64,000 nucleotides of DNA from Devosia sp. Root635. Its GTDB lineage: Bacteria; Pseudomonadota; Alphaproteobacteria; Rhizobiales; Devosiaceae. A program made the position numbers and the translations under genes. The stretch spans positions 125,071 through 189,070 of the forward strand of contig NZ_LMGZ01000012.1 of assembly GCF_001427605.1 (NCBI RefSeq). The letters are read 5' to 3'. Within the stretch, counting starts at the first letter, position 1; each line of letters begins with the position of its first letter. The notes below the pieces were generated by a model, which saw only the letters and a list, made by a program, of their open reading frames with translations, made no database searches and was not told the DNA's origin. Shown here piece by piece: positions 1 to 64,000 of the stretch.

Positions 1-1179
1 CCACCTGTCGCCGCCGCCTCCATCGCCCAGGTCCACAAGGCCCGGCTGAAACCTGCCGATGGCCTGCCGAAAACCGTTGCCGTGAAAATCCTCCGCCCCG
101 GTGTCGAAGCCCGGTTCATGGCCGATATCGAGAGCTTCTATGCCGCGGCGCGCCTCGCCGAAGGCTGGGTGAAATCCACCCGCCGGCTGCGCCCCACCGA
201 GGTCGTCGAAACCCTCGACCGCTCGGCCCGGCTCGAACTCGACCTGCGGCTCGAAGCCGCCGCCATTTCCGAAATGGTCGAGAATATCAAGGACGATACC
301 GGCTTCGTCATCCCCACCGTGAGCTGGGACCATGTCGCCCAGAACGTGCTGACCACGAGTTGGGTCGAGGGCATCCCCATTCGCGAGCATGCGGCGCTCG
401 ATGCGGCCGGGATCGACCGCAAGGCGCTGGCCGCCAAGCTGCTGCAGGGCTTCCTGCGCCATGCCATCCGCGACGGCTTCTTCCATGCCGACATGCACCC
501 GGGCAATCTCTTCGCCGATCCGAAGACCGGCGACGTCATCGCCGTCGATTTCGGCATTATGGGCCGCATCAACCGCAAGGAACGGCGCTTCCTCGCCGAT
601 ATCCTCTACGGCTTCATCACCCGCAATTATCGCCTGGTGGCCGAGCGGCATTTCGATATCGGCTATGTGCCCAAGGACCAGTCGGTCGATGACTTTGCCC
701 TGGCCATCCGCTCCATCGGCGAGCCGCTGCATGGCCGCACGGCTTCCGACATTTCCATGGCCAAGGTGCTGGGCCAGCTCTTTGCCATCACCGATCTCTT
801 TTCCATGCAGACCCGTCCCGAGCTGGTGCTGCTGCAAAAGTCCATGGTGCTGGTGGAAGGCGTCGCCCGCGCGCTCGATCCCGATCTCGATATCTGGACC
901 GTGGCCGAGCCGGTGGTCGGCGACTGGCTGCGCAAGGAAGCCGGGCCCCTGGGCCGCATCGAAGACCTCAAGGAGCATTTCAAGGTCATCGCAGAAGCCG
1001 CCGGCCGCCTGCCGGTCATTGCCGCGCAGGCCGAACTGGCTTTGGCCGACTACCATGCCGGCAAGCTGACGCCGCGCCGCGACGGCCTGCTGCGCTGGGC
1101 CCTGCTGGGGCTGATCGGGGTGACCGGGCTGGCCATGCTGGCTTTGCTCTATCGGCTGGTTACCATGCCGTCGTGGTAA
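1..1179 (+). CDS. ubiB: UbiB-family ubiquinone biosynthesis protein kinase-like ATPase (5' end outside window)
   Basis: The reading frame is open from base 1, so the gene starts upstream; the first in-frame ATG (82) is internal. Before it the frame reads AAASIAQVHKA, the UbiB hallmark that replaces the usual kinase P-loop. Later come a catalytic-loop-like HADMHPGN and a metal-binding VDFGIMG. The last ~25 residues are a hydrophobic segment (WALLGLIGVTGLAMLALLY), matching the C-terminal membrane anchor of UbiB. The family is an atypical kinase/ATPase needed for ubiquinone synthesis at the inner membrane. In many Hyphomicrobiales the next gene is coaBC then dut; here dut follows after 81 bp with no coaBC. 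Confidence 0.95.
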   Translation, partial: PPVAAASIAQVHKARLKPADGLPKTVAVKILRPGVEARFMADIESFYAAARLAEGWVKSTRRLRPTEVVETLDRSARLELDLRLEAAAISEMVENIKDDTGFVIPTVSWDHVAQNVLTTSWVEGIPIREHAALDAAGIDRKALAAKLLQGFLRHAIRDGFFHADMHPGNLFADPKTGDVIAVDFGIMGRINRKERRFLADILYGFITRNYRLVAERHFDIGYVPKDQSVDDFALAIRSIGEPLHGRTASDISMAKVLGQLFAITDLFSMQTRPELVLLQKSMVLVEGVARALDPDLDIWTVAEPVVGDWLRKEAGPLGRIEDLKEHFKVIAEAAGRLPVIAAQAELALADYHAGKLTPRRDGLLRWALLGLIGVTGLAMLALLYRLVTMPSW

Positions 1180-1260
1180 GCCGCTTGCCGATTCAAGGAC
1201 TTAACCCTAGATTGCCCGCCGCAATATTTAAATCCGTGCAGCGGTGGAGCGTCGCTACCG

Positions 1261-1719
1261 ATGAACGATCCTGTTTCGATCGACCTGGTCTGGCTCGCCC
1301 ATGGCCAAGGCCTGCCGTTGCCGCGCCAGCAGACGCCGGGTGCTGCCGGGCTCGACCTTGCCGCGGCGCTGGCGCCCGACCTGGTGGTGGAAATCGCCCC
1401 CGGCGCCGTGGCGATGATCCCCACCGGTCTCACAATCGCCCTGCCGCCCGGTTATGAAGCCCAGATTCGCCCCCGCTCGGGCCTCGCCGCCAGGCACGGC
1501 ATCACCGTGCTCAATTCCCCCGGTACGGTCGATGCGGACTATCGCGGCGAGATCAAGGTGCTGCTGATCAACCACGGCACAGCGCCCTTTGCGGTGCGCC
1601 GGGGCGAGCGCATCGCGCAGATGGTGGTGGCGCCGGTCAGCCGGGTCATATTCGAGGAACGGGAGGCGCTCGATGCAACCGAACGCGGCGAGGGTGGGCA
1701 TGGCTCGACGGGGCGCTAG
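1261..1719 (+). CDS. dut: dUTP diphosphatase
   Basis: A 152-residue trimeric-type dUTPase, which hydrolyses dUTP to dUMP and pyrophosphate, keeping uracil out of DNA and supplying the thymidylate precursor. All five family motifs are visible: PGAAGLDL (~26-33), RPRSGLA (~70-76), GTVDADYRG (~88-96, with the catalytic aspartate), [10 protein letters not shown] (~109-118) and the flexible C-terminal [10 protein letters not shown] that closes over the nucleotide. In motif 5 His takes the place of the usual aromatic Phe. Length is normal. The 3' end overlaps the DUF2259 gene by 20 bp, which suggests co-transcription. Confidence 0.97.
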
Positions 1720-2419
1720 TGTTTTCGCCATGCTGGCGCTGCTGGCCACCCCCGCTTTGGCCGGCGACCGGGCGCTGGTCGATATCATCGGCTATTCCGA
1801 GAGCGGGCAATATTTCGCCTTCGAGGAATTCGGCATCCAGGACGGCTCGGGCTTTGCCTATTCGAGCATCTATGTCGTCGATCTCAGCACCGATTCCTGG
1901 GTGGTCGGCACCCCGATCCGCGAGCAGGCCGATGACGAGGGCGTCACACTTGCCCAGATTCGGGCCGAGGCGCAGGTGCAGGCGGCTGCCGATATCGCGG
2001 GCTTCGGCATCGACGTGCCGGCCGAGTTCGCCGCCCTGATCGGCGACGGCGCGCCCGGCGCCGACGGACAGAGCCTGCGTTTCGGCGCGCCCGGCTACAA
2101 TCCCGGCGACGTCACCGGCGACTATGAGTTGCGCCTGCGCAGCTTTCCCACCACGGCGGCCGCGCCCTGCGCCGATTGGTTCTCGGTCGAGCCGCTGGGC
2201 TACGAACTTATGATCGCCAATATGGGCAGCGCGCGGCTGATCCACCGCGATGGCGCCCTGCCCCGGTCGCGCGGCTGCCCGGTGACCTATCGTCTCTATG
2301 GCGTGGTATTGCCCTTCAGTGCCGGCTCGATCAGCGATGCGGTGGCGCTGGTCTCGGTCTATCCGGGGGGCTTCGAAGGCCCCGACCGGCGCTTCATCGC
2401 GGTGCCGCTTGGCCTCTGA
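1700..2419 (+). CDS. DUF2259 domain-containing predicted secreted protein
   Basis: A 239-residue protein with a short basic start, a hydrophobic stretch ([15 protein letters not shown]) and a likely signal-peptidase site after ALAG, so it is probably periplasmic. The mature part opens with a conserved segment containing [15 protein letters not shown] and [13 protein letters not shown], recognisable as the DUF2259 family of alphaproteobacteria, whose function is unknown. The start at 1700 (MARRGASVF) lies inside dut; an in-frame ATG at 1673 is possible but adds residues before the signal peptide. The stop overlaps the start of the following ThiF-like gene. Confidence 0.8.
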
Positions 2420-3125
2420 CCCGCTCTCACCCGAGGAAACCCGCCGCTACGCCCGGCACCTGGTGCTCAAGGGCATGGGCGGGGCGGGCCAGCAGGCGCT
2501 GAAGCAGGCTCGCGTGCTGGTCGTGGGTGCCGGCGGGCTCGGCAGCCCGGTCATCGCCTATCTCGCCGGCGCCGGCATCGGTACGCTGGGCATCGTGGAC
2601 CACGACATGGTCTCGCTCAGCAATCTGCACCGCCAGGTGATCCACACCACCATCGGCGACAGCAAGGCCGAAAGCGCCGGGCGCTTCGCCCACGCGCTCA
2701 ACCCGCATGTGGCCGTAGCGATCCACACCGACCGCCTCGACATCACCAATGCCACGGCCGTCCTCACCGGCTACCACCTGGTCATCGATGGCACCGACAA
2801 TCTCGGCACCCGCCGCATCGTCGCCGCCACGTGCGAAGCCCTCGGTCTGCCGCTGGTCTCGGGCGCCGTCTCCATGTTCGACGGCCAGGTCACCGTCTTC
2901 GCCCCCAGCGGCCCGCGTTTTGCCGACCTCTACCCCGCCGAGGCCGACGACACTGACCTGCCCTCCTGCGAAGCCACAGGCATATTGGGCCCGCTCACCG
3001 GCGTCATCGGCACGCTGATGGCCATGGAAGCCATCAAGCTCATCGCCGGCATCGGCGAGCCGCTGGTGGGGAGAGTGCTGACTTATGACGGCAAGGGCGG
3101 GCGGTTTTCGGAGTTTTCGTATTGA
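2409..3125 (+). CDS. ThiF/MoeB/HesA-family adenylyltransferase (short form without zinc cysteines)
   Basis: A 238-residue E1-like enzyme that would adenylate the C-terminal Gly-Gly of a MoaD/ThiS-type sulfur carrier. Visible are the ATP-binding GAGGLGSP, the ThiF SNLHRQ segment, IDGTDN and the active-site region LPSCEATGILG. The start is taken as TTG at 2409, giving [18 protein letters not shown] as in the family; the first in-frame ATG falls inside the conserved N-terminus. The start overlaps the DUF2259 stop by 11 bp. MoeB normally has two CxxC pairs for zinc; here the first is replaced by a Cys-free RFADLYP segment and the protein ends before the second. Whether it serves molybdopterin or thiamine synthesis cannot be told from sequence. 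Confidence 0.85.
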   Translation: MASDPLSPEETRRYARHLVLKGMGGAGQQALKQARVLVVGAGGLGSPVIAYLAGAGIGTLGIVDHDMVSLSNLHRQVIHTTIGDSKAESAGRFAHALNPHVAVAIHTDRLDITNATAVLTGYHLVIDGTDNLGTRRIVAATCEALGLPLVSGAVSMFDGQVTVFAPSGPRFADLYPAEADDTDLPSCEATGILGPLTGVIGTLMAMEAIKLIAGIGEPLVGRVLTYDGKGGRFSEFSY

Positions 3126-3130
3126 AGTGC

Positions 3131-3256
3131 CACGCCCTCGTGGTTCGAGGGTCGCTGCGCTCCCGCCTCACCATGAGGGCTACTCCTGGCTCGGTGCTCC
3201 AGTAGCCCTCATGGTGAGGTGCGAGCTCTTCGCGAGCCTCGAACCACGAGGGCGTG
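3131..3256. repeat. Nested 126-bp palindrome between convergent genes
   Basis: Two perfect inverted-repeat pairs share one centre: outer arms of 20 bp (3131-3150 and 3237-3256, beginning CACGCCCTCG) and inner arms of 19 bp (3166-3184 and 3201-3219, CCTCACCATGAGGGCTACT) around a 16-nt loop. It fills the gap between the convergent 3' ends of the ThiF-like gene and fabB, so it may act as a bidirectional terminator. It looks like a dispersed intergenic repeat rather than a simple hairpin. Confidence 0.85.
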
Positions 3257-3259
3257 CCC

Positions 3260-4486
3260 CTACGCATCCGGATGCTTGAACACCAGCGCCGCATTGGTCC
3301 CGCCGAAGCCGAACGAATTGCTCAGCACCACGCCCAAATCCACGTCATCCCGGCGCTGCCGCAGGATCGGCATGTCCTCGAAAGCCGGGTCCAGCACCTC
3401 GATATTGGCGCTTTCGGCGATGAAGCGGTGCTTCATCATCAGGATGGAATAGATCGATTCATGCACGCCCGTCGCGCCCTGGCTATGGCCGGTCAGCGAC
3501 TTGGTGGCCGAGATGGGCGGGCATTTGTCCTCGTTGCCGAACAGGGCGCGGATGGCCTCGATCTCGCGCAGGTCGCCCACCGGGGTCGAGGTGGCATGCG
3601 GGTTGATGTAGTCGACCTTCTGTTTGACATTCTTCAGCGCCATGCGCATGCAGCGCTCGGCGCCCTCGCCCGAGGGCGCAACCATGTCGAGCCCGTCGGA
3701 GGTCGCGCCATAGCCGACCAGCTCGGCCCAGATTTTCGCACCGCGCGCCTTGGCATGCTCGTATTCTTCCAGCACCAGCACGCCGGCGCCGCCCGAAATG
3801 ACGAAGCCGTCGCGCGCCGCGTCATAGCAGCGGCTGGCCTTTGCCGGGGTGGCGTTGAAGTCTGAACTCATGGCGCCCATGGCGTCGAACAGGTCGGACA
3901 GCGTCCAGTCCAGGTCCTCGTGGCCGCCGGCGAAGACGATGTCCTGCTTGCCCAGCATGATCTGTTCCATGGCATTGCCGATGCAATGCTTGGACGTCGC
4001 ACAGGCGGCGGTGATGGTATAGTTGATGCCCTTGATGCCGAAGGGCGTCGCCAGCGTCGCCGAAGCCGTGGATCCCATGGCCTTGGGCACGGCCAGCGGC
4101 CCGATGCGCTTGGGGCTCATGTTCTTGCGGGTGATGTCGGCGGCCTCGACGATGGTGCGCGTGGAAGCGCCGCCCGAACCCATGACGATGCCCGTCATCG
4201 GGTTGGAAATGTCGCTCTCTTCCAGCCCGGCATCGGCAATGGCCTGCTGCATGGCCAGGTAGTTCCACGCGGCGCCCTTGCCCATGAAGCGGGTGACGCG
4301 GCGGTCGAGAATCTCGAACGGATCGAGGCCCGGATCGCCCTTGACCTGGCTGCGGAAACCCAGCTCGGCATAATCGGGGGCGGCGACAATACCCGGCTTG
4401 GCGGCGCGCAGGCTTGCGGTCACCTCGTCCAGCGAATTGCCGATCGAGGAAATGATACCCATGCCGGTTACGACAACTCGTCTCAT
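3260..4486 (-). CDS. fabB: Beta-ketoacyl-ACP synthase I
   Basis: A 408-residue condensing enzyme of type II fatty acid synthesis. It elongates acyl-ACP with malonyl-ACP and, in the FabA/FabB pathway, carries the unsaturated C10 intermediate forward. The Cys-His-His triad is present: Cys162 in AACATSKHC, His297 in [11 protein letters not shown] and His334 in [10 protein letters not shown], with the glycine-rich [10 protein letters not shown] near the C-terminus. The length matches FabB rather than FabF. It follows fabA in the same direction with an 87-bp gap; fabA-fabB beside irr is the usual Hyphomicrobiales order, but the fabI that commonly follows is not here. Confidence 0.97.
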
Positions 4487-4573
4487 CGTGTCCTCGCTCT
4501 GTCGTCTTGCTCGGGCGCCCTTGGGGCCGGCGCCTCATTATAGGGTTCGGATCGGCGCAGCTTTAAGGCCGTT

Positions 4574-5104
4574 TCAGGCGACCTGTTCGGCCTTCATCTG
4601 GGCATCGGTAAACAGGCCAACGCGCAGGTTGGCTGCTTCATAGATGACCTTTCCGTCGGCCTTGACCCAGCCATCGGCGATGCCCAGGGTCAAGCGACCC
4701 TTCATCACGCGCTTGAGGTCGATGCCATATTCGACCAGTTTGACGTCATTGGTCACCTGGCCGGTGAACTTGATCTCGCCGCCCAAGGCGCGGCCCTTGC
4801 CTGGCTGGCCGATCCAGCCGAGGAAAAAGCCGGTCATCTGCCAGACGGCGTCGAGCCCCAGGCAGCCGGGCATGACCGGGTCGCCGATGAAATGGCATTT
4901 GAAGAACCACAGGTCCGGATTGACATCGAGCTCGGCCCGCACCTGGCCTTTGCCATAGGCGCCGCCGGTCTCGTCGATCTGCGTGATGCGATCGAACATC
5001 AGCATCGGCGGCGCGGGCAGGCGCGCGTCGCCCTGTCCGGGCAATTCGCCGCGCCCATGGGCCAGCAGTTCTTCTTTCCCAAATGCGTGCTGCCGTTCGG
5101 CCAT
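4574..5104 (-). CDS. fabA: 3-hydroxydecanoyl-ACP dehydratase/isomerase
   Basis: A 176-residue bifunctional enzyme that dehydrates 3-hydroxydecanoyl-ACP and isomerises trans-2- to cis-3-decenoyl-ACP, the branch point to unsaturated fatty acids. The active-site His71 and Asp85 lie in [17 protein letters not shown] and GLDAVWQ, as in E. coli FabA. It is the first gene of the fabA-fabB unit, divergent from irr across a 184-bp gap. No other start competes with ATG 5104. Confidence 0.97.
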
Positions 5105-5177
5105 GCCTGAAACCCCGGTTAACCTTCAGTTTTGTCTCGTATAGACGCGCGGGAAGGGGGTCAAGTCGGCGGGTCTT

Positions 5178-5197
5178 GGCCATTGTGGGCAATGGCC
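5178..5197. promoter_or_regulatory. Perfect hairpin in the fabA/irr divergent promoter region
   Basis: GGCCATTG and CAATGGCC form a perfect 8-bp inverted repeat around a TGGG loop, about midway between the divergent fabA and irr starts. There is no T-run, so it does not look like a terminator. It could be an operator for either gene. No match to the Irr iron-control element was seen, so its role is open. Confidence 0.4.
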
Positions 5198-5288
5198 GGG
5201 CCTGCGGTGCCCCAGCCGCTTGTGTGAATTTCCTGCCATAGTTATAAGGAAGCCAGCAATTCCGGCCCTTCCGACGTTCAAGGACCCA

Positions 5289-5735
5289 ATGACCGATCGT
5301 ACCCAGACCGCCCGTTCCATGCCTTCGCGCAAGCCCTGCCTGACCGCGGTCCTGCGCATGGCCGGTCTTCGCCCGACCCGTCAGCGCGTGGCGCTTGCCG
5401 AGCTGCTGTTCGGCGGTCCGCACCGCCATGTCAGCGCCGAGCAGCTGCATGGCGAGGCCGCCGATGCCCGCGTCAACGTCTCGCTGGCCACTATCTACAA
5501 CACGCTGCACCAGTTCCACGAAGCCGGGCTCCTGCGCGAAGTGGCCGTCGACGCATCGCGCTCCTATTTCGATACCGATACGTCCGACCATCATCACTTC
5601 TACGTGGAAGACGAGCAGCGGATGATCGACATCCCCGCGTCCTCGGTCGAATTCGCCAGCCTGCCCGAAGCGCCCAAGGGCATGAAGGTCAGTCATGTCG
5701 ACGTGGTCATCCGCGTGCGCCGGGCCCAGGCGTAG
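5289..5735 (+). CDS. irr: Fur-family iron response regulator Irr
   Basis: A 148-residue Fur-superfamily repressor/activator that in Hyphomicrobiales senses iron through haem. The N-terminal winged helix shows LRPTRQRVALAELLF, HRHVSAEQLH and VSLATIYNTLHQF. The dimerisation/haem region has the His-rich SDHHHFYVED typical of Irr, while the C-terminal CxxC zinc pair of true Fur is missing. The GCPW haem-degradation motif of Bradyrhizobium Irr is also absent, as in many relatives. ATG 5289 (MTDRTQTARS) is chosen over an upstream TTG because it fits family length. It is divergent from fabA. Confidence 0.92.
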   Translation: MTDRTQTARSMPSRKPCLTAVLRMAGLRPTRQRVALAELLFGGPHRHVSAEQLHGEAADARVNVSLATIYNTLHQFHEAGLLREVAVDASRSYFDTDTSDHHHFYVEDEQRMIDIPASSVEFASLPEAPKGMKVSHVDVVIRVRRAQA

Positions 5736-5853
5736 GGCGCCATCCCCGCCTGTCCAGCCCCTCTTGCGGGCTAAATCGCCATCCGTGCCGGTGACAGGGG
5801 CGGCCGCATCGACCATATTGCGGGCCGGACGTAACCAGCGGCAAGGGTGGCCA

Positions 5854-6690
5854 ATGAGCCAAAAGGTCAATCTCAACGCCTATTTCGAGCGAATCGGCTT
5901 TGCCGGATCGATTGCCCCGACCTTGGCGACTCTCGAACTCATTCATGCCTTGCACCCGGCGGCGATCCCCTTTGAAAATCTCAATCCGCTGCTGGGCCTG
6001 CCGGTCAATCTCGACCTGCCGAGCCTTGAGAAAAAGCTGCTCGCCGACCGGCGTGGCGGCTATTGCTACGAGCATAACCTGCTGCTGATGGCGATGCTGG
6101 CCGATCTCGACTTCACCGTGCGGGGCCTGGCCGCGCGCGTGCTGTGGACCGATCCCACGGCCATCGACCGGCCGCCGACGCATATGCTGCTGGCCGTCGA
6201 AATCGGGGGCGCCACCTATATTGCCGATACCGGCTTTGGCGGGCTGACGCTGACCGCCCCGCTGCGGCTGAGGGCCGATAGCGAACAGGCCACGCCGCAC
6301 GAGACCTTCCGCCTCACCGGCGGCGAGCCGGCCTGGACGCTCGAGGCCCGGATCGGGGCGGACTGGCGGCCGCTCTACAGTTTCGACACCACCGAACAAA
6401 GCCTCGATGACTACGCCGCGAGCAACCTCACGCTCTCGACCGACCCGGCTTCCCCGTTCACCCGCGAGCTGCGCGTGGCGCTGTCGCCCAGTGGCAGGCG
6501 GCTCGCCCTGCGCAACAACCGCTTCACCACCCATAGTGCCGGCGAGCCCTCCGAAAGCCGGCTGCTGACCAGCGTTGCCGAAATGCGCGAGGTGCTTTCT
6601 GGCCCCTTCGGCATCCAGTTGCCGCCAGCCGACCTGCTCGATCCCCGGCTCGAAGCCATCCTGGCCGAAGCCGGCGCGGCCGAGGTCTAG
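5854..6690 (+). CDS. Arylamine N-acetyltransferase
   Basis: A 278-residue NAT-family enzyme that transfers acetyl from acetyl-CoA to arylamines, hydrazines or related acceptors. The catalytic triad is complete: Cys71 in RRGGYCYEHN, His110 in PPTHMLLAVE and Asp125 in IADTGFGG, at the spacing usual for the family. ATG 5854 gives the standard N-terminus (NLNAYFERIGF); a longer in-frame extension upstream has no similarity to NATs. It is followed 2 bp later by the OmdA-family gene, so the two are probably cotranscribed. The physiological substrate is unknown. Confidence 0.93.
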   Translation: MSQKVNLNAYFERIGFAGSIAPTLATLELIHALHPAAIPFENLNPLLGLPVNLDLPSLEKKLLADRRGGYCYEHNLLLMAMLADLDFTVRGLAARVLWTDPTAIDRPPTHMLLAVEIGGATYIADTGFGGLTLTAPLRLRADSEQATPHETFRLTGGEPAWTLEARIGADWRPLYSFDTTEQSLDDYAASNLTLSTDPASPFTRELRVALSPSGRRLALRNNRFTTHSAGEPSESRLLTSVAEMREVLSGPFGIQLPPADLLDPRLEAILAEAGAAEV

Positions 6691-6692
6691 CC

Positions 6693-7292
6693 ATGGCCCC
6701 GGTCTTCGTCGATCCGGCCAAGGTCCGGGAGTTTGCCAGCAAGGACGCCTTCTACGACTGGCTGGCGGAAAACCACGACAAGGAAGACGAGGTCTGGATT
6801 CGCATCTTCAAGAAGGCCAGCGGCAGGCCGACCATCACCCCGGTCGAAGCGATCGATGTCGTGTTGTGCTGGGGCTGGATCGACGCGATCAAGAAGGGCT
6901 GGGACGATGAGAGCTTCGTGCAGCGCTATACCCATCGCAAGCCCAAAAGCGCCTGGAGCGACGTCAACAAGGCCAATGTCGCCCGCCTGATCGAAGAAGG
7001 CAAAATGACCGGGCACGGTCTCAGCCATGTCGATCTCGCCAAGGCCGACGGCCGCTGGGACGCCTCCTACCGGACCACGATGGACCCGCCCCCGGACCTG
7101 CTGGCGGCGATCGAAGCCAGCCCGGCCGCCCTCGAATTCTACCGCACCCTGACCGCCCAGAACCGCTTCTCCCTGATCTTCCGCGTCATCAACCTCAAGA
7201 CCCCGGCCGCTCGCGCCCGGAAAATCGCCGGCTTCGTCGACATGCTGGAAAAGGGCGAGACCATCTATCCGCAGAAGACCAAGGCGCCATGA
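6693..7292 (+). CDS. YdeI/OmpD-associated (OmdA) family protein
   Basis: A 199-residue cytosolic protein. The N-terminal half holds the family core: FYDWLAENHDKEDEVWIRI, the conserved CWGWIDAIKKGW and RYTHRKPKSAWS. The C-terminal half ends in the helical NLKTPAARARKIAGFVDML seen in this family. Members are widespread and named for an association with outer-membrane and peptide-resistance phenotypes in enterics, but no biochemical activity is settled. It overlaps the next gene by 4 bp, in a chain of four tightly spaced genes (5854-8718). Confidence 0.85.
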   Translation: MAPVFVDPAKVREFASKDAFYDWLAENHDKEDEVWIRIFKKASGRPTITPVEAIDVVLCWGWIDAIKKGWDDESFVQRYTHRKPKSAWSDVNKANVARLIEEGKMTGHGLSHVDLAKADGRWDASYRTTMDPPPDLLAAIEASPAALEFYRTLTAQNRFSLIFRVINLKTPAARARKIAGFVDMLEKGETIYPQKTKAP

Positions 7293-7828
7293 CCACCTGG
7301 TTCGCCTTCCTGCGCGGCATCAATCTGGGCAAGCGACAGGTCAGGATGGCCGAGCTCAAGGCCTGCCTCGAAGCGGCCGGCTTTTCCGACATCAAGACCG
7401 TGGTGGCCAGCGGCAATGTCCGCCTTGCCGCCGAAGGCGATGCCGGGGCGATCAAGGCGAAGCTGGAAAAGGCCATCGCGGCGCAGTTCGGCTTCACGGT
7501 CGGGGTGGTGCTGCGCTCGGAGACCGAGCTGCGCGCCATGCTCGAAAAGCACCCTTTCGGCAACCTCGACCCCAAGGCCGACTGCCATCGCCATGTGCTG
7601 ATGTTCGACCAGGAGCTGCCCACCGGCATCACCATTGCCGACCAGCCCGGCCATACCGAAATTCTGCGCATCGACAGGCGCGACATCTACATTGCCGGTT
7701 ACCGCCAGCCCAACGGGCGCTATACCGAAGGTGTCGAGGCGGTGCTGAAGCCCCTCTATGCCAGGCTCGGCAAAGGTGTGCTCGATACGGCGCGCAACTG
7801 GAACACGATAGAAAAGATGCTCGCATGA
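7289..7828 (+). CDS. DUF1697 domain-containing protein
   Basis: A 179-residue protein opening with FLRGINLGKRQVRMAELKACL, followed by VVASGNVRL; both are signatures of DUF1697, a small conserved family of unknown function. The middle holds FGFTVGVVLRSETELRAM and the C-terminal part the conserved RNWNTIEKML. No signal peptide or membrane segment is evident. It overlaps both neighbours by 4 bp, so translational coupling is likely. Confidence 0.88.
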   Translation: MTTWFAFLRGINLGKRQVRMAELKACLEAAGFSDIKTVVASGNVRLAAEGDAGAIKAKLEKAIAAQFGFTVGVVLRSETELRAMLEKHPFGNLDPKADCHRHVLMFDQELPTGITIADQPGHTEILRIDRRDIYIAGYRQPNGRYTEGVEAVLKPLYARLGKGVLDTARNWNTIEKMLA

Positions 7829-8718
7829 TCACCGTCTTCGGCTCTACCAATCTCGACCAGATCGGCACCGTCAGCCGCCTGCCCAAGCCGGGCGAAACGG
7901 TGGCCGGCGGCACCTTCTCGATGGCGGCCGGCGGCAAGGGCGCCAATCAGGCGCTGGCGGCGCGGCGCGCCGGGGCGCCGGTGCGCCACGTCTCTGGCGT
8001 CGGCAAAGACAGCTTCGCCGATCTCGCCCTCGCCCTGCTCAAGGCCGATGGCGTCGATCTCTCGGCCGTGAAAGTGGTCGACGGCGCCACCGGCATCGCC
8101 ATGATCTTCGTCGACAGCCATGGCGAGAACGTCATCGCCATCCTGCCCGGCGCCAATGGCGCCATGACCGAAGCCGATGCCGATGCCGCGCTCAAGGGCG
8201 TCAACGGCGGCGTCATGCTGGTGCAGCAGGAAATCCCCCAGGCGGCGACCGAGCGGGCGCTGGACCTCGCGCGGGCCCAGGGCATCACCGCCATCCTCAA
8301 TACCGCGCCCTTCCTCGACAGCACCGCTGCCATCGCCCCCAAGGCCGCCATCCTGATCGCCAACGAAACCGAATTCGCCCTGCTATCCGGCCGTGGCATC
8401 GACCAGCTCGACGCCGCCATGGGCGACTGGGCACAACAGCACCGCCAGACCGTCATCGTGACGCTGGGCGGCGACGGCGCCCGCGCCGTCACCGCGGAGG
8501 GCCAGCGCATCGCCGTACCCGCCCTGCCGGTCAAGCCCATCGACACGGTCGGCGCCGGCGACACCTTCTGCGGCTACCTCGCCGCCGGCCTCGACGCGGG
8601 CCTCGATCTCGAAGCCGCCATGGCCCGCGCGGCCGTCGCCGCAAGCCTGGCATGTCTCAAGCCGGGAGCGCAGCCGGCGATACCGATGGCGGATGAGGTT
8701 GCGGCGCATCTGGGATAG
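7825..8718 (+). CDS. Ribokinase-type PfkB-family carbohydrate kinase
   Basis: A 297-residue PfkB sugar kinase. The N-terminal motif GGKGANQALAARRAG and the C-terminal ATP-site motif DTVGAGDTFCGYLAAGL (catalytic Asp in GAGD) are both intact, and NETEF is the ribokinase-type segment. The order and length match RbsK, phosphorylating ribose or a similar pentose at O5. It closes the four-gene run from 5854, while sugar importers begin about 2 kb downstream on the other strand. The true substrate could be ribose, deoxyribose or another sugar. Confidence 0.88.
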   Translation: MITVFGSTNLDQIGTVSRLPKPGETVAGGTFSMAAGGKGANQALAARRAGAPVRHVSGVGKDSFADLALALLKADGVDLSAVKVVDGATGIAMIFVDSHGENVIAILPGANGAMTEADADAALKGVNGGVMLVQQEIPQAATERALDLARAQGITAILNTAPFLDSTAAIAPKAAILIANETEFALLSGRGIDQLDAAMGDWAQQHRQTVIVTLGGDGARAVTAEGQRIAVPALPVKPIDTVGAGDTFCGYLAAGLDAGLDLEAAMARAAVAASLACLKPGAQPAIPMADEVAAHLG

Positions 8719-8907
8719 GGCAACCGGCGCTTGGTCAGATACGGTGCAGCGACCAGTTTGGGGTGGGAAACAGACAGTCCGCTTTCGTTCAGCCTTTTGA
8801 CAAAACGGACGCGGAGAGTGGGGTGCCGCGGGACAGAAGCAACCTGGTCTTCCGGCCCAAGCGCCTGAATACGCAGCCCTTACGGACTTCTGGCGCTCAG
8901 ACCTAGC

Positions 8908-9795
8908 CTAGCGCCCGAACGATCGCAGCATGGTTGCTCTGGCTGAAGTCAGATGGCGGTTGCAGACAGCCTTAACCTGATCTCGGTCGCGGCTGAATAG
9001 CGCGGCGATGTAGGCCAAATGCTCGCTGATGGCGATCTCGTTGCGACGTCGTTCGTCGCGCTTGTTCCACTGGTAGTGGTAGTGGAATATGAAGGTGATG
9101 ACGTCGTAGAAATCGTCAATGAACCGGTTGGGAACCGCCGAGTTCACCATGCGGTGGAAACGGTTATCCAGATCCGAGAAATCGTGGAACCGATCGTCGA
9201 TCGCGCCGAGCAGGTCATGATGCTCGCGCTCGATGGCCCGAAGGCGTGCCCAGACTGGCGCGGATGGGGACAGTTCGGCCAGGGCGAGCGCCGACCGGGT
9301 CTCGAACATCTCGCGGATTTCGAACAGTTCGATGGCGAAGTCTTCGGTGAAGCCCTTGAATAGCCATCCGGCATTGGGGCGCTTCTCGATCAGGCCAAAG
9401 CGCTGGAAGCGATTGAGGAACTCGCGGATCCCCGTGGTGGCGACGCCAAAAACGCGCGCCAGTTCGAGCTCGTTGATGAGCGTGCCGGGCTTCGCGTCAC
9501 CGCGCAGCATCCACTCCATGAACTGGCGCTCGACCTGGTCGGACGTGGAGGTGGTTTCGGCATCGGAAAAGCGAGCCGAGCCCGGCGGCATGCTGGCGAT
9601 GATACGGCTGCGACCTTCGCCAGCAAGGAAGCCGCGTGCCGCCATCTCGACCACCACTTTGCGGACAGTCGTCCGGCTGACATTCAGGACGCGGCTTAGA
9701 TCGTTCTCGGGGGGTAGCGCCATGCCGATGCTGGATGCAGCCAGCAGGTCCAGCATCGCATTGAATGCCGCCTTATAGACTGTATCGCTTTTCAT
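8908..9795 (-). CDS. GntR/FCD-family regulator with two N-terminal winged helices (LgoR-like)
   Basis: A 295-residue regulator, longer than the usual ~230-residue FadR-type protein. A first GntR helix-turn-helix covers ~10-65 (LPPENDLSRVLNVSRTTVRKV, then GRSRIIASM). A second lies at ~85-145 (ELARVFGVATTGIREFLNR and RPNAGWLFKGF), followed by an FCD ligand domain (IRE, HHDLL, DLDNRFH, HLAYIAAL, with metal-type His residues). The length and the dehydrogenase neighbour resemble E. coli LgoR (YjjM, ~304 aa), regulator of L-galactonate use. It lies 51 bp downstream of the dehydrogenase, in the same direction. The ligand is inferred, not shown. Confidence 0.82.
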   Translation of the reverse strand: MKSDTVYKAAFNAMLDLLAASSIGMALPPENDLSRVLNVSRTTVRKVVVEMAARGFLAGEGRSRIIASMPPGSARFSDAETTSTSDQVERQFMEWMLRGDAKPGTLINELELARVFGVATTGIREFLNRFQRFGLIEKRPNAGWLFKGFTEDFAIELFEIREMFETRSALALAELSPSAPVWARLRAIEREHHDLLGAIDDRFHDFSDLDNRFHRMVNSAVPNRFIDDFYDVITFIFHYHYQWNKRDERRRNEIAISEHLAYIAALFSRDRDQVKAVCNRHLTSARATMLRSFGR

Positions 9796-9846
9796 GTACC
9801 ACCTATGTAGCCTGGCTTACCTCTGTCGACCGTCGCCGAAGCACTC

Positions 9847-10866
9847 TCAAAGCTCGATGATTGCCTTGATAAGGCCATGCTTCTGCACCGCCCAGCGCGG
9901 TAAGTCTTCGACGGCATCTGCAAGCGCCGTGCGATGCGTGATCAGGGCATCGATGGGAATGGCGCCCTCCCTGATCGCGCTGATCACAGCGGAGAAGTCC
10001 TCCGTCATGGCGTTCCGGCTACCCAGCAGAGACATCTCCCGGCGATGGAATTCTGCGTCGGTGAAGCTGATGTCGCCCTTGACCACGCTGACCAGCACAT
10101 AGGTACCGCCATGCGCGACGGCGCCGAAGCCGGCCTGGATGGATTCCGCGTTGCCCGTCGCGTCGAATACAATGTCGAAGCCGTCGCCGCCCGTGAGTTC
10201 GGCGATCCGGGCTGCACTGCCGCTGTCTGCGACGACGGTGGCGACATGGCCAAGAATGGTTGTAGCTGCCGTTAGGCGCTCGGGGTCGCGATCCATCACG
10301 GTCAGCGAGGCTCCGGCGCGCGCCGCGAACAGGGCCGCGCCCAGCCCGATCGGTCCGGCGCCAACCACGAGCACGCGGTCACCCGTCCTGGCTCGCGAAC
10401 GGCGCACGGCGTGTGCGCCAATGGCGAGGAATTCAACGGTCGCACAGGCATCCAGACTCAGGCCCTCGGCGCGGATCAGGTTGCCCTCAGGCAGGGAAAG
10501 CAGCTCTGTCATGCCGCCATCGCGGTGAACGCCCAGCACTTCAATGCGCGTGCAGCAATTGGGTTTGCCGCGCCGGCAGGCAATGCAGTGGCCGCAGGAC
10601 AGGTATGGATTGACCACGGCAACATCGCCGACGGCGAAGTTCGAGCCCTCCTCGGTCTCGATGACTTCCACGGCCAGCTCATGGCCCATGACGCGGGGGT
10701 AGTTCAGAAAGGGGTGTTTGCCTTCAAAGATATGATAGTCGGTGCCGCAGATGCCGACACGGCGCGGGCGGACCAGGATTTCGCCCGGCAGGCGCACCGG
10801 CGACGGCCGGCCGACGAGGCGCAAGCTACCGGGCTCGCTGCATTCGAGTGCATCGATGACGTTCAT
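9847..10866 (-). CDS. Zinc-dependent dehydrogenase, L-galactonate 5-dehydrogenase-like (LgoD-like)
   Basis: A 339-residue medium-chain alcohol dehydrogenase. Catalytic-zinc residues lie in GICGTDYH and MGHELAVEV, and the structural-zinc cysteines in CGHCIACRRGKPNC; the Rossmann motif is VVGAGPIGLG. Length and motifs agree with the YjjN/LgoD branch, which oxidises L-galactonate to D-tagaturonate, and with related L-fucose or L-gulonate dehydrogenases. It lies between the importer binding-protein gene and the GntR gene on one strand, probably in one operon (solute-binding protein, 59-bp gap, this gene, GntR). The substrate is likely an acidic sugar derivative, but this is inference. Confidence 0.82.
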   Translation of the reverse strand: MNVIDALECSEPGSLRLVGRPSPVRLPGEILVRPRRVGICGTDYHIFEGKHPFLNYPRVMGHELAVEVIETEEGSNFAVGDVAVVNPYLSCGHCIACRRGKPNCCTRIEVLGVHRDGGMTELLSLPEGNLIRAEGLSLDACATVEFLAIGAHAVRRSRARTGDRVLVVGAGPIGLGAALFAARAGASLTVMDRDPERLTAATTILGHVATVVADSGSAARIAELTGGDGFDIVFDATGNAESIQAGFGAVAHGGTYVLVSVVKGDISFTDAEFHRREMSLLGSRNAMTEDFSAVISAIREGAIPIDALITHRTALADAVEDLPRWAVQKHGLIKAIIEL

Positions 10867-10925
10867 AGTGCATGTCCTGAATTGGGGAACAGGGGGCGGA
10901 GACAGGCCGCGCCCCCTGCAATTGG

Positions 10926-11849
10926 CTACTGGAAGTCGGCGACGTTCTCGGCGGTGACGAGGCCGGCGCCGGTATCGACCAGCAGTTCAACCGTTTCACC
11001 GCGGATGGCGCGGACCAGCGTATCGACGCCGAGTTCACCCATCTTGGCCGGGTACTGGGCGACGGTGGCGTCTTCCTGGCCCGAGACGATCTTGTCGATC
11101 TCGCCGCAGCAGGCGTCAAAGCCCACCAGCACAATGGCATCATTGGCGATACCGGCATTTTCGATTGCCTGGCTGGCGCCGACGGCCGGCGGGCCACAGG
11201 CCGCATAGATGGCCTTGAGGTCCGGATTGGCAGTCAACAGGTCTTCCGCAGCGGAGACGCCAAGTTCCTGTGTGCAGTTGGTGCTGTTCTTGCCGACAAT
11301 CTGCACATCAGGGCCGCCGGCCAGTCCCTTGAGCATCCCCGTGACACGGTCATCGAGCGCGGGTACGCCAGGCACGCCTTCGAGAATGCCGAGCGTATCG
11401 CCATCTTTCAGGACGGTCTTGAGGTATTCGCCAGCCAGCTTGCCCGCATTGTAGTTGTCGGTAGTGGCGAGCGCTGCCTTTCCCATCCAGTCAGGAATGT
11501 CATTGTCCATCAGGACAATCTTGATGCCGGCCTCGATGGCGCGGTCGAGCGCCGGCGCCACGGTCGGATCGACCGGCGTGATGGCAATGCCCTGCACGCC
11601 CTGGGTGACCATGGACTCGATCAGGGCGATCTGCCCTTCGATATCGGTGCCTGAGGCCCCCTGGCCGTAGATGATCTCGACGTCGGGATGGGCGGTGGCA
11701 TAGGCTTTGGCGGCTTCTTCCATGGTGGAGTAGAATTCCACGGGGAACTTAGTGATGAAGCCGATCTTGACGGGGTCTGCCGATAGGGCGGGACCGGCGG
11801 ACGCCAAGGCAAGCGCCATCGCTCCCACGATGATTGGTCGTAGTTTCAT
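10926..11849 (-). CDS. CUT2-type sugar ABC transporter, substrate-binding protein (system A)
   Basis: A 307-residue periplasmic binding protein with a clear signal peptide (MKLRPIIVGAMALALASAG, cleavage near ALSA). The mature protein has the ribose/xylose-type fold: IGFITKFPVEFYSTMEEA at the start, the hinge/sugar segments VQGIAITPVD and IVLMDND, and GASQAIENAGI late on. Several cysteines (GFDACCGE, AACGPP, NCTQE) are unusual and may form disulfides. It is transcribed with the ATPase and permease genes upstream (11928-13708) and the dehydrogenase downstream. Confidence 0.9.
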   Translation of the reverse strand: MKLRPIIVGAMALALASAGPALSADPVKIGFITKFPVEFYSTMEEAAKAYATAHPDVEIIYGQGASGTDIEGQIALIESMVTQGVQGIAITPVDPTVAPALDRAIEAGIKIVLMDNDIPDWMGKAALATTDNYNAGKLAGEYLKTVLKDGDTLGILEGVPGVPALDDRVTGMLKGLAGGPDVQIVGKNSTNCTQELGVSAAEDLLTANPDLKAIYAACGPPAVGASQAIENAGIANDAIVLVGFDACCGEIDKIVSGQEDATVAQYPAKMGELGVDTLVRAIRGETVELLVDTGAGLVTAENVADFQ

Positions 11850-11927
11850 GTCTTCCTCCGATGAATGGGACCGGCTCCGGCGGAGCCTCCCGCTATCGGC
11901 GCCCCTCCCGGAACGCCGAATTTCGTG

Positions 11928-12677
11928 TCACGCCCCGACGATCATCGAGACGAGCTCCTGTTGATTGGTTTTGCTGGGGATGATCTCGCCCACCTTGCGG
12001 CCCTGTCGCAGCACGATGGCGCGGCTGGCCAGCTCGGTTACATGTTCCATGTTGTGGGTGATCAGGATCACCGCGTTGCCCTCGGCCCGGAGCTGGGCGA
12101 CCAGATCGAGCACCTTGCGCGCTTCGCGCAGCCCCAGCGCTGCGGTGGGTTCGTCGAGGATCACCACCTTGCGGGCAAACACGCTGGCGCGCGCGACCGC
12201 GACAGCCTGCCGCTGGCCGCCCGACATCAGCGCCACCGTGGCCTCCTTGCTGGGCAGGATGACTTTGAGCCTATCGAGCACGCGGGCAGTTTCCGCCTCC
12301 ATGCGCCGGGAGTTGAGGAAGCGCAGCCCCAGCGGCAGCCAGGACGGCCCGGCAATCTCGCGCCCGGCATAGAAATTCTGGGCCGGCGTCAAATTGTCGA
12401 ACAGCGCCAGGTCCTGGTACACCGTCTCGATGCCTGCGGCGCGGGCGTCCACAGGCGAGCGGATGGACGTGGCGATACCATCGATGGTGATCTGGCCTTC
12501 GTCGATCTGGTGGACGCCGCTGATGCACTTGATCAGCGTCGATTTTCCGGCGCCATTGTCGCCGAGCAGCGCCAGCACTTCGCCGCGCCGGGCCTGCAGG
12601 CTGATGTCGTTGAGCGCCAGCACCGGGCCGAAGCGCTTGGTGGCATTGGTGATGCTGAGGACGATGTCGCTATTCAT
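11928..12677 (-). CDS. Sugar ABC transporter ATP-binding protein, single-domain FrcA-type (system A)
   Basis: A 249-residue cytosolic ATPase with one nucleotide-binding domain: Walker A GDNGAGKST, Q-loop VYQDLALFDNL, signature LMSGGQRQAVAVARA, Walker B VVILDEPTAAL and H-loop ITHNM. CUT2 importers usually carry a ~500-residue double ATPase; the single-domain form is known from the FrcABC fructose system. The start at 12677 (MNSDIVLSITNATKRFG) overlaps the permease stop by 4 bp. A longer open frame continuing to 13637 is not coding. Confidence 0.92.
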   Translation of the reverse strand: MNSDIVLSITNATKRFGPVLALNDISLQARRGEVLALLGDNGAGKSTLIKCISGVHQIDEGQITIDGIATSIRSPVDARAAGIETVYQDLALFDNLTPAQNFYAGREIAGPSWLPLGLRFLNSRRMEAETARVLDRLKVILPSKEATVALMSGGQRQAVAVARASVFARKVVILDEPTAALGLREARKVLDLVAQLRAEGNAVILITHNMEHVTELASRAIVLRQGRKVGEIIPSKTNQQELVSMIVGA

Positions 12678-13708
12678 TGCAGCCTCGCAGCGCGAAGGGT
12701 CCGCACGCGTCCCTCGAGATAGGTCCGAAGCACATCGGCCTCGACGGCCAGCACGATGACGATGCCGATTGCAATGAGCTGGAAGAAGATGTCGACGTTG
12801 AGCAGGTTGAGCGCATTGCGGATGACACCAATCATCACTGCGCCGATCAGCGCGTGCCCGATATGGCCGCGGCCGCCGAGGAAGCTGGCGCCGCCGATGA
12901 TCACCGCCGCGATGGTGTCGAGTTCGAGCAGGTTGCCGAATAGCGGCGAGCCGGCATCGGTGCGACCCGCCAGCAGCACGGCGCCAATACCCGCGCACAG
13001 CCCGGCAATGACATAGGTTGAGATCAGGACGGCACGGGTGGGAATGCCCATGCGGACGGCCGCCTCGGGCCTGCCGCCAACGGCGTAAATCCAGCGCCCC
13101 CAGACCATGGTCCTGGCCATCACGATGAGGAGCAAGGCAACGCCTGCGACCACGAAGAACGAAGCGGGGATGCCCAGGACAGCGCCGCCGCCAAGGAACC
13201 GGATCGCGTCGGGCATCCCGGGAATGGCGCGGCCGTCGGCCAGTTCCAGCGCCGTGCCCTTGGCGATGCTGAGTGTCGCCAGCGTAATCACGAAGGGGTG
13301 CGGCAGGCGCCCGAAGACGTAGACCATGCCGTTGATGGCGCCCACTGCCGCGCCGCTTGCCAGCATGGTCAGGATGGTCAGGATGGTTGAGCCGGTCGCC
13401 TGGTAGACCAACGCTCCGGTGACCGTGGCCAGCGCCAGGTTGGAACCGACCGAGAGATCGATGCCGCGGGTCAGGATCACCAGGTGCTGCCCCATGGCTA
13501 CGATCGCGATCACGGCCGTCTGGGCCAGGATGTTGGACAGGTTGCGCGGCGTCAGGAAGTGGGGGGAGGCCAGGCTGAGCAGCACGAAAAGCACGACCAG
13601 AATGGCAATGGGCCCGACGCTCAGCAGGTTCAGCCAAAGCGAAAGCGCGCCCGTGGATTCGCGATTTCTCGCCGCCTTGGCCGGCTTGATCTCCTCGGTA
13701 CTCGTCAC
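12674..13708 (-). CDS. Sugar ABC transporter permease, BPD_transp_2/RbsC-FrcC type (system A)
   Basis: A CUT2 permease of 344 residues with about ten hydrophobic segments. Family landmarks are HLVILTRGIDLSVGS near residue 75, AVIIGGASFLGGRGHIGHALIGA and the C-terminal FFQLIAIGIVIVLAVEADVLR. The start is taken as GTG 13708 (V-T-S-T-E-E-I-K) because a strong ribosome site GAGGG lies 8 nt upstream at 13717-13721. The alternative ATG 13753 has no ribosome site and would place a palindromic operator-like sequence inside the gene. Confidence 0.88.
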   Translation of the reverse strand: MTSTEEIKPAKAARNRESTGALSLWLNLLSVGPIAILVVLFVLLSLASPHFLTPRNLSNILAQTAVIAIVAMGQHLVILTRGIDLSVGSNLALATVTGALVYQATGSTILTILTMLASGAAVGAINGMVYVFGRLPHPFVITLATLSIAKGTALELADGRAIPGMPDAIRFLGGGAVLGIPASFFVVAGVALLLIVMARTMVWGRWIYAVGGRPEAAVRMGIPTRAVLISTYVIAGLCAGIGAVLLAGRTDAGSPLFGNLLELDTIAAVIIGGASFLGGRGHIGHALIGAVMIGVIRNALNLLNVDIFFQLIAIGIVIVLAVEADVLRTYLEGRVRTLRAARLQ

Positions 13709-13749
13709 AAAACAGACCCTCAGTTCATTCGGTCTTTTATGGGTAAAGC

Positions 13750-13763
13750 GCAAATGCGTTTGC
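13750..13763. promoter_or_regulatory. Candidate LacI-type operator upstream of system A
   Basis: GCAAA-TGCG-TTTGC: 5-bp arms are perfectly inverted around a CpG-containing centre, 42 nt upstream of the permease GTG start and 245 nt from the divergent lacI start. The size and dyad symmetry fit a LacI/GalR-family site. No second copy was found, so the assignment is tentative. Confidence 0.4.
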
Positions 13764-13794
13764 TGGCAATCTGTTTTTTATGAATAATAAAACC

Positions 13795-13806
13795 TGATGA
13801 TATTAT
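13795..13806 (+). promoter_or_regulatory. TGATGATATTAT half-site shared with the 17 kb operator
   Basis: This 12-mer is identical to bases 16988-16999, which form the left part of a perfect 21-bp palindrome. Here the right half is degenerate (TAAATAGGGCTT). It sits in an AT-rich patch between the divergent system A permease and the lacI-type gene, in otherwise GC-rich DNA. Confidence 0.45.
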
Positions 13807-14007
13807 TAAATAGGGCTTCCCCCGCGGCCGGGCAGGTGTATCCTGTGTGCGAAAAGCTTTGGAAAACCGGCTCTTGTGTGCTTCTAGGCAAGGTCTCCCT
13901 GTGCGGGCTGTGGTGACGCCCATCCATACGCAAGCTATGGTCATATCAATGATTTCGCGGCCTGACCGGGTGACTCGCGATCTGACGGATTTGAAGAGGC
14001 CTCCAGC

Positions 14008-15036
14008 GTGACGACTTCCAAGCGACGCTCTCCGACCGGGCGACCCACCATGATGGACGTCGCGGCGGCCGCTGGCGTGTCCCAGGCGACGGTGTCGCTG
14101 GTCCTCAGCGGTGGCAAAAGCGGCCGGCTGGCCGATGAGACGCGCAGGCGGGTCGTCGAGGCGGCGCAGACCCTGGGTTATAAATTCGTTCGCCGTAACC
14201 AGCGGGCTGCGCCAGGCGGGCAGTCCACCATCATCTTTATCGCCGACGAAACCATTACCGATCCCTGGATGTCGCTGGCCTTCGAGGGCGCGCGCGACAA
14301 GGCGCTCGAGGTCGGCATCAACATGCTGATGGGGGTGAGTCATGCCGATGCCGATGTCGAAACCAACATTCTGGCCGGACTGGGCAATGTGTCCATTCTT
14401 GGCCTGATCTACGGGACCATCCTGACGCGTGCCGTGCAGCTTCCGCAGGCTTTGACCAAGCATCGGCTGGTAACGGTCAACTGCTACAACGAGGATAACG
14501 CGTTCCATTCGGTGCTGCCTGGCGATGTGCTGGGCGGCCGCACCGCCACCCAGCATCTGCTGTCCAGGGGCCGCAAGCGCATCGGTTTCATCAACGGACA
14601 GCAGGGCCTCGACAATACGCGCGACCGGCTCAAGGGCTACAAGCAGGCCCTGTCCAGCAATGACGTGCCCTTTGACCCGGCGCTGGTGCGCCCCGGCAAC
14701 TGGGAGCCCTCATCCGGCTACCACATGACGCACGAACTCATGCGGCTCGATAACCCGCCTGACGGCATATTCTGCGCCAACGACATGATGGCCGTCGGCT
14801 GCTATGACGCATTGCGCGAACTGGGGCACAAGGTGCCCGACGATGTTGCCGTGATCGGTTTCGACGATCGTGACATTGCCCAATACATGCATCCGCCACT
14901 GAGCACGTTCGTGCTGCCGCTCTATGAAATGGGCCAGATCGCCGTGGAGCTGCTGCTCGACGATGCGGGTGGCCTGCATTCCTCGCCGAGCCGGATCAAG
15001 GTGGAGTGCGAGCTGGTCGAACGGCAGTCGACATAG
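14008..15036 (+). CDS. LacI-family transcriptional regulator
   Basis: A 342-residue repressor. The N-terminal HTH reads MMDVAAAAGVSQATVSLVLSG, with the hinge-region RRRVVEAAQTLGYKF. The effector domain is of the periplasmic-binding-protein type (IFIADETITDP, GGRTATQHLLSRGRKRIGFI, GIFCANDMMAVGCYDAL, VIGFDDRDIAQYMHPPLST). The start is GTG 14008, preceded by AAGAGG at 13994-13999. It stands between two importer operons and is the natural candidate to control them; two intergenic regions flanking this block share the TGATGATATTAT motif. The inducing sugar is unknown. Confidence 0.92.
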   Translation: MTTSKRRSPTGRPTMMDVAAAAGVSQATVSLVLSGGKSGRLADETRRRVVEAAQTLGYKFVRRNQRAAPGGQSTIIFIADETITDPWMSLAFEGARDKALEVGINMLMGVSHADADVETNILAGLGNVSILGLIYGTILTRAVQLPQALTKHRLVTVNCYNEDNAFHSVLPGDVLGGRTATQHLLSRGRKRIGFINGQQGLDNTRDRLKGYKQALSSNDVPFDPALVRPGNWEPSSGYHMTHELMRLDNPPDGIFCANDMMAVGCYDALRELGHKVPDDVAVIGFDDRDIAQYMHPPLSTFVLPLYEMGQIAVELLLDDAGGLHSSPSRIKVECELVERQST

Positions 15037-15081
15037 GCCGGGCCGTTCGGTCGCCCCGCCGCAATGCGACGGGGCGATGGC

Positions 15082-16104
15082 TCAGTCTGATGACCGGGCG
15101 CTGCGGAACCGGTCGAATGCGACGGCAATGACGATGAACGACCCCACGAAGGCCCCCTGCCAGAACGTGCTGATGCCCAGCAGGATCAGGCTGTTGCGGA
15201 TGACTTCGATCAGCAGCGCGCCGACGATGGCGCCGAAGGCGGTGCCGACGCCACCGGCGAGGTTTGCGCCGCCGATAACCGCCGCGGCGATGACTGACAG
15301 CTCCATGGCCTGGCCCAGATTGGTGGTGACGCCGCCGAGCCAGCCGACTTCCAGTACGCCCGTGATCCCGGCCATCAGCGCCGAGAACATATAGACCGAG
15401 ACCTTGAGACGCATCACCGGGATACCCGTCAGCTTGGCCGCCTGTTCATTGCCCCCCATGGCGAACAGATGCTGGCCCCAGCGCGTCCATTTGAACAGGA
15501 AGCCGGTGATGCCGGCGAGCACACCAAGCACGATCAGCGGATTGGGCAGGCCCAGCGTCGCGCCCCCGCCAAGCGCCAGCAGCATGGCCGTATCCGGCCC
15601 GAACTCGTAGATCATCTTGTTGTCGGACAGCACCATGCCCAACGAGCGCACCACAGACAGCCCGCCAAGTGTTACCACGAAGGGCGGCATGCCCGCATAG
15701 GCGATGAGAATGCCATTGGCGAGGCCGACCAGCATGGCCGCAAGCAGGGCGGCGGGCACGCCGATCCAGATCGGCATGCCCGACGACATCAGCACTGCCA
15801 CCACCATGGCCGACAGCACCACGGTCGAGCCGACCGAAAGGTCGATGCCGCCAGAGGCGATGACTGCGGTCATGCCCAGAGCGATGATGCCCACAAAGGC
15901 GAAGTTGCGCGACACGTTAAAGAGGTTCCGATCCGTCGCGAATGTATCGGTGAGCAGCGATAGCGCGATGCAGGCGAGCAGGGCCGCCACGAAGACCCAG
16001 AATGTCTGGTGGCTGGTGATGCGCGACAGCAGGCTGCGATACTCGGACCGGTCGATGACCTCGGAAAGCGTATTGGACGACATGGTCTTGTTCTCCGGGC
16101 TCAT
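15082..16104 (-). CDS. Sugar ABC transporter permease, RbsC/FrcC type (system B)
   Basis: A 340-residue CUT2 permease with about ten membrane segments after a ~30-residue cytosolic N-terminus. Landmarks are TAVIASGGIDLSVGSTVVLSA, PPFVVTLGGLSVVRSLG, VIAAAVIGGANLAGGVGTAFGA and the C-terminal FWQGAFVGSFIVIAVAFDRFR. Its ATG shares a 4-bp ATGA overlap with the stop of the upstream ATPase gene, indicating coupling. A second in-frame ATG at 16083 is possible. Its binding protein is probably the divergent 17153 gene, since none lies on this strand. Confidence 0.92.
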   Translation of the reverse strand: MSPENKTMSSNTLSEVIDRSEYRSLLSRITSHQTFWVFVAALLACIALSLLTDTFATDRNLFNVSRNFAFVGIIALGMTAVIASGGIDLSVGSTVVLSAMVVAVLMSSGMPIWIGVPAALLAAMLVGLANGILIAYAGMPPFVVTLGGLSVVRSLGMVLSDNKMIYEFGPDTAMLLALGGGATLGLPNPLIVLGVLAGITGFLFKWTRWGQHLFAMGGNEQAAKLTGIPVMRLKVSVYMFSALMAGITGVLEVGWLGGVTTNLGQAMELSVIAAAVIGGANLAGGVGTAFGAIVGALLIEVIRNSLILLGISTFWQGAFVGSFIVIAVAFDRFRSARSSD

Positions 16105-16841
16105 GCCAGTTCGATGGCGCCAGTGATGAGGCCAGTGACCTCCTCGGGCGAGGAATCGGCGGCGCGCTTGCTGGCGACCAGCCTGCCGCGCCGCAGCACG
16201 GCGATCCTGTCGGCCACCTGGAAAACGTCGGGCATGCGGTGGCTGATCAACACGACGGCAATGCCATGGTCGCTGAGTTGGCGGATGAGATTGAGCACCT
16301 CGGCCACCTGCCGTACGGAAATGGCCGCGGTCGGTTCATCCATCAGCACGATCCGCGCGTCGCTGAGCAGGGTGCGGGCGATGGCAACGGCCTGGCGCTG
16401 CCCCCCGGACATGCGCTTGACCAGATCGCGTGGCCGCGTCTCGGATTTGAGGCGCTTGAACAGCTCCCCGGCACGCACGCGCATGCCGGCATAATCGAGC
16501 ACGCGGAACGGGCCGAACTGGCGCGTCAGCTCTCGACCCAGGAAGACGTTGGAGGCTGCCGATAGATTGTTGCAGATCGCCAGGTCCTGGTAGACCACCT
16601 CGATGCCAGCCCGCTGCGCATCGATCGGCCTATGGAAGTTCGCCCGCGTTCCCCCGATGTGAATTTCGCCCGATGTCGGGGCGAAATTTCCCGCGATGAC
16701 TTTGACCAGGGTGGATTTGCCGGCGCCGTTGTCTCCCATCAGGCCGACGACCTCGCCTGGCTCGATAGATAGAGAGACGTCGGTCAGCGCGTGAATCGCC
16801 CCGAAATGTTTACTAATATTATCCAGTCGCAATGCGCTCAT
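16101..16841 (-). CDS. Sugar ABC transporter ATP-binding protein, single-domain FrcA-type (system B)
   Basis: A 246-residue single-domain ATPase: Walker A GDNGAGKST, Q-loop VYQDLAICNNL, signature MSGGQRQAVAIARTL, Walker B IVLMDEPTAAI and H-loop ISHRM. It is clearly related to the system A ATPase but too different in the middle to be a recent copy. It is the first gene of a two-gene operon with the 15082 permease, divergent from the 17153 binding-protein gene across a 311-bp gap that carries a perfect palindrome. Confidence 0.92.
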   Translation of the reverse strand: MSALRLDNISKHFGAIHALTDVSLSIEPGEVVGLMGDNGAGKSTLVKVIAGNFAPTSGEIHIGGTRANFHRPIDAQRAGIEVVYQDLAICNNLSAASNVFLGRELTRQFGPFRVLDYAGMRVRAGELFKRLKSETRPRDLVKRMSGGQRQAVAIARTLLSDARIVLMDEPTAAISVRQVAEVLNLIRQLSDHGIAVVLISHRMPDVFQVADRIAVLRRGRLVASKRAADSSPEEVTGLITGAIELA

Positions 16842-17152
16842 GCGCCTCCCCTTCGTTTGCGCTACGGCTGTTTTCGGGGAGTATCCCCAGAAAACGCCAA
16901 CTCTGGTTGAATTTCAGCAATTGCCGGTGCCGAGACCATTCTCGGCTTCACGTTGAAGATTCAATCTTGACCTTCTTGCCATTTCAATGATGATATTATC
17001 ACATAATATCAGCTTCGCTACTGGGAATGACGCCCTGTGCGGTCCGGTCACCGGAAAGCTGAAGTCATGCTGCTGGAAAATTTCCGGAGCGACAGGAGGG
17101 GAATGTCGGGCCGCAAGGGTCCGCCGTCACTCGCAACAAGGGAGGACTAAGT
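16842..17152. promoter_or_regulatory. Divergent promoter region of importer system B
   Basis: This 311-bp gap separates the ATPase/permease operon (leftward) from the binding-protein operon (rightward). It holds the palindrome at 16991-17011 in an AT-rich patch. Near its right end, GGGAGGA at 17140-17148 is the ribosome site for ATG 17153. No small ORF in the gap looks credible. Confidence 0.6.
16991..17011. promoter_or_regulatory. Perfect 21-bp palindromic operator candidate
   Basis: TGATATTAT and ATAATATCA are exact reverse complements around a CAC centre. The site lies 150 bp upstream of the system B ATPase start and 142 bp upstream of the divergent binding-protein start, so one bound dimer could control both. 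The left half plus three more bases recur at 13795-13806 upstream of system A. Confidence 0.65.
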
Positions 17153-18142
17153 ATGAAGTACGTAAGTCAGACAGCTGCGGCTGTCGCTATCGTGGCCGTC
17201 GCGGCTGCGGGCGCGCACGGGCAGGACAAGAAGACGCTCGCCATCGTGGTAAAGGGCCTGGACAACCCTTTCTTCGAGCAGATCAACCTGGGCTGCCAGG
17301 ATTGGGCTGCCAACAATCCCGATTCCGAATATGAGTGCCTCTATACCGGGCCTGCCTCGAGCGCCGATGAAGCCGGTCAGGTTCAGCTCGTCGATGACCT
17401 GATCACGCGCGGCGTCGCGGCAATCGCCATCTCGCCATCCAATGCCCCTGCCATGGCCAACAGGCTCAAGGAAATTGCGCCTGAAATTCCGGTGATGACC
17501 GTCGATGCCGATCTGTCCGAGGCAGACCGCGCCCTGCGCGCCACCTTCCTAGGCACCGACAACTACCTCATGGGCGTCATGATGGCCGAACAGGCCCAGC
17601 GCCTGAAGCCCGAAGGCGGTAGCGTCTGCCTGCAGCTCGGCAATGTGGCGGCCGACAATATCAACGCCCGTGCTGCCGGCTTCCGCGACACCATCGCCGG
17701 CGCCAAGGGCACCGATCGCCTGGCCGATACCAATGGCTGGAGCGAAATCGAGGGTTGCCCGGTCTTTACCAATGACCAGATCGACCTGGCCAACCAGCAG
17801 ATGGCCGACGTGTTCACGTCCAATCCGGATCTCGACGCTTTCATCCTGATTGGCGGCTGGGCCCAGTTCGCGCCGCAGGCCTATGCCCAGGTGACGGACC
17901 AGGTCATGGACCGGCTTAACAGCAATGAACTCATCATCATTGCCGGCGACACCCTGCCGCCGCAGGTGCAGGCCTTCAACGAGGGCCGCAGCCACGCCCA
18001 GATCGGCCAGCGCCCGTTCGAAATGGGCCAGAAGGCCCCGGACGTGATGATCCAGCTGATCAACGGCGAGGCGGTCGAAGACCCGCTCTATACCGGTCTC
18101 GACGTCTGCACCCGCGAAGAACCCGGCTTCTGCGCTCCATAA
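17153..18142 (+). CDS. CUT2-type sugar ABC transporter, substrate-binding protein (system B)
   Basis: A 329-residue periplasmic protein with a signal peptide (MKYVSQTAAAVAIVAVAAAGAH, cleavage near AHG-Q). The core has LAIVVKGLDNPFFEQINLG, VAAIAISPSNAPAM and TDNYLMGVMMAEQA, as in the ribose/fructose binding-protein group. At least six cysteines are spread through the mature chain (ECLY, VCLQ, EGCP, VCTREEPGFC at the end), suggesting disulfides. It is first in a rightward unit running to 22959 and faces the ATPase/permease pair that lacks its own binding protein. Confidence 0.88.
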   Translation: MKYVSQTAAAVAIVAVAAAGAHGQDKKTLAIVVKGLDNPFFEQINLGCQDWAANNPDSEYECLYTGPASSADEAGQVQLVDDLITRGVAAIAISPSNAPAMANRLKEIAPEIPVMTVDADLSEADRALRATFLGTDNYLMGVMMAEQAQRLKPEGGSVCLQLGNVAADNINARAAGFRDTIAGAKGTDRLADTNGWSEIEGCPVFTNDQIDLANQQMADVFTSNPDLDAFILIGGWAQFAPQAYAQVTDQVMDRLNSNELIIIAGDTLPPQVQAFNEGRSHAQIGQRPFEMGQKAPDVMIQLINGEAVEDPLYTGLDVCTREEPGFCAP

Positions 18143-18161
18143 GTTCTGTCCTCCAAAGCAA

Positions 18162-18187
18162 CGGCATGGCGCTCAGGTGCCATGCCG
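18162..18187 (+). other. Stem-loop downstream of the binding-protein gene
   Basis: CGGCATGGC and GCCATGCCG form a perfect 9-bp stem with an 8-nt loop, 19 nt after the binding-protein stop. It has no T-run. Such hairpins often stabilise the abundant binding-protein mRNA relative to downstream genes. The ATG at 18182 sits inside the stem, which argues against its use as a start. Confidence 0.55.
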
Positions 18188-18244
18188 ACCTTGGGGCGCG
18201 CCTCCCGCCTGGGCATCGGCCCGGCATGCAAAGGGTCTGTTGAG

Positions 18245-19219
18245 TTGAAGCTTCTCGTTACCGGCATAACCGGCAAGGTCGGGTCCAATTTCCTGCCTGC
18301 ATTCCTGGCCGAGGGGCGCTTTACCGGTTGGTCCATTCGGGCCATCTGCAATGTCAGAACTCTCGATCATCCCGCGGTCGAAGTGGTGCGCGCCTCACTT
18401 TCCGATGCAGCGGCGGTGCGGGCGGCGATGGAGGGCGTGACCCATGTCCTGCACATGGCCGGCGTCAAGGAATCGCCTGACCTGGCGATCGATGTCGGCG
18501 TGAAGGGCATGTTCAACCTGCTCGAAGCGTTCCGGACATCGCCGACGGCCCAGCAATTCATGCTCATTGGCGGCGACTGCTCGGTCGGCCACATCTTCCA
18601 CGACTATGGCGCGCCGATCACCGAAGTCTCGCCGCGTCGCGCCTATCCCGGCTGCTATGCGCTGACCAAGGTGATCGAGGAGGTCATGCTGGAGCAGTAT
18701 CGCATCCAGTACGGCATTAATGGTTGCTGCCTGCGCGCACCGTGGATCATGGAGAAGGACGACTTCCGCCATGTGCTGAGCTTTCGCAGCCAGTTCGGCG
18801 GTCCATCCTGGCACGAATTCTTCAGCACCGCCGAGGTTGAGCGTCTGGCCCAACTCGATGCGGTGCCCCTGCTCTGGGACGCCACCGGCCTGCCGCTCAG
18901 GCGCAACTTCATCCATGTCAGCGACCTGGTCCGGGCGATCCTGGCGGCGCTCGACAATCCGGCGGCGGCAGGCGAGCTCTTCAATATCGCCATGACCGAG
19001 CCGGTCGACTACGCGCGGGCGGCAGCGCATCTGCAAGCCTCGCGTGGCGTGCAGGTGGTCGAAGTCGCCACCCCCTATTTCAGCAACTGGCTGGACAACG
19101 CCAAGGCCGGGCACCTGCTCGGCTGGCGGCCGCTGGTCGATCTCGAACAGCTCATCGAGCGCGCCTGGACCTATGTCCGCGCTGCCGATGATCCACGCAT
19201 CGTCTGGTACCCGGGATAG
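18245..19219 (+). CDS. NAD(P)-dependent epimerase/dehydratase (extended SDR)
   Basis: A 324-residue extended short-chain dehydrogenase of the sugar-epimerase type. The Rossmann motif is LLVTGITGKVGSNF at the very N-terminus and the catalytic YALTK pair is present with upstream Ser/Thr residues (GGDCSVGH). FIHVSDLVRAILAALDNP is the conserved cofactor/substrate segment. The start is taken as TTG 18245, which yields M-K-L-L-V-T-G with AAGGG about 10 nt upstream; an in-frame ATG at 18182 lies in a hairpin and adds unrelated residues. Its place inside an importer operon suggests it acts on the imported sugar or its lactone/acid. Confidence 0.82.
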   Translation: MKLLVTGITGKVGSNFLPAFLAEGRFTGWSIRAICNVRTLDHPAVEVVRASLSDAAAVRAAMEGVTHVLHMAGVKESPDLAIDVGVKGMFNLLEAFRTSPTAQQFMLIGGDCSVGHIFHDYGAPITEVSPRRAYPGCYALTKVIEEVMLEQYRIQYGINGCCLRAPWIMEKDDFRHVLSFRSQFGGPSWHEFFSTAEVERLAQLDAVPLLWDATGLPLRRNFIHVSDLVRAILAALDNPAAAGELFNIAMTEPVDYARAAAHLQASRGVQVVEVATPYFSNWLDNAKAGHLLGWRPLVDLEQLIERAWTYVRAADDPRIVWYPG

Positions 19220-19379
19220 GGGGCAGGCGTGACCCATACAATCGCAACGGAGTGCATCAAAGGCTCCGGAGTCCGAAGGGCGGCGAGGGGTATGGACTGA
19301 CCGGTGGCAATGGGTGCCGCCGGATATGAGGAAAACGTCGCCCGGCACGGTCAGACCTGTCGGCGATTGGAGGAACAAA

Positions 19380-20327
19380 ATGAACTGGAAACTTGCCGTA
19401 TCGACGGCCGCACTGGCCACCTTGATTGCAGGTCCCGCTTTCGCGCAGGACAAGCCGCAGCTCGCCTTCGTCGTCAATGCCGCTTCCGATTTCTGGAAGC
19501 TGGCCGAAGCCGGCGTCGCCAAGGCGCAGTCAGAACTGCCGGGCTATGACCTGCAGTTCCGCTACCCCGCCCAGGGCACGGCGGCGCTGCAGAACTCGCT
19601 GATGGACGACCTTGTCGCCGCCGGCACCGATGCCATCATGATCTCATCGGCCGATCCCAAGAACTCCATCGACGCCTTCAACCGCATCGCTGCACAGGTC
19701 CCGCTGTTCACCACCGACAGTGATGCCCCGGCCAGCAACCGCATTGCCTATCTGGGCTCGTCCAACACCCTCGCCGGCGTGCAGGCGGGCGAGATCGCCG
19801 TGAAGGCGCTGCCCGATGGGGCCAAGTGCATGGGCTTTGTCGGTTTCCTCGGGGCCGACAATGCCATCGAGCGCATCGCCGGCTTCCGCCAGGCCGTCGA
19901 AGGCTCGGGCATCGAACTGGTCGATGTGCGCGGTGACGATGTGGATTTCGCGCGCGCCCGCTCCAATGTCGATGACGTGCTGGCCGCCAATCCGGAAATC
20001 AACTGCATGGTCGGGTTCTATTCCTACAACCCGCCCAAGATCTACGAAGCACTTCAGGCAGCCGGAAAGCTCGGCCAGGTCACGGTCATCGGCTTCGACG
20101 AGGATCCGGTCACCCTGGGCGCCGTGCGCGAGCGCAGCTTTGCCGGTACCGTCGTGCAGGACCCCTACCAGTGGGGTTATCAGGGCATGCACCTGATGGC
20201 CAAGTATCTGGAGGGCGACAAGTCGGATGTGCCTGATGACGGCCTGATCATCGTGCCGACCAAGATCATCGACGCGTCCAATGTCGATGCCTTCGAGGCT
20301 GAACTCAAGGGGCGCATCGGCGGGTGA
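19380..20327 (+). CDS. CUT2-type sugar ABC transporter, substrate-binding protein (system C)
   Basis: A 315-residue periplasmic protein; ATG 19380 is preceded by GGAGGAA. The signal peptide runs to about residue 22 (ATLIAGPAFAQ). The mature start LAFVVNAASDFWKLAEAGV, the DAIMISSADPKN segment and the late VTVIGFDEDPVTLGAV identify a ribose-type binding protein. It shares the operon with the RbsA-type ATPase and permease that follow, which makes system C complete on one strand. A 160-bp gap separates it from the SDR. Confidence 0.92.
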   Translation: MNWKLAVSTAALATLIAGPAFAQDKPQLAFVVNAASDFWKLAEAGVAKAQSELPGYDLQFRYPAQGTAALQNSLMDDLVAAGTDAIMISSADPKNSIDAFNRIAAQVPLFTTDSDAPASNRIAYLGSSNTLAGVQAGEIAVKALPDGAKCMGFVGFLGADNAIERIAGFRQAVEGSGIELVDVRGDDVDFARARSNVDDVLAANPEINCMVGFYSYNPPKIYEALQAAGKLGQVTVIGFDEDPVTLGAVRERSFAGTVVQDPYQWGYQGMHLMAKYLEGDKSDVPDDGLIIVPTKIIDASNVDAFEAELKGRIGG

Positions 20328-20345
20328 TCCTCCCAGCCGACGCAG

Positions 20346-20378
20346 CCGCACCGGGTCCTCTTCCTGGGTCCGGTGCGG
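20346..20378 (+). other. Stem-loop between binding-protein and ATPase genes of system C
   Basis: CCGCACCGG and CCGGTGCGG form a perfect 9-bp stem around a 15-nt loop, 18 nt after the binding-protein stop, with no T-run. Position and form match the hairpin at 18162 and suggest differential expression of the binding protein within the operon. Confidence 0.55.
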
Positions 20379-20440
20379 ACCGCCACTGTTGCCCCCGAGG
20401 CGGCGCCAAGGTGCCGTCCTCGTCGTTGTTAGGTGCCTGC

Positions 20441-21952
20441 ATGACGTCGCCATCCCCCTCGGCCCCGCTGCTGGTGCTCGAGAACATCTCCAAGGCCTAT
20501 CCCGGCGTCGTGGCGCTCTCGGACGTCACCCTGACTGTGCGGGCCAGTGAAGTGCTGGGCCTGATCGGGGAGAATGGCGCCGGCAAGTCGACGCTGATGA
20601 AAATCCTGGGCGGCGTCATCGAACCGAGCTCGGGCCGCATTGTCATCGACAATGTCGAATATGGCCGGCTCGATGTCACAGGGTCCCAGGCGGCAGGCAT
20701 TGCCTTCGTGCATCAGGAACTCAACGTCTTCGACAATCTCGACGTCGCCGCAAACATGTTCCTGGGCCGCGAGAAACGCCGCGGGCCGCTTCGGCTGCTC
20801 GATCTTGAGGGTATGCGCGACGCGGCGCGACCGCTGCTGGCGCGTGTCGGTGCGACGTTCGGGCCCGATGCCCGGGTGATCGACCTGTCGCTGGCAGAAC
20901 GGCAACTGCTCGAAATCGCCAAGGCGCTCTCCATCGACGCCCGGGTCGTCATCATGGATGAGCCGACATCGTCGCTGACCCTGTCTGAGACGCGGACGTT
21001 GATGAAGGTCATCGCCGATCTCAAGGATCAGGGCATCGCCGTCATCTACATTTCCCACCGACTGAGCGAGATCGAAACCTGCGCAGACCGCGTCTTCGCC
21101 CTGCGCGATGGCCGGGTGGCGGGGGAGCTGGCCCGTCACGAAATCGGCCACGACGCCATGATCCGCCTGATGATCGGGCGGGACCTCAAGGCGCTCTACA
21201 CCGCGCCCGCTGTCCCGCCGGGCGATGTCATCCTGTCCCTCAAGGGGGTCAGGACACAGGCGCGGCCGCTGGCGCTGGCCGATCTCGAGATCCGCGCCGG
21301 CGAGCTTGTCGGTGTCGCCGGACTGGTCGGGGCCGGTCGCACCGAGCTGGCCGAGGCCATCTTCGGCATCAGCCCCGTCATTGAGGGCGACATACGGCTG
21401 GATGGTCAAGCCTTTCGCGCCCGCACGCCCCGCGAGGCTATCGACGCCGGCCTTTACCTTGTGCCCGAGGACCGCAAGCGAACCGGCCTGCTGCTGGAAA
21501 GCGCCATCAGTGAAAACATCGTCCTGGCCGACCTGCAGTCGGTGGCGTGGCGCGGTCTGGTCTCGCTGCCGCGCATCCTGAGGCGCGCGACCGAGCAACG
21601 CGACAGGCTTGGCATCAAGGCCGCCGACCTGTCGAGGGTCGCCGCAGAACTGTCCGGCGGCAACCAGCAGAAGGTGGTGCTGGGCAAGTGGCTGTCCATG
21701 CGCCCCCGGCTGATCATTTTCGACGAGCCGACACGCGGCGTCGATGTCGGCGCCAAGTCGGAAATCTACCAGCTCCTGCGGGCCCTCGCCGAGGCCGGCG
21801 TCGGCGTCATGATGATTTCCAGCGATATGGAGGAGGTGATCGGCGTCTCCGACCGCATCGTGGTTTTGCGCGAGGGCCGGATTGCCGGGTCACTTCCGCG
21901 GGCAGAATTTACAGAACAGAGCGTGCTCAGGCTCGCCGTGGGGGCGAATTAG
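20441..21952 (+). CDS. Sugar ABC transporter ATP-binding protein, double-domain RbsA-type (system C)
   Basis: A 503-residue ATPase with two tandem nucleotide-binding domains. The first has Walker A GENGAGKST, Walker B VVIMDEPTSSL and the weak signature LSLAERQLLEIAKAL. The second has the degenerate P-loop GLVGAGRTE, the full signature LSGGNQQKVVLGKW and IFDEPTRGVDVGA. This asymmetry is normal for RbsA/XylG/MglA. ATG 20441 (MTSPSPSAPLLVLENISKAYPG) is chosen over an earlier in-frame start inside the hairpin region. It is 8 bp upstream of its permease gene. Confidence 0.94.
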   Translation: MTSPSPSAPLLVLENISKAYPGVVALSDVTLTVRASEVLGLIGENGAGKSTLMKILGGVIEPSSGRIVIDNVEYGRLDVTGSQAAGIAFVHQELNVFDNLDVAANMFLGREKRRGPLRLLDLEGMRDAARPLLARVGATFGPDARVIDLSLAERQLLEIAKALSIDARVVIMDEPTSSLTLSETRTLMKVIADLKDQGIAVIYISHRLSEIETCADRVFALRDGRVAGELARHEIGHDAMIRLMIGRDLKALYTAPAVPPGDVILSLKGVRTQARPLALADLEIRAGELVGVAGLVGAGRTELAEAIFGISPVIEGDIRLDGQAFRARTPREAIDAGLYLVPEDRKRTGLLLESAISENIVLADLQSVAWRGLVSLPRILRRATEQRDRLGIKAADLSRVAAELSGGNQQKVVLGKWLSMRPRLIIFDEPTRGVDVGAKSEIYQLLRALAEAGVGVMMISSDMEEVIGVSDRIVVLREGRIAGSLPRAEFTEQSVLRLAVGAN

Positions 21953-21960
21953 GAAAGCTT

Positions 21961-22959
21961 ATGCAGAAAAAAGACATGGGGCTGGCCGTCCTGATCATTA
22001 TCGTGGGTGCCATCGTCTATCTCAGGAACCCGCTGTTCCTGTCGCCCATCAACCTGGGAAACACCGCCAATCTCATCGGGCTGTTCGGCCTGTTCGCCAT
22101 CGGGCAGGGCTTCGTCATCATGACTGGTGGCATCGATCTGTCCGTGGGCTCGATGATCGCGCTGCTCGGGGTGATCTTCGTCGACTTGGTGGGCAAGTTC
22201 GGTGTGCCATGGCCGCTCGCCATCCTCATCACCATCGGCGTCGGCACCCTGCTGGGCCTGGCGCATGGGTTGCTGATCACCAGGCTGAAGATGCAGCCCT
22301 TCGTGGTAACCCTGTGTGGCCTGTTGATCTATCGTGGGGTCGCGCGCGGCTACACCGGGGAGGCCACGGCAGGGTTTCCGTTCGGCGCCAGCTACCCGGA
22401 ACTCGAATGGCTGACCATCGGCCGATCATTCGGCATTCCGCACTCCTTCCTCGCCATGCTCATCATCGGGGCGGTCTGCTGGGTGGTGCTGCACCGTTCG
22501 GTGTTCGGGCGGCATCTCTATGCCGTGGGCAAGAACGAGGACGCGGCCCGCTATTCCGGCATCCGCACGGGCCTCGTCATCACCGCCGCCTATGTGATCT
22601 GCGCGATCCTCACGTCCATCGCAGCCATCTACTTCGCCATGTTCACCAAGTCGGTGCAGCCATCCTCGCATGGCAATTTCTACGAGCTCTACGCCATCGC
22701 TGCCGCCGTGCTGGGCGGCTTTTCCCTGCGCGGTGGCGAAGGATCGATCATCGGCGTGGTGCTCGGGGCGGTGCTCCTGCAGGAGTTGCAGAACCTGGTC
22801 AACCTGCTGGGCATTCCCTCGTCGCTGAACTTCGCCGTCATGGGCGGGGTCATTCTGGCCGGTGTGCTGGCGGACCAGCAGTTCAACCGCTACCGCGCCC
22901 GGCGACGGGCCAAGCGGGCGATGGAGGCGCTCCCTTCGGGAACTCCTAGTGCCGGCTAG
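21961..22959 (+). CDS. Sugar ABC transporter permease, RbsC type (system C)
   Basis: A 332-residue CUT2 permease with about ten membrane segments. It shows QGFVIMTGGIDLSVGSMIALL, MQPFVVTLCGLLIYRGVARG, AAVLGGFSLRGGEGSIIGVVLG and a basic C-terminus (RYRARRRAKRAM). ATG 21961 follows the ATPase stop by 8 bp with GGAAAG in front. It is the last gene of the sugar-island operon; immediately downstream the sequence changes to decayed and mobile DNA. Confidence 0.93.
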   Translation: MQKKDMGLAVLIIIVGAIVYLRNPLFLSPINLGNTANLIGLFGLFAIGQGFVIMTGGIDLSVGSMIALLGVIFVDLVGKFGVPWPLAILITIGVGTLLGLAHGLLITRLKMQPFVVTLCGLLIYRGVARGYTGEATAGFPFGASYPELEWLTIGRSFGIPHSFLAMLIIGAVCWVVLHRSVFGRHLYAVGKNEDAARYSGIRTGLVITAAYVICAILTSIAAIYFAMFTKSVQPSSHGNFYELYAIAAAVLGGFSLRGGEGSIIGVVLGAVLLQELQNLVNLLGIPSSLNFAVMGGVILAGVLADQQFNRYRARRRAKRAMEALPSGTPSAG

Positions 22960-22971
22960 GATTGCGGCCAG

Positions 22972-23130
22972 AACGGTTAGCCGACCAAGATCTACGACAG
23001 CACGACCCAGCTGTCCGGCAGCCGCCGAAAACGAAGCGCGTATTGACGAATTCGCGCACCAGTTCGAACATTGGCATGTGCCAGATGTAGATGCCAATGA
23101 TGACCCGCGCGGTGGCAGGTTTTTGGGATT
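22972..23130 (-). pseudogene. Decayed fragment of an acyltransferase-3-type membrane protein
   Basis: On the minus strand one frame reads VIIGIYIWHMPMFELVREF, which resembles the last membrane helices of acyltransferase family 3 (OafA-like) proteins (typically ..YGIYLWHxP..). About 10 codons later the natural continuation (LPDSWVVLS, then a stop, then ILVG) is found in another frame. So only ~50 codons remain, with at least one frameshift and one stop. It lies at the border between the sugar operon and the integrase gene. The similarity is from memory of the family. Confidence 0.5.
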
Positions 23131-23230
23131 TCAAGATCAGAACTGAACGACCGCAATGGGGTCGATCTGCCGCTGATAAGCCTGCCATATTCGTTCTCTT
23201 CATGGCCGCTTCGGCCAGAGGAGAAATGTG

Positions 23231-23863
23231 ATGGGTATCTCACAGTACGACCCTGCTGCTGCAGGAAGACCTGCTTGGAATGCCGGTAGGCAGGTTGGCG
23301 CCAAACGTGCATTGAAGGTCAGACAAATCTGGTCAATTCGCTTCTTCCTTGACCGAGAGGGAAGGATGAGGGACCGAGCACTTTTTGACTTGGCTATCGA
23401 CAGCAAGCTTCGAGGCTGCGATCTGGTGAAGATCAAGATCGGCACGCTCGTGGCGGGACCTGCCATTCGAACTCGGTCGATGGTAATCCAGCAGAAGACA
23501 GGCAGACCCGTCCAATTCGAGATCACCGCTGACACAAGGGCCAGCCTGCTTGCTTGGCTTGAGCGACGCGGAGGGACGGTCGATGACTACGCCTTTCCAA
23601 GCCGTGTAGTGCACGATGGTCATCTGAGCACCCGTCAATACGCCAGGCTGGTGGACGAGTGGGTCACTGCAATCGGGCTGACGCCTGAGGAGTATGGCAC
23701 CCATTCGCTGCGCCGTACAAAGGCGTCGCTCATTTACAAAGCCACAGGCAACCTTCGGGCCATCCAGATACTTCTTGGCCATAGCAAGATCGAGAACACA
23801 GTTCGTTACCTTGGCGTGGATGTCGACGACGCTTTGTCGTTGTCAGAGGCAACCGAAATCTGA
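23231..23863 (+). CDS. Minimal tyrosine recombinase / phage-type integrase
   Basis: A 210-residue protein made almost only of the catalytic domain; the SAM-like core-binding arm of normal ~350-residue integrases is missing. Active-site residues appear intact: Arg in SKLRGCDL, Lys in QQKTGRPV, the THSLRRTKA box (HxxR), LGHSKIENTVRYLG with His and the nucleophilic Tyr. AGAGGAGA lies 6 nt before ATG 23231 (GTG 23228 is a poorer choice). Codon use includes many TTG, CGT and TCA codons, unlike neighbours. It could be a standalone recombinase or the remnant of an integrated element. Confidence 0.85.
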   Translation: MGISQYDPAAAGRPAWNAGRQVGAKRALKVRQIWSIRFFLDREGRMRDRALFDLAIDSKLRGCDLVKIKIGTLVAGPAIRTRSMVIQQKTGRPVQFEITADTRASLLAWLERRGGTVDDYAFPSRVVHDGHLSTRQYARLVDEWVTAIGLTPEEYGTHSLRRTKASLIYKATGNLRAIQILLGHSKIENTVRYLGVDVDDALSLSEATEI

Positions 23864-24201
23864 GCAAGCGACTTCGCCGGCAGCCGGTTGTGCTTCGTCG
23901 GCGAAGCGCCCCCATTCCGGCCGTTCAGTACCCGTCTAAGCTTTCCTAAAAGCTGCCATCCCTTACACTCGTGCCCCACGGCTGAAACGGGGTGGCTAGC
24001 AGAAGGGCCGGTTTTGGGGCGACCTGGTTAGAAGGCGGACAGTTCTCCTTCTAGAAAGGTCAAGTCCAAAAATTTGAGGCGTTTTCAGTTGGCGCACGGT
24101 GGCGGCGTGGTCTGGGCACATTGTCGCTGACTTGATACCTGCGGCCCTTTGGTAGTAGACGAAACCTTTGCCCCCTTGGGCATTGCGATCTTGGTGGCGT
24201 C
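23864..24201. other. Non-coding stretch after the integrase
   Basis: This 338-bp region has no credible ORF. Just after the integrase stop, CTTCGCCG (23872-23879) and CGGCGAAG (23899-23906) form an 8-bp inverted repeat with a 19-nt loop, a possible weak terminator. The rest is comparatively AT-richer and must hold the promoter of the ytcA-mdtNOP-like operon, but no clear -35/-10 pair or recombination site was recognised. Confidence 0.4.
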
Positions 24202-24480
24202 ATGAAACTGCGGCTCGCTGGCTTGAAAATAGCAGCTTTTCTCCCGTTTCTTGCGGCGTGTTCACCGGCGGGCGGCGCACCTTCCGTGCCTCTCTTTGGC
24301 TCGTTCTTCCCGGCATGGATCATTTGTGCCGTCGGCGGTCTGCTCATCGCTGTCGTTCTGCGCACTATTCTCATCGCCGTGCGGCTCGATGAGCATCTGC
24401 CGGCCCCGCCATTAGTCTATCTGTGTCTGGCGGTGAGCTGTGGCATTCTTTTCTGGCTGATCTGGGCGGGAGCGCTGTGA
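24202..24480 (+). CDS. YtcA-family small lipoprotein/membrane protein
   Basis: A 92-residue protein with a lipobox (FLPFLAACSP, Cys20) followed by two hydrophobic segments (FPAWIICAVGGLLIAVVLRTIL and PPLVYLCLAVSCGILFWLIW). Size, lipobox and position match YtcA, encoded in front of mdtNOP in E. coli; its function is not established. Its TGA overlaps the ATG of the HlyD-type gene by one base, so the two are coupled. It begins a four-gene efflux operon running to 29015. Confidence 0.82.
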   Translation: MKLRLAGLKIAAFLPFLAACSPAGGAPSVPLFGSFFPAWIICAVGGLLIAVVLRTILIAVRLDEHLPAPPLVYLCLAVSCGILFWLIWAGAL

Positions 24481-25526
24481 TGCGGGCGATAGTGGGCAAA
24501 GCCATCGGCTACGCGGTTTTCGCTCTGACGGCCGTTCTGATCTATTTCGCATGGAGCGCCGGAGCCTCCAGCCCCCGTTCTGATGTCGCCGAGATCGAGG
24601 CACCCGTCGTTCAGATTTCTCCAACTGTGCCGGGCCGCGTGATTTCCATTTGGGTCGAGAATAATCAGGCCGTCAACGCAGGCGATGTCCTGTTTCAGGT
24701 TGACCCTGAACCCTACCAACTTCGTCTCGACCAGGCCCAGGCCGAATTACGCGCTGCCGAGTCGGAACTGGCACAGGGCGGGCGCAATATCGCCACAGCC
24801 CAATCCAATGCAGATGTCGCACAAAAGCAGATCGAGCGCGCCCAGTTCAACTCCGACCTCGCCAAGCAGACGCTGGATCGGCTCGAACCGCTGCTGGAGC
24901 GCGGTTTCGTGACGGCGCAGCAGGTGGATCAGGCGCGTACGGCCTATAATGACGCCTTGGTCAGCCTCGATCAGGCATTGCAGTCGTCACAGGGGGCGAC
25001 CCAGGTTATCGGCACGCTCGACACGCGGCAGGCGCAAGTCGATACGGCCAAAGCAACGGTTGCCCTGATGCAGCGCGATCTCGACAACACGATTGTGCGC
25101 GCGCCATTCGACGGTCTGGTCACGGGCCTGCTCATGCCGCCGGGTGAATATGTGGTCACCGGGCAGACCCTTTTCTCCCTGATCGACACATCTGGCTGGG
25201 AAGCGGTGGCGTTTTTCCGTGAAACCGAATTGCTCAATATCGCCGTCGGGGACACAGCCGAGGTGTTCGTCATGACCGATTCCCGTCAACCGGTGTCCGG
25301 AACGGTGGCGGCCATTGGTTGGGGTGTGCGTTCGGCCGATGCCGCCAATCTCCTGGGCCTGCCGATTGTCTCCAATTCGCTCAACTGGGTGAAGGTGGCC
25401 AAGCGCTTCCCGGTCTATGTGCATCTGCATGAGCCGCCGGCCGACCTGATGCGTGTCGGCGCATCTGCAATGGTAGTAATCATGGGCGGGGTGGCCGAAG
25501 CGAACCATGCCGGCGACACGCACTAA
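24480..25526 (+). CDS. MdtN-like HlyD-family periplasmic adaptor subunit
   Basis: A 348-residue membrane-fusion protein: one N-terminal membrane helix (~10-28), a lipoyl-like half-motif VVQISPTVPGRVISIWVENNQ, a coiled-coil hairpin (~75-190, rich in AQAELRAAESELAQ-type heptads), then VRAPFDGLVTGLLMPPGEYV. It would join the inner-membrane FUSC-type pump to the outer-membrane factor. Gene order ytcA-mdtN-mdtO-mdtP is conserved with E. coli, where the pump is linked to tolerance of sulfa drugs and dyes; the role here is inferred. It overlaps the next gene by 20 bp. Confidence 0.88.
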   Translation: MRAIVGKAIGYAVFALTAVLIYFAWSAGASSPRSDVAEIEAPVVQISPTVPGRVISIWVENNQAVNAGDVLFQVDPEPYQLRLDQAQAELRAAESELAQGGRNIATAQSNADVAQKQIERAQFNSDLAKQTLDRLEPLLERGFVTAQQVDQARTAYNDALVSLDQALQSSQGATQVIGTLDTRQAQVDTAKATVALMQRDLDNTIVRAPFDGLVTGLLMPPGEYVVTGQTLFSLIDTSGWEAVAFFRETELLNIAVGDTAEVFVMTDSRQPVSGTVAAIGWGVRSADAANLLGLPIVSNSLNWVKVAKRFPVYVHLHEPPADLMRVGASAMVVIMGGVAEANHAGDTH

Positions 25527-27495
25527 TCCAGGTTTCTTCGGCATCGTGCTGGAAGAACTGCGTCCATTCGACGGGCGGCTGGGAGCCGCCCTGCGCATGG
25601 CGCTCTGCTGCATTCTGGTCGTGGCTTTCGCAATGAGCCAGCATGTGCCGGAAGCGGCTGTGTCCTGTTATCTCATTTTCTTTGCCAGCCGGGACAATGC
25701 CGCCAGCGGCATCCTGATTGCCATCGCGCTGATCATAGGTGTGTCCATTGGCGTCCTGCTCGGATTGGTATTCCTGCAACTGGCAGCCGATGAACCTGCG
25801 CTCCGCCTTGCCCTTATGGGGCTCTTCACCTTTGGCGGCATGTATTTTTCAGTCGCGACCAGGGCCGGACCGATCGCTGCCACAGTGGGGTTTGTCTTCG
25901 CCTTCGTGATGACGCTGAATGATTTCGTGCCCATCCCCGAGCTCTTGTCGCGTGGCATCAGCTGGATGTGGGTCGTGGTATTCGTTCCCATGGCGGTTCT
26001 CATCCTGGTCAATGCTTTGATAGGGCCCAATCCGGCCCGGCTGGTCCGCAATCGGCTGGCGCTGCGATTGCGCACCGCTGCTGCTCTTTTTCGAGGGGAG
26101 GCAGATGCTCGAGCAGAAGCGCAACACCTGCTTGGAGAGGACGCCAAGGCGCTCGCGGCCCCAGCAGGTCTTGCGGCTATCTTTGGCTATCACTCGAAGG
26201 ATGATGCCAAACGGCTGACCACACTAATGCCCATGGCGCAGGACCTGCTCGTGCAAGCGCTTGTGGCGCCACAGGACCAGCTGTTGTCACAGGCTCTTGG
26301 CGATTTGGCTGATCGTGTGGAATCCGGCAGACACGATGGACCTCGCCAGCGTGTTGCAGCACTTTCAAATATGACAAGGCCGATGGCGGAGCAGGCCGAG
26401 CGCATGGCGGACATATGGGCTGGACGAAAGCCCGTGCCGGAGCCCGAAAAGGCCGAACAGCCGCCCCGCGACACCTTTTCCAATCCCGCTTATGGCCAGT
26501 TCGCTCTCAAATCGCTGCTGGCCGTGCTGATTACATATACGATCTACACCGCTGGCGGCTGGTTCGAAATCCATACGGCAATGATCACCTGCTTCTATGT
26601 GGCGCTGGGCACGACCGGGGAGACGTTGCACAAGGCGGGCCTGCGCATTCTCGGCTGCCTGATCGGCGCGGCTATGGGAATTGGCAGCATTGCGTTTCTC
26701 ATGCCGCATATGACCGATATCGGCCAGTTGCTGGTTCTGGTGGGCATCGGCAGTTTCATCGCCGCCTGGGTGGCGCAAGGGTCGAGCTTCATTCAATATA
26801 TGGGCTGGCAGATGGCGCTGGCCTTCTTCCTGTGTGTGCTGCAAGGCTTCGGACCATCATTCGACATCGATGTCGCCACCAATCGCATCGTAGGCATTCT
26901 TATCGGCAATGTGGTGGTGACGATCGTCTTCCTCTGGCTTTGGCCAAACAGCGTGGCAGTGCTCACTGCGGGTCATCTGGCAAAAGCGGTTGAAGGGCTA
27001 GGCAATGCTATACGCTCCAGGGCAAACGGCCTTGCGCCCGTTGGGGCCGAACTGAAGGAAGCCCGCAGGCTTTCGCGCGTTTCCGCCTTCGAGCCGGGCC
27101 GGCTGCGGGCAACATCCCCGCTCTTGCCGCATGCCGAAGCGATCATGACCACCATTGGCGCGGTGGAACACAGCATTGCGCGGCTTCGCCTGTTGCAACA
27201 GAGGCCGCGTTATCTTTTCGGAGCGCCCATCTGTGTGAAAGCAGCAACGCTTGCCCAGCAAGCGTCGGCGGGCAGGTTTCTAGATGTAGCAGGCTGGTCT
27301 ATTCTGGCGCCTGACAAAGAGGCGAAAGCCATGCTTCTAGACGCTTTCACACAATCGAAGGAAACGCTGGTACGGCTTCAGACCGTCCTGGCGAAAAGTC
27401 CAAAACGAGCTGCCTGGCGGCGTGATCTTGAACAGACTGCGGACGCTCACCGCGAATTGATCGACGAATTTTCCCGGGCGCTGGAGACATTGTGA
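25507..27495 (+). CDS. MdtO-like FUSC-family inner-membrane transporter
   Basis: A 662-residue protein with the FUSC layout: two bundles of about five to six membrane helices (~25-175 and ~345-490), each followed by a soluble region. The N-terminal helices include LRMALCCILVVAFAM and GGMYFSVATRAGPIAATVGF, the second bundle FALKSLLAVLITYTIYTAGGW and GCLIGAAMGIGSIAF. Members (AaeB, MdtO, FusC) export aromatic acids and drugs with an HlyD partner. The gene starts inside the adaptor gene and ends 1 bp into the outer-membrane factor, fitting a coupled operon. Confidence 0.87.
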   Translation: MPATRTNPGFFGIVLEELRPFDGRLGAALRMALCCILVVAFAMSQHVPEAAVSCYLIFFASRDNAASGILIAIALIIGVSIGVLLGLVFLQLAADEPALRLALMGLFTFGGMYFSVATRAGPIAATVGFVFAFVMTLNDFVPIPELLSRGISWMWVVVFVPMAVLILVNALIGPNPARLVRNRLALRLRTAAALFRGEADARAEAQHLLGEDAKALAAPAGLAAIFGYHSKDDAKRLTTLMPMAQDLLVQALVAPQDQLLSQALGDLADRVESGRHDGPRQRVAALSNMTRPMAEQAERMADIWAGRKPVPEPEKAEQPPRDTFSNPAYGQFALKSLLAVLITYTIYTAGGWFEIHTAMITCFYVALGTTGETLHKAGLRILGCLIGAAMGIGSIAFLMPHMTDIGQLLVLVGIGSFIAAWVAQGSSFIQYMGWQMALAFFLCVLQGFGPSFDIDVATNRIVGILIGNVVVTIVFLWLWPNSVAVLTAGHLAKAVEGLGNAIRSRANGLAPVGAELKEARRLSRVSAFEPGRLRATSPLLPHAEAIMTTIGAVEHSIARLRLLQQRPRYLFGAPICVKAATLAQQASAGRFLDVAGWSILAPDKEAKAMLLDAFTQSKETLVRLQTVLAKSPKRAAWRRDLEQTADAHRELIDEFSRALETL

Positions 27496-29015
27496 TGGCC
27501 CAGAAGTGTATTTTCAGCGCCTTAGGTATGACGGTGCTGGCTCTGGCGCTGGCCGCATGTTCCACCTCTGCCATGAAGCTGGCTCCAGCGAACGCAAACA
27601 CGCCCTATCGCGGCGAGGCAGGTGGAGCCGCCGCAACGCCCGGCAATGCCGACTTCGGCGTGACGCCAGACCCAAGCATGCCGATCACCATCGCCGCGCC
27701 ACGGCTGGATGCCAACCGCACCTATGACCTGCCGGAACTTATCAACATCGCCCAGCTTTCCAATCCGGCCACGCAGGCCGCCTGGCAGAGGGCGCGGGAA
27801 GCGGCAGCGGCCGCAGGCATTGCCGAGGCCGCCTATCTTCCCATTATCAGCGCCGATGTGCTGGCCGGGTATGCTGTCACCTCAAACACGGTTCCCGGGA
27901 TCAACACAGCGCTCGTCTCGGTGCCTGATGGCACAATGACGGCCTCGGGGATGCAGGCCGTGCCAGCGGTAGCCGTCAAATGGCTGCTCTTTGATTTCGG
28001 CGCGCGAGATGCCGCGCTGGCGACGGCACAGCAATTGTCGTTTGCCGCCAATGTGGGCTTCAACGGCACCCATCAGAAGCTGATCTACGACGTCAGTAAC
28101 GCCTATTTTCAGTACAGCGCGGCACGGGCTCAGTCGCGCATCGATCGCGCGGCGCTCGACAACGCTCGCGTCGTTTTGGAGGCTGCCGAGGCTAGGCTGA
28201 CACAGGGTATCGCCACCACGATGGAGGTGGCGCAGGCCAAGCAGCAGGTAGCACAGGCCGAGTTCGACCTGACCGGGGCCACCGGCCGCGAGCGCAGCAA
28301 TTATTCCGTATTGCTCGGCACCATGGGCATTGCCCCCACAATCACCATCAAGGTGCAGGACATTGCTGGCAAACCCTTACCCCGTCAGGTTCCTGCCAAT
28401 CTGGACCAGATGATCGTTACTTCGCTGCAGCGACGCCCTGACGTCCAGGCCGCCTTTGCGCAAGTCAAAGCTGCCGAGCAGGGGATCGTGGCAGCGCGCG
28501 CCGAATTCCTGCCGAAAATTGCCTTGACCGGCACTGCCAACGGCACGTTCGGATCCTATTCGCTCAGCGATACACGCTTCGGCACAACCACGACGCTGGA
28601 TGTGAGCCAGCCCAATGCGGCTGTGCTCGTTGGCGTCACAATGCCGATTTTCGACGGCGGCATGCGCGATGCAAGGATGGAGGCTGCAACCGCTGTCGCC
28701 AACGCCTCCCAACAGGATTTTGCACGGCTGCAAAGCACCGCAGCTCAGGAAATCGTGGTGGCCTACGATGTGCTGCGCACCAGTCTCTCCGCGAACCAGG
28801 CTGCGTCGGAACTCGTCAACGCGGCGCGCACCAATTACGAAGCGGCACTCGACTATTACAAGAATGGCCTTGGCACGCTTTCCGATATCAGCGTGACCCA
28901 GAACGGGCTTCTCAAGGCGCAGTACGCCCAGGCTCAAGCGCGAAGCGATGCTTTCGTCGCCGCTGCGACCTTGGCCTTTGCCACGGGCACACTCACGAAC
29001 GCCCGAGGCCAGTAA
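27495..29015 (+). CDS. MdtP-like outer-membrane efflux lipoprotein (TolC/OprM type)
   Basis: A 506-residue outer-membrane factor. The signal peptide ends in a lipobox, LALALAACSTS (Cys ~21), so the protein is acylated like OprM and MdtP. Two repeated OEP domains carry long helices (LINIAQLSNPATQAAWQRA; MIVTSLQRRPDVQAAFAQV; GVTMPIFDGGMRDARMEAA), typical of RND/MFP-linked channels. ATG 27495 overlaps the pump TGA by one base. It completes a tripartite exporter next to an integrase, consistent with horizontal gain of the cassette. Confidence 0.9.
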   Translation: MAQKCIFSALGMTVLALALAACSTSAMKLAPANANTPYRGEAGGAAATPGNADFGVTPDPSMPITIAAPRLDANRTYDLPELINIAQLSNPATQAAWQRAREAAAAAGIAEAAYLPIISADVLAGYAVTSNTVPGINTALVSVPDGTMTASGMQAVPAVAVKWLLFDFGARDAALATAQQLSFAANVGFNGTHQKLIYDVSNAYFQYSAARAQSRIDRAALDNARVVLEAAEARLTQGIATTMEVAQAKQQVAQAEFDLTGATGRERSNYSVLLGTMGIAPTITIKVQDIAGKPLPRQVPANLDQMIVTSLQRRPDVQAAFAQVKAAEQGIVAARAEFLPKIALTGTANGTFGSYSLSDTRFGTTTTLDVSQPNAAVLVGVTMPIFDGGMRDARMEAATAVANASQQDFARLQSTAAQEIVVAYDVLRTSLSANQAASELVNAARTNYEAALDYYKNGLGTLSDISVTQNGLLKAQYAQAQARSDAFVAAATLAFATGTLTNARGQ

Positions 29016-29153
29016 TAATCAATGGACTGTCGGGGCCGCAAAAGCCAACGTGTGCTAGCAAGGTCCTATTTTCTCGATGTCTGCTTATGAGAGAACTTGC
29101 GCCGCCTCCATATGTCCTAGTTGGGGTCGAGAGCCGTCGCTTCGCCTCAAACA

Positions 29154-29179
29154 AAAAGCGGGCCTCCGGGCCCGCTTTT
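29154..29179. terminator. Bidirectional intrinsic terminator between efflux operon and infC
   Basis: AAAAGCGGGCC (29154-29164) and GGCCCGCTTTT (29169-29179) form a perfect 11-bp stem with a TCCG loop. Read leftward the stem is followed by a run of five T, a classical terminator for infC, 22 bp past its stop. Read rightward it ends with TTTT and could also stop efflux-operon transcripts. Confidence 0.85.
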
Positions 29180-29200
29180 CTCATTCCAGTCCGGCCACCC

Positions 29201-29737
29201 TTACTTGGGCGCCAGCACCATGACCATCTGGCGGCCTTCCGAGCGCGGCTGGCTTTCCACCTTGGCGACGGCGTCGAACTGGTCCTTCACCTTGACGAGC
29301 AGCATCATGCCCAGTTCCTGGTGCGCCATTTCGCGGCCACGGAAGCGCATGGTGACCTTGACGCGGTCGCCATCGTCGAGGAAGCGTTCCACCGCCTTCA
29401 TCTTGGTCTCGTAGTCATGCGTGTCGATATTCGGACGCAGCTGGACTTCCTTGACCTCGATCACCTTCTGCTTCTTGCGGGCCTCGGCGGCTTTCTTCTG
29501 CGCGGCATACTTGAAGCGCCCGAGGTCCAGCATCTTGGCGACCGGCGGGACGGCGTTGGGAGAGATCAGAACGAGGTCCAGCCCCTGTTCCTGGGCTTCC
29601 GCGAGGGCGGCGCGGGTATTGACGATCCCGCGATTCTCGCCTTCAGCATCGATGAGCTGAACATCGGCGCTGGTGATATCTTCATTGGAGAGCGGCCCAT
29701 CTTTCTGGGGCGCGACGGGTCTCATGGGACGACGAAT
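29201..29737 (-). CDS. infC: Translation initiation factor IF-3 (probable ATT start)
   Basis: A 178-residue IF-3, which binds the 30S subunit and checks start-codon pairing. The N-domain shows [15 protein letters not shown] and [23 protein letters not shown], the linker [20 protein letters not shown], and the C-domain [20 protein letters not shown] 29737 is preferred over ATG 29725: it gives [15 protein letters not shown], the N-terminus of relatives, and AAGGA lies 9 nt before it, while the ATG has no ribosome site. A rare ATT start is the known basis of infC autoregulation in E. coli. rpmI and rplT are not adjacent here. Confidence 0.93.
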
Positions 29738-29783
29738 GGCAAAGGATCCTTGCGTTGTTAAGCCTTGTGGTGAAATCGCGCAT

Positions 29784-29812
29784 AAAATCGTGTTACGCGG
29801 ACCATAAGTCAA
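29784..29812 (-). promoter_or_regulatory. Possible infC promoter
   Basis: On the minus strand TTGACT (29812-29807) is followed after 17 bp by GATTTT, the start of GATTTTAT. The -35 is close to the sigma70 consensus but the -10 is poor. The position, about 50 nt upstream of the infC start, is suitable. Confidence 0.3.
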
Positions 29813-29919
29813 CTGGCAAAGCGCCAGAAAATCCGGCCTGTTGCGCCATTGAAACGCCGGAAACGCCGCGTCGATGCCCGCTTGGCTAACGCTTCGTATC
29901 CACCTTACCGGAAAGTGCC

Positions 29920-30696
29920 ATGACCATATCACCTCTCGAGAGCTTCCGCATCCCCGTGGGCAGCGGTGCCGCGGCGCGCGACATTGCCGTCGAGCGGCGC
30001 GGCGGCAAGGCCCCCGGCATTTTCTGGCTGGGCGGCTTTCGCTCGGACATGATGGGCGGCAAGGCCATGGCGCTCGACGCGCTGGGGGCCGAGCGGGGCC
30101 TCGCGGTCACCCGCTTCGATTATTCCGGCCATGGCATTTCGGGCGGCGACTTCAATGACGGCACCATCAGCCGCTGGCTGGAGGAAGCCGAGGCGGTGCT
30201 GGCCACCACCAGCGGGGCCCAGATCATCGTCGGCTCGTCGATGGGCGGCTGGCTGGCTCTGCTGCTGGCCCGCGCCCTGCTGGCCCGCGGCAGCCAGGCC
30301 CACGCCATCGTGCTCATCGCCCCGGCTCCCGACATGACCCATGACCTGATGCTGCCCGACTTCACCCCGGAAGAGCACGAATCGCTGCAGAATAACGGCT
30401 ATGTCGACCAGCCCAGCCAATATTCCGACACGCCCTACCGCATCACCCGCGCCCTGATCGAGGATGGCGCCAAGCACCTGCTGTTCGGCGGCGTCATCGA
30501 AACCGGCTGCCCTGTCACCATCCTGCAGGGCGGCGCCGACCCCGACGTGCCGCCGGCCCACGCCATCAGGCTGGTCACCCACATCCTGCACGACCCGGTA
30601 ACCCTGACCCTGATCCCCGATGGCGACCACCGCCTGAGCCGGGGCGAGGATCTGGCACGGCTCAAGGATGCGGTAATGCGGCTGGTGGAGTGGTAG
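29920..30696 (+). CDS. Alpha/beta hydrolase
   Basis: A 258-residue serine hydrolase. The nucleophile elbow is GSSMGGW, the acid is probably in GGADPDVPP and the catalytic His in PDGDHRLSR. The early [12 protein letters not shown] and [11 protein letters not shown] are typical of the ABHD10/short thioesterase-like group found divergent from infC in several alphaproteobacteria. No signal peptide is present, so it is cytosolic. The substrate is unknown, most likely an acyl ester or thioester. Confidence 0.87.
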
Positions 30697-30720
30697 TTAG
30701 CGCCTCCACCACCGGCCCCA

Positions 30721-30818
30721 CCTCCCCCTTGCGGGGAGGGATCAAGGGTGGGGGTGGTTTAGCCCCGATATCCGGGCCAACCGACACCCCCTCCCAACCT
30801 CCCCCGTCAAGGGGGAGG
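30721..30818 (+). repeat. Repeat family A, full copy (98 bp)
   Basis: The layout is hairpin CCTCCCCCTTGCGGGGAGG, then ATCAAGGGTGGGGG, a central CCCGATATCCGGGC dyad, then CACCCCCTCCCAACC and a second hairpin CCTCCCCCGTCAAGGGGGAGG. The same layout recurs at 47516, 55881 and 60257 in the opposite orientation. Confidence 0.9.
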
Positions 30819-30857
30819 CCCATATGCGAGAACCCTCCCCTCAATGGGGCGAAGAAA

Positions 30858-31502
30858 TTACCCCCGCGCCATCAGCTTCGTCCGTTGCACCCCATCCGCA
30901 TCGAAGTTCTCCGGGCTCAACCAACGCTCATATTCCGCCCTTAGCGCCGGCCATTCCCCGTCGATGATCGAGAACCACGCCGTATCGCGGTTCTCGCCCT
31001 TGACGATGCGATCCTGCCGGAACAGCCCCTCATACTGGAAACCGAAGCGCCGAGCGGCGGCCTTGGAGCCCTCGTTGCGATCATTGCATTTCCATTCGAA
31101 ACGCCGGTAACCCAGGTCGTCGAAGGCGTGGCGCGCGAACAGGAACAGCGCTTCGGTAGCGATTCGTGTGCGCGCCAGTTCCGGGCCCCAATAAACCCCG
31201 CCGATCTCGATGGAGGCATGTTCGGGGAAAATGCGCATCCAGCCCTGCTGGCCCAGCGCGCGGCCCGTCGCCTTGTCGATCACCGCCACATAGCGATCCG
31301 GTCCGGCATTGGCCTCGTCGATGCGCCGTTCCACCTCGGCCACGCTTTGCGGGGCATGGCTGAACAGCCAGCGATAGCGCTCGGGCACCGAGGCGGCAAA
31401 GATGTCGGCGGCGTGCCGGCGCGCCAGCGGCTCGAGTTGCGCATAGCGCCCTTCGAGCACGATGCGCTCAGGCGCGGATTTGGCAGGCCGTGGTTCAGTC
31501 AT
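30858..31502 (-). CDS. GNAT-family N-acetyltransferase (RimJ/RimL-like)
   Basis: A 214-residue acetyltransferase resembling the RimJ/RimL-like group that modifies small molecules or protein N-termini. Acetyl-CoA-binding and core strands are recognisable in ASIEIGGVYWGPELARTRIATEA and LGYRRFEWKCNDRNEGSKAAA, followed by RRFGFQYEGLFRQDRIVKG. ATG 31502 (MTEPRPAKSAP) overlaps the stop of the upstream SDR gene by 8 bp, so it is the last gene of the queG-SDR-GNAT operon. The start is inferred from the family N-terminus; a longer open frame upstream is not coding. Confidence 0.85.
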   Translation of the reverse strand: MTEPRPAKSAPERIVLEGRYAQLEPLARRHAADIFAASVPERYRWLFSHAPQSVAEVERRIDEANAGPDRYVAVIDKATGRALGQQGWMRIFPEHASIEIGGVYWGPELARTRIATEALFLFARHAFDDLGYRRFEWKCNDRNEGSKAAARRFGFQYEGLFRQDRIVKGENRDTAWFSIIDGEWPALRAEYERWLSPENFDADGVQRTKLMARG

Positions 31503-32370
31503 GGCTTTCGATCTCGTGAATGGCGGCCAGCCCTTCCCGATAGGTGGGATAGAGCAGTTCGATCCCCAGAGCCCGCTTGATGGCGGCGTTGGAGACCCGC
31601 TTGTTGTCGGCATAGAAACTGCGCTGCATCGGCGTGAATTCGGCCTGCTCGTAGGGCACTTCCGGCGGCGGTTGCACCCCCATGAGGCCGGCGGCATGGC
31701 TCACCAGATCCTGCGGCGGCGCCGGTTCGTCATCGGCGAGGTTGAAGGTGCCCTCCAGCCGCGCCGCGGCCGCCAGGGCCGTCACCCTTCCGATATCCTC
31801 GACATGGATGCGATTGAACACCTGCCCCGGCTTGACCACCCGCCGCGCCGTGCCGTCACGGAGCTTGTCGAAGGTCGAGCGGCCCGGTCCATAGATGCCG
31901 GCCAGCCGCAATATGGCCAGCTTCACGCCGCGCGCCCGCGCATAATCGCGCCAGGCCTGCTCGGCCAGCACGCGGCGGTCGCTGCGCGCGTTGCGCGGCA
32001 CCAGCAGAGCCGACTCGTCGATCCAGGCGCCGCCGAAATCCCCATAGACGCCAACCGTGGAATAATAGCAGAGCCATTGCAGGTTCTGTGCCGCATCGAG
32101 ATCGGCGCGATGATGCAGCAGTGCCGGATCGCCATCGGCGCCGGGGGCAATGGAGAATACGACATGGCTGGCCTGGCGCAGGCTCGGGCCCAAAGTGGCG
32201 CCCGGCGCGGTGCCATCGAAAACTTGCGCATCGACCCCCTCATCGGCTAACCGATCCGCCTTGCTTTTTGTCGTAACGCTACCCGAAACGTTGACAGTAC
32301 GTGAACCAATTCGCAGCTGCGTCAACGCGGCCAGGGACGAAAAACCCAGCCCGAAAAAGAAGGCGTTCAT
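31495..32370 (-). CDS. NAD-dependent epimerase-like SDR (YeeZ type)
   Basis: A 291-residue atypical/extended SDR. The N-terminus NAFFFGLGFSSLAAL is a degenerate dinucleotide-binding loop as in YeeZ-like proteins; YYSTVGVYGDFGGAWIDE and LRLAGIYGPGRS are the conserved epimerase segments, with RIHVEDIGRV near the end. The catalytic Tyr-x3-Lys is not obvious, which is also seen in YeeZ. ATG 32370 shares one base with the queG stop. The substrate is not known. Confidence 0.83.
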   Translation of the reverse strand: MNAFFFGLGFSSLAALTQLRIGSRTVNVSGSVTTKSKADRLADEGVDAQVFDGTAPGATLGPSLRQASHVVFSIAPGADGDPALLHHRADLDAAQNLQWLCYYSTVGVYGDFGGAWIDESALLVPRNARSDRRVLAEQAWRDYARARGVKLAILRLAGIYGPGRSTFDKLRDGTARRVVKPGQVFNRIHVEDIGRVTALAAAARLEGTFNLADDEPAPPQDLVSHAAGLMGVQPPPEVPYEQAEFTPMQRSFYADNKRVSNAAIKRALGIELLYPTYREGLAAIHEIESHD

Positions 32371-33506
32371 CAGATATCCCCGCTCCACTCGGCTGCCACC
32401 GAGCTATCGCTTTCCCGCGCCAGATAGGCAAGGCTGAGTGCTTCGGCCCGCTCCGGTGCCAGCCGCCGCAGCGCCCAGATGGCCGCGCCGCGGATGACGG
32501 ATTCCTCGGCATCCAGCCGCGCCTCGACCAATGAAACAAGGCTTGCATCGTCCGAATTGCCGATGGCAATCAGCACGTTACGCAGGAACCGCGCCAGCCC
32601 GATCCGCTTGATGGGCGAGCCGGCAAACAGCGTGCGAAACCCGGCATCGTCAAGCTGAACGAGGTCCGCCAAAGCCGGCCGTTCCAGCTCCACCCGCGCC
32701 CGCAGCTTCGCCTCGCGGCTGACCGAGGCGAACTTGTTCCAGGGGCAGACCGCCAGGCAATCATCGCACCCATAGATGCGATTGCCCATCGGCGCCCGAA
32801 ACTCCAATGGAATCTGATCCTTATGCTCGACCGTCAGGTAAGCGAGGCATTTGCGCGCATCGAGCTGGAAGGGCGCCGGGAAGGCATTGGTGGGGCAGAT
32901 ATCGAGGCACCGCGTGCAGGAGCCGCAGCTTTCCTCATGCGGTCTATCCCCCGGCAGCTCGGCCGAGGTTAGAATAGCGCCCAGGAACAGCCAGGAGCCG
33001 AAGTCGCGGCTCACCAGCACGGTATGTTTGCCCTGCCAGCCGAGCCCCGCCGCCTCGGCCAGCGGTTTTTCCATCAGCGGCGCGGTATCGACGAACACTT
33101 TCACCTCGGCGCCCGAGCGGCGCGCGAGCAGCCCCGCAATGTCCTTGAGCTTGCCCTTGATGATCTCGTGATAATCCCGGTTGCGCGCATAGACCGAGAT
33201 GGTGCCGAGCGATCTCTCGCCGAGAATGGCCAGCGGATCGCTCTCCGGCCCATAATTGATCCCGAGCACAATCACCGACTTCGCCTCGGGCCACATGCCC
33301 CGCGGAGAGCCCCGGCGCGCAGCGGTTTCCGCCATCCAGTCCATATCGCCATGCCAGCCCGCCGCCAGCGCGGCATTGAGCTTGTCCGGCAGGTCCGGCC
33401 GCGCATCGGCCGGCGCAATGCCGAAGCTGTCAAAGCCCAGCGCAGCGGCGCGCTCGCGCAGTTCGGCGACGAGCTTTTCGGTATTGGAAATCCCAGATTT
33501 GGCCAC
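32370..33506 (-). CDS. queG: Epoxyqueuosine reductase
   Basis: A ~378-residue B12- and Fe-S-dependent enzyme that reduces epoxyqueuosine in tRNA to queuosine. Two ferredoxin-like clusters are clear: CGSCTRCLDICPTNAF and GCDDCLAVCPWNKFA. The B12-side segments VIVLGINYGPESD and ARNRDYHEIIKGKLKD are typical, as is WQGKHTVLVSRDFGSWLFLG. The C-terminal HEAT-like part contains RNVLIAIGNS. The start is uncertain: GTG 33506 (V-A-K-S-G-I-S-N-T-E-K-L) has GGGA upstream, while GTG 33533 lies inside a palindromic repeat. It precedes the SDR with a 1-bp overlap. Confidence 0.95.
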   Translation of the reverse strand: MAKSGISNTEKLVAELRERAAALGFDSFGIAPADARPDLPDKLNAALAAGWHGDMDWMAETAARRGSPRGMWPEAKSVIVLGINYGPESDPLAILGERSLGTISVYARNRDYHEIIKGKLKDIAGLLARRSGAEVKVFVDTAPLMEKPLAEAAGLGWQGKHTVLVSRDFGSWLFLGAILTSAELPGDRPHEESCGSCTRCLDICPTNAFPAPFQLDARKCLAYLTVEHKDQIPLEFRAPMGNRIYGCDDCLAVCPWNKFASVSREAKLRARVELERPALADLVQLDDAGFRTLFAGSPIKRIGLARFLRNVLIAIGNSDDASLVSLVEARLDAEESVIRGAAIWALRRLAPERAEALSLAYLARESDSSVAAEWSGDI

Positions 33507-33528
33507 GGGGCTGGTCCCACCACTGCGC

Positions 33529-33613
33529 GTCACCCTCGGGCTTGACCCGAGGGCACTGTACTTACCAGACGCGCAGCAAAGTGCAGAGCCCTCGGGTCAA
33601 GCCCGAGGGTGAC
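33529..33613. repeat. Perfect 26-bp inverted repeat upstream of queG
   Basis: GTCACCCTCGGGCTTGAC... (33529-33554) and its exact reverse complement (33588-33613) flank a 33-nt spacer. Each arm is itself a near-palindrome (CCCTCGGG-CTTGA-CCCGAGGG). It lies between the GST stop and queG and overlaps the alternative queG start, so it probably inserted close to that gene. Confidence 0.9.
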
Positions 33614-33644
33614 GGCTGATGGATGAGACAACATCAGGTGCCAC

Positions 33645-34322
33645 TCAAAAGTCGAGGTCTGCATAGCCCTTTTGCGGGGGCATGGCCACCACACGGTCGT
33701 TGAGCAGCGTCCGAAACGCCGGTCGCGACTTGATGCGGGAATACCAGTCGCGGGTTTCGCCGGCCTTGCCCCAGTCGATATCGCCGAGATAGTCGAGGGT
33801 CGACAGGTGCGCCGCCAGCGCGAAATCGGCGAGGGTCAGCGTATCGCCGGCCAGCCAGGAGCGGTTGGCGAAGAGCCAGTTGAAATAGAGCATATGCTCG
33901 TTGAGATTGGCCTTGGCCACCCGCAGCACGGCGGGGTCCGGCGTCGCGCCCTTGTGGTCGCGCTTGACGATCTTTTCTTCCAGCACATAGCGGGTGACTT
34001 CGTCGCTGAGCTTGACGATGACCCATTCGATCATCCGCCACATCTCGGCGCGCGGCCCCGGTTCGGCCGGAATCAGGCCCTCGACCGAGGTCGGGGTATA
34101 GAGGTCTTCCACCGTGTGGATGGTCGCCAGCACGCCGACAATGGGTTGGTCGCCATCGCCGATCAGGATGGGCAGGGTGGCGGCGGGGTTGATCTCCAGC
34201 AGTTCCGGCTCGCGCAGCCAGGGCTTGATCTCCTCCATGTCCAGCGGCACGCCATATTCGGCGCACATCAGGCGGATGAGCCGCGAGGACGGATCGAGAG
34301 GGTGATGGATGAGGCTCGGCAT
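33645..34322 (-). CDS. Glutathione S-transferase family protein
   Basis: A 225-residue GST. The thioredoxin-like domain opens with LIHHPLDPSSRLIRLMCAEYG and includes EINPAATLPILIGDGDQPIVG (cis-Pro and glutathione gamma-Glu-binding region). The helical domain contains WLAGDTLTLADFALAAHLS, the conserved N-capping motif of GST alpha-6. Start ATG 34322 gives the standard N-terminus; an in-frame ATG at 34364 would add 14 residues without similarity. Found between queG and uppP in many Hyphomicrobiales. Substrate unknown. Confidence 0.9.
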   Translation of the reverse strand: MPSLIHHPLDPSSRLIRLMCAEYGVPLDMEEIKPWLREPELLEINPAATLPILIGDGDQPIVGVLATIHTVEDLYTPTSVEGLIPAEPGPRAEMWRMIEWVIVKLSDEVTRYVLEEKIVKRDHKGATPDPAVLRVAKANLNEHMLYFNWLFANRSWLAGDTLTLADFALAAHLSTLDYLGDIDWGKAGETRDWYSRIKSRPAFRTLLNDRVVAMPPQKGYADLDF

Positions 34323-34424
34323 CTGGACGCTCGTCTCTTTTTGAGGCCGCTGCTTGGCTGACATCGCGAACAGCGCTAGAGCTTGCCAGCTTTGCAGGCC
34401 CGCTGGACTGAATTAGGGGATCAA

Positions 34425-35237
34425 ATGAACGCCGATCAAGGTCTTTTTGTGCCGCTGATCCTCGGAATTCTCGAAGGGCTTACCGAATTCCTTCCGGTCA
34501 GTTCCACCGGCCACCTGCTGCTGGCCGGCCATTTCTTCGGGCTGACGCAACCGGCCACCTTCATCGTGCTCATCCAACTCGGGGCGATCCTGGCCGTGAT
34601 CACGGTCTATTTCGCCAGGCTGGGCATGCTGATCCGCGATGCGCTGACCGGCAAGGCCTATGCCTGGCAGTTCGCGCTGGCGGTCGTCCTGGCCTGCCTG
34701 CCGGCAGTGGCGGCTGGCGTGCTGCTGCGCGATTTCATCCAGGGTGACCTGTGGGAATCGGCGGCGCTGATTTGCTGGACGCTGCTGGTCGGCGGGGTGA
34801 TCCTGCTGATCGTCGACCGCCTGAAGCTCACGCCCAAATATGACGATATCTACCAGTTTCCCTGGCATCTGGCGCTGATCGTGGGCCTGTTCCAGATGCT
34901 GAGCCTGGTGCCCGGCGTGTCGCGCTCGGGCTCGACCGTGGTCGGTGCCATGCTGTTCGGCGCCTCCAAGCGGGCGGCGGCGGAATTCACCTTCTTCATC
35001 GCCCTGCCGATCATGATCGGCGCCTTCGGCTACGATCTCTACAAGAGCCGCGACATGATCGACACCAGCCTCGCGCTCAGCGTCGGCGTGGGCTTTGCCG
35101 CGGCCTTCATCATCGGCGCGCTGGTGGTGCGGTACCTGCTCGGCTTCGTCAGCAAATACGGTTTTGCCCCCTTCGCCTGGTGGCGCATCCTGGTGGGCGG
35201 GGCGGGGCTGATCGCGATCTATTTCTTCGGGCAGTAG
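34425..35237 (+). CDS. uppP: Undecaprenyl-diphosphatase (BacA family)
   Basis: A 270-residue membrane enzyme that dephosphorylates undecaprenyl pyrophosphate to recycle the lipid carrier of peptidoglycan and glycans. Both catalytic motifs are intact: EGLTEFLPVSSTGHL near the N-terminus and LVPGVSRSGSTVVGAM in the second half. About eight membrane segments are visible. AGGGGA precedes ATG 34425; an earlier in-frame TTG is not needed. It is divergent from the GST gene. Confidence 0.97.
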   Translation: MNADQGLFVPLILGILEGLTEFLPVSSTGHLLLAGHFFGLTQPATFIVLIQLGAILAVITVYFARLGMLIRDALTGKAYAWQFALAVVLACLPAVAAGVLLRDFIQGDLWESAALICWTLLVGGVILLIVDRLKLTPKYDDIYQFPWHLALIVGLFQMLSLVPGVSRSGSTVVGAMLFGASKRAAAEFTFFIALPIMIGAFGYDLYKSRDMIDTSLALSVGVGFAAAFIIGALVVRYLLGFVSKYGFAPFAWWRILVGGAGLIAIYFFGQ

Positions 35238-35243
35238 CCCTCT

Positions 35244-35373
35244 CACCTCTCCCTTGGGGGGAGAGGTCGGCGGCGAAGCCGACGGGTGAGGGGGCCTTCC
35301 CAAGCTCCACGCCCAGTAAAGGCCCCCTCACCCGACCCGAAGACGGGTCGACCTCTCCCCCGAAGGGAGAGGT
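35244..35373 (+). repeat. Repeat family B, full copy (130 bp)
   Basis: ACCTCTCCCTTGGGGGGAGAGG hairpin, then a GGCGGCGAAGCCGAC-GGGTGAGGGGGCC segment, a variable loop, GGCCCCCTCACCCGACCC and a closing hairpin CCTCTCCCCCGAAGGGAGAGG. The whole forms a large imperfect palindrome. Other copies are at 50962 and 61210, with a variant at 53411. Confidence 0.9.
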
Positions 35374-35380
35374 AAGAAGT

Positions 35381-36004
35381 CTACTGTTCCATCGGCTTGT
35401 AGGTCGCCGGGATGGAGAAGAACGCCCGCGGGATTTCGACGTTCTTTTCCACGTCATAGAGCGAGAAGGTCAGTTCGGCCCCACTGGGCTCGACCAGGCT
35501 CCACTGGGCCAGTTCCAGCGTATCGGTATCGAAGATCAGCGACACCTGCACCGTGCCGGCCACGGTCTCGTCGATGACGGTGATGGACATATAGCCATCC
35601 GACGAGGTCACATCGACCACATTGGCATTGAGCAGGTTGATCTGGTCGCCCAGGAACTGCCGCAGCGGAATGGAGTCCTGGGGATAGGCGTAGTAGGTCT
35701 CGTCGCGCCGGTTGAGCACATAGAAGCCGCGGCCGACCGAGACGATTTCCTCGCGGCTGGGCGGGGCATAGCGGAAGGCGATCTTGTCGGGGCGTTCGAG
35801 GAAGAACGTGCCCTCGGTGCGGCCGCCATTGGTGTCGATCTGCAGGAACCGGCCGACCATGGTGCGGATGGCCGAATTGTGGGTGCCGATATCGACGATG
35901 AGCTGCTGCTCTTCGGGCGTCAGAGCCCGGTCAAGCGCCCAGGCGGGAACGCTCAGCGCAAAGGCGGCGGAAAGGCCGAGCAGCAAGGCATCGCGGCGAA
36001 TCAT
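35381..36004 (-). CDS. lolA: LolA-type outer-membrane lipoprotein carrier protein
   Basis: A 207-residue periplasmic protein with a signal peptide (MIRRDALLLGLSAAFALSVPAWA). The mature part follows LolA: MVGRFLQIDTNGGRTEGTFFL, PDKIAFRYAPPSREEIVSVGRGFYVLNRR and LIFDTDTLELAQWSLVEPSG, a concave beta-barrel half that ferries lipoproteins to LolB. It sits close to ftsK, the usual neighbour in Hyphomicrobiales, but an ArsR/SRPBCC pair lies between them. The stop is 8 bp from a family B repeat. Confidence 0.87.
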   Translation of the reverse strand: MIRRDALLLGLSAAFALSVPAWALDRALTPEEQQLIVDIGTHNSAIRTMVGRFLQIDTNGGRTEGTFFLERPDKIAFRYAPPSREEIVSVGRGFYVLNRRDETYYAYPQDSIPLRQFLGDQINLLNANVVDVTSSDGYMSITVIDETVAGTVQVSLIFDTDTLELAQWSLVEPSGAELTFSLYDVEKNVEIPRAFFSIPATYKPMEQ

Positions 36005-36085
36005 GGAGGAGGTCCCTGGCTGACAATTGGTTCTAGGCTAGCCTAGAAAGCAATTACGGCAACAGGTGGTTCCGTCCCGGCATGG

Positions 36086-36418
36086 TTAGAGCTCGCCGCG
36101 CGCCTTCTTGCCGCGGGCGATTTCGGTGGCCAGCGCGTCGAGCCTGACCGGCCAGAACACCCGGAACCGCTCCAGCCAGTCGTCGAGGTCGCGCAGGGGC
36201 GTGGCGTCGAGAGCATAGACCCGGCGCGTGCCTTCGGGCCGCACCTGGGCGAAGCCTGCATCGCGCAAGACCTTCAGATGCTGGCTGACGCCGGCCTGGG
36301 AAATACCGAATTCGGCCGATATGACCGCGACCACCTCGCCGGAGCTATGCTCACGCTCGGCGAGGAGTTCGAGAATGCGGCGGCGGACGGGATCGCCCAG
36401 GACGTCGAAAGCGTGCAT
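36086..36418 (-). CDS. ArsR/SmtB-family transcriptional repressor
   Basis: A 110-residue winged-helix regulator: FDVLGDPVRRRILELLAEREHSSGEVVAVI, recognition region FGISQAGVSQHLKVLRDAGFAQV and wing EGTRRVYAL. The metal-binding CxC of ArsR/SmtB is missing, as in the subfamily paired with SRPBCC/AHSA1 genes. ATG 36418 shares one base with the SRPBCC stop (TGATG). It is the second gene of the pair, and a concentric palindrome upstream of the pair is its likely operator. The N-terminal MHAFDVL start fits the family. Confidence 0.9.
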   Translation of the reverse strand: MHAFDVLGDPVRRRILELLAEREHSSGEVVAVISAEFGISQAGVSQHLKVLRDAGFAQVRPEGTRRVYALDATPLRDLDDWLERFRVFWPVRLDALATEIARGKKARGEL

Positions 36419-37062
36419 CAGTTTTCCGGGGCGGCCTCGCCCATATAGAATTTTATCGTGGTTTCGGCCGCTTCCAGCGCGTGCGCGCGGTCGGCGCCGG
36501 CAGCGATATCCGCCTTGCCCCAATCATCGCCGGTCGAGCGCACGAGATTTTTGTATTCGTCGGTCCCATACCATTCGGCCGCGGCTTCGGGCGGCATTTC
36601 GAAGCTGGGATCGGCCAGGTAGCGCGCCAGCCCCATGAAGCTCAAATCCCAGCCGATGCCAACCGCACCGGGGCCAAACCGGTCCCAATGCGGGCTGATA
36701 TGGGCGATGTGTTCGAGCTCGAGCCGCGTACCACCTGCCTCTTGCGTCAGCCTGAGATTGACCCACGAGGTCGCGCCGGCAAATTCCCAGGTCAGCGCCA
36801 CCTTCTTTTCCGGCTCGCATTCGAGCACGGTGCCGCCGGCATTGCCTTCCACCTGATAGCGCCCGCCGAGTTTCAGCTCGCCGCTGACCGGGGCAAACCA
36901 GCGCTTGATTCGCTCGGGCCGGGTCAAAGCATCCCACAGGTCGGCCGGCGTGGTATCATAGACGCGGGAGGCATAAACGGCCTTGGCCGGCTGGCCGTCT
37001 TTTTCCAGGTTATGCACTTCGCGGGTCATGGCGCCGAGATGGGCGGCGAGGTCAAAGGCCAT
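36418..37062 (-). CDS. SRPBCC/AHSA1-family protein
   Basis: A 214-residue START-like (AHSA1) fold protein: SRVYDTTPADLWDALTRPERIKRWFAP, GGRYQVEGNAGGTVLECEPEKKVALTWEF and the C-terminal GWDLSFMGLARYL, the usual hydrophobic-cavity pattern. The function of this group is not defined; they are co-expressed with ArsR genes. It is first in the operon and begins 15 bp downstream of the palindrome at 37077-37110. An analogous pair in the reverse order (ArsR first) occurs at 59348-60090. Confidence 0.88.
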   Translation of the reverse strand: MAFDLAAHLGAMTREVHNLEKDGQPAKAVYASRVYDTTPADLWDALTRPERIKRWFAPVSGELKLGGRYQVEGNAGGTVLECEPEKKVALTWEFAGATSWVNLRLTQEAGGTRLELEHIAHISPHWDRFGPGAVGIGWDLSFMGLARYLADPSFEMPPEAAAEWYGTDEYKNLVRSTGDDWGKADIAAGADRAHALEAAETTIKFYMGEAAPEN

Positions 37063-37076
37063 GGGGGAGCTCCTTA

Positions 37077-37110
37077 TTTCAGTTATTACTTATATAAGCT
37101 CAAACTGAAA
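37077..37110. promoter_or_regulatory. Concentric palindromic operator for the SRPBCC-ArsR pair
   Basis: Outer arms TTTCAGTT (37077-37084) and AACTGAAA (37103-37110) and the inner perfect 10-bp palindrome CTTATATAAG (37089-37098) share one centre at 37093.5. In total 13 of 17 base pairs match. It lies 15-48 bp upstream of the SRPBCC start, where an ArsR dimer could block transcription. The TATATAA core is a sharp AT patch in GC-rich surroundings. Confidence 0.7.
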
Positions 37111-37166
37111 TAGAGTCGAGTCCGACGTCTTCCACAAGGTGGGTGGGGCGTCTCCAGCGCCCCTCC

Positions 37167-39875
37167 TCAATACCCGTCCGCGTTATTGCCCACCAGAATC
37201 TCGCGCTTGCCGGCATGGTTGGCCTGGCTGATCACCCCTTCGCGCTCCATGCGCTCGATCAGGGTCGCCGCCTTGTTATAACCGACGCCGAGGCGCCGCT
37301 GCACATAGGAGGTGGAGGCCTTTTTGTCGCTGAGCACGATATGGACGGCCTTGTCATAGAGCTCGTCGCCCGAGCCGCCATTGGAGGTTTCCCCGAAGGC
37401 TTCCTCGCCAAAGCTGCCGCCTTCCTCGTCTTCCTCGGTGATGGAATCGAGGTAGTCCGGCGCGCCCTGGCTCTTGAGGTGGTTGACCACGGCCTCGACT
37501 TCGCTATCGGCAACGAAGGGACCATGCAGGCGCTTGGTGCGGCCGCCCGAGGCCATGTAGAGCATGTCGCCATTGCCCAGCAGCTGCTCGGCACCCTGTT
37601 CGCCCAGAATGGTGCGCGAGTCGATCTTACTCGTCACCATGAAGGAGATGCGCGTCGGGAAGTTGGCCTTGATCGTGCCGGTGATGACGTCGACCGAGGG
37701 GCGCTGGGTGGCGGTGATGATGTGGATGCCGGCGGCACGCGCCATCTGCGCCAGGCGCTGGATGGCGCCTTCGATATCCTTGCCGGCCACCATCATCAGG
37801 TCGGCCATTTCATCGACGATGACCACGATATAGGGCAACGGCTCGAGATCGAATTCTTCCGACTCGAAGATGGCTTCGCCGGTTTCGCGGTCGAAGCCGG
37901 TCTGCACCGTGCGGGTGATGACCTCGCCCTTGGCGCGCGATTCGGAGACGCGCTGGTTGAAGCCGTCGATATTGCGGACGCCGATCTTGCTCATCTTGCG
38001 ATAGCGGTCTTCCATCTCGCGCACCGCCCATTTGAGCGCCACCACCGCCTTTTGCGGGTCGGTGACGACGGGGGTCAGCAGGTGCGGGATGCCGTCATAG
38101 ATGCTCAGCTCCAGCATCTTGGGATCGATCATGATCATGCGGCACTGCTCGGGCGTCATCTGATAGAGCAGGCTGAGAATGAAGGTATTGATGCCCACCG
38201 ACTTGCCCGAGCCGGTGGTGCCGGCGATGAGCAGGTGGGGCATGCGCGCCAGGTCGGCGATGACGGGCTCGCCGCCGATGGTCTTGCCCAGGCAGATGGG
38301 CAGCTTGCCCTTCATCTTCTCGAAATCGGACGAAGCCAGCATTTCGCGGAAATAGACGGTTTCGCGGTTCTGGTTGGGCAATTCGATGCCGATGGCATTG
38401 CGGCCGGGCACCACGGCGACGCGGGCGGAGATGGCGCTCATCGAGCGGGCGATATCGTCGGCCAGCGAGATGACGCGAGAAGACTTGATGCCGGGCGCGG
38501 GCTCAAGTTCGAACAGGGTGACGACCGGACCGGGACGGACATTGATGATGTCGCCCTTGACGCCGAAATCCTCCAGCACGCCTTCGAGCTGGCGGGCCAT
38601 TTCCTCCAGCCGCTCCGGTGCATGCTCGGGCGACGGGCCCAGATGCCTGGGCTCGGACAGCAGGCTCAGCGGCGGCAGCTCGAAGCCACCGGGCTCGTCG
38701 AGGAACGATGCCTGGGCTTCGCGCATCATGCGCTGGCCCGGTGCCGGACGCGGCGCCGGCGCCGCAACGCGCGGCTTGGCCGGGTCGACCGGATGGAAGC
38801 GCGAATCGCCGCGCTGCTGGTGGCTCGCGGCCGGGACCGATGGGACATCGGGCACGAAGGCAATGTCGTCCCCGGCCTCGTCGGGATAGTCGAGTTCGGT
38901 ATCGTCATAGCTCGGACGCGCATTGATGCGCGGCGAGATTTCGGGCTCGAAGCCGGGTTCGGCGGGCGCATGAATACGGCGCGGGGCGACCGACGGCTCG
39001 CGGCGTTCGCCTGATGGCGCTGGGCCGTCGAGGCTCGGCTCGACATCCTCGTCACGCCAGCTTGCGGCGTCGGCGGCCCGGCGCTCGGCATGACTGGCGC
39101 GAGCGCGGCGGAAGGCGGTGCGCAGGGAATAGCCGGTATGGACCAGGGCGCCGAGCACGATATCGACCACCGGATTGGTTTCGGGCTCTTCATCCTCGAC
39201 CGGGGCGGCGGCGCCCTTGCGGCCGGGGGCTGTTGGCGCGACCTTGCGCGGGCCTGATGGCATGGAGGTGCCCAGCCCCATGGCGATCCAGAAGGCTGCC
39301 AGGGCCGGGATGGCGATGATGATGGCAAAGAGCACCGACGTCACCGCCTGGGGGGCTTCGCCGGTCACGAGGGCCGCCAGGGTGGCGAAGCCATTGCCGA
39401 GCAGGCCGCCAAGGCCGGTGGGCAATGGCCAGGTAGCGGGCATGGCGACGAAGGACAACACGCCCGCGCCCAGCACGGTCGCAGCGATCCAGGCGAGGCT
39501 GCGCAGGCCCATATGGGTGGGCATGCGGCGGCGGGCAAAGGCCCAGCCCCACAGCGCCGGCGGCACCAGCAGCGCCAGCGCGGCCAGCCCGAGCACCTGG
39601 AAGAGGGCGTCGGCTATGACGGCGCCGGGAAAGCCCAGCCAGTTGGCCGCCGGCTTTGCCGTGGCGTAGGAGAAGCTCGGATCGTCCACCGACCAGGAGG
39701 CCAGTGCCACGAGGCACACCGCCACCAGGGCAAGCAGCACCAGGCCGACCAACCGCACGGGAATGCGAATCGCCAAGGCCGGAGGCGGCACCGGCGCTGC
39801 CCTCGAGGCACCGCTGCGCGAACGCTGCGGCACGGAGCGGATTTCATCGAGCACTGGCGAGGGAGAACTGGGCAT
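37167..39875 (-). CDS. ftsK: DNA translocase FtsK
   Basis: A ~902-residue FtsK. The N-terminal domain has about four membrane helices (~30-190), then a low-complexity Pro/Arg/Asp-rich linker (~200-430). The motor follows with Walker [16 protein letters not shown], Walker [14 protein letters not shown] and [14 protein letters not shown]. The C-terminal gamma winged helix ([23 protein letters not shown]) reads KOPS sequences. It pumps DNA at the division septum. ATG 39875 ([12 protein letters not shown]) is preferred to GTG 39914; neither has a strong ribosome site. The linker is short for an FtsK but typical of alphaproteobacteria. Confidence 0.95.
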
Positions 39876-39990
39876 GGGCGAACTCAATACTTGCCCGGCT
39901 GAGACCGGGGCCACTATGCCGCCAGATTAACGAGATCGGGTTAACCCAAGGCTAACCATGGGAATTTGGGGCTCCCACTCACCGAACCCA

Positions 39991-40027
39991 CCCTCCCCCT
40001 TGAGGGGAGGGAGACGACTGAAATTCA
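39991..40027 (+). repeat. Repeat family A fragment
   Basis: CCCTCCCCCTTGAGGGGAGGG forms a single hairpin followed by GACGACTGAAATTCAGCC, the tail that also ends the copy at 55881. The other half of the element is missing. Confidence 0.75.
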
Positions 40028-40042
40028 GCCACACAAAGAAAC

Positions 40043-40066
40043 GGCCCGCCTCCGGGGAGACGGGCC
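40043..40066 (-). terminator. Possible terminator of glnK-amtB
   Basis: GGCCCG and CGGGCC, with inner CTCC/GGAG pairing, form a strong hairpin. Read leftward it is followed by GTTTCTTTG, only moderately T-rich. It is ~170 nt past the amtB stop, so a long 3' UTR would be transcribed. Confidence 0.4.
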
Positions 40067-40106
40067 AGGCAGGTCGCGGGTCGCGAGGGAGAGCGGCCGG
40101 CGAGAC

Positions 40107-40224
40107 ATTGATCGTGGGGTGCGGCCCATGCAGTTTTGCGAGTGGGAAGCCTCTGTGGCGGGCCAAGAGGGCACGAGCCGCACGCCACGATCAATCGGGA
40201 GAACCGGACGGCGGCAGACCGCCG
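40107..40224 (-). other. Structured 3' UTR or candidate small RNA downstream of amtB
   Basis: ATTGATCGTGGGGTGCGGC (40107-40125) and its near-complement (40177-40195) make an 18-of-19-bp stem around a 51-nt loop. A second hairpin, CGGCGG-CAGA-CCGCCG (40209-40224), lies between it and the amtB stop. No ORF explains the pairing. It could be an amtB-derived sRNA or a processed 3' UTR. Confidence 0.5.
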
Positions 40225-40238
40225 CCCGGAGATCGGCG

Positions 40239-41600
40239 CTAGTTGTAGGCGCGCTCGCCGTGGCTCGACAGGTCGAGGCCATCGCTTTCGGAGGATTCGG
40301 AGACACGGGCGCCGCCGAAGATCGCCTTGACGATGAGCATGGCAACCAGGGCCACGACACCCGACCAGACGATGGCGATGCCGACGGCGGTGAGCTGGAT
40401 CATGAACTGGCCGCCGATGGAGTAGGCAGCAGCGTCGCCCAGCGGGTAGCCGCCGAGGCCGGGCGCGGCAACGATGGCGGTGCCCAGGGCGCCGACAATA
40501 CCGCCGACGCCATGGATGCCGAACACGTCGAGGCTATCGTCATACTTCAGCCATGGCTTGAGGTTCACCACCGCCCACAGGCAGACGATACCGGCAATGG
40601 CGCCCAGCACGATGGCGCCGCCCACGCCGGCAAAGCCGGCAGCGGGAGTGATGGCGACGAGGCCGGCAACGGCACCCGAGACAGCACCGAGGGCCGAAGC
40701 ATGGCCGCGGGTGATCTTTTCACCGATGACCCAGGCCAGCGCCGCGGCGGCCGGAGCCAGCACGGTGTTGATGAGGGCGACGGCGGTCAGCGCGTTGGCT
40801 TCGAGATTGGAGCCGGCATTGAAGCCGAACCAGCCGAACCACAGCAGGCCCGCACCGACATAGGTCCAGACCAGGTTATGGGGCGCGATCGGCTCCTTCA
40901 TGTAGCCCAGGCGCGGGCCAAGCACGATGGCGGCGACGAGTGCAGCCACACCGGAATTGATGTGAACCACGGTACCGCCGGCAAAATCGTAGGCGCCGAG
41001 GCCGAACAGCAGGCCCGGGCCCGACCAGACCATGTGGGCGATCGGCAGGTAGGAGAAGGTGAACCAGATGGCCAGGAAGGTCAGCAGCGCGCCGAACTTC
41101 ATGCGCTCTGCGATGCCGCCGACGATGAGGGTCGAGGTGATGCAGGCGAAGGTGAGCTGGAAGGTCACGAAGACCAGTTCGGGCAATTCGAACCCGGCCG
41201 AGAAAGTGGCGGCGCGGCTATCGAGCGTCACGCCCGAGAGGAAGAATTTGGAGAAGTCACCGATGAAGGCGGACAGGCCGCCTTCGGTCGGGCCGGCAAA
41301 GGCCAGCGAATAGCCATAGGCCACCCAGAGGATCGAGATCATCGAGAAGCCGAGGAACACCTGGGTCAGCACGCTGAGAATGTTCTTGGCGCGGACGAGG
41401 CCGCCGTAGAACAGGGCGAGGCCCGGAATGGTCATGACGATGACGACCATGGTCGATACCAGCATCCAGGCCACGTCGCCCTTGTCGACGATGGCGGCGG
41501 CTTCTTCAACGACGGGCGCGGCAGCGTCCTGGGCGAATGCCGGCAGGGCCAGCAGCAGGGAGGCCAGTGCGGCGCTTCCCAGTATCTTTGACGTCTTCAT
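40239..41600 (-). CDS. amtB: Ammonium transporter
   Basis: A 453-residue Amt/MEP/Rh channel with an N-terminal signal peptide (SAALASLLLALPAFAQ) and 11 membrane helices. The signature GLALFYGGLVRAKNILS and the twin-histidine region (VVHINSGVAALVAA and FGIHGVGGIVGALG) are conserved. It moves NH4+/NH3 inward and is gated by the PII protein. It is 18 bp downstream of glnK in the same operon. The sequence ends normally (SSHGERAYN). Confidence 0.97.
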   Translation of the reverse strand: MKTSKILGSAALASLLLALPAFAQDAAAPVVEEAAAIVDKGDVAWMLVSTMVVIVMTIPGLALFYGGLVRAKNILSVLTQVFLGFSMISILWVAYGYSLAFAGPTEGGLSAFIGDFSKFFLSGVTLDSRAATFSAGFELPELVFVTFQLTFACITSTLIVGGIAERMKFGALLTFLAIWFTFSYLPIAHMVWSGPGLLFGLGAYDFAGGTVVHINSGVAALVAAIVLGPRLGYMKEPIAPHNLVWTYVGAGLLWFGWFGFNAGSNLEANALTAVALINTVLAPAAAALAWVIGEKITRGHASALGAVSGAVAGLVAITPAAGFAGVGGAIVLGAIAGIVCLWAVVNLKPWLKYDDSLDVFGIHGVGGIVGALGTAIVAAPGLGGYPLGDAAAYSIGGQFMIQLTAVGIAIVWSGVVALVAMLIVKAIFGGARVSESSESDGLDLSSHGERAYN

Positions 41601-41618
41601 TGTTATCTCCCGATGACG

Positions 41619-41957
41619 CTAGAGGGCAGCCGCGCCGGTTTCCCCGGTGCGGATACGGGTGACGGCGAGCAGATCGAGCACGAAAATCTTGCCATCGCCG
41701 ATCCGGCCCGTCTGGGCGCTGTCACGGATGGCGGAGCTGACGGCATCGGCGAGCGCGTCGTCGACGGCGATTTCGACCTTGAGCTTGGGCAGGAAGTGGA
41801 CGGCGTATTCCGTGCCGCGATAAATCTCGGAATGCCCCTTCTGGCGGCCATAACCCTTCACCTCGGTCACGGTCATGCCGTGAACATCGAGCGAGTTGAG
41901 AGCCTGGCGAACCTCTTCGAGGCGTGATGGCTTGATAATTGCGATCACCAGTTTCAT
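41619..41957 (-). CDS. glnK: Nitrogen regulatory protein P-II
   Basis: A 112-residue PII trimer subunit. The T-loop contains GYGRQKGHSEIYRGTEYAV with the uridylylated Tyr51; the B- and C-loops are recognisable (GRIGDGKIFV and RIRTGETGAAAL). It senses 2-oxoglutarate and ATP/ADP and blocks AmtB when nitrogen is plentiful. ATG 41957 gives the exact family start MKLVIAIIKP. It is first in the glnK-amtB operon, with a sigma54-like promoter upstream. Confidence 0.97.
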   Translation of the reverse strand: MKLVIAIIKPSRLEEVRQALNSLDVHGMTVTEVKGYGRQKGHSEIYRGTEYAVHFLPKLKVEIAVDDALADAVSSAIRDSAQTGRIGDGKIFVLDLLAVTRIRTGETGAAAL

Positions 41958-42001
41958 GTGAGCCCCTTTGCGCTTGGCGCTGTCTGGAATGGCCACCTAG
42001 A

Positions 42002-42017
42002 CTCAAAAGCCGTGCCA
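42002..42017 (-). promoter_or_regulatory. Sigma54-type promoter for glnK-amtB
   Basis: On the minus strand TGGCACG-GCTT-TTGAG has the -24 GG and correct 10-bp spacing to the -12 element, which reads GA instead of the usual GC. It sits 45 nt upstream of the glnK ATG. NtrC/RpoN control is the rule for this operon, so one mismatch does not exclude it. Confidence 0.6.
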
Positions 42018-42215
42018 ACTTGCCTGCGGCCAAAAATTATCCGCAAATTCAAAGCATTAGAGATTCGGCAAATCGCCACTGACAGACGCCATCGCAAAGA
42101 CGCACAAGATTTGTGCAAACCGAAAGTCGTCTGAACGAAATTTGGGCAGCGCCGCGGCGATCAGCGCGCTTGCGCGAAACGGCGGCAGGGCCACAATGGG
42201 GCCAAGGAGACTCCG

Positions 42216-43433
42216 ATGAGCGAACAGAGCTTTGACGTGCTGATCGTGGGCGGCGGGCCGGTGGGGCTGACGCTGGCCTTGGCGCTGGTGCAGTCGGCGC
42301 GCGGCATCCGTGTCGGGCTGGTGGACCGGCGGCCGCTCTCGGTGCCGCGCGACGCCCGCGCCTCGGCCATTGCCGCCGGCGTGCGCCGGGTCTTCGAGGC
42401 CCTGGGCGTGTGGTCCGCCATGCAGGCCGCCTCGCAGCCGATCACGGCGATGCGGATCACCGATTCGGGAGATGGCGACATTTCCCGCCCGCTGTTCCTC
42501 ACCTTCGATGGCGATATCGCGTCGGGCGAGGCCTTCGCCCATATGGTGCCCAACAGCGTCAGCGGACAGGTGCTGCTCGACGCCGTCAATGACAGGATTT
42601 CGGTCATCGCCCCCGCTATTGTCACCGGCTACAGCGCCGACGCTGGCGCCGCCCGGCTGGCGCTGGAGGATGGACGGACCCTCACCGCGCCGCTGCTGGT
42701 GGCGGCCGATGGCGGACAATCGACCTTACGCGGCATGGCTGGCATCGGTGTCATCGCGCATGACTATCGGCAGACCGGGCTGGTCACCACGATTGGCCAT
42801 GAATTGCCGCATGACGGCGTGGCGTATGAGCATTTTCGCCCGGCTGGTCCGTTTGCCAGCCTGCCTTTGCCCGGCAATCGCTCGTCCCTGGTCTGGACCG
42901 AGAGCAGCGAGACGGCGCCGCGATTCCTCGCCATGGAGCCGGCGGCGCTGGCCGGCGAAATCGAGGCGGTGATGGGCTCCACCCTGGGCACGGTCACGGT
43001 CGAGGAAAAGCTGATGGGCTTTCCGCTGCGCCTGCAGATCGCGCGCGATTTCGTCGCGCCGCGGCTGGCGCTGGTGGGCGACGCCGCCCATGTGGTCCAC
43101 CCCATTGCCGGGCAGGGCCTCAATCTGGGCCTCAAAGACGTGGCGGCCCTGGCCGAAGTGGTCATCGAGGCGATCCGCCTCGGGCTCGACCATGGCGGCG
43201 ACGACGTGCTCGGCCGCTACCAGGCCTGGCGCCGGCTCGACACGGCGAGCATGGCCGCCATGACCGACGGGCTCAATCGCCTGTTCTCCAACGATGTCGC
43301 CCCGGTGCGGGCCCTGCGCGATTTCGGGCTGGGCCTGGTCGATCGGGCCGGCCCGATCAAATCGGCGCTGATCCGCACCGCCTCGGGCGTCGCGCCCAGC
43401 GGTCCACGCCTGCTCAGCGGGTTGCCAATCTGA
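42216..43433 (+). CDS. UbiH/UbiF-family FAD-dependent hydroxylase
   Basis: A 405-residue flavoprotein monooxygenase of the ubiquinone-synthesis group. FAD binding is shown by VLIVGGGPVGLTLALAL at the N-terminus, LLVAADGGQSTLR (DG motif) and LALVGDAAHVVHPIAGQGLNLG (GD motif). These enzymes hydroxylate the quinone ring at C5, C6 or C1; which position cannot be told here. It ends 1 bp before a KTSC-domain gene and is divergent from glnK. Confidence 0.9.
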   Translation: MSEQSFDVLIVGGGPVGLTLALALVQSARGIRVGLVDRRPLSVPRDARASAIAAGVRRVFEALGVWSAMQAASQPITAMRITDSGDGDISRPLFLTFDGDIASGEAFAHMVPNSVSGQVLLDAVNDRISVIAPAIVTGYSADAGAARLALEDGRTLTAPLLVAADGGQSTLRGMAGIGVIAHDYRQTGLVTTIGHELPHDGVAYEHFRPAGPFASLPLPGNRSSLVWTESSETAPRFLAMEPAALAGEIEAVMGSTLGTVTVEEKLMGFPLRLQIARDFVAPRLALVGDAAHVVHPIAGQGLNLGLKDVAALAEVVIEAIRLGLDHGGDDVLGRYQAWRRLDTASMAAMTDGLNRLFSNDVAPVRALRDFGLGLVDRAGPIKSALIRTASGVAPSGPRLLSGLPI

Positions 43434-43434
43434 A

Positions 43435-43644
43435 ATGGTCCGCTTCGACTCCAGCGCGATCGGGCGGGCGGAGTACGACGCGGAGGAGCGTCTGCTGCAC
43501 TTGTGGTTCACCGGCGACGACAAGCCCTATGGCTATCGCGATGTGCCCGAAGAGGTGTTCGACGAATTATGCGCGGCAGACTCGCAGGGCCGCTATTTCG
43601 CAGCCCATATCCGCGACCGCTATGAGGTGGTGCCGCCGCCCTAG
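43435..43644 (+). CDS. KTSC-domain protein
   Basis: A 69-residue protein that fits the KTSC domain: FDSSAIGRAEYDAEERLLHLWF, GYRDVPEEVFDELCAADSQGRYFAAHIRDRY. The domain is named after a Lys-Thr-Ser-Cys segment at a lysyl-tRNA synthetase C-terminus and has no known activity as a single-domain protein. ATG 43435 is one base after the UbiH-type stop. It overlaps the convergent Trm112 gene end by 4 bp. Confidence 0.8.
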   Translation: MVRFDSSAIGRAEYDAEERLLHLWFTGDDKPYGYRDVPEEVFDELCAADSQGRYFAAHIRDRYEVVPPP

Positions 43645-43883
43645 GCGTCGCCCTTGAGCTCGGGCAATTGCCTGATGGCCTCCGGCTCGACGCTGCGGGC
43701 CTCGTCGAGACTCAGTAGCGGCACGCCATTAACGATGGGGAAAGCCAGCCGCGCGGCGATGGAGATCAGCTCGGTCCTGTCGGCAGAAAGCGTCAGGCGG
43801 GTCTTGGTCAGCGGGCAGACCAGCATTTCGAGCGTCTTTACATCGAAGACATGGCGCGGATTGATGGCAGGGGGCTCCACCAT
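43641..43883 (-). CDS. Trm112-family protein (YcaR-like)
   Basis: An 80-residue small protein of the Trm112/UPF0434 family with FDVKTLEMLVCPLTKTRLTL and LISIAARLAFPIVNGVPLLSLDEARS. In eukaryotes Trm112 activates methyltransferases; the bacterial role is unclear. Only one Cys remains of the usual CPxCKG pairs. It is 2 bp downstream of the LON-domain gene; the start at 43883 is better than an upstream in-frame start that overlaps that gene. Confidence 0.83.
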   Translation of the reverse strand: MVEPPAINPRHVFDVKTLEMLVCPLTKTRLTLSADRTELISIAARLAFPIVNGVPLLSLDEARSVEPEAIRQLPELKGDA

Positions 43884-43885
43884 GA

Positions 43886-44554
43886 CTAGTTCAGCGGCGC
43901 CGCGCCGCCGCTGCCGCCGCGGGCGATTTCGTATTCGGTCATGGCGATCAGGGTTTCGGCGCGCTGCTCCAGCGTCGGCGCCTCCAGCAATACTTGCTTT
44001 TCGGCCGGGCCATAAGGGCCGACCATGCAACAGAAATTGACCAGGTCCGCCGTGCCGGTACGCTCGATCTCGTCCCAGTTGAGCTCGATGCTGGCGAATT
44101 CGGCATAGTCGCGCATCATCTTGACGAAGCGCTCGCGGTTCACCGCGTCTTCGCCGAAATCGCGGGTAAAGTCGGTCGAAAAATCCTCGGCCGCGATGAC
44201 GCCCTGCCGATAGGGCGTCATGACCGTGAGTTCATGGGCAAGGCGGAAGCGGGTGACGCCTTCAAGAATGATGAAGTAACGCCCTTCGCCGCTTTCCTCG
44301 AAGTGGGTCAGCCGGCCCAGGCACCCGATGGCCTGCAGCGGGCTCCTGCCCTTGGGACTTTCCTCGCTGGTATCCTCGGGCTGGATCAGCCCGACCAGCC
44401 GGTCGCCGCGCAGGGCCGCATCCACCAGCTCGATATAGCGCGGCTCGAAAATATTGAGCGGTCGATGCGAGAAGGGCAGCAGCAGCGCCCCGCTCAGCGG
44501 AAAGAGCGGGACGGATTTGGGCAGGTCGGCCGGCGAAGCGGGGCGCTTGGGCAT
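43886..44554 (-). CDS. LON peptidase substrate-binding domain protein
   Basis: A 222-residue protein carrying only the N-terminal LON (PUA-like) domain: VPLFPLSGALLLPFSHRPLNIFEPRY, IGCLGRLTHFEESGEGRYFIILEGVTRF. The AAA+ and protease parts of Lon are absent. This stand-alone form is widespread in alphaproteobacteria next to a thioredoxin-like gene and Trm112; function unknown, possibly substrate or adaptor binding. It lies 11 bp downstream of trxA/cnoX. Confidence 0.86.
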   Translation of the reverse strand: MPKRPASPADLPKSVPLFPLSGALLLPFSHRPLNIFEPRYIELVDAALRGDRLVGLIQPEDTSEESPKGRSPLQAIGCLGRLTHFEESGEGRYFIILEGVTRFRLAHELTVMTPYRQGVIAAEDFSTDFTRDFGEDAVNRERFVKMMRDYAEFASIELNWDEIERTGTADLVNFCCMVGPYGPAEKQVLLEAPTLEQRAETLIAMTEYEIARGGSGGAAPLN

Positions 44555-44565
44555 GATCGTGCCTC

Positions 44566-45516
44566 TTACGAGAACAGGGCCGCCGAGAGCAGACGGCGGC
44601 CTTTGGTGGTCGCGGCATCCTTCGGCCCCCAGGCGTCGAAGAATTCCAGCAGTTTCTTGCGCGCGCCATCCTCGTTCCAGCTGCGGTCGCGCTTGAAGAT
44701 GGCGACCAAGGCTTCGGCGGCCTCGATATGCTTGCCCTCGGCATTGAGCGCCAAGGCGAGATCGAACCGGGCCTGGTGGTCATCGGGATTGGCGGCCACA
44801 GCGGCTTCGAGCGAAGCGGTTTCGCTGAGATTGGCGGCTTCACCTAGCAGGCGGATGGAATTGGCGAGGCTGGTATAGGCGTCGCCCTTGCGCTCGGCCT
44901 CGGGCACCATGTCGAGCGTGGCCTGGGCCTGCTCGGTCTCGTTGGCGGCCAGATAGACCTTGGTGAGTCCGATGAGCGAGGCGGCATGATCGGGCTGGTG
45001 CTGCAGCACCATGCCGAAGATTTGCGCGGCACGGCCGAGATCGCCGGTCGTGAAGGCCTCCTCGGCAGCAGCGACCGCTTCGGTGATCTGGGCTTCCATC
45101 GAGCCCTCGGCGGGCTGGGGCGCCGGCGCACCGGCGATCACCTTTTCGGCAAAGCGCCGCACTTCACCCTCGGGCATGGCGCCCATGAAACCATCGACCG
45201 GGCGGCCGCCGGAAAAGGCGAAGACCGCCGGGATCGACTGCACGCCGAGCTGGCCGGCAATCTGGGGATGCTCGTCGATATTGATCTTGATCAGCCGGAT
45301 CGCGCCGGCCTTCTCGTTGACCACCTTTTCAAGCGTCGGCGTAAGTTGCCGGCAGGGGCCGCACCAGGGCGCCCAGAAATCGACCAGCACCGGCTGCTCG
45401 AGCGAGGCATCGATCACGTCGGCCTTGAAGGCAGAATCGGAGGATTCGCGGATCAGCGCGCCGGCCGGAGGAGTGGACTGGGGGGCAGCGGCGACGCCGT
45501 TGAACGGAGTGGACAT
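44566..45516 (-). CDS. Thioredoxin/TPR protein, CnoX (YbbN) family
   Basis: A 316-residue chaperedoxin-type protein. A thioredoxin domain (~20-125) has the redox motif WAPWCGPCRQLTP with the CxxC at 52-55, and the cis-Pro follows in VQSIPAVFAFSGG. A tetratricopeptide-rich part (~145-316) holds repeats such as AEEAFTTGDLGRAAQIFG. CnoX protects client proteins from oxidation and works with GroEL. E. coli YbbN has SXXC, whereas this protein keeps both cysteines, as in Caulobacter CnoX. ATG 45516 is the correct start; the frame extends upstream without similarity. Confidence 0.9.
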   Translation of the reverse strand: MSTPFNGVAAAPQSTPPAGALIRESSDSAFKADVIDASLEQPVLVDFWAPWCGPCRQLTPTLEKVVNEKAGAIRLIKINIDEHPQIAGQLGVQSIPAVFAFSGGRPVDGFMGAMPEGEVRRFAEKVIAGAPAPQPAEGSMEAQITEAVAAAEEAFTTGDLGRAAQIFGMVLQHQPDHAASLIGLTKVYLAANETEQAQATLDMVPEAERKGDAYTSLANSIRLLGEAANLSETASLEAAVAANPDDHQARFDLALALNAEGKHIEAAEALVAIFKRDRSWNEDGARKKLLEFFDAWGPKDAATTKGRRLLSAALFS

Positions 45517-45721
45517 GGGGTAAACAAGGCCCTTCAGACAAGGCGGAACAGGATATTCGCGGCCCTTCTTGCGCCCGCGAACGGTGATGTGACAAGCCCC
45601 TCGATCCACAAGGCGACGACAAGATGACGGTCGCGCCAAATTGTGGGTTGCAATAGGCGTTTCGATTGGGCATATAGGCGCGCGTCGCCGGACTGCCAAG
45701 GCAGCACGAAGACAACGGAGC

Positions 45722-45796
45722 GCGGGTGTAGCTCAGGGGTAGAGCATAACCTTGCCAAGGTTAGGGTCGTGGGTTCGAATCCCATCGCCCGCTCCA
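45722..45796 (+). tRNA. tRNA-Gly (anticodon GCC)
   Basis: A complete cloverleaf: acceptor stem GCGGGTG/CGCCCGC, D arm GCTC-AGGGGTA-GAGC, anticodon stem TAACC/GGTTA with loop TTGCCAA (anticodon GCC at 45754-45756) and T arm with GGTTCGAATCC. The 3' CCA is encoded. Confidence 0.98.
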
Positions 45797-45822
45797 AATC
45801 TCCCTCACCGGAGAAACGATCA

Positions 45823-45855
45823 AAGGGCCAGACGCAAGTCTGGCCCTTCGTTTTT
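45823..45855 (+). terminator. Intrinsic terminator after tRNA-Gly
   Basis: AAGGGCCAGAC (45823-45833) and GTCTGGCCCTT (45838-45848) form a perfect 11-bp stem with a GCAA tetraloop, followed by CGTTTTT. Confidence 0.93.
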
Positions 45856-45929
45856 GGTTTCCCCGCTGGACCAAGTGGCCTGCCGGAATGTCCCGCTTAA
45901 ACTTCCATACCCGCCGAACGCCCCCCAAT

Positions 45930-45985
45930 CGTCATCATCCGGCTTGTCCGGGCAATGGATCACCCGGACAAGCCGGGTGATGACG
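45930..45985. repeat. Palindromic repeat (CGTCATCA..CCGG family)
   Basis: CGTCATCATCCGGCTTGTCC... (45930-45952) and CCCGGACAAGCCGGGTGATG... (45963-45985) are inverted copies with one mismatch over 23 bp and a 10-nt spacer. It lies between the tRNA terminator and the aldehyde dehydrogenase stop. Confidence 0.85.
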
Positions 45986-46001
45986 AAGAGTGGGATTCCC
46001 C

Positions 46002-47453
46002 TCAGATCGGGTAGTGGATCGGGCCGTCCTGCACGGTGATCCAGCGCAGTTCGGTGAATTCGGCAATGCCCGCCTTGCCGCCGAAGCGGCCATAGCCCGA
46101 CGCCTTGACGCCGCCGAAGGGCATTTGCGCTTCGTCGTGCACGGTGGGGCCGTTGACGTGGCAGATGCCCGATTCGATGCGCGCGGCGACGCCCATGGCG
46201 CGGGTGACGTCGCGGCCGAACACGGCGGCGGAGAGGCCGTATTCGGTGTCGTTGGCGACGCGCACGGCTTCGTCCACGCTGCCGGTGCGGATCACCGCCA
46301 CGACGGGGCCAAAGGATTCGTCGCGATAGAGCTTCATGCCCGACGTGACGCCATCGACCACCGTCGCCTGCATGATCGTGCCGTCGATACCGCCACCGGC
46401 CACGACCCTGGCGCCCTTGGCCACGGCGTCCTTGATCAGCGCATCGATGCGCTGGGCGGCGGAAAGGTCGACGAGGCAGCCAAGCGGCGTGTTGCCCTGG
46501 CGCGGATCGCCGGCCTTGAGCGAGGCGGCCTTGGCAGCGAGGGCGGCGACGAACTGGTCGGCGATCTTTTCGTCGACCACGATGCGCTCGGTCGACATGC
46601 AGATCTGGCCCTGGTTCATATAGGCGCCGAAGGCGGCCGCGGCGACGGCCTGGTCCAGATCGGCATCGTCGAGCACGACGAAGGGGGCCTTGCCGCCCAG
46701 TTCCAGCAGAGCCGGCTTGAGGTTGCGGGCCGCGACTTCGGCAATGTGGCGGCCGACGCGGGTCGAGCCGGTGAAATTGACCCGGCGCACCGCCTTGTGG
46801 CCGATCAGTGCCTCGACCAGCTCGGGCGCGTCCTCGGGGGCATTGGACACCACGTTGAGCACGCCGGGCGGCAGGCCGGCCTCGAACAGCGCATCGGCGA
46901 TGAGGCGATGGGTGCGCGGGCAAATCTCGCTGGACTTGAAGACCACAGTATTGCCGCAGGCCAGCGGCGTGGCGAGCGAGCGCACGCCGAGGATGACCGG
47001 CGCATTCCACGGCGCGATGGAGAGCACCACGCCGGCCGCCTGGCGCACACCATAGGCCGTCGAGCCGGGGCGATTGCTCGGGATGATCTCGCCGGTGATC
47101 TGGGTGGTCAGCGAGGCCGCCTCGCGCAGCATTTCGGCGGCCAGCATGACATTGAAGCCGGCCCAGCCGGCAGTGGCGCCGGTTTCGGCGCCCATGGCGG
47201 CGATGAAATCGGGCGTGCGCGCGTCGAGCCGGTCGGCCGCCGCGAGCAGGATTTTGCGGCGGGCGGCGGGGGCGGTCCTGCTCCAGCCGGGGAAGGCGGC
47301 GGCGGCGGCATCGGCAGCGCGCAAAGCGTCGTCGATGGTGGCCGCGGCGGCGCGGGTGGCGAGTTCCCCGGTCATGGGATTGTTGCGCTCGAAGGTGCCG
47401 CCGCCGGTGGCTTCAGATTCCTCGTTATTGATGAGCAGGCCGAGATCGGTCAT
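46002..47453 (-). CDS. Aldehyde dehydrogenase, vanillin/salicylaldehyde-dehydrogenase type
   Basis: A 483-residue NAD(P)-dependent ALDH. The general base and thiol are conserved (LELGGKAPFVVLDDADLD and NQGQICMSTERIVVDE, catalytic Cys in the latter), with the cofactor-site VNFTGSTRVG. The exact wording around the thiol is that of the aromatic-aldehyde branch (vanillin or salicylaldehyde dehydrogenases). It is last in the leftward block from the livK-like gene, separated from livF by a family A repeat. ATG 47453 starts MTDLGLLINNEES. Confidence 0.88.
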   Translation of the reverse strand: MTDLGLLINNEESEATGGGTFERNNPMTGELATRAAAATIDDALRAADAAAAAFPGWSRTAPAARRKILLAAADRLDARTPDFIAAMGAETGATAGWAGFNVMLAAEMLREAASLTTQITGEIIPSNRPGSTAYGVRQAAGVVLSIAPWNAPVILGVRSLATPLACGNTVVFKSSEICPRTHRLIADALFEAGLPPGVLNVVSNAPEDAPELVEALIGHKAVRRVNFTGSTRVGRHIAEVAARNLKPALLELGGKAPFVVLDDADLDQAVAAAAFGAYMNQGQICMSTERIVVDEKIADQFVAALAAKAASLKAGDPRQGNTPLGCLVDLSAAQRIDALIKDAVAKGARVVAGGGIDGTIMQATVVDGVTSGMKLYRDESFGPVVAVIRTGSVDEAVRVANDTEYGLSAAVFGRDVTRAMGVAARIESGICHVNGPTVHDEAQMPFGGVKASGYGRFGGKAGIAEFTELRWITVQDGPIHYPI

Positions 47454-47515
47454 GGGGACACTCCGTTGATAGATAGCGTGGCTGGGCACATATCCGCCAC
47501 GCCCACCGCGCGGCT

Positions 47516-47614
47516 CCTCCCCCTTGACGGGGGAGGCTGGGAGGGGGTGTGGGGAGCCACGATATCGGGGCCAAACATCCCCCCGCCCTTGATCCCTCCC
47601 CGCAAGGGGGAGGG
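47516..47614 (-). repeat. Repeat family A, full copy (99 bp)
   Basis: This is the reverse orientation of the copy at 30721: CCTCCCCCTTGACGGGGGAGG hairpin, AGGGGGTG, central dyad ACGATATCGGGGCC and CCCTCCCCGCAAGGGGGAGGG. It sits between the livF-type stop and the aldehyde dehydrogenase start. Confidence 0.9.
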
Positions 47615-47643
47615 AGAGGGCTGGGACAATTGTGGTCGGATAG

Positions 47644-48349
<706 letters not shown>

Positions 48350-48357
<8 letters not shown>

Positions 48358-49075
48358 GCTCGTCTCCCAGATAGGCGCGGATCACTTCGCGGTCGGCCAG
48401 CACTTCGGATGTGGGGCCATCGGCGATTTTCGTGCCGGCATTCATCACCACGCAGCGGGAGCAGAGGGCTCTGATAGCGTCCATGACGTGCTCGACCAGG
48501 AGGATGGTAATGCCGCGCTGGCGCAGGCTGGTGATGAGGTCGATGCCGGCCCGCAATTCGGTGGGATTGAGGCCGGCCAGCCATTCGTCGAGCAGCAGGA
48601 GCTGCGGATCGGATGCCAAAGCGCGGGCCAGCTCCATGCGCTTGAGGTCGATATAGGTGAGGCTGTCGGCCGGCTGGGATGCGCGACCGGAAAGGCCCAC
48701 ATCGGCCAGCAGGGCTTCGATCTGCGCTTCGGCCTGCTGGCCCCAGAGCGGGGATTTGCGGAAGGCGAGGGCGGCGAGGACGTTTTCACCAACGCTCAGC
48801 GAGGGCAGAGCGCGGACGAGCTGGAAGGTGCGGGCGACACCGCGATGGGCGATACGCTCTGGCGGAAGCGTGCCGATGGCGTCGCCGGAGAGCGTGATGG
48901 AGCCATCGGACAAGGGCAGATAGCCCGAAATCAGGTTGAGCGCGGTGGTCTTGCCCGAGCCGTTGGGGCCGAGCAGGCCCACGGTTTCGCCCATGGCCAG
49001 ATCGAAGGTGAGGCCATTGACGGCAGTGAGGCCGCCGAAGCGCTTGGTGACGTTGTGGAGGGACAGCAGCGTCAT
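48350..49075 (-). CDS. livG: Branched-chain-type ABC transporter ATP-binding protein (LivG)
   Basis: A 241-residue ATPase: Walker A GPNGSGKTTALNLISGYL, RTFQLVRALPSLSVGENVL (LivG-type Q-loop), Walker B LLLLDEWLAGLNPTE and H-loop VEHVMDAI. The signature position reads DSLTYIDLKRMELARAL, so the canonical LSxGQ is degraded to LTYID, as seen in some LivG proteins (LSYGxQRRLE). ATG 49075 overlaps livM by 4 bp. The partner ATPase is livF. Confidence 0.92.
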
Positions 49076-49992
49076 GGCCGTGCCTCGCGGCGGGTGAGGC
49101 GGGACCAGAGGGAGTCCCCGGCCGCCAGCACGCCATTGGGCAGCACGAAGACGATGGCGATGAACAAGAGGCCCAGGATGATGGAATAGTGGTTGGGGAA
49201 ATTCGCGCTCAGCCATTCGAACAGCAGGAACAGCGGCACGGCGCCGAGCAACGGGCCGAACAGGCGATTTGGACCGCCCAGCAGGGCCATGATGACGACG
49301 AGGAAGCTGGTGGTCGGATTGAACACGATGGACGGCTCGATATAGGTCCAGCGTGGCGCCTGGATGGCGCCGGCCAAGGTCATGATGACGCAGGAAATGG
49401 AGAACAGCGTCAGCTTGGTGCGGGTGATGCGGATGCCCAGATGACTGGCCACCACCGGATCGTCGCCGATGACGCGCAGCGCCAGGCCGATGCGCGCGCG
49501 GCTGACCCAGAAGGCGATGGCCAGCGTCGCGGCCAGCAAAGCCAGCAATTGCCAGTAGATGTGCTCTGGCCCCAGCGGCAGGAAGACATAGCGACCCAGG
49601 GTCCGGGTGACGTTGACCTCGTAATAGGTCACGAGCTGGCGCACCAGTTCGGTCAGCCCGAACGTGAAGATGACGAAATAGATGCCGGCGAGGCGGAGCG
49701 TAGCCAGGCCGACGATAAGGGCGACGACGAGGCCGACAAACGCTGCGACGAGCAGCACCAGCGGATAGGGCAGCATATCGGCCAGTACGGCGACGGTGTA
49801 GGCGCCGAGGCCGAAAAAGGCGACGGTGGCCAGCGAGATGTAGCGGGTGGGACCGGAAAACATGGCCCAGGCGGTGGCGAGCACGCCATAGCCGAGAATG
49901 CCGATGCCAAGGCCGAGCGGATAGGGGCCGGCAAAGGCGGGCACCAAGGCCAGCGCGGCCAGTGCGGCGAGAGCGAAGACCAGTTTCATCAT
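49072..49992 (-). CDS. livM: Branched-chain-type ABC transporter permease (LivM)
   Basis: A 306-residue permease with about eight membrane segments. Recognisable pieces are LATVAFFGLGAYTVAVLADML, RLAGIYFVIFTFGLTELVRQL and LALRVIGDDPVVASHLGIRITRTKLTLFSISC, which is the conserved cytosolic loop, plus the C-terminal RLFGPLLGAVPLFLLFEW. ATG 49992 (M-M-K-L-V-F) shares the ATGA overlap with the livH stop. The open frame continues upstream into livH but that part is not coding. Confidence 0.93.
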   Translation of the reverse strand: MMKLVFALAALAALALVPAFAGPYPLGLGIGILGYGVLATAWAMFSGPTRYISLATVAFFGLGAYTVAVLADMLPYPLVLLVAAFVGLVVALIVGLATLRLAGIYFVIFTFGLTELVRQLVTYYEVNVTRTLGRYVFLPLGPEHIYWQLLALLAATLAIAFWVSRARIGLALRVIGDDPVVASHLGIRITRTKLTLFSISCVIMTLAGAIQAPRWTYIEPSIVFNPTTSFLVVIMALLGGPNRLFGPLLGAVPLFLLFEWLSANFPNHYSIILGLLFIAIVFVLPNGVLAAGDSLWSRLTRREARP

Positions 49993-50861
49993 CGCGCGGC
50001 CCTTCCGAACAGACCCTGCGGCCGCACCACGAGCACGGTGAGGAAGATGAGGTAGGTGGCGGCCAGCGTCAGGCCGGGATCGATGAAGCTGGCGACCAGC
50101 GTTTCGACCAGGCCGAGGATGAGCCCGGCGGCCAGCGCGCCCATGAGATTGCCGACGCCGCCCATGATGACCACGATCAGCGCCTTCATGGTGAAGATGA
50201 CGCCCATGGTGGCCGAGAAGGTGAGATACATCGAGACCACGACGCCCCCCGCCGCCGCCAGCGCGCCGCCAATGGCAAAGGCGAAGCGGGCGACGCTGTC
50301 GACATTGATGCCGACCAAAGGCGCCGAGGCGGGATTGGCGGCGACGGCGCGGATGACGGTGCCGAAGCGGGTGCGGGTCAGCACCAGCCACAGGCCGAGC
50401 CCGAAGACCACGGCCAGCACGAAGGCGAGCAACCTGTTGGCAGCGACGGTGGTGCCCAGTATGTCGACCGGCACGGCGAGGAAACTGTAGCTCATGAAAC
50501 CCGAGCCGAAGAGCACCAGCGCCACGCCCTGGATGACGAAGAGCAGCCCGAACGTGGCAAGGATGGAATCGCCTTCCAGCCGCCCGCGGTCCCGCGACCG
50601 TCGCGCCAGCGGCTGCAGCATGACGGCGTAGATCAGCCAGCTCAGCGCAAAGCCGGCGGGAATGACGATGAGCATGCCGAGCAGCGGATTTATGCCGAGC
50701 GCGGTGAACAGCACATAGGCGCCGAAGCTGGCAGCGATGATGATGTCGCCATAGGCCAGGTTCATGATGCGTGCGACGCCATATTGCAGGGTCAGGCCCA
50801 TGGCCACGAGGGCATAGGTGCCCCCGAGGACGAGGCCGGTCAGAATGGCGCTGAAGAGCAT
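49989..50861 (-). CDS. livH: Branched-chain-type ABC transporter permease (LivH)
   Basis: A 290-residue permease with about eight membrane helices, beginning FSAILTGLVLGGTYALVAMGLTLQYGVARIMNLAYGD, the LivH N-terminal pattern. The loop IRAVAANPASAPLVGINVDSVARFAFAIG and the C-terminal TYLIFLTVLVVRPQGLFG are conserved. It precedes livM with a 4-bp overlap. The 230-bp gap to livK contains repeats only. Confidence 0.93.
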   Translation of the reverse strand: MLFSAILTGLVLGGTYALVAMGLTLQYGVARIMNLAYGDIIIAASFGAYVLFTALGINPLLGMLIVIPAGFALSWLIYAVMLQPLARRSRDRGRLEGDSILATFGLLFVIQGVALVLFGSGFMSYSFLAVPVDILGTTVAANRLLAFVLAVVFGLGLWLVLTRTRFGTVIRAVAANPASAPLVGINVDSVARFAFAIGGALAAAGGVVVSMYLTFSATMGVIFTMKALIVVIMGGVGNLMGALAAGLILGLVETLVASFIDPGLTLAATYLIFLTVLVVRPQGLFGRAAR

Positions 50862-50897
50862 AAGGGCGCTCCGGTGGGTTGGATGGTCTTGGGGGGC

Positions 50898-50930
50898 TCC
50901 CCTCCCAACCTCCCCCTGACAGGGGGAGGA
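50898..50930. repeat. Repeat family A fragment
   Basis: CCCCTCCCAACC-TCCCCCTGACAGGGGGAGG is the 3' half of a family A element, with a single hairpin. It is followed 32 bp later by a family B copy. Confidence 0.75.
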
Positions 50931-50961
50931 GCTTTATCGAATGCGACTGCCGGCCCCTCTT

Positions 50962-51087
50962 CACCTCTCCCTTGGGGGAGAGGTCGACCGTCAGGTCGGG
51001 TGAGGGGGCCTTTACTGGTCGTCGAGCGAGGGGAAGGCCCCCTCACCCGCCGGCTTCGCCGCCGACCTCTCCCCCAAAGGGAGAGGT
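50962..51087 (+). repeat. Repeat family B, full copy
   Basis: ACCTCTCCCTTGGGGGAGAGG, GGTCGGGTGAGGGGGCC, a variable loop, GGCCCCCTCACCCG-CCGGCTTCGCCGCCGACC and the closing hairpin CCTCTCCCCCAAAGGGAGAGG. Its closing end is only 5 bp from the livK stop, so it forms the 3' boundary of that gene. Confidence 0.9.
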
Positions 51088-51091
51088 AAGA

Positions 51092-52324
51092 CTATGCAGC
51101 GACCCACACCGGCTTCGGCACGACCGGATCGCGTGATCCGTCCCGTTCCGTGTGGGCCAGGCCGACGAATTTGCCGCCCTGCCACTGGCCGACCGTCCAC
51201 AGGCTCCGCAACTGGTTGTCGACCAGCTTCACCTTGCCGATGACCGTATCGAATTCGCCACTCGACAGCTCCGCCGTGATGGCCTCGCGGTCGATATCGC
51301 CGACCCGCTCGATGGCCTGTTGCAGCATTTCCAGGCTCGCATAGGTGATGGCACTGGCCCAGCTATCGGGCGCCTGGCCGTTGAGCGCGGTGTGGCGCTC
51401 GAAATAGGCGGCGAGCTTTTCGCTGTCGGGGTCGATGCCGCCCACGCCCATGACACCGTCATGGTTGGGCCCGGCAATGCCGGGATAGATCGGGAAGGCG
51501 GTGCCGACGCCGAGATAAAAGACCTTGGGGCTGAAATTGGCCACCACCGACTGCTGGGTCAGCGCGAAGGTATCGGGCGGATAGGAGAAGGCGACGAACG
51601 TATCGACGCCGAGCCCCGAAACCTCGTTGATGATGGGTGCGAAGTCCGACGTACCGAGCGGATAGGTCTTGTCATAGACCAGCTCGAACCCGGCTTCGGT
51701 GAAGGAGGGCGTGGCCGCCTTGGAGAGGTCGATGCCGAAGCCGTCGGCCACCGAGGCGATGGCGACCTTGTTGTTGATGGTGCCGGCTTCACGCTGCTTG
51801 ACCAGCAACTGCACCAGCGCATTGGCATAGTCATGCCCACCGCCCAGCAGCCAGAAGCTGTGCTTCCAGCGCTTGACCAGGTCGGGCGCCATGTCGGTGA
51901 CGGCGGTGGCGCCAAGCTGGGGGTAGCCGAAGCGGTCGAACGTGGGGCCGGAGGCCAGGTTGGGGCCGGTGCCCCAGCTCGGCAGGATGAAATCAGCATT
52001 GTCCTGGGTGGCGAGGCGCTCGACGGCGCGCACCAGTTCCTCGGAGCTGGAACGGTCGTCATATTCGACCACTTCGAGCGGCAGGGGGACGCCGAGCTTG
52101 CTGAGTTCAAGGCCGCCGGCCTTGTTCACGTCATCCACCCAGAGCAGGTAATTCGGAATGGTCGAAATGCCGGCGCCGGCGGCGTTGGCGCCGGTCTTGG
52201 GCACGGCGTAGCCGATGCGGATGGCGGTGCGGTCCTGTGCGAGGACCGGCAGGCCGGAAAGGGCCGTGGCCAGGGCGCTGACGCCCATGCCCTGCAAGAC
52301 GGTTCTGCGGCTAATCGTGGTCAT
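51092..52324 (-). CDS. livK: Branched-chain-type ABC transporter substrate-binding protein with Tat-type signal
   Basis: A 410-residue type I periplasmic binding protein. The N-terminus TISRRTVLQGMGVSALATAL is a twin-arginine (Tat) signal, unusual for LivK-type proteins, and cleavage is likely near PVLAQD. The mature domain has IRIGYAVPKTGANAAGAG, VEYDDRSSSEELVRAVERL and SDFAPIINEVSGLGVDTFVAF. These pieces are typical of amide/aromatic-binding LivK relatives. First gene of the leftward importer operon; divergent from an AraC regulator. Confidence 0.9.
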   Translation of the reverse strand: MTTISRRTVLQGMGVSALATALSGLPVLAQDRTAIRIGYAVPKTGANAAGAGISTIPNYLLWVDDVNKAGGLELSKLGVPLPLEVVEYDDRSSSEELVRAVERLATQDNADFILPSWGTGPNLASGPTFDRFGYPQLGATAVTDMAPDLVKRWKHSFWLLGGGHDYANALVQLLVKQREAGTINNKVAIASVADGFGIDLSKAATPSFTEAGFELVYDKTYPLGTSDFAPIINEVSGLGVDTFVAFSYPPDTFALTQQSVVANFSPKVFYLGVGTAFPIYPGIAGPNHDGVMGVGGIDPDSEKLAAYFERHTALNGQAPDSWASAITYASLEMLQQAIERVGDIDREAITAELSSGEFDTVIGKVKLVDNQLRSLWTVGQWQGGKFVGLAHTERDGSRDPVVPKPVWVAA

Positions 52325-52436
52325 AGCTTGCTCTCCTCCATGCCCGTCGCTGCGGGCGCTCCCAGATGCGGTCCGGCTTTGCTCCGGTCCCGTCCTTGCC
52401 GAGCATGGTAGGGCGGAGCCTGAGTGGATAAAATGG

Positions 52437-52457
52437 ACATTACGGAAAGATAAATGT
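52437..52457. promoter_or_regulatory. Possible dyad in the livK/araC divergent region
   Basis: ACATT and AATGT are inverted around an 11-nt AT-rich spacer in the 170-bp gap between livK and the AraC-type gene. This is weak, but it is the only visible dyad there, and the patch is the AT-richest part of the gap. Confidence 0.25.
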
Positions 52458-52494
52458 ACTTTTGCGGTGACTTTACCCCCATGACAGGACCGTC

Positions 52495-53388
52495 ATGACC
52501 GAACAGAACCTGCGCCCCCTGCCCGGCCCCGGCCTGCTGCAGGATGTGGAAGTGGCCGACATTGGCGGCGCGCTATCGGCGAGCGAATGGGATTTTTCGG
52601 CACCGCGGGCGCGGCTGGGGGCGCATGGTTTCGTGCTGGCCTCGGGCAGCGGTTTGGTGCGGCTGGAGAGCGGCGCGACCAGCATCGAGGCGCCCAGCGT
52701 GATCTGGCTGCCCAGCGGCATGGGCGCCAGCGTGCGGCTGGAAGCGGGCGCGCGCGGCGTGACCATGACCGTGTCGGATGCGGCCTTGGGCCGGGTGGTG
52801 CCGGCCAGCTCCATCGCCGGCCCCTTGCGCCAGGCCATCGACCGGCCGCTGGTCGGCATGCGCCTCGAAGCCGGAGCGGCGCGGGCGACGATCCGCGACC
52901 TCGAGGAGATCAGGCGCGAGACGCTGGAGGACTTGCCGGGCATGCGCGAGGCGATCATGAGCCGGCTGTGCCTGGTGCTCATCGCCTTCTGGCGGCTGGG
53001 CGAGGTGGCGGCTCAGCCCCAGGCGGCGCCGCGTGTGCTGGTGCAGAATTTCATGCAATTGGTGGAGCTCAATGCCCGCGCGCAATGGCGCGTGGCCGAC
53101 TATGCGCGGACCATGGGCATTTCCACCGACCGGCTGACCTCGGCCATCCGCCGCGCCACCGGCCAATCGCCGCTGGAGCTGGTGCATGGACGGCTGCTTG
53201 AGGATGCCGAGAGCCTGCTGGAACGCTCGGCCTTGCAGGTGCGCGAAATCGCCGATGCGCTGGGCTTTCGTGACGCCGGCTATTTCAACCGGTTCTTCAC
53301 CCGGCTCAAGGGGATTTCGCCGGGGCGCTATCGGCAGCGGGTGCAGCGGCGGGCCAGCCCGGACGGGTCCTATGCGGCCTGGCCGTGA
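52495..53388 (+). CDS. AraC-family transcriptional regulator
   Basis: A 297-residue regulator. The C-terminal AraC domain has two helix-turn-helices: WRVADYARTMGISTDRLTSAI and ALQVREIADALGFRDAGYFNRFF, the second with the signature GYFNRFFTRLKGISPGRYR. The N-terminal ~170 residues look like a cupin-type sensor (LASGSGLVRLESGATSIEAP, PSVIWLPSGMGASVRL). It faces the livK-type operon and is the likely activator; an inducer such as an aromatic aldehyde or acid is a guess. Confidence 0.9.
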   Translation: MTEQNLRPLPGPGLLQDVEVADIGGALSASEWDFSAPRARLGAHGFVLASGSGLVRLESGATSIEAPSVIWLPSGMGASVRLEAGARGVTMTVSDAALGRVVPASSIAGPLRQAIDRPLVGMRLEAGAARATIRDLEEIRRETLEDLPGMREAIMSRLCLVLIAFWRLGEVAAQPQAAPRVLVQNFMQLVELNARAQWRVADYARTMGISTDRLTSAIRRATGQSPLELVHGRLLEDAESLLERSALQVREIADALGFRDAGYFNRFFTRLKGISPGRYRQRVQRRASPDGSYAAWP

Positions 53389-53410
53389 GGCGTCGAGCTC
53401 ATAAGCCGGT

Positions 53411-53570
53411 CGCCCCTCTCCCCTTGTGGGAGAGGGTGCAATTTCCTCGTTCAGAGGAAATTGCGGGTGAGGGGGTCTGCGTCATCCCATGCTTTCAATT
53501 CCGAAGGACAACTCGGTGCCCCCTCATCCGCCCTTCGGGCACCTTCTCCCACGAGGGGAGAAGGGAAGGG
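53411..53570 (+). repeat. Variant family B repeat (160 bp)
   Basis: CCCCTCTCCCCTTGTGGGAGAGGGTG hairpin, an AATTTCCTC-GTTCA-GAGGAAATT stem, GCGGGTGAGGGGG, a loop, then CCCCCTCATCCGCCC and the hairpin CTTCTCCCACGAGGGGAGAAGG. It shares the overall scheme of family B with different arm sequences. It lies between convergent AraC and aldo/keto reductase genes. Confidence 0.8.
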
Positions 53571-53589
53571 CCGATGGTGCGGCGTCCGC

Positions 53590-54519
53590 TTACGGCAGAG
53601 TATGCCCAGCCGCGCGGAACAGGCGGTACCATTCCTCGCGGGTCAGGGTCACGTCGGAGCCGGCGGCGGAATCCTTCACTCGCCCCGGATTGGTGGTGCC
53701 GAGCACGACCTGGATATGGGCCGGATGCCTCACGATCCAGGCCACGGCAATGCCTGTTGGCGTGACGCCATACTGAGCCGCCAGCGCATCGATGGCGTCG
53801 TTCAGTTCCGCATAATTCTCGCGATCGCCGAGGAAGACGCCGTCGAAGAAGACCTTCTGGAAGGGCGACCAGGCCTGCAGCATCATGTTGTTCAGCCGCG
53901 AATAGTCGAGCAGGCCATTGTCGCGCGATACCGACTGTTCGAGCCCGGCCATATTGGCGGCGACACCCTGGGCGAAGAGCGGCGCATGGGTGATGGAGAG
54001 CTGCACCTGATTGGCGGCCAGCGGCTGTTTCACCGCCGTTTTCAGCAGTTCGATCTGCCCCGGCGTGTGGTTGGAAACGCCGAAATGGCGCACCTTGCCG
54101 GCGGCCACCAGCTGCTCGAAGGCCTCGGCCACCTCCTCCGGCTCGACCAAAGTGTCGGGGCGGTGGAGCAGCAGCAGGTCGAGATAATCGGTGCGCAGGG
54201 CGGCCAGCGATTCATCGACACTGGTGAGGATGTGCTCTTTCGAGAAATCGAACCAGCCCTTGCGAATGCCGACCTTGGACTGGATGACGATGGCCTCGCG
54301 TTCGGCCGGGGTGAGGCGCACCGCCTCGCCGAAGCGCTGCTCGCAGCGATGGCGCTCGCCGCCATAGATATCGGCATGGTCGAAGACATTGATGCCGGCA
54401 TCGCGCGCCGTGCCGAACAGCGTGGCGATCTCGGCATCGCTCATCTTGGCAATGCGCATCAGGCCGAGAACGACGCTGGAGACGGCAGTTTCGGTGTCGG
54501 GGAGCGTGTAGGTTTTCAT
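53590..54519 (-). CDS. Aldo/keto reductase (YdhF-like)
   Basis: A 309-residue NADPH-dependent oxidoreductase with an (alpha/beta)8 barrel. The catalytic tetrad is represented by the Asp/Tyr region FDHADIYGGERH, the Lys in IVIQSKVGI and the His in LLLHRPDTL; the C-terminal cofactor segment reads VLGTTNPGRV. The order and length match the YdhF/general stress AKR group. It has its own promoter region in a gap filled with repeat fragments. Substrate unknown. Confidence 0.9.
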   Translation of the reverse strand: MKTYTLPDTETAVSSVVLGLMRIAKMSDAEIATLFGTARDAGINVFDHADIYGGERHRCEQRFGEAVRLTPAEREAIVIQSKVGIRKGWFDFSKEHILTSVDESLAALRTDYLDLLLLHRPDTLVEPEEVAEAFEQLVAAGKVRHFGVSNHTPGQIELLKTAVKQPLAANQVQLSITHAPLFAQGVAANMAGLEQSVSRDNGLLDYSRLNNMMLQAWSPFQKVFFDGVFLGDRENYAELNDAIDALAAQYGVTPTGIAVAWIVRHPAHIQVVLGTTNPGRVKDSAAGSDVTLTREEWYRLFRAAGHTLP

Positions 54520-54569
54520 GGGCTTGGCCTTTCTGCGATTCTTGGCGGGAGGATACGCCCACTAGCGGG

Positions 54570-54695
54570 GCCAACCCACCCCCACCCTTGATCCCCCCAA
54601 GGAGAGAAACGATGGGTTCGGTCCGTGTTCCAATCGATCCGCAAAGGCCGGCCAGGCTTCCCTCCCCCTTGTGGGGAGGGAGTGAGGGTGGGGGT
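54570..54695. repeat. Two family A half-copies in opposite orientation
   Basis: At 54570-54604, CCAACCCACCCCCACCCTTGATCC... is one half. At 54660-54695, CCTCCCCCTTGTGGGGAGGG-AGTGAGGGTGGGGG is the other, reversed. The ~55-bp stretch between them is not repeat-like. Confidence 0.7.
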
Positions 54696-54704
54696 ATGCT
54701 TCCA

Positions 54705-55811
54705 CTAACGCGACGCCTTCACCCCCAGAAACTCCACCAATTCCCGCGTCGCCGCAGCCCCCGCCCGGTTCGCCCCGATGGTGGAGGCCGATGGGCCATA
54801 GCCCACCAGGTGCACGCGCGGATCGCGCGCCACCTGCGTCGCCAGCCGGCCGGTCATGGTGATGCCGCCGCTTGCTTCCCGCAACTGCAGCGGGGCGAGA
54901 TGATCGAGCGCCGAGCGGAAGCCGGTGCACCAGAGGATCACGTCGACATCCAGACTATGGCCATCGGCCCAGCGCACGCCGGATGGCGTGATTTCGGAAA
55001 ACATCTCCTGGCGCTCCAGCACGCCGCGCTCGCGCATGGCCTCGATGGCCGGCGTCATGGGCAGGCCGGTGACCGAAACCACCGAATTGGGCGGCAGGCC
55101 GGCCCGGACGCGGTCTTCCACCAGCTTGACGGCGGCACGGCCCGCCTCCTGGTCGAAGGGCCCCTCGCGGAAGCGCGGCGGCGTGCGGGTGACCCAGGTG
55201 GTTGATGTCACCCGCGAAATCTGGTCGAGCAGCTGGATGGCGGAAATGCCGCCGCCCACTACCAGCACATGCTGGCCAGCAAAGTCCTCCGCGGCCCGGA
55301 ATTGCTGCGTATGGAGCTGACGGCCACGAAAACTGTCGCGGCCGGGATAGTCGGGAATATAGGGCTTTTCCCAGGTGCCGGTGGCGTTGATGATCCCCCG
55401 CGCCGAGAACAGGCCGCGATCGCTCTCGACGCGCAGGCGCTCGCCCCGATCGCAGACGACGTTCACCGTGGCGGGGCGCAGCACATCGAGGCCGAAGCGT
55501 TCCTCATAGGCGGCGAAATAGTGCGGCACCGCCACCGAGGCCATGACGCTGTCATCACCCCCGGCGCTGTCGGCAAAGCTCAGGCCCGGCAGGTCATGCA
55601 CGCGATTGACGGTGGAAAGCGTCAGCGAAGGCCAGCGATATTGCCACGCCCCACCCGGCTGCGGCGCCCGGTCGAGCACGAGGAAATCGCGGCCCGGCAC
55701 AAGGCCGAGCTGTTTCAGGTGATAAGCCGAGGACAGCCCCGCCTGCCCGGCGCCGATAACGACGATATCGAGCTTGAGCGCGGTGCGGGCGGTGGGGGAT
55801 GGGTCCGGCAT
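54705..55811 (-). CDS. NAD(P)/FAD-dependent monooxygenase-like oxidoreductase
   Basis: A 368-residue flavoprotein. The FAD-binding motif VVIGAGQAGLSSAYHLK and the NADPH-binding VLVVGGGISAIQLLDQI are both clear, with the FMO/BVMO-like linkers ATGTWEKPYIPDYPG and VILWCTGFRSALDHL. The typical FxGxxxHxxxW/Y fingerprint is present in modified form as SFRGRQLHTQQF. Its start at 55811 (MPDPSPTARTALKL) has no strong ribosome site. It is separated from the uvrA-like gene by a family A repeat. Confidence 0.87.
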   Translation of the reverse strand: MPDPSPTARTALKLDIVVIGAGQAGLSSAYHLKQLGLVPGRDFLVLDRAPQPGGAWQYRWPSLTLSTVNRVHDLPGLSFADSAGGDDSVMASVAVPHYFAAYEERFGLDVLRPATVNVVCDRGERLRVESDRGLFSARGIINATGTWEKPYIPDYPGRDSFRGRQLHTQQFRAAEDFAGQHVLVVGGGISAIQLLDQISRVTSTTWVTRTPPRFREGPFDQEAGRAAVKLVEDRVRAGLPPNSVVSVTGLPMTPAIEAMRERGVLERQEMFSEITPSGVRWADGHSLDVDVILWCTGFRSALDHLAPLQLREASGGITMTGRLATQVARDPRVHLVGYGPSASTIGANRAGAAATRELVEFLGVKASR

Positions 55812-55880
55812 GGTGCGGAAGATGTAGGGGGTGGCGATGGTCGGGGCAAGCGCTTGGCGGGCCGCAAGTACGGAGCGGCA

Positions 55881-55995
55881 CCTCCCCCTTGACGGGGGAG
55901 GCTGGGAGGGGGTGTGGGTTGGCCCGAATATCCGGGCTAAACATCCCCCACCCTTGATCCCTCCCCGCAAGGGGGAGGGAGACGACTGAAAATTC
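55881..55995 (-). repeat. Repeat family A, full copy with tail
   Basis: CCTCCCCCTTGACGGGGGAGG hairpin, AGGGGGTGTGGGTTGG, central CCCGAATATCCGGGC, CCCTTGATCC and CTCCCCGCAAGGGGGAGGG, followed by GACGACTGAAAATTCAG, a tail shared with the 40012 fragment. It separates the FMO-like and uvrA-like genes. Confidence 0.9.
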
Positions 55996-58240
55996 AGCGT
56001 CCTGCCAGATGCTGCCCCGTCAGCGAATGCTTCGCCTTGGCCAAATCCCCCGGCACGCCCTCGAACTGGATCTTGCCGCCATCCTGTCCCGCGCCCGGTC
56101 CCAGGTCGATGACCCAATCCGCCCGCGAGATTACATCCAGATTGTGCTCGATGACGATCACGCTCGATCCCGCATCGACCAACCGGTCGAAGAGGCCGAT
56201 CAGGGTGTCGACGTCGTTCATGTGGAGACCCGTTGTGGGTTCGTCGAGCACATAGATATTGCCCTTCTTGCCCAGTTCGGCCGCCAACTTGAGCCGCTGG
56301 CGCTCCCCGCCCGACAGGGTCGACAGCGGCTGGCCCAGCGTCAGGTAGCCCAGCCCGACATCGTCGAGACTTCCGAGAATCTTGGCGATGGCCGGCTCGG
56401 TGAAGAAGTCCACCGCCTCGGCAATGCTCATCAGGTAGACGTCGCTGATCGACCTGCCGCGCAGGTGATGCTCCAGCACTTCGGGCAGGAAGCGCTTGCC
56501 CTCGCAGGTCTCGCAAGTGGTGATCATGGGATCGAGATGCGCCAGGTCGGTATAGATCACGCCCAGCCCGTTACAATCGGGGCAGGCGCCCTTGGAATTG
56601 GCCGAGAACAGGGCGGCGTCGACGCCATTCGCCTTGGCGAAGGCCTTGCGCACATTGTCGAGGATGCCGGTATAGGTGGCGGTATTGGAGCGGCGCGAGC
56701 CGCGCGCCAGGTTCTGGTCGATGATGATCGTATCGGGGTAGGCCTGGGGCAGGCAGCCCTGGATGAGGCTGGATTTGCCCGAGCCGGCAACGCCGGAAAC
56801 CGCTGTCAGCACGCCGCGGGGAATGGAGACCGAAACGTCCTTGAGATTGTTGAGCCGGGCGTGCTCGATCCTCAATGCGCCATCGGCTTTCCGAACCTTG
56901 TCCTTGATCGACTGGTGCTTGCTTATGTGGTTGCCGGTCAGCGTGCCCGAGGTCAACAGGCCCGCATAGTCGCCCTCATAGACCACCTCGCCGCCCTTGC
57001 TGCCGGCGAAGGGCCCCATATCCACCACATGGTCGGCAATGGCGATCATGTCGGGCTTGTGCTCGACGATGAGTACCGTATTGCCCTTGTCGCGCAATTG
57101 CTGCATCAGGCCGGCCAGCCGCCCCACATCATGGGGGTGCAGACCCACCGAGGGCTCGTCGAAGACATAGGTGATGTCGGTCAGCGAGCTGCCGAGATGG
57201 CGTACCATCTTGACGCGCTGGCTTTCACCTCCTGACAGCGTCGAGCTTTCACGGTCGAGGCTGAGATAGCCGAGGCCAATGGTGACGAGGTTTTCCAGCC
57301 GCAGTGCCAAAGCCTCCAGCATGGGGCCGACCTGTGGCGCTTCGATGCCGCGCACGAAGACCGCCAGTTCGCTGACCTGCATGGCCGAAAGCTCGGCAAT
57401 GTTGCGGCCATTGACCTTGCTGTTCAGCGCCTGCTGGTTGAGGCGGGTGCCGTGGCAGGCGGGGCAAGTGGCGCGGGTGAAAATCTTCTCGTATTCGCGC
57501 AAGACATGTGGCTGCAGGCTTTCGGGATCCTTGGAGCCCAGCCCCTTCTTGAGCTTGGCGACCACGCCCTCATAGGTCAGCCCGATCTTGCCGACCTTGA
57601 TCTTGCGGCCGTCATCGAGATTGAGCAGGTTTTCCCGCTCTTCGGCGCTGTATTTGCTGATCGGCTTGTCCATGTCGAACAGGCCGGAATTCTTGTAGAT
57701 TTCCCAATACCAGGTATCGACCGCAAAATCCTTGGGCAGCAGGGCACCCTGATTGAGCGACTTGGACTCGTCGATCACCGCCGCCATGTCCATGGCCGCG
57801 ACCTGGCCGATGCCCTCACAATCGGGGCACATGCCGCGCGGGTCGTTGTAGGAATAGAGGCTGGGCGGGCCCAGCTTCGGCTCGCCCAGGCGCGAAAACA
57901 GCACGCGCAGCATCTGCGCTGCATCGGTCACCGTCGCCACGGTCGAGCGCGAATTGCCGCCCAGCCTCTGCTGGTCGACGATGATCGCCGCCGAGATGTT
58001 TTCCAGCTGGTCGGCATCGGGCTGGCCATAGCGCGGCATGAATTGCTGCACGAAGCTGGGATAGGTCTCGTTGATCAGCCGCTGGCTTTCCGCCGCGATG
58101 GTGCCGAAGACCAGCGACGACTTGCCCGAGCCGGAAACCCCGGTGAAGACGCTGATCTTGCGCTTGGGAATGTCGAGTGAGACATTCTTGAGATTGTTCT
58201 CGCGGGCGCCGCGAATGATGATCGAGCCGTAATCGGGCAT
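55994..58240 (-). CDS. Short UvrA paralogue, DrrC-like DNA-binding ABC ATPase
   Basis: A 748-residue UvrA-related ATPase with two ABC domains ([22 protein letters not shown]), four zinc-type modules ([34 protein letters not shown]) and signatures [12 protein letters not shown] and [12 protein letters not shown]. Canonical UvrA is ~940 residues; the ~190-residue deficit suggests loss of the UvrB-interaction/insertion parts, as in DrrC of Streptomyces (~764 aa), which confers resistance to DNA-intercalating anthracyclines. ATG 58240 has AGGA upstream. DrrA/DrrB-like ABC genes lie 2-4 kb away. Confidence 0.87.
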
Positions 58241-58294
58241 GTGTTTCTGTTCCTGTCGTTTCGCGGATGAATGGACCACGATTTCTCAGTCGAC

Positions 58295-58331
58295 TCCCTC
58301 CCCCTTGAGGGGAGGGATCAAGGGTGGGGGT
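58295..58331. repeat. Repeat family A fragment upstream of the uvrA-like gene
   Basis: CTCCCTCCCCCTTGAGGGGAGGGATCAAGGGTGGGGG: one hairpin and the ATCAAGGGTGGGGG part. The other half is missing. Confidence 0.75.
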
Positions 58332-58399
58332 GCCGAGGCCGCCGCAAACGCGATAGGTGCAGAACTCCGACACCCGCTGACATCCGATAGCCAAGCCCA

Positions 58400-58434
58400 C
58401 TGACATGACGCGTCAGCAGGCCCGATTTCGACAG
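58400..58434 (-). promoter_or_regulatory. 35-bp element shared by the uvrA-like and drrA-like upstream regions (copy 1)
   Basis: CTGACATGACGCGTCAGCAG... matches 62344-62378 in 30 of 35 positions. It contains the perfect 10-bp palindrome TGACGCGTCA. It lies 160 bp upstream of the short UvrA gene on the minus strand. It may be a regulatory site or a small dispersed repeat. Confidence 0.45.
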
Positions 58435-58453
58435 TATGGATGTTTTCCGGAGC

Positions 58454-58912
58454 CTAGCCGACTGCCTTTTCCAGCAGCGCGCCGATGGCCTTCTTCTCGG
58501 CCGGGCCCAGCTTGAGCAGGGCAAAGGAGGTCGGCCACATATTGCCGTCGTCGAGCTTCGCCCCGGTGTTGAAGCCCAATGAAGCGTAGCGCTCCTTGAA
58601 TTTTACACCGGGGGTGAAAAAGCACACCGCCTTGCCGTCCGCCCCCGCCCAGGCCGGCATGCCATACCAGGTCTTGGGCATCAGGCTCGGCGCATACTGC
58701 TTGACCAGGGCATGCAATCCCTCGGCCAGCTCCTTGTCCAACCCCTCCATCTCGGCGACCTTGGCCAGCAGGTCGGCTTCGCCATCCACCTGCTTGCCGC
58801 CCTTGCGGCGGGCGGCCTTTTCCGCCTTTTCCTCGGCGACCTTGTCCTTCATCGCCTCGACTTCGTCGTCGGAGAAGGACTGGCTGGATTTTGTGGTCTT
58901 GCGCGTGGCCAT
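58454..58912 (-). CDS. DUF1801-type protein (iron-chaperone-like fold)
   Basis: A 152-residue protein. The N-terminal ~45 residues are a charged, Lys/Glu-rich helix (MKDKVAEEKAEKAARRKGG). The rest fits the DUF1801/YdhG-like family: LHALVKQYAPSLMPKTWYGMPAW, AVCFFTPGVKFKERYASLGFN and SFALLKLGPAEKKAI. Relatives are called iron chaperones by similarity to frataxin-like folds; that name is not proof of function. It is 10 bp from the VOC gene in the same operon. Confidence 0.83.
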   Translation of the reverse strand: MATRKTTKSSQSFSDDEVEAMKDKVAEEKAEKAARRKGGKQVDGEADLLAKVAEMEGLDKELAEGLHALVKQYAPSLMPKTWYGMPAWAGADGKAVCFFTPGVKFKERYASLGFNTGAKLDDGNMWPTSFALLKLGPAEKKAIGALLEKAVG

Positions 58913-58922
58913 GGCCGGCTCC

Positions 58923-59318
58923 CTACCAGTTCAGTTGGGTGAGCTGGATGATATTGCCGCAGCCATCGTCGAGCTGGGCGATGGTCGAGGCGGTGACGTC
59001 GGTAGGCTCCATGCGCAGCGTCACGCCCTTGGCCTTGATGGCATCGCAATCGGCCTTCACGTCGTCGGTGAAGAACTGGATAGCCGGCTGGCCCTGCTGG
59101 AAAGTGGCTTGCTGATAGGCCTTGCCCGCCGGATTGGCGTTGGAGGCCAGTTGCAGCTCGACACCCTCGGGGTCCTCGGCCGGAACGACGGTCAGCCAGC
59201 GATAGCCGCCATTGCCGAAATCGTTTTTCTTGGTGAAGCCCAGCACGTCGGTATAGAAGGCCAGCGCCTTGTCCTGGTCGTCGACATAGATGGTCGTTAC
59301 CTTGATCTTCATCGTCAT
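58923..59318 (-). CDS. VOC-family (glyoxalase/bleomycin-resistance fold) protein
   Basis: A 131-residue vicinal-oxygen-chelate protein: KVTTIYVDDQDKALAFYTDVLGF, YRWLTVVPAEDPEGVELQL and MEPTDVTASTIAQLDDGCGNIIQL. The metal-chelating Glu in GVELQL is visible. The position usually holding the first His or Glu near the N-terminus reads TIYVDD, so metal use is uncertain. ATG 59318 (M-T-M-K-I-K) is the start, 30 bp after the SRPBCC stop. Common in ArsR-SRPBCC-VOC operons. Confidence 0.88.
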   Translation of the reverse strand: MTMKIKVTTIYVDDQDKALAFYTDVLGFTKKNDFGNGGYRWLTVVPAEDPEGVELQLASNANPAGKAYQQATFQQGQPAIQFFTDDVKADCDAIKAKGVTLRMEPTDVTASTIAQLDDGCGNIIQLTQLNW

Positions 59319-59347
59319 ACTCCTTGTTACAATTGCAGCGCGGCCCC

Positions 59348-59770
59348 TCAATCGAGGTCGGCCACGACTTTCTCCAATGCGGCCATGAACTGCTTCCACG
59401 ATGCCCTCGCGCCCCTGAAGGCCAGGTCCTGATCCGGGCGGAAACCGGTCTGTTCCATGCGGATAACGGTTCCCGCCGGCGTCGGCTCCAGGGTGAAGGT
59501 CACGACGCTTTCCAGCCCGAAGGCCTCCCAGCTGTAGGACAACGTCCTGTTGGGCTCGACATGAAGCACTTCGCAATCGACCACCACGCTCACATCGGGC
59601 CTGGGCTGGTTGCGGAAGGTGAATTTCCGGCCCTTGACCGGCGTGAAATCGGATTTCATCAGCCACTCCTCGATCAGGTGCTGTTGCGTCAGGGCGCGCC
59701 AGATCTTCTCGGGCGGCGCGGCAACCTCGCGTTCGATGACGACGGTGCGGATGGGCGGCGTTTCGGTCAT
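59348..59770 (-). CDS. SRPBCC/AHSA1-family protein
   Basis: A 140-residue AHSA1-type protein: VIEREVAAPPEKIWRALTQQHLIEEWLM, KGRKFTFRNQPRPDVSVVVDCEV and LSYSWEAFGLESVVTFTLEP. Compact compared with the 214-residue one at 36418. Its ATG overlaps the ArsR stop by 4 bp, so the repressor is translated first and the two are coupled. Function unknown. Confidence 0.88.
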   Translation of the reverse strand: MTETPPIRTVVIEREVAAPPEKIWRALTQQHLIEEWLMKSDFTPVKGRKFTFRNQPRPDVSVVVDCEVLHVEPNRTLSYSWEAFGLESVVTFTLEPTPAGTVIRMEQTGFRPDQDLAFRGARASWKQFMAALEKVVADLD

Positions 59771-60090
59771 TGGTCCATCCTGTCGAGCAGGTTTTCGAGG
59801 TCATTGAACCGGCCCTCCCAGAAGCCGGTCATTTCGCTGGTCCAGTCGACCAGCGGCGCCAGCGCCCCCGGCAGGGCGCTGTAATGGGTCTGCCGGCCGG
59901 CATGGCGATCGCGCACCAATCCGGCCTGTTTCAGCACCCCCAGATGGCGCGACACCACCGGCTGGGATACCCCGGCCCCGGCCGTCAGCGCCCCCACCGT
60001 GACCTCGCCTTCCCGGCACAGCCGCTCGAAAATGGCGCGGCGCGTCGGGTCGGCAAGCGTGCGGAAGATGACGTCGGGAGCGGTCGACAT
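59767..60090 (-). CDS. ArsR/SmtB-family transcriptional repressor
   Basis: A 107-residue winged-helix repressor: VIFRTLADPTRRAIFERLCREGEVTVGALTA, recognition helix AGVSQPVVSRHLGVLKQAGLVRD and wing RHAGRQTHYSAL. The metal-binding CxC is missing. It is first in a four-gene operon (ArsR, SRPBCC, VOC, DUF1801) and a perfect 8-bp inverted repeat lies just upstream as its probable operator. It may sense a small organic ligand rather than metal. Confidence 0.92.
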   Translation of the reverse strand: MSTAPDVIFRTLADPTRRAIFERLCREGEVTVGALTAGAGVSQPVVSRHLGVLKQAGLVRDRHAGRQTHYSALPGALAPLVDWTSEMTGFWEGRFNDLENLLDRMDQ

Positions 60091-60097
60091 TGGGAAG

Positions 60098-60123
60098 AAC
60101 CCATACCTTTCTGGCTATGGGTT
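60098..60123. promoter_or_regulatory. Operator candidate for the ArsR-SRPBCC-VOC operon
   Basis: AACCCATA (60098-60105) and TATGGGTT (60116-60123) are perfect inverted 8-bp arms with a 10-nt spacer, 8-33 bp upstream of the ArsR ATG. The centre-to-centre distance of the arms is 18 bp, in the range expected for a winged-helix dimer. Confidence 0.65.
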
Positions 60124-60199
60124 AACGTATAGCTGGAGGGGTATGAGTGAGTCAAGGGGGTGTTCGGAGACAAAGAACATCATGCCAGGAGCCGGGCCC

Positions 60200-60358
60200 A
60201 CCCTCCCCCTTGAGGGCAAGCTATCGCATATGAATTGCCACAACCACCGGGCGGCACCTCCCCCTTGACGGGGGAGGCTGGGAGGGGGTGTCGGGAGCCA
60301 CGATATATATCGGGGCCAAACGCCCCCCACCCTTGATCCCTCCCCGCAAGGGGGAGGG
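60200..60358 (-). repeat. Repeat family A: fragment and full copy
   Basis: 60200-60217 is a damaged hairpin start. 60257-60358 is a full 102-bp copy with central GATATATATCGGGGCC (a few bp longer than other copies because of an extra TATA) and CTCCCCGCAAGGGGGAGGG. It is oriented like the 47516 and 55881 copies. Confidence 0.88.
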
Positions 60359-60421
60359 TGTCGACTGAGATAGCCGTGGTCTCTCAAATTCCAAATGCGA
60401 TGGCCCTCAGGGGAGAGGTGA

Positions 60422-61177
60422 TTAAAGCGAAGCCTTGCGCACCTGGCTGACGCCCACGGCGAGCCCGACCAGCGCCACGACCACCGCCACCAGCGCCCCA
60501 TAGAGCACCGGCATGGCGACAATCTCGCCGATGAACAGAACCCGTTCGGCCTCCACCAGATAGGTCAGCGGATTGAAACGGCTGGCGGCATAGAGCCAGT
60601 CGGGCGCATTGGTCATCGGCAGCAGCACGCCGCCCAGCAGCATCATCGGCAAGGCCACCGAATGGCTGACGAGGTAGAACAGGCTCCCGTCATGCTTGCT
60701 GGCAATGGCCAGAGCATAGGAGAGCGAGGCCACGCCCACGCCGAAAACCATCAGCATGGCCAGCCCCAGCAGCATATGCAGGGGATGCAGCACCAGCCCG
60801 AAGGGCGTGGCGACGACGATGAGGATCAGCGCCTGCACCAGCAGCGGCGCCAGCTCCTTGAGGGCGCGGCCGACCAGAACCGCGGGCCGGCTCATCGGCG
60901 TGGCGAGGAAGCGTTCGAAGCTGCCGCTCATCAGTTCCTCGGTCAGCGCCCAGCCGCAGGAGACGGTGGTGAACAGCACCAGCATCACCACCATGCCGGG
61001 CACGAACCATTGCAGCGGCGAAGCGCCATCGGGCCCGCCGACATTACCCAGCAGCGGCACGAACAGCGCCAGATAGAGCAACGGCTGCACCAGCCCGAAG
61101 ATGATGTAGTACCAGGAGCGGAGCGTGGGGCCGATTTCGCGACGGAAAGAAATGGCAGTGTCTGAGATGAAGGACAT
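60422..61177 (-). CDS. ABC-2 type transporter permease, DrrB-like
   Basis: A 251-residue exporter permease with six membrane helices. It starts MSFISDTAISFRREIGPTLRSWYYIIFGLVQPLLYLALF and has the ABC-2 signature PMMLLGGVLLPMTNAPDWLYAASRFNPLTYLVEAER near the C-terminus. AAGGA lies 8 nt upstream of ATG 61177. Partner of the 61346 ATPase, separated by a family B repeat. DrrB of Streptomyces exports daunorubicin; here the cargo is unknown, and the assignment rests on the ATPase and fold. Confidence 0.87.
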   Translation of the reverse strand: MSFISDTAISFRREIGPTLRSWYYIIFGLVQPLLYLALFVPLLGNVGGPDGASPLQWFVPGMVVMLVLFTTVSCGWALTEELMSGSFERFLATPMSRPAVLVGRALKELAPLLVQALILIVVATPFGLVLHPLHMLLGLAMLMVFGVGVASLSYALAIASKHDGSLFYLVSHSVALPMMLLGGVLLPMTNAPDWLYAASRFNPLTYLVEAERVLFIGEIVAMPVLYGALVAVVVALVGLAVGVSQVRKASL

Positions 61178-61209
61178 TTTCTTGATCCTTGTTGATTGGG
61201 AGCCGCTTC

Positions 61210-61340
61210 TCATCTCTCCCTTGGGGGGAGAGGTCGGCGGCGAAGCCGACGGGTGAGGGGGCCTTTTCTCGGCTCGGTGCTTGAGAAAGGCCCCCTCACC
61301 CGACCCAAGAGGGTCGACCTCTCCCCCGAAGGGAGAGGTG
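61210..61340 (+). repeat. Repeat family B, full copy
   Basis: ATCTCTCCCTTGGGGGGAGAGG, GGCGGCGAAGCCGACGGGTGAGGGGGCC, a loop, GGCCCCCTCACCCGACCC and the closing CCTCTCCCCCGAAGGGAGAGG. It is nearly identical to the 35244 copy outside the loop. It separates the DrrB-like and DrrA-like genes. Confidence 0.9.
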
Positions 61341-61345
61341 AAGCA

Positions 61346-62302
61346 TCACGCCGCCGCCTCCCTGAGCGAACGTCCCGTCAGCCCCAGAAACACATCATCC
61401 AGCGTCGGCCGCACCACGCGGGCGCTGATCGCCTCGATGCCGGACTGATGCAGCCGGCGGATGAATTCGGGCAATACGGCCTCGCCATCGCGCAGCGTTA
61501 CCGCCACGTCGCGGCCCTCGACCTTGGTTTCGCGCGCCTCGGGCAGGTTCCGGGCGATTTCGGCGGCGTTCGCGGTCTGGTCCTCGCAGAGCACGCTGAC
61601 ATGGATGGTGTCGCCGGCCAGGTCGGCCTTGAGCCGGGCCGGCGTATCGTCGGCAATCATCACGCCATTGTCCATCACCATGACCCGCTCGGCCATGGTG
61701 TCGGCCTCGTCGAGATAGTGGGTGGTGAGGAAAATGGTCATGCCGCTGGCCTGCCTGAGGCGGGTGATGTGATCCCACAGATTGGCCCGGCTATGCGGGT
61801 CGAGCCCGGTAGACGGCTCGTCGAGAAACAGGATGGGCGGGGTATGCATCAGCCCCAAGGCCACATCGAGCCGCCGCTTCTGCCCGCCCGAGAGCGAGGC
61901 ACAGGCACGGTCGGCCAGGCCATCGAGTTCCAGCATGCCGAGCAATTCGTCGGCGCGCTTTCTTGCCGCCGTCGTGCTCATGCGCTGGGCCTGGCCCTGC
62001 GTCACCAGCTCGTCACGCACCCGGTGATAGGGGCCCGAGCCGGTCCCCTGCCCGACATAGCCGATCTTGCGGCGCACCGCGGCCGGGTCGGCGACGACAT
62101 CGTGGCCGCCGACGCTGGCGCTGCCGGACGTCAGCGGCAGGAGCGTCGTCAGCAGGCGCACCGAGGTCGACTTTCCGGCGCCGTTGGGCCCAAGAAAGGC
62201 CACGAGTTCCCCCTCGGCCACATCGAGGCTGAGGCCGCGCACGGCTTCCACCGGGCCTGTCTTGGTCTTGAAGGTGCGGGTCAGGTCTCTGGCATGGATC
62301 AT
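61346..62302 (-). CDS. ABC-2 type transporter ATP-binding protein, DrrA-like
   Basis: A 318-residue ATPase: Walker A GPNGAGKST, signature LSGGQKRRLDVALGL, Walker B ILFLDEPSTGLDPHSR, H-loop LTTHYLDEADTMAERV, then the long C-terminal extension (HVSVLCEDQTANAAE.., VVRPTLDDVFLGLTG) typical of DrrA and NodI-type exporters. ATG 62302 starts MIHARDLTRTFK. It is first in the exporter operon and divergent from the TetR gene. Drug export is inferred from family and context. Confidence 0.9.
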   Translation of the reverse strand: MIHARDLTRTFKTKTGPVEAVRGLSLDVAEGELVAFLGPNGAGKSTSVRLLTTLLPLTSGSASVGGHDVVADPAAVRRKIGYVGQGTGSGPYHRVRDELVTQGQAQRMSTTAARKRADELLGMLELDGLADRACASLSGGQKRRLDVALGLMHTPPILFLDEPSTGLDPHSRANLWDHITRLRQASGMTIFLTTHYLDEADTMAERVMVMDNGVMIADDTPARLKADLAGDTIHVSVLCEDQTANAAEIARNLPEARETKVEGRDVAVTLRDGEAVLPEFIRRLHQSGIEAISARVVRPTLDDVFLGLTGRSLREAAA

Positions 62303-62343
62303 GAGCGTTCCCTTTCGTGTCCGGGCACACTGATCCGGCCCTG

Positions 62344-62378
62344 CTGACATGACGCGGCAGCAGGCGGATTTTCGACAG
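62344..62378 (-). promoter_or_regulatory. 35-bp element shared with the uvrA-like upstream region (copy 2)
   Basis: CTGACATGACGCGGCAGCAG... is the second copy of the 58400 element, 42 bp upstream of the DrrA-like ATG. Together with preceding bases it gives CTGCTG ... CAGCAG arms, so the inverted symmetry is retained although the sequence differs. Confidence 0.45.
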
Positions 62379-62414
62379 CGGGCTCGACTTTTGCGCCTCG
62401 GAGCCCTATAACTC

Positions 62415-62454
62415 CGTACGCTGCACAAGGTTTAGCATAATCTCGTACAGTGTA
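62415..62454. promoter_or_regulatory. TetR operator candidates in the divergent region
   Basis: CGTACGCTGCACAAGG (62415) and CGTACAGTGTAAAGAG (62444) are similar direct repeats 29 bp apart. The second includes the perfect TACA-G-TGTA palindrome. They lie 21-60 bp upstream of the tetR start and 113-152 bp from the DrrA-like start. Confidence 0.5.
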
Positions 62455-62474
62455 AAGAGTTATTTGGAGGCCAG

Positions 62475-63251
62475 ATGGCCGAGGATATTGCCGGACGCGG
62501 CGACCCGATCAAAACCCTGCAACTGATGTGGGGGCGGGTCGATGCGCCCAAGCGCGGCCCGAAATCGCGGGTGGCAGTGGCCGACCTGGTGCGGGCGGCA
62601 GTGCGTCTCGCCGATGCCGAGGGGATCGATGCGGTCTCGACCCGCCGCGTGGCCGAGGCGGTCGGCATTTCGCCGATGAGCTTTTACACCCACATCCCCG
62701 ACAAGGCCGTGCTGGTGGACCTGATGCTGGATGCGGTGTCCGGGCCGGCCGAGGGCGACAATCGGGAAGCGCCGGTTTTTACCCCGGCGGACTGGCGGGC
62801 CAATGTCGCCTTCGTGGCGCGTGAATATCGCGCCTTCTACCTGCGTCATCCCTGGGCGCTGCAGGTGGCGACGCACCGGCCGGTGCTCGGCCCCAACACC
62901 ATGCGCGCCTATGAATATTTTCTCGGCGCCTTCGACAATCTCGGCCTGAGCGAAGTGGAAATGGACATGTCGGTGACCATGGTGGCCAACTATGTCTACG
63001 GTGCCGTGCGCGACGTGGCCCGCGCCCGCATGGTCAAGGACCTGACGGGCATGAGCGACGACGAATGGTGGTACACGATCGCGCCCTTCCTCGAAACGCT
63101 GGACTATTCCCCCTACCCCGTCGCCGCCCGCATCGGCCCCGTCGTCGGCGAACTGTATGGCCTGGGCGACCCCGACCGCGCCTTCGACTTCGGCCTGGAA
63201 CGGATCCTGGACGGGCTGGCCGTGATGGTAGACAGCAAGACTGCGCGCTGA
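62475..63251 (+). CDS. TetR/AcrR-family transcriptional regulator
   Basis: A 258-residue regulator. HTH: AAVRLADAEGIDAVSTRRVAEAVGISPMSFYTHI. The C-terminal ligand domain is of the TetR_C type (APVFTPADWRANVAFVARE, RPVLGPNTMRAYEYFLGAF). The ~30-residue N-terminal extension contains the basic KRGPKSR. TTGGAGG upstream of ATG 62475 is a strong ribosome site. Divergent from the DrrAB-like exporter, which it probably represses. Confidence 0.92.
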   Translation: MAEDIAGRGDPIKTLQLMWGRVDAPKRGPKSRVAVADLVRAAVRLADAEGIDAVSTRRVAEAVGISPMSFYTHIPDKAVLVDLMLDAVSGPAEGDNREAPVFTPADWRANVAFVAREYRAFYLRHPWALQVATHRPVLGPNTMRAYEYFLGAFDNLGLSEVEMDMSVTMVANYVYGAVRDVARARMVKDLTGMSDDEWWYTIAPFLETLDYSPYPVAARIGPVVGELYGLGDPDRAFDFGLERILDGLAVMVDSKTAR

Positions 63252-63401
63252 GTACCGTCGCGCAGCAGAGCACTCGCTCACCCACCCAGCGCCTCGGCCC
63301 CTCCTCCCGCAAGGGGAGAAGGTGAAAGAGCCGCAGACCCAAAGGGATCGACAGCTTCGGCAGAGGTAGACTCCCCCATCGGGCACTCCGATGGCCGGAG
63401 C

Positions 63402-64000
<599 letters not shown>

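Follow-up and report, generated by a model that had tools for sequence, protein, structure and literature searches.

The short tyrosine recombinase gene that lies between sugar-transport genes and infC in Devosia sp. Root635 marks a locus that probably represents, on a small scale, a modular system resembling integrons. On the best reading of the sequence, this system is site-specific, resembles integrons or dif modules, and would move modules composed of several genes. In the proposed mechanism, the recombinase would reside in a hub flanked by a pair of sites that point outward, and the multi-gene modules located between such sites would be exchanged, added or lost by crossover inside the site core, with circles as the probable intermediates. 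Here the hub would have a sugar-ABC module to the left and an efflux module to the right, next to infC at a place prone to insertions. All positions given below refer to the window, which is the whole 64,000-nucleotide stretch that was analysed.

The short recombinase and its sites

The recombinase gene occupies positions 23231..23863 on the plus strand (ATG at 23231, stop at 23863), and its product matches the Pfam family Phage_integrase (E 3.5e-18). Residues R62, K90, H159, R162, H185 and Y194 are invariant across 17 integrase sequences; the catalytic set of tyrosine recombinases is R-K-H-x-x-R-H-Y, from which the residue roles are taken. The Pfam catalytic match begins after only some 40 residues, and the predicted enzyme consists of hardly anything beyond its catalytic domain; AlphaFold2 gave a weak model of it (mean pLDDT 54). 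Simple tyrosine recombinases are described as consisting of a core-binding domain and a catalytic domain (PMC8138268). The first-pass annotation, made from the letters of this DNA, had called the protein a minimal tyrosine recombinase with divergent codon use, in agreement with its length of 211 aa and its CAI of 0.40, the lowest among 19 genes. In the annotated plasmid records listed, members of this enzyme family carry only general names, for example tyrosine-type recombinase, integrase, site-specific integrase or hypothetical protein.

The gene is contained in an integrase centre, or hub, at 23164..23905 (plus strand). The integrase is present in multiple copies in Devosia, and copies with 98.4-99.1% identity stand in differing surroundings, with identity ending just outside the gene. 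Among these copies, the edges of the hub are sharp, at about 23143-23159 and 23912-23926, and family members found elsewhere adjoin quite different modules. The copy in the window is minimal and may be inactive.

A site of about 55 bp, with the pattern GNCNG..GCGCCCC..CNGNC and an NGNC repeat 35 bp out, is found beside most of these near-identical copies. Its 7-bp core, GCGCCCC or CGACCCC, is enclosed by a conserved dyad of inverted half-sites, GNCNG at -12..-8 and CNGNC at +8..+12. In the window, the left site (23113..23169, minus strand, CGACCCC type) faces left and scores 30.7 bits with model R1 and 23.9 bits with the held-out model, and the right site (23894..23960, plus strand, core GCGCCCC at 23906-23912) faces right and scores 37.2 and 33.5 bits, respectively. 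Compared with near-identical copies, the left core lacks 2 bp on its inner side.

Devosia sites adjacent to integrases served to train the site model, and alignment A1 contained 32 of 44 flank sequences, picked by eye. Because of this training set, the Devosia rows are not independent evidence in the counts of orientation and score, in which, among 81 integrase loci, the right-hand site was in plus orientation in 40 and in minus orientation in none, the left-hand site was in minus orientation in 14 and in plus orientation in two, and the reversed control gave 0 matches at 10 bits against 112. In the 81 loci scanned, the right-hand site was undetected in 37 and the left-hand site in 63. Outside Devosia, the site adjoins the integrase in 19 of 56 loci, in a scan that took in 63 of 80 named loci (of the 17 omitted, most were Devosia duplicates under other names).

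More independent evidence is provided by the inner half-site, by integrase-free module ends and by other genera. The inner half-site lay outside the site model and yet is conserved, in inverted form, in 102 sites unmarked by integrase-end motifs (G 73%, C 92%, G 77%); these sites are the remainder after removal of two such motifs, and some sites adjacent to integrases of other types may be among them. Left and right integrase flanks scored as inverted repeats were near shuffle level in most copies, and their comparison succeeded through alignment by eye combined with a model. As a plain pattern, one half-site gave 20 matches in its own genome and 13 in the reversed control, and the half-site pattern at one mismatch found only the locus itself in that genome. 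Folding of the 32-site consensus gave 0 pairs, a result compatible with a hairpin in the variable middle.

The island beside infC and its efflux operon

The hub is part of a 20.4-kb island (8719..29147, no strand assigned) that is without counterpart in the closest relative, G008, or at the corresponding position in any other relative compared. In G008, window positions 1-8702 meet 29148 with only 145 bp intervening, and the same two neighbours are 43-266 bp apart in five relatives, namely G008, G036, G006, G003 and G018. A mobile gain of the efflux unit had been suggested earlier, with a presence/absence comparison and a search for direct repeats as its checks. In the comparison, the segment is missing in these five genomes, and the empty place in G008 speaks for gain at this spot; however, the gained segment, about 20.4 kb long, takes in the sugar region as well, which means that the integrase is not private to an efflux cassette. 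No clear direct repeats were found at the edges, where only short imperfect pairs occur. The infC neighbourhood differs in 8 of 13 relatives, by 0.9-2.8 kb of other DNA, by rearrangement or by different neighbours.

The left module (8719..23163, no strand assigned) carries a sugar-type ABC transporter and catabolic genes, and its ten scanned proteins gave the Pfam families Peripla_BP_4, BPD_transp_2, ABC_tran, GntR/FCD, ADH and epimerase. Codon use of the sugar genes is normal. The gene infC is on the minus strand, from 29201 on, adjoining the efflux operon, with the sugar-ABC genes upstream; the recombinase and the efflux operon are placed between the sugar genes and infC, as had been described. 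An acyltransferase-3 remnant reported beside the recombinase found no support: for the 85-aa minus-strand ORF at 22946-23203, Pfam gave nothing at E<=1. Outside its own genome, its relatives in the loci compared were only the end of the integrase element and weak short matches.

At the left border of the island there is a W motif (8760..8774, plus strand); the window has just three W matches, a second of which is at the distance expected from the site at 23906. The border motif may be what is left of a recombination site that was truncated. At the opposite border, next to infC, the segment 29079..29138 (minus strand) is a candidate degenerate site that faces left, with core CGACCCC at 29129-29123, exact 35-bp repeat spacing and a GNCNG inner half-site. 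Both site models, R1 and the held-out one, missed it, and the pattern that picks it has four other matches in the window beyond the two known sites. The degenerate or truncated state of the two outer borders counts against the module reading, as does the shortened left core at the hub. An Rfam search over 22000-31000 gave no match.

The efflux operon, all on the plus strand, consists of a ytcA-like gene (24202..24480; Pfam Ytca, E 1.2e-11), mdtN encoding a periplasmic adaptor (24480..25526; NCBIfam equivalog, 386.6 bits, cut-off 376), a gene for an mdtO-like FUSC permease (25507..27495; MdtO as best NCBIfam model, E 1.3e-70, 238.7 bits, cut-off 821) and one for an mdtP-like OEP/TolC-type outer-membrane efflux protein (27492..29015; Pfam OEP, E 7.3e-53; MdtP model 43.7 bits, cut-off 597). 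The earlier label of a ytcA-mdtNOP-like operon agrees with gene order, with YtcA and with MdtN, which exceeds its cut-off; MdtO and MdtP fall below theirs. The YtcA-MdtN-MdtO-MdtP system of E. coli comprises the same gene families in the order ytcA-mdtN-mdtO-mdtP found here, whereas Devosia supplies the nearest relatives found. The comparison gives no support for an E. coli-like origin: the best MdtO relatives are Devosia proteins (75, 70 and 69% at the amino acid level), all 41 plasmid records with a match are below 60% identity, and two Klebsiella matches labelled mdtO reach 34.6%. CAI values of the efflux genes (0.46-0.58) overlap the low end of ten flanking reference genes (0.53-0.80). The operon is present in 13 of 75 Devosia genomes and elsewhere stands in other surroundings; in G010, G015 and G214, no site was detected in the 36-60 kb read around it, which counts against the module reading.

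Site arrays and shared modules in Devosia

Site matches occur in all 37 Devosia genomes searched, with 2-42 per genome, often kilobases apart and forming arrays. The integrase would be the enzyme acting on them. The 33, 19 and 11 sites found without an intact close integrase in G029, G030 and G006, respectively, count against the module reading.

Segments common to different genomes end at cores in excess of expectation. With a mask from window proteins P0001-P0006, which may drop more than integrase overlaps, 15 of 40 ends are within 25 bp of a core, against 0.37 expected. In a larger, overlapping set masked for the integrase alone, 14 of 47 ends are within 30 bp, against 0-1 in ten shifted controls and a mean of 0.46 (maximum 4) in 1000 random placements, these 47 ends being not independent because each pair contributes both its partners and some stretches overlap. 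The remaining 33 of the 47 are away from cores and speak against the module reading. Two whole modules are bounded by cores at both ends, one of 11,024 bp (99.70% identical), with junctions read directly, and one of 4,385 bp (99.59%).

Rival readings and known systems

A different view, which we regard as unlikely, is that a unit of about 740 bp, the integrase alone, inserts like an IS into existing hub sites, with modules moving otherwise and sharing the landing sites. Near-identical integrase units in unrelated surroundings would be explained in this way, as would the 15 of 17 close outward site pairs that have cores 19-20 bp apart and no integrase between them (the centre was similar in the four inspected by eye); modules that lack an integrase and still end at cores on one or both sides, and arrays without an intact close integrase, would not. 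There is only a slight chance that the island is ancestral here and was lost in the relatives, with no recent movement. The variable infC neighbourhood makes loss possible, and the sugar genes have normal codon use, but the neighbours stand close together in five relatives, including the closest, and the efflux operon occurs in few genomes and in other surroundings. A canonical integron with an unusual integrase is hardly credible. It would share with the locus the site arrays, the exchange of modules at one core and the sites elsewhere without integrase, but the integron-integrase model TIGR02249 covers part of the protein with 20.2 bits (cut-off 265), and 0 of 61 genomes have a match above this cut-off, which no control genome passes either. 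With a score so far below the cut-off and a site without consensus fold, this candidate was rejected; the core GCGCCCC and the two complete modules of 4-11 kb also speak against it.

Beyond the preferred reading of a module system, a broader claim can be made only tentatively. The locus might represent an undescribed class of gene capture, widespread in Alphaproteobacteria, in which a catalytic-domain-only recombinase swaps entire operons at a compact site of double-stranded DNA and assembles chromosomal arrays, two-sided and about 100 kb in size, without needing a folded single-stranded attC. Novelty of the integrase-site system is judged solely from a literature search which covered open-access literature by title and abstract start, bioRxiv lying outside it, and in which no description appeared among the matches listed. 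If the module reading is right, a large share of the accessory genes exchanged in Devosia, and perhaps also among rhizobia and sphingomonads, would pass through a defined site that can be predicted, and a 211-aa enzyme would move entire transport or catabolic operons as units. Sequence alone would then suffice to annotate modules across many genomes, and research would gain a small recombinase whose site is compact and double-stranded.

Among known enzymes, FimB/FimE-type tyrosine recombinases are likewise about 200 aa long, with little beyond the catalytic domain, and they invert one promoter segment. A link to the xerC gene beside mcr-10 was considered, but the passages on that gene name no recombination sites (PMC7067168). 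Integrons likewise combine an integrase gene with arrays of mobile units that all have the same kind of site at their ends, their units are common to several genomes and some arrays lack an integrase; the Devosia modules too are tandem units bounded by, and exchanged at, one type of site. The integron attI, with a core and a direct repeat, resembles the site described here, but the integron core is GTTRRRY instead of GCGCCCC, attC folds as a hairpin while the present consensus does not, and the present recombinase is outside the IntI family. Integron units are described as mostly one ORF with attC (PMC8618304), compared with complete modules of 4-11 kb here. Unlike in integrons, the hub has outward-facing sites to its left and right. 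Dif modules are also bounded by recombinase sites, whereas here the recombinase gene is inside the hub, and the core, GCGCCCC or CGACCCC, differs from that of dif. In Acinetobacter plasmids, dif modules are reported to be bounded by tyrosine-recombinase sites (XerCD/pdif), in mixed orientations, and to be shuffled between replicons, the pdif sites being located on Rep_3 plasmids, uniquely in this genus (PMC13141974). If the broader claim is true, the gene-capture class would be the multi-gene counterpart of the integron.

The efflux locus and the segment gained beside infC

The window is part of a 363-kb contig in a genome of 3.8 Mb and 24 contigs. Within 22960-29015, a plus-strand tyrosine recombinase of 211 aa (23231-23863) is followed by a ytcA-like gene (24202-24480), mdtN (24480-25526), an mdtO-like FUSC gene (25507-27495) and, as the last efflux gene, that of a TolC-type outer-membrane protein (27492-29015), with infC next on the opposite strand. 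The integrase and the four efflux genes all have open reading frames. This order was already described in a first-pass annotation, as was the divergent codon use of the integrase, and both are borne out; scored against ten flanking genes, the integrase has the poorest codon match (CAI 0.40), and the efflux genes also score low (0.46-0.58; the flanking genes themselves, 0.53-0.80). Three upstream sugar-ABC genes sampled look native in codon use (0.66-0.74). GC content is 0.565 in the integrase centre, 0.603 on the efflux side, 0.633 in the left module and 0.654-0.66 in the flanks. An acyltransferase-3 remnant, also proposed earlier, is without support.

Thirteen relatives were compared at infC. 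In genome G008, whose infC protein is 99% identical, window 1-8702 runs into 29148 across 145 bp of intervening DNA, and the same two neighbours are separated by 43-266 bp in G036, G006, G003 and G018. They lie about 0.9-2.8 kb apart, with different DNA in the gap, in G030, G031, G033 and G027; gene order is rearranged in G012, and other DNA adjoins infC in G028, G010 and G015. The sugar region was absent from every stretch compared, and the efflux operon was seen in G010 alone, 30 kb from infC (108 kb in G015). Because the neighbours adjoin in relatives that lack the sugar region there, the segment taken to have been gained spans about 8719-29147 (20.4 kb), larger than 22960-29015. The mobile gain suggested for the efflux unit thus stands as regards the empty place in relatives, but the unit itself is 20.4 kb and includes the sugar region. 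Given the varied DNA beside infC among these relatives, this side appears prone to insertion. Other DNA lies at the 3' side of infC in G010 (locus L161), G015 (L163, L164) and G028 (L158), and G015 has, about 15 kb from infC, a degenerate fragment of the integrase accompanied by a site; the 3' side therefore looks like an insertion hot spot.

The comparison lends no support to an E. coli-like origin of the efflux genes. The best MdtO match among 297 genomes of the order is from Devosia (75% aa identity; next 48%), whereas two Klebsiella plasmid hits labelled mdtO reach 34.6%. All 41 plasmid records matching MdtO are under 60%, the best being Ensifer (45%). MdtO is matched in 6 of 61 relatives: four of the 37 Devosia genomes, counting its own, and two of the 24 others, where identity is 28-38%. 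Of 75 Devosia genomes, 13 have a long match to the operon region; one of these is the own genome, and the other 12 show 70-77% nucleotide identity. Six further genomes have only fragments under 60 bases. The operon is collinear in G010, G015 and G214 in surroundings that differ from the window's, and a search of the surrounding 60, 40 and 36 kb, respectively, found no site (E<=1) of the kind seen at the integrase edges. It is patchily distributed, with its nearest known relatives in Devosia.

The short integrase and the sites at its edges

Among the best 80 of at least 557 matches are copies from named Devosia records at 99-100% identity to the integrase, along with 78-88% relatives from Rhizobium, Mesorhizobium, Sinorhizobium, Phyllobacterium, Sphingomonas, others and one Arenimonas MAG. 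Querying 61 relatives gave many strong Devosia matches; full-length Devosia copies are 84-98% identical, a few have stops, and many fragments occur. The own genome has one member of this short family. Relatives are present in 440 plasmid records (321 under 60%). Enterobacterial plasmids (E. coli, Shigella, Klebsiella, Pantoea; hits H78-H86) carry short-integrase relatives about 51-54% identical, under names such as site-specific integrase. R62, K90, H159, R162, H185 and Y194, which we take to be the catalytic residues, are invariant in 17 sequences; about 40 residues lie upstream of the catalytic-domain match, and AlphaFold2 gives a low-confidence model (mean pLDDT 54). A second tyrosine recombinase, of ~320 aa, is multi-copy in some Devosia genomes (G016 contig C1 at 1531223, 1996200, 2000239 and 2035262; similarly in G027, G025 and G011) and scores about 100 bits against the integron-integrase model, far under the cut-off.

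Copies 98.4-99.1% identical to the window's occur in G001 (D. sediminis), G016, D. elaeis and two Devosia MAG contigs, one of which stops inside the gene. Their identity is limited to about 23143-23159 to 23912-23926, and no more similarity was found beyond these edges in the available flanks. Most copies have a motif at both edges, its plan kept and its sequence not: outward, GCGCCCC (right) or CGACCCC (left), then ATTYCNGNC[GA]TTC, about 14 variable bases and TTCC..AAAGCNGNC, with the two NGNC repeats spaced by 35 bp. A distinct integrase group (G025, G009, G011, others) has a different left edge. At L044 (G002, contig C5), part of the integrase 3' flank recurs about 130 bp on, resembling a partial duplication.

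The site model begins at the core, and the inner half-site played no part in site finding. In the 102 GCGCCCC sites remaining after removal of those with known integrase-end motifs, this half-site has G (73%) at -12, C (92%) at -10 and G (77%) at -8; the outer one, with C (94%), G (98%) and C (98%) at +8, +10 and +12, mirrors it about the centre of GCGCCCC. The inner half-site of 35 GACCCC-type sites has G 91%, C 74% and G 83%. On sequence grounds, the site looks like a recombinase core. Additionally, 14 of 190 sites have a motif W (GGGGTGG..) located 80-99 nt outward from the core; the 260 nt examined per site contain no other copy (background 0.003 per 260 nt).

Site arrays, shared modules and the window's island

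Site matches at E<=0.1 were present in all 37 Devosia genomes searched (2-42 each), and in 13 of 24 genomes of other families, mostly as one to three weak ones (G040, 13). In G032, whose array spans about 110 kb, sites scoring 12 bits or more are all on the minus strand to the left of the central integrase (5/5), and 11 plus and 1 minus to its right. Among pairs of neighbouring sites in stretches selected for carrying sites, 80 share one orientation (median spacing 4.4 kb), 31 point outward and 23 inward. Cores are 19-20 bp apart in 15 of 17 close outward pairs; four inspected by eye have a similar centre, a place occupied by the integrase in other copies. G029, G030 and G006 have 33, 19 and 11 sites at E<=0.001, and the integrase query found no intact close integrase in them. 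Of 63 integrase loci given to the Devosia-trained model, 6 from Devosia and one from an unassigned MAG were set aside; in 19 of the 56 others, all from outside Devosia, the model places a plus-strand site within about 100 bp 3' of the gene. Across 81 loci including Devosia, at 10 bits, the right-hand site is plus in 40 and minus in 0 (none 37, too near the end 4), and the left-hand site is minus in 14 and plus in 2 (none 63, too near the end 2); reversed sequence gave 0 hits vs 112.

Segments shared between genomes tend to end at cores. When Devosia stretches were compared all vs all, a core lay within 25 bp of 15 of the 40 distinct segment ends found away from the integrase (expected 0.37). 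A second set of 63 stretches (1.42 Mb, 196 sites), which is larger and overlaps the first, gave 42 cross-genome matches at least 300 bp long and at least 90% identical, with every pair entered from both sides; here 14 of 47 ends lay <=30 bp from a core, 11 of them <=15 bp, and the remaining 33 were away from cores. Ten shifted-core controls gave 0 or 1 end, and 1000 random placements a mean of 0.46 and a maximum of 4. Two modules have both ends at cores: one of 11,024 bp in G001 and G025 (99.70%) and one of 4,385 bp in G009 and G025 (99.59%); five more pairs have one. Read at its junctions, the former is shared by both genomes from GCGCCCC (left) to GCGCCCCATT (right), and beyond that the sequences differ; on visual inspection its genes resemble those of ABC transporters and an RpiR-type regulator. 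Homologous recombination would be an unlikely cause of such exchange, because the sites of different modules have few identical bases in common around the core. A common right-hand module follows different integrases in G012 contig C3 (L022), G001 contig C8 (L023) and G025 (L040), displaced in L023 by about 165 bp of additional, site-bearing sequence.

The own genome has two model sites, both in the window: the right one (core 23906-23912, plus) and the left one (near 23163, minus), whose inner side is 2 bp shorter than in near-identical copies. At the infC border, a pattern search picks out a candidate degenerate site (core 29129-29123, minus) with a GNCNG inner half-site and the 35-bp spacing between its two NGNC repeats. 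Neither model detects this site, and the pattern hits four other places in the window. A W motif at the left island border (8760) suggests the remains of a truncated site. A third W match, at 1752 (minus), lies outside the island without an adjoining site and is probably due to chance. In our view the island consists of a sugar module, an integrase hub and an efflux module, and may no longer be active.

Comparison with known systems

From linkage and orientation, we infer that the short integrase would be the enzyme of this system. Among the open-access papers listed in literature searches, none describes this integrase-site system, judging by title and opening of the abstract. A canonical integron is rejected on two tests, as neither IntI nor a folded site was found. 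In the proposed mechanism, site-bounded modules would be exchanged at one core, and this is the same plan as that of integrons and of the dif modules of Acinetobacter.
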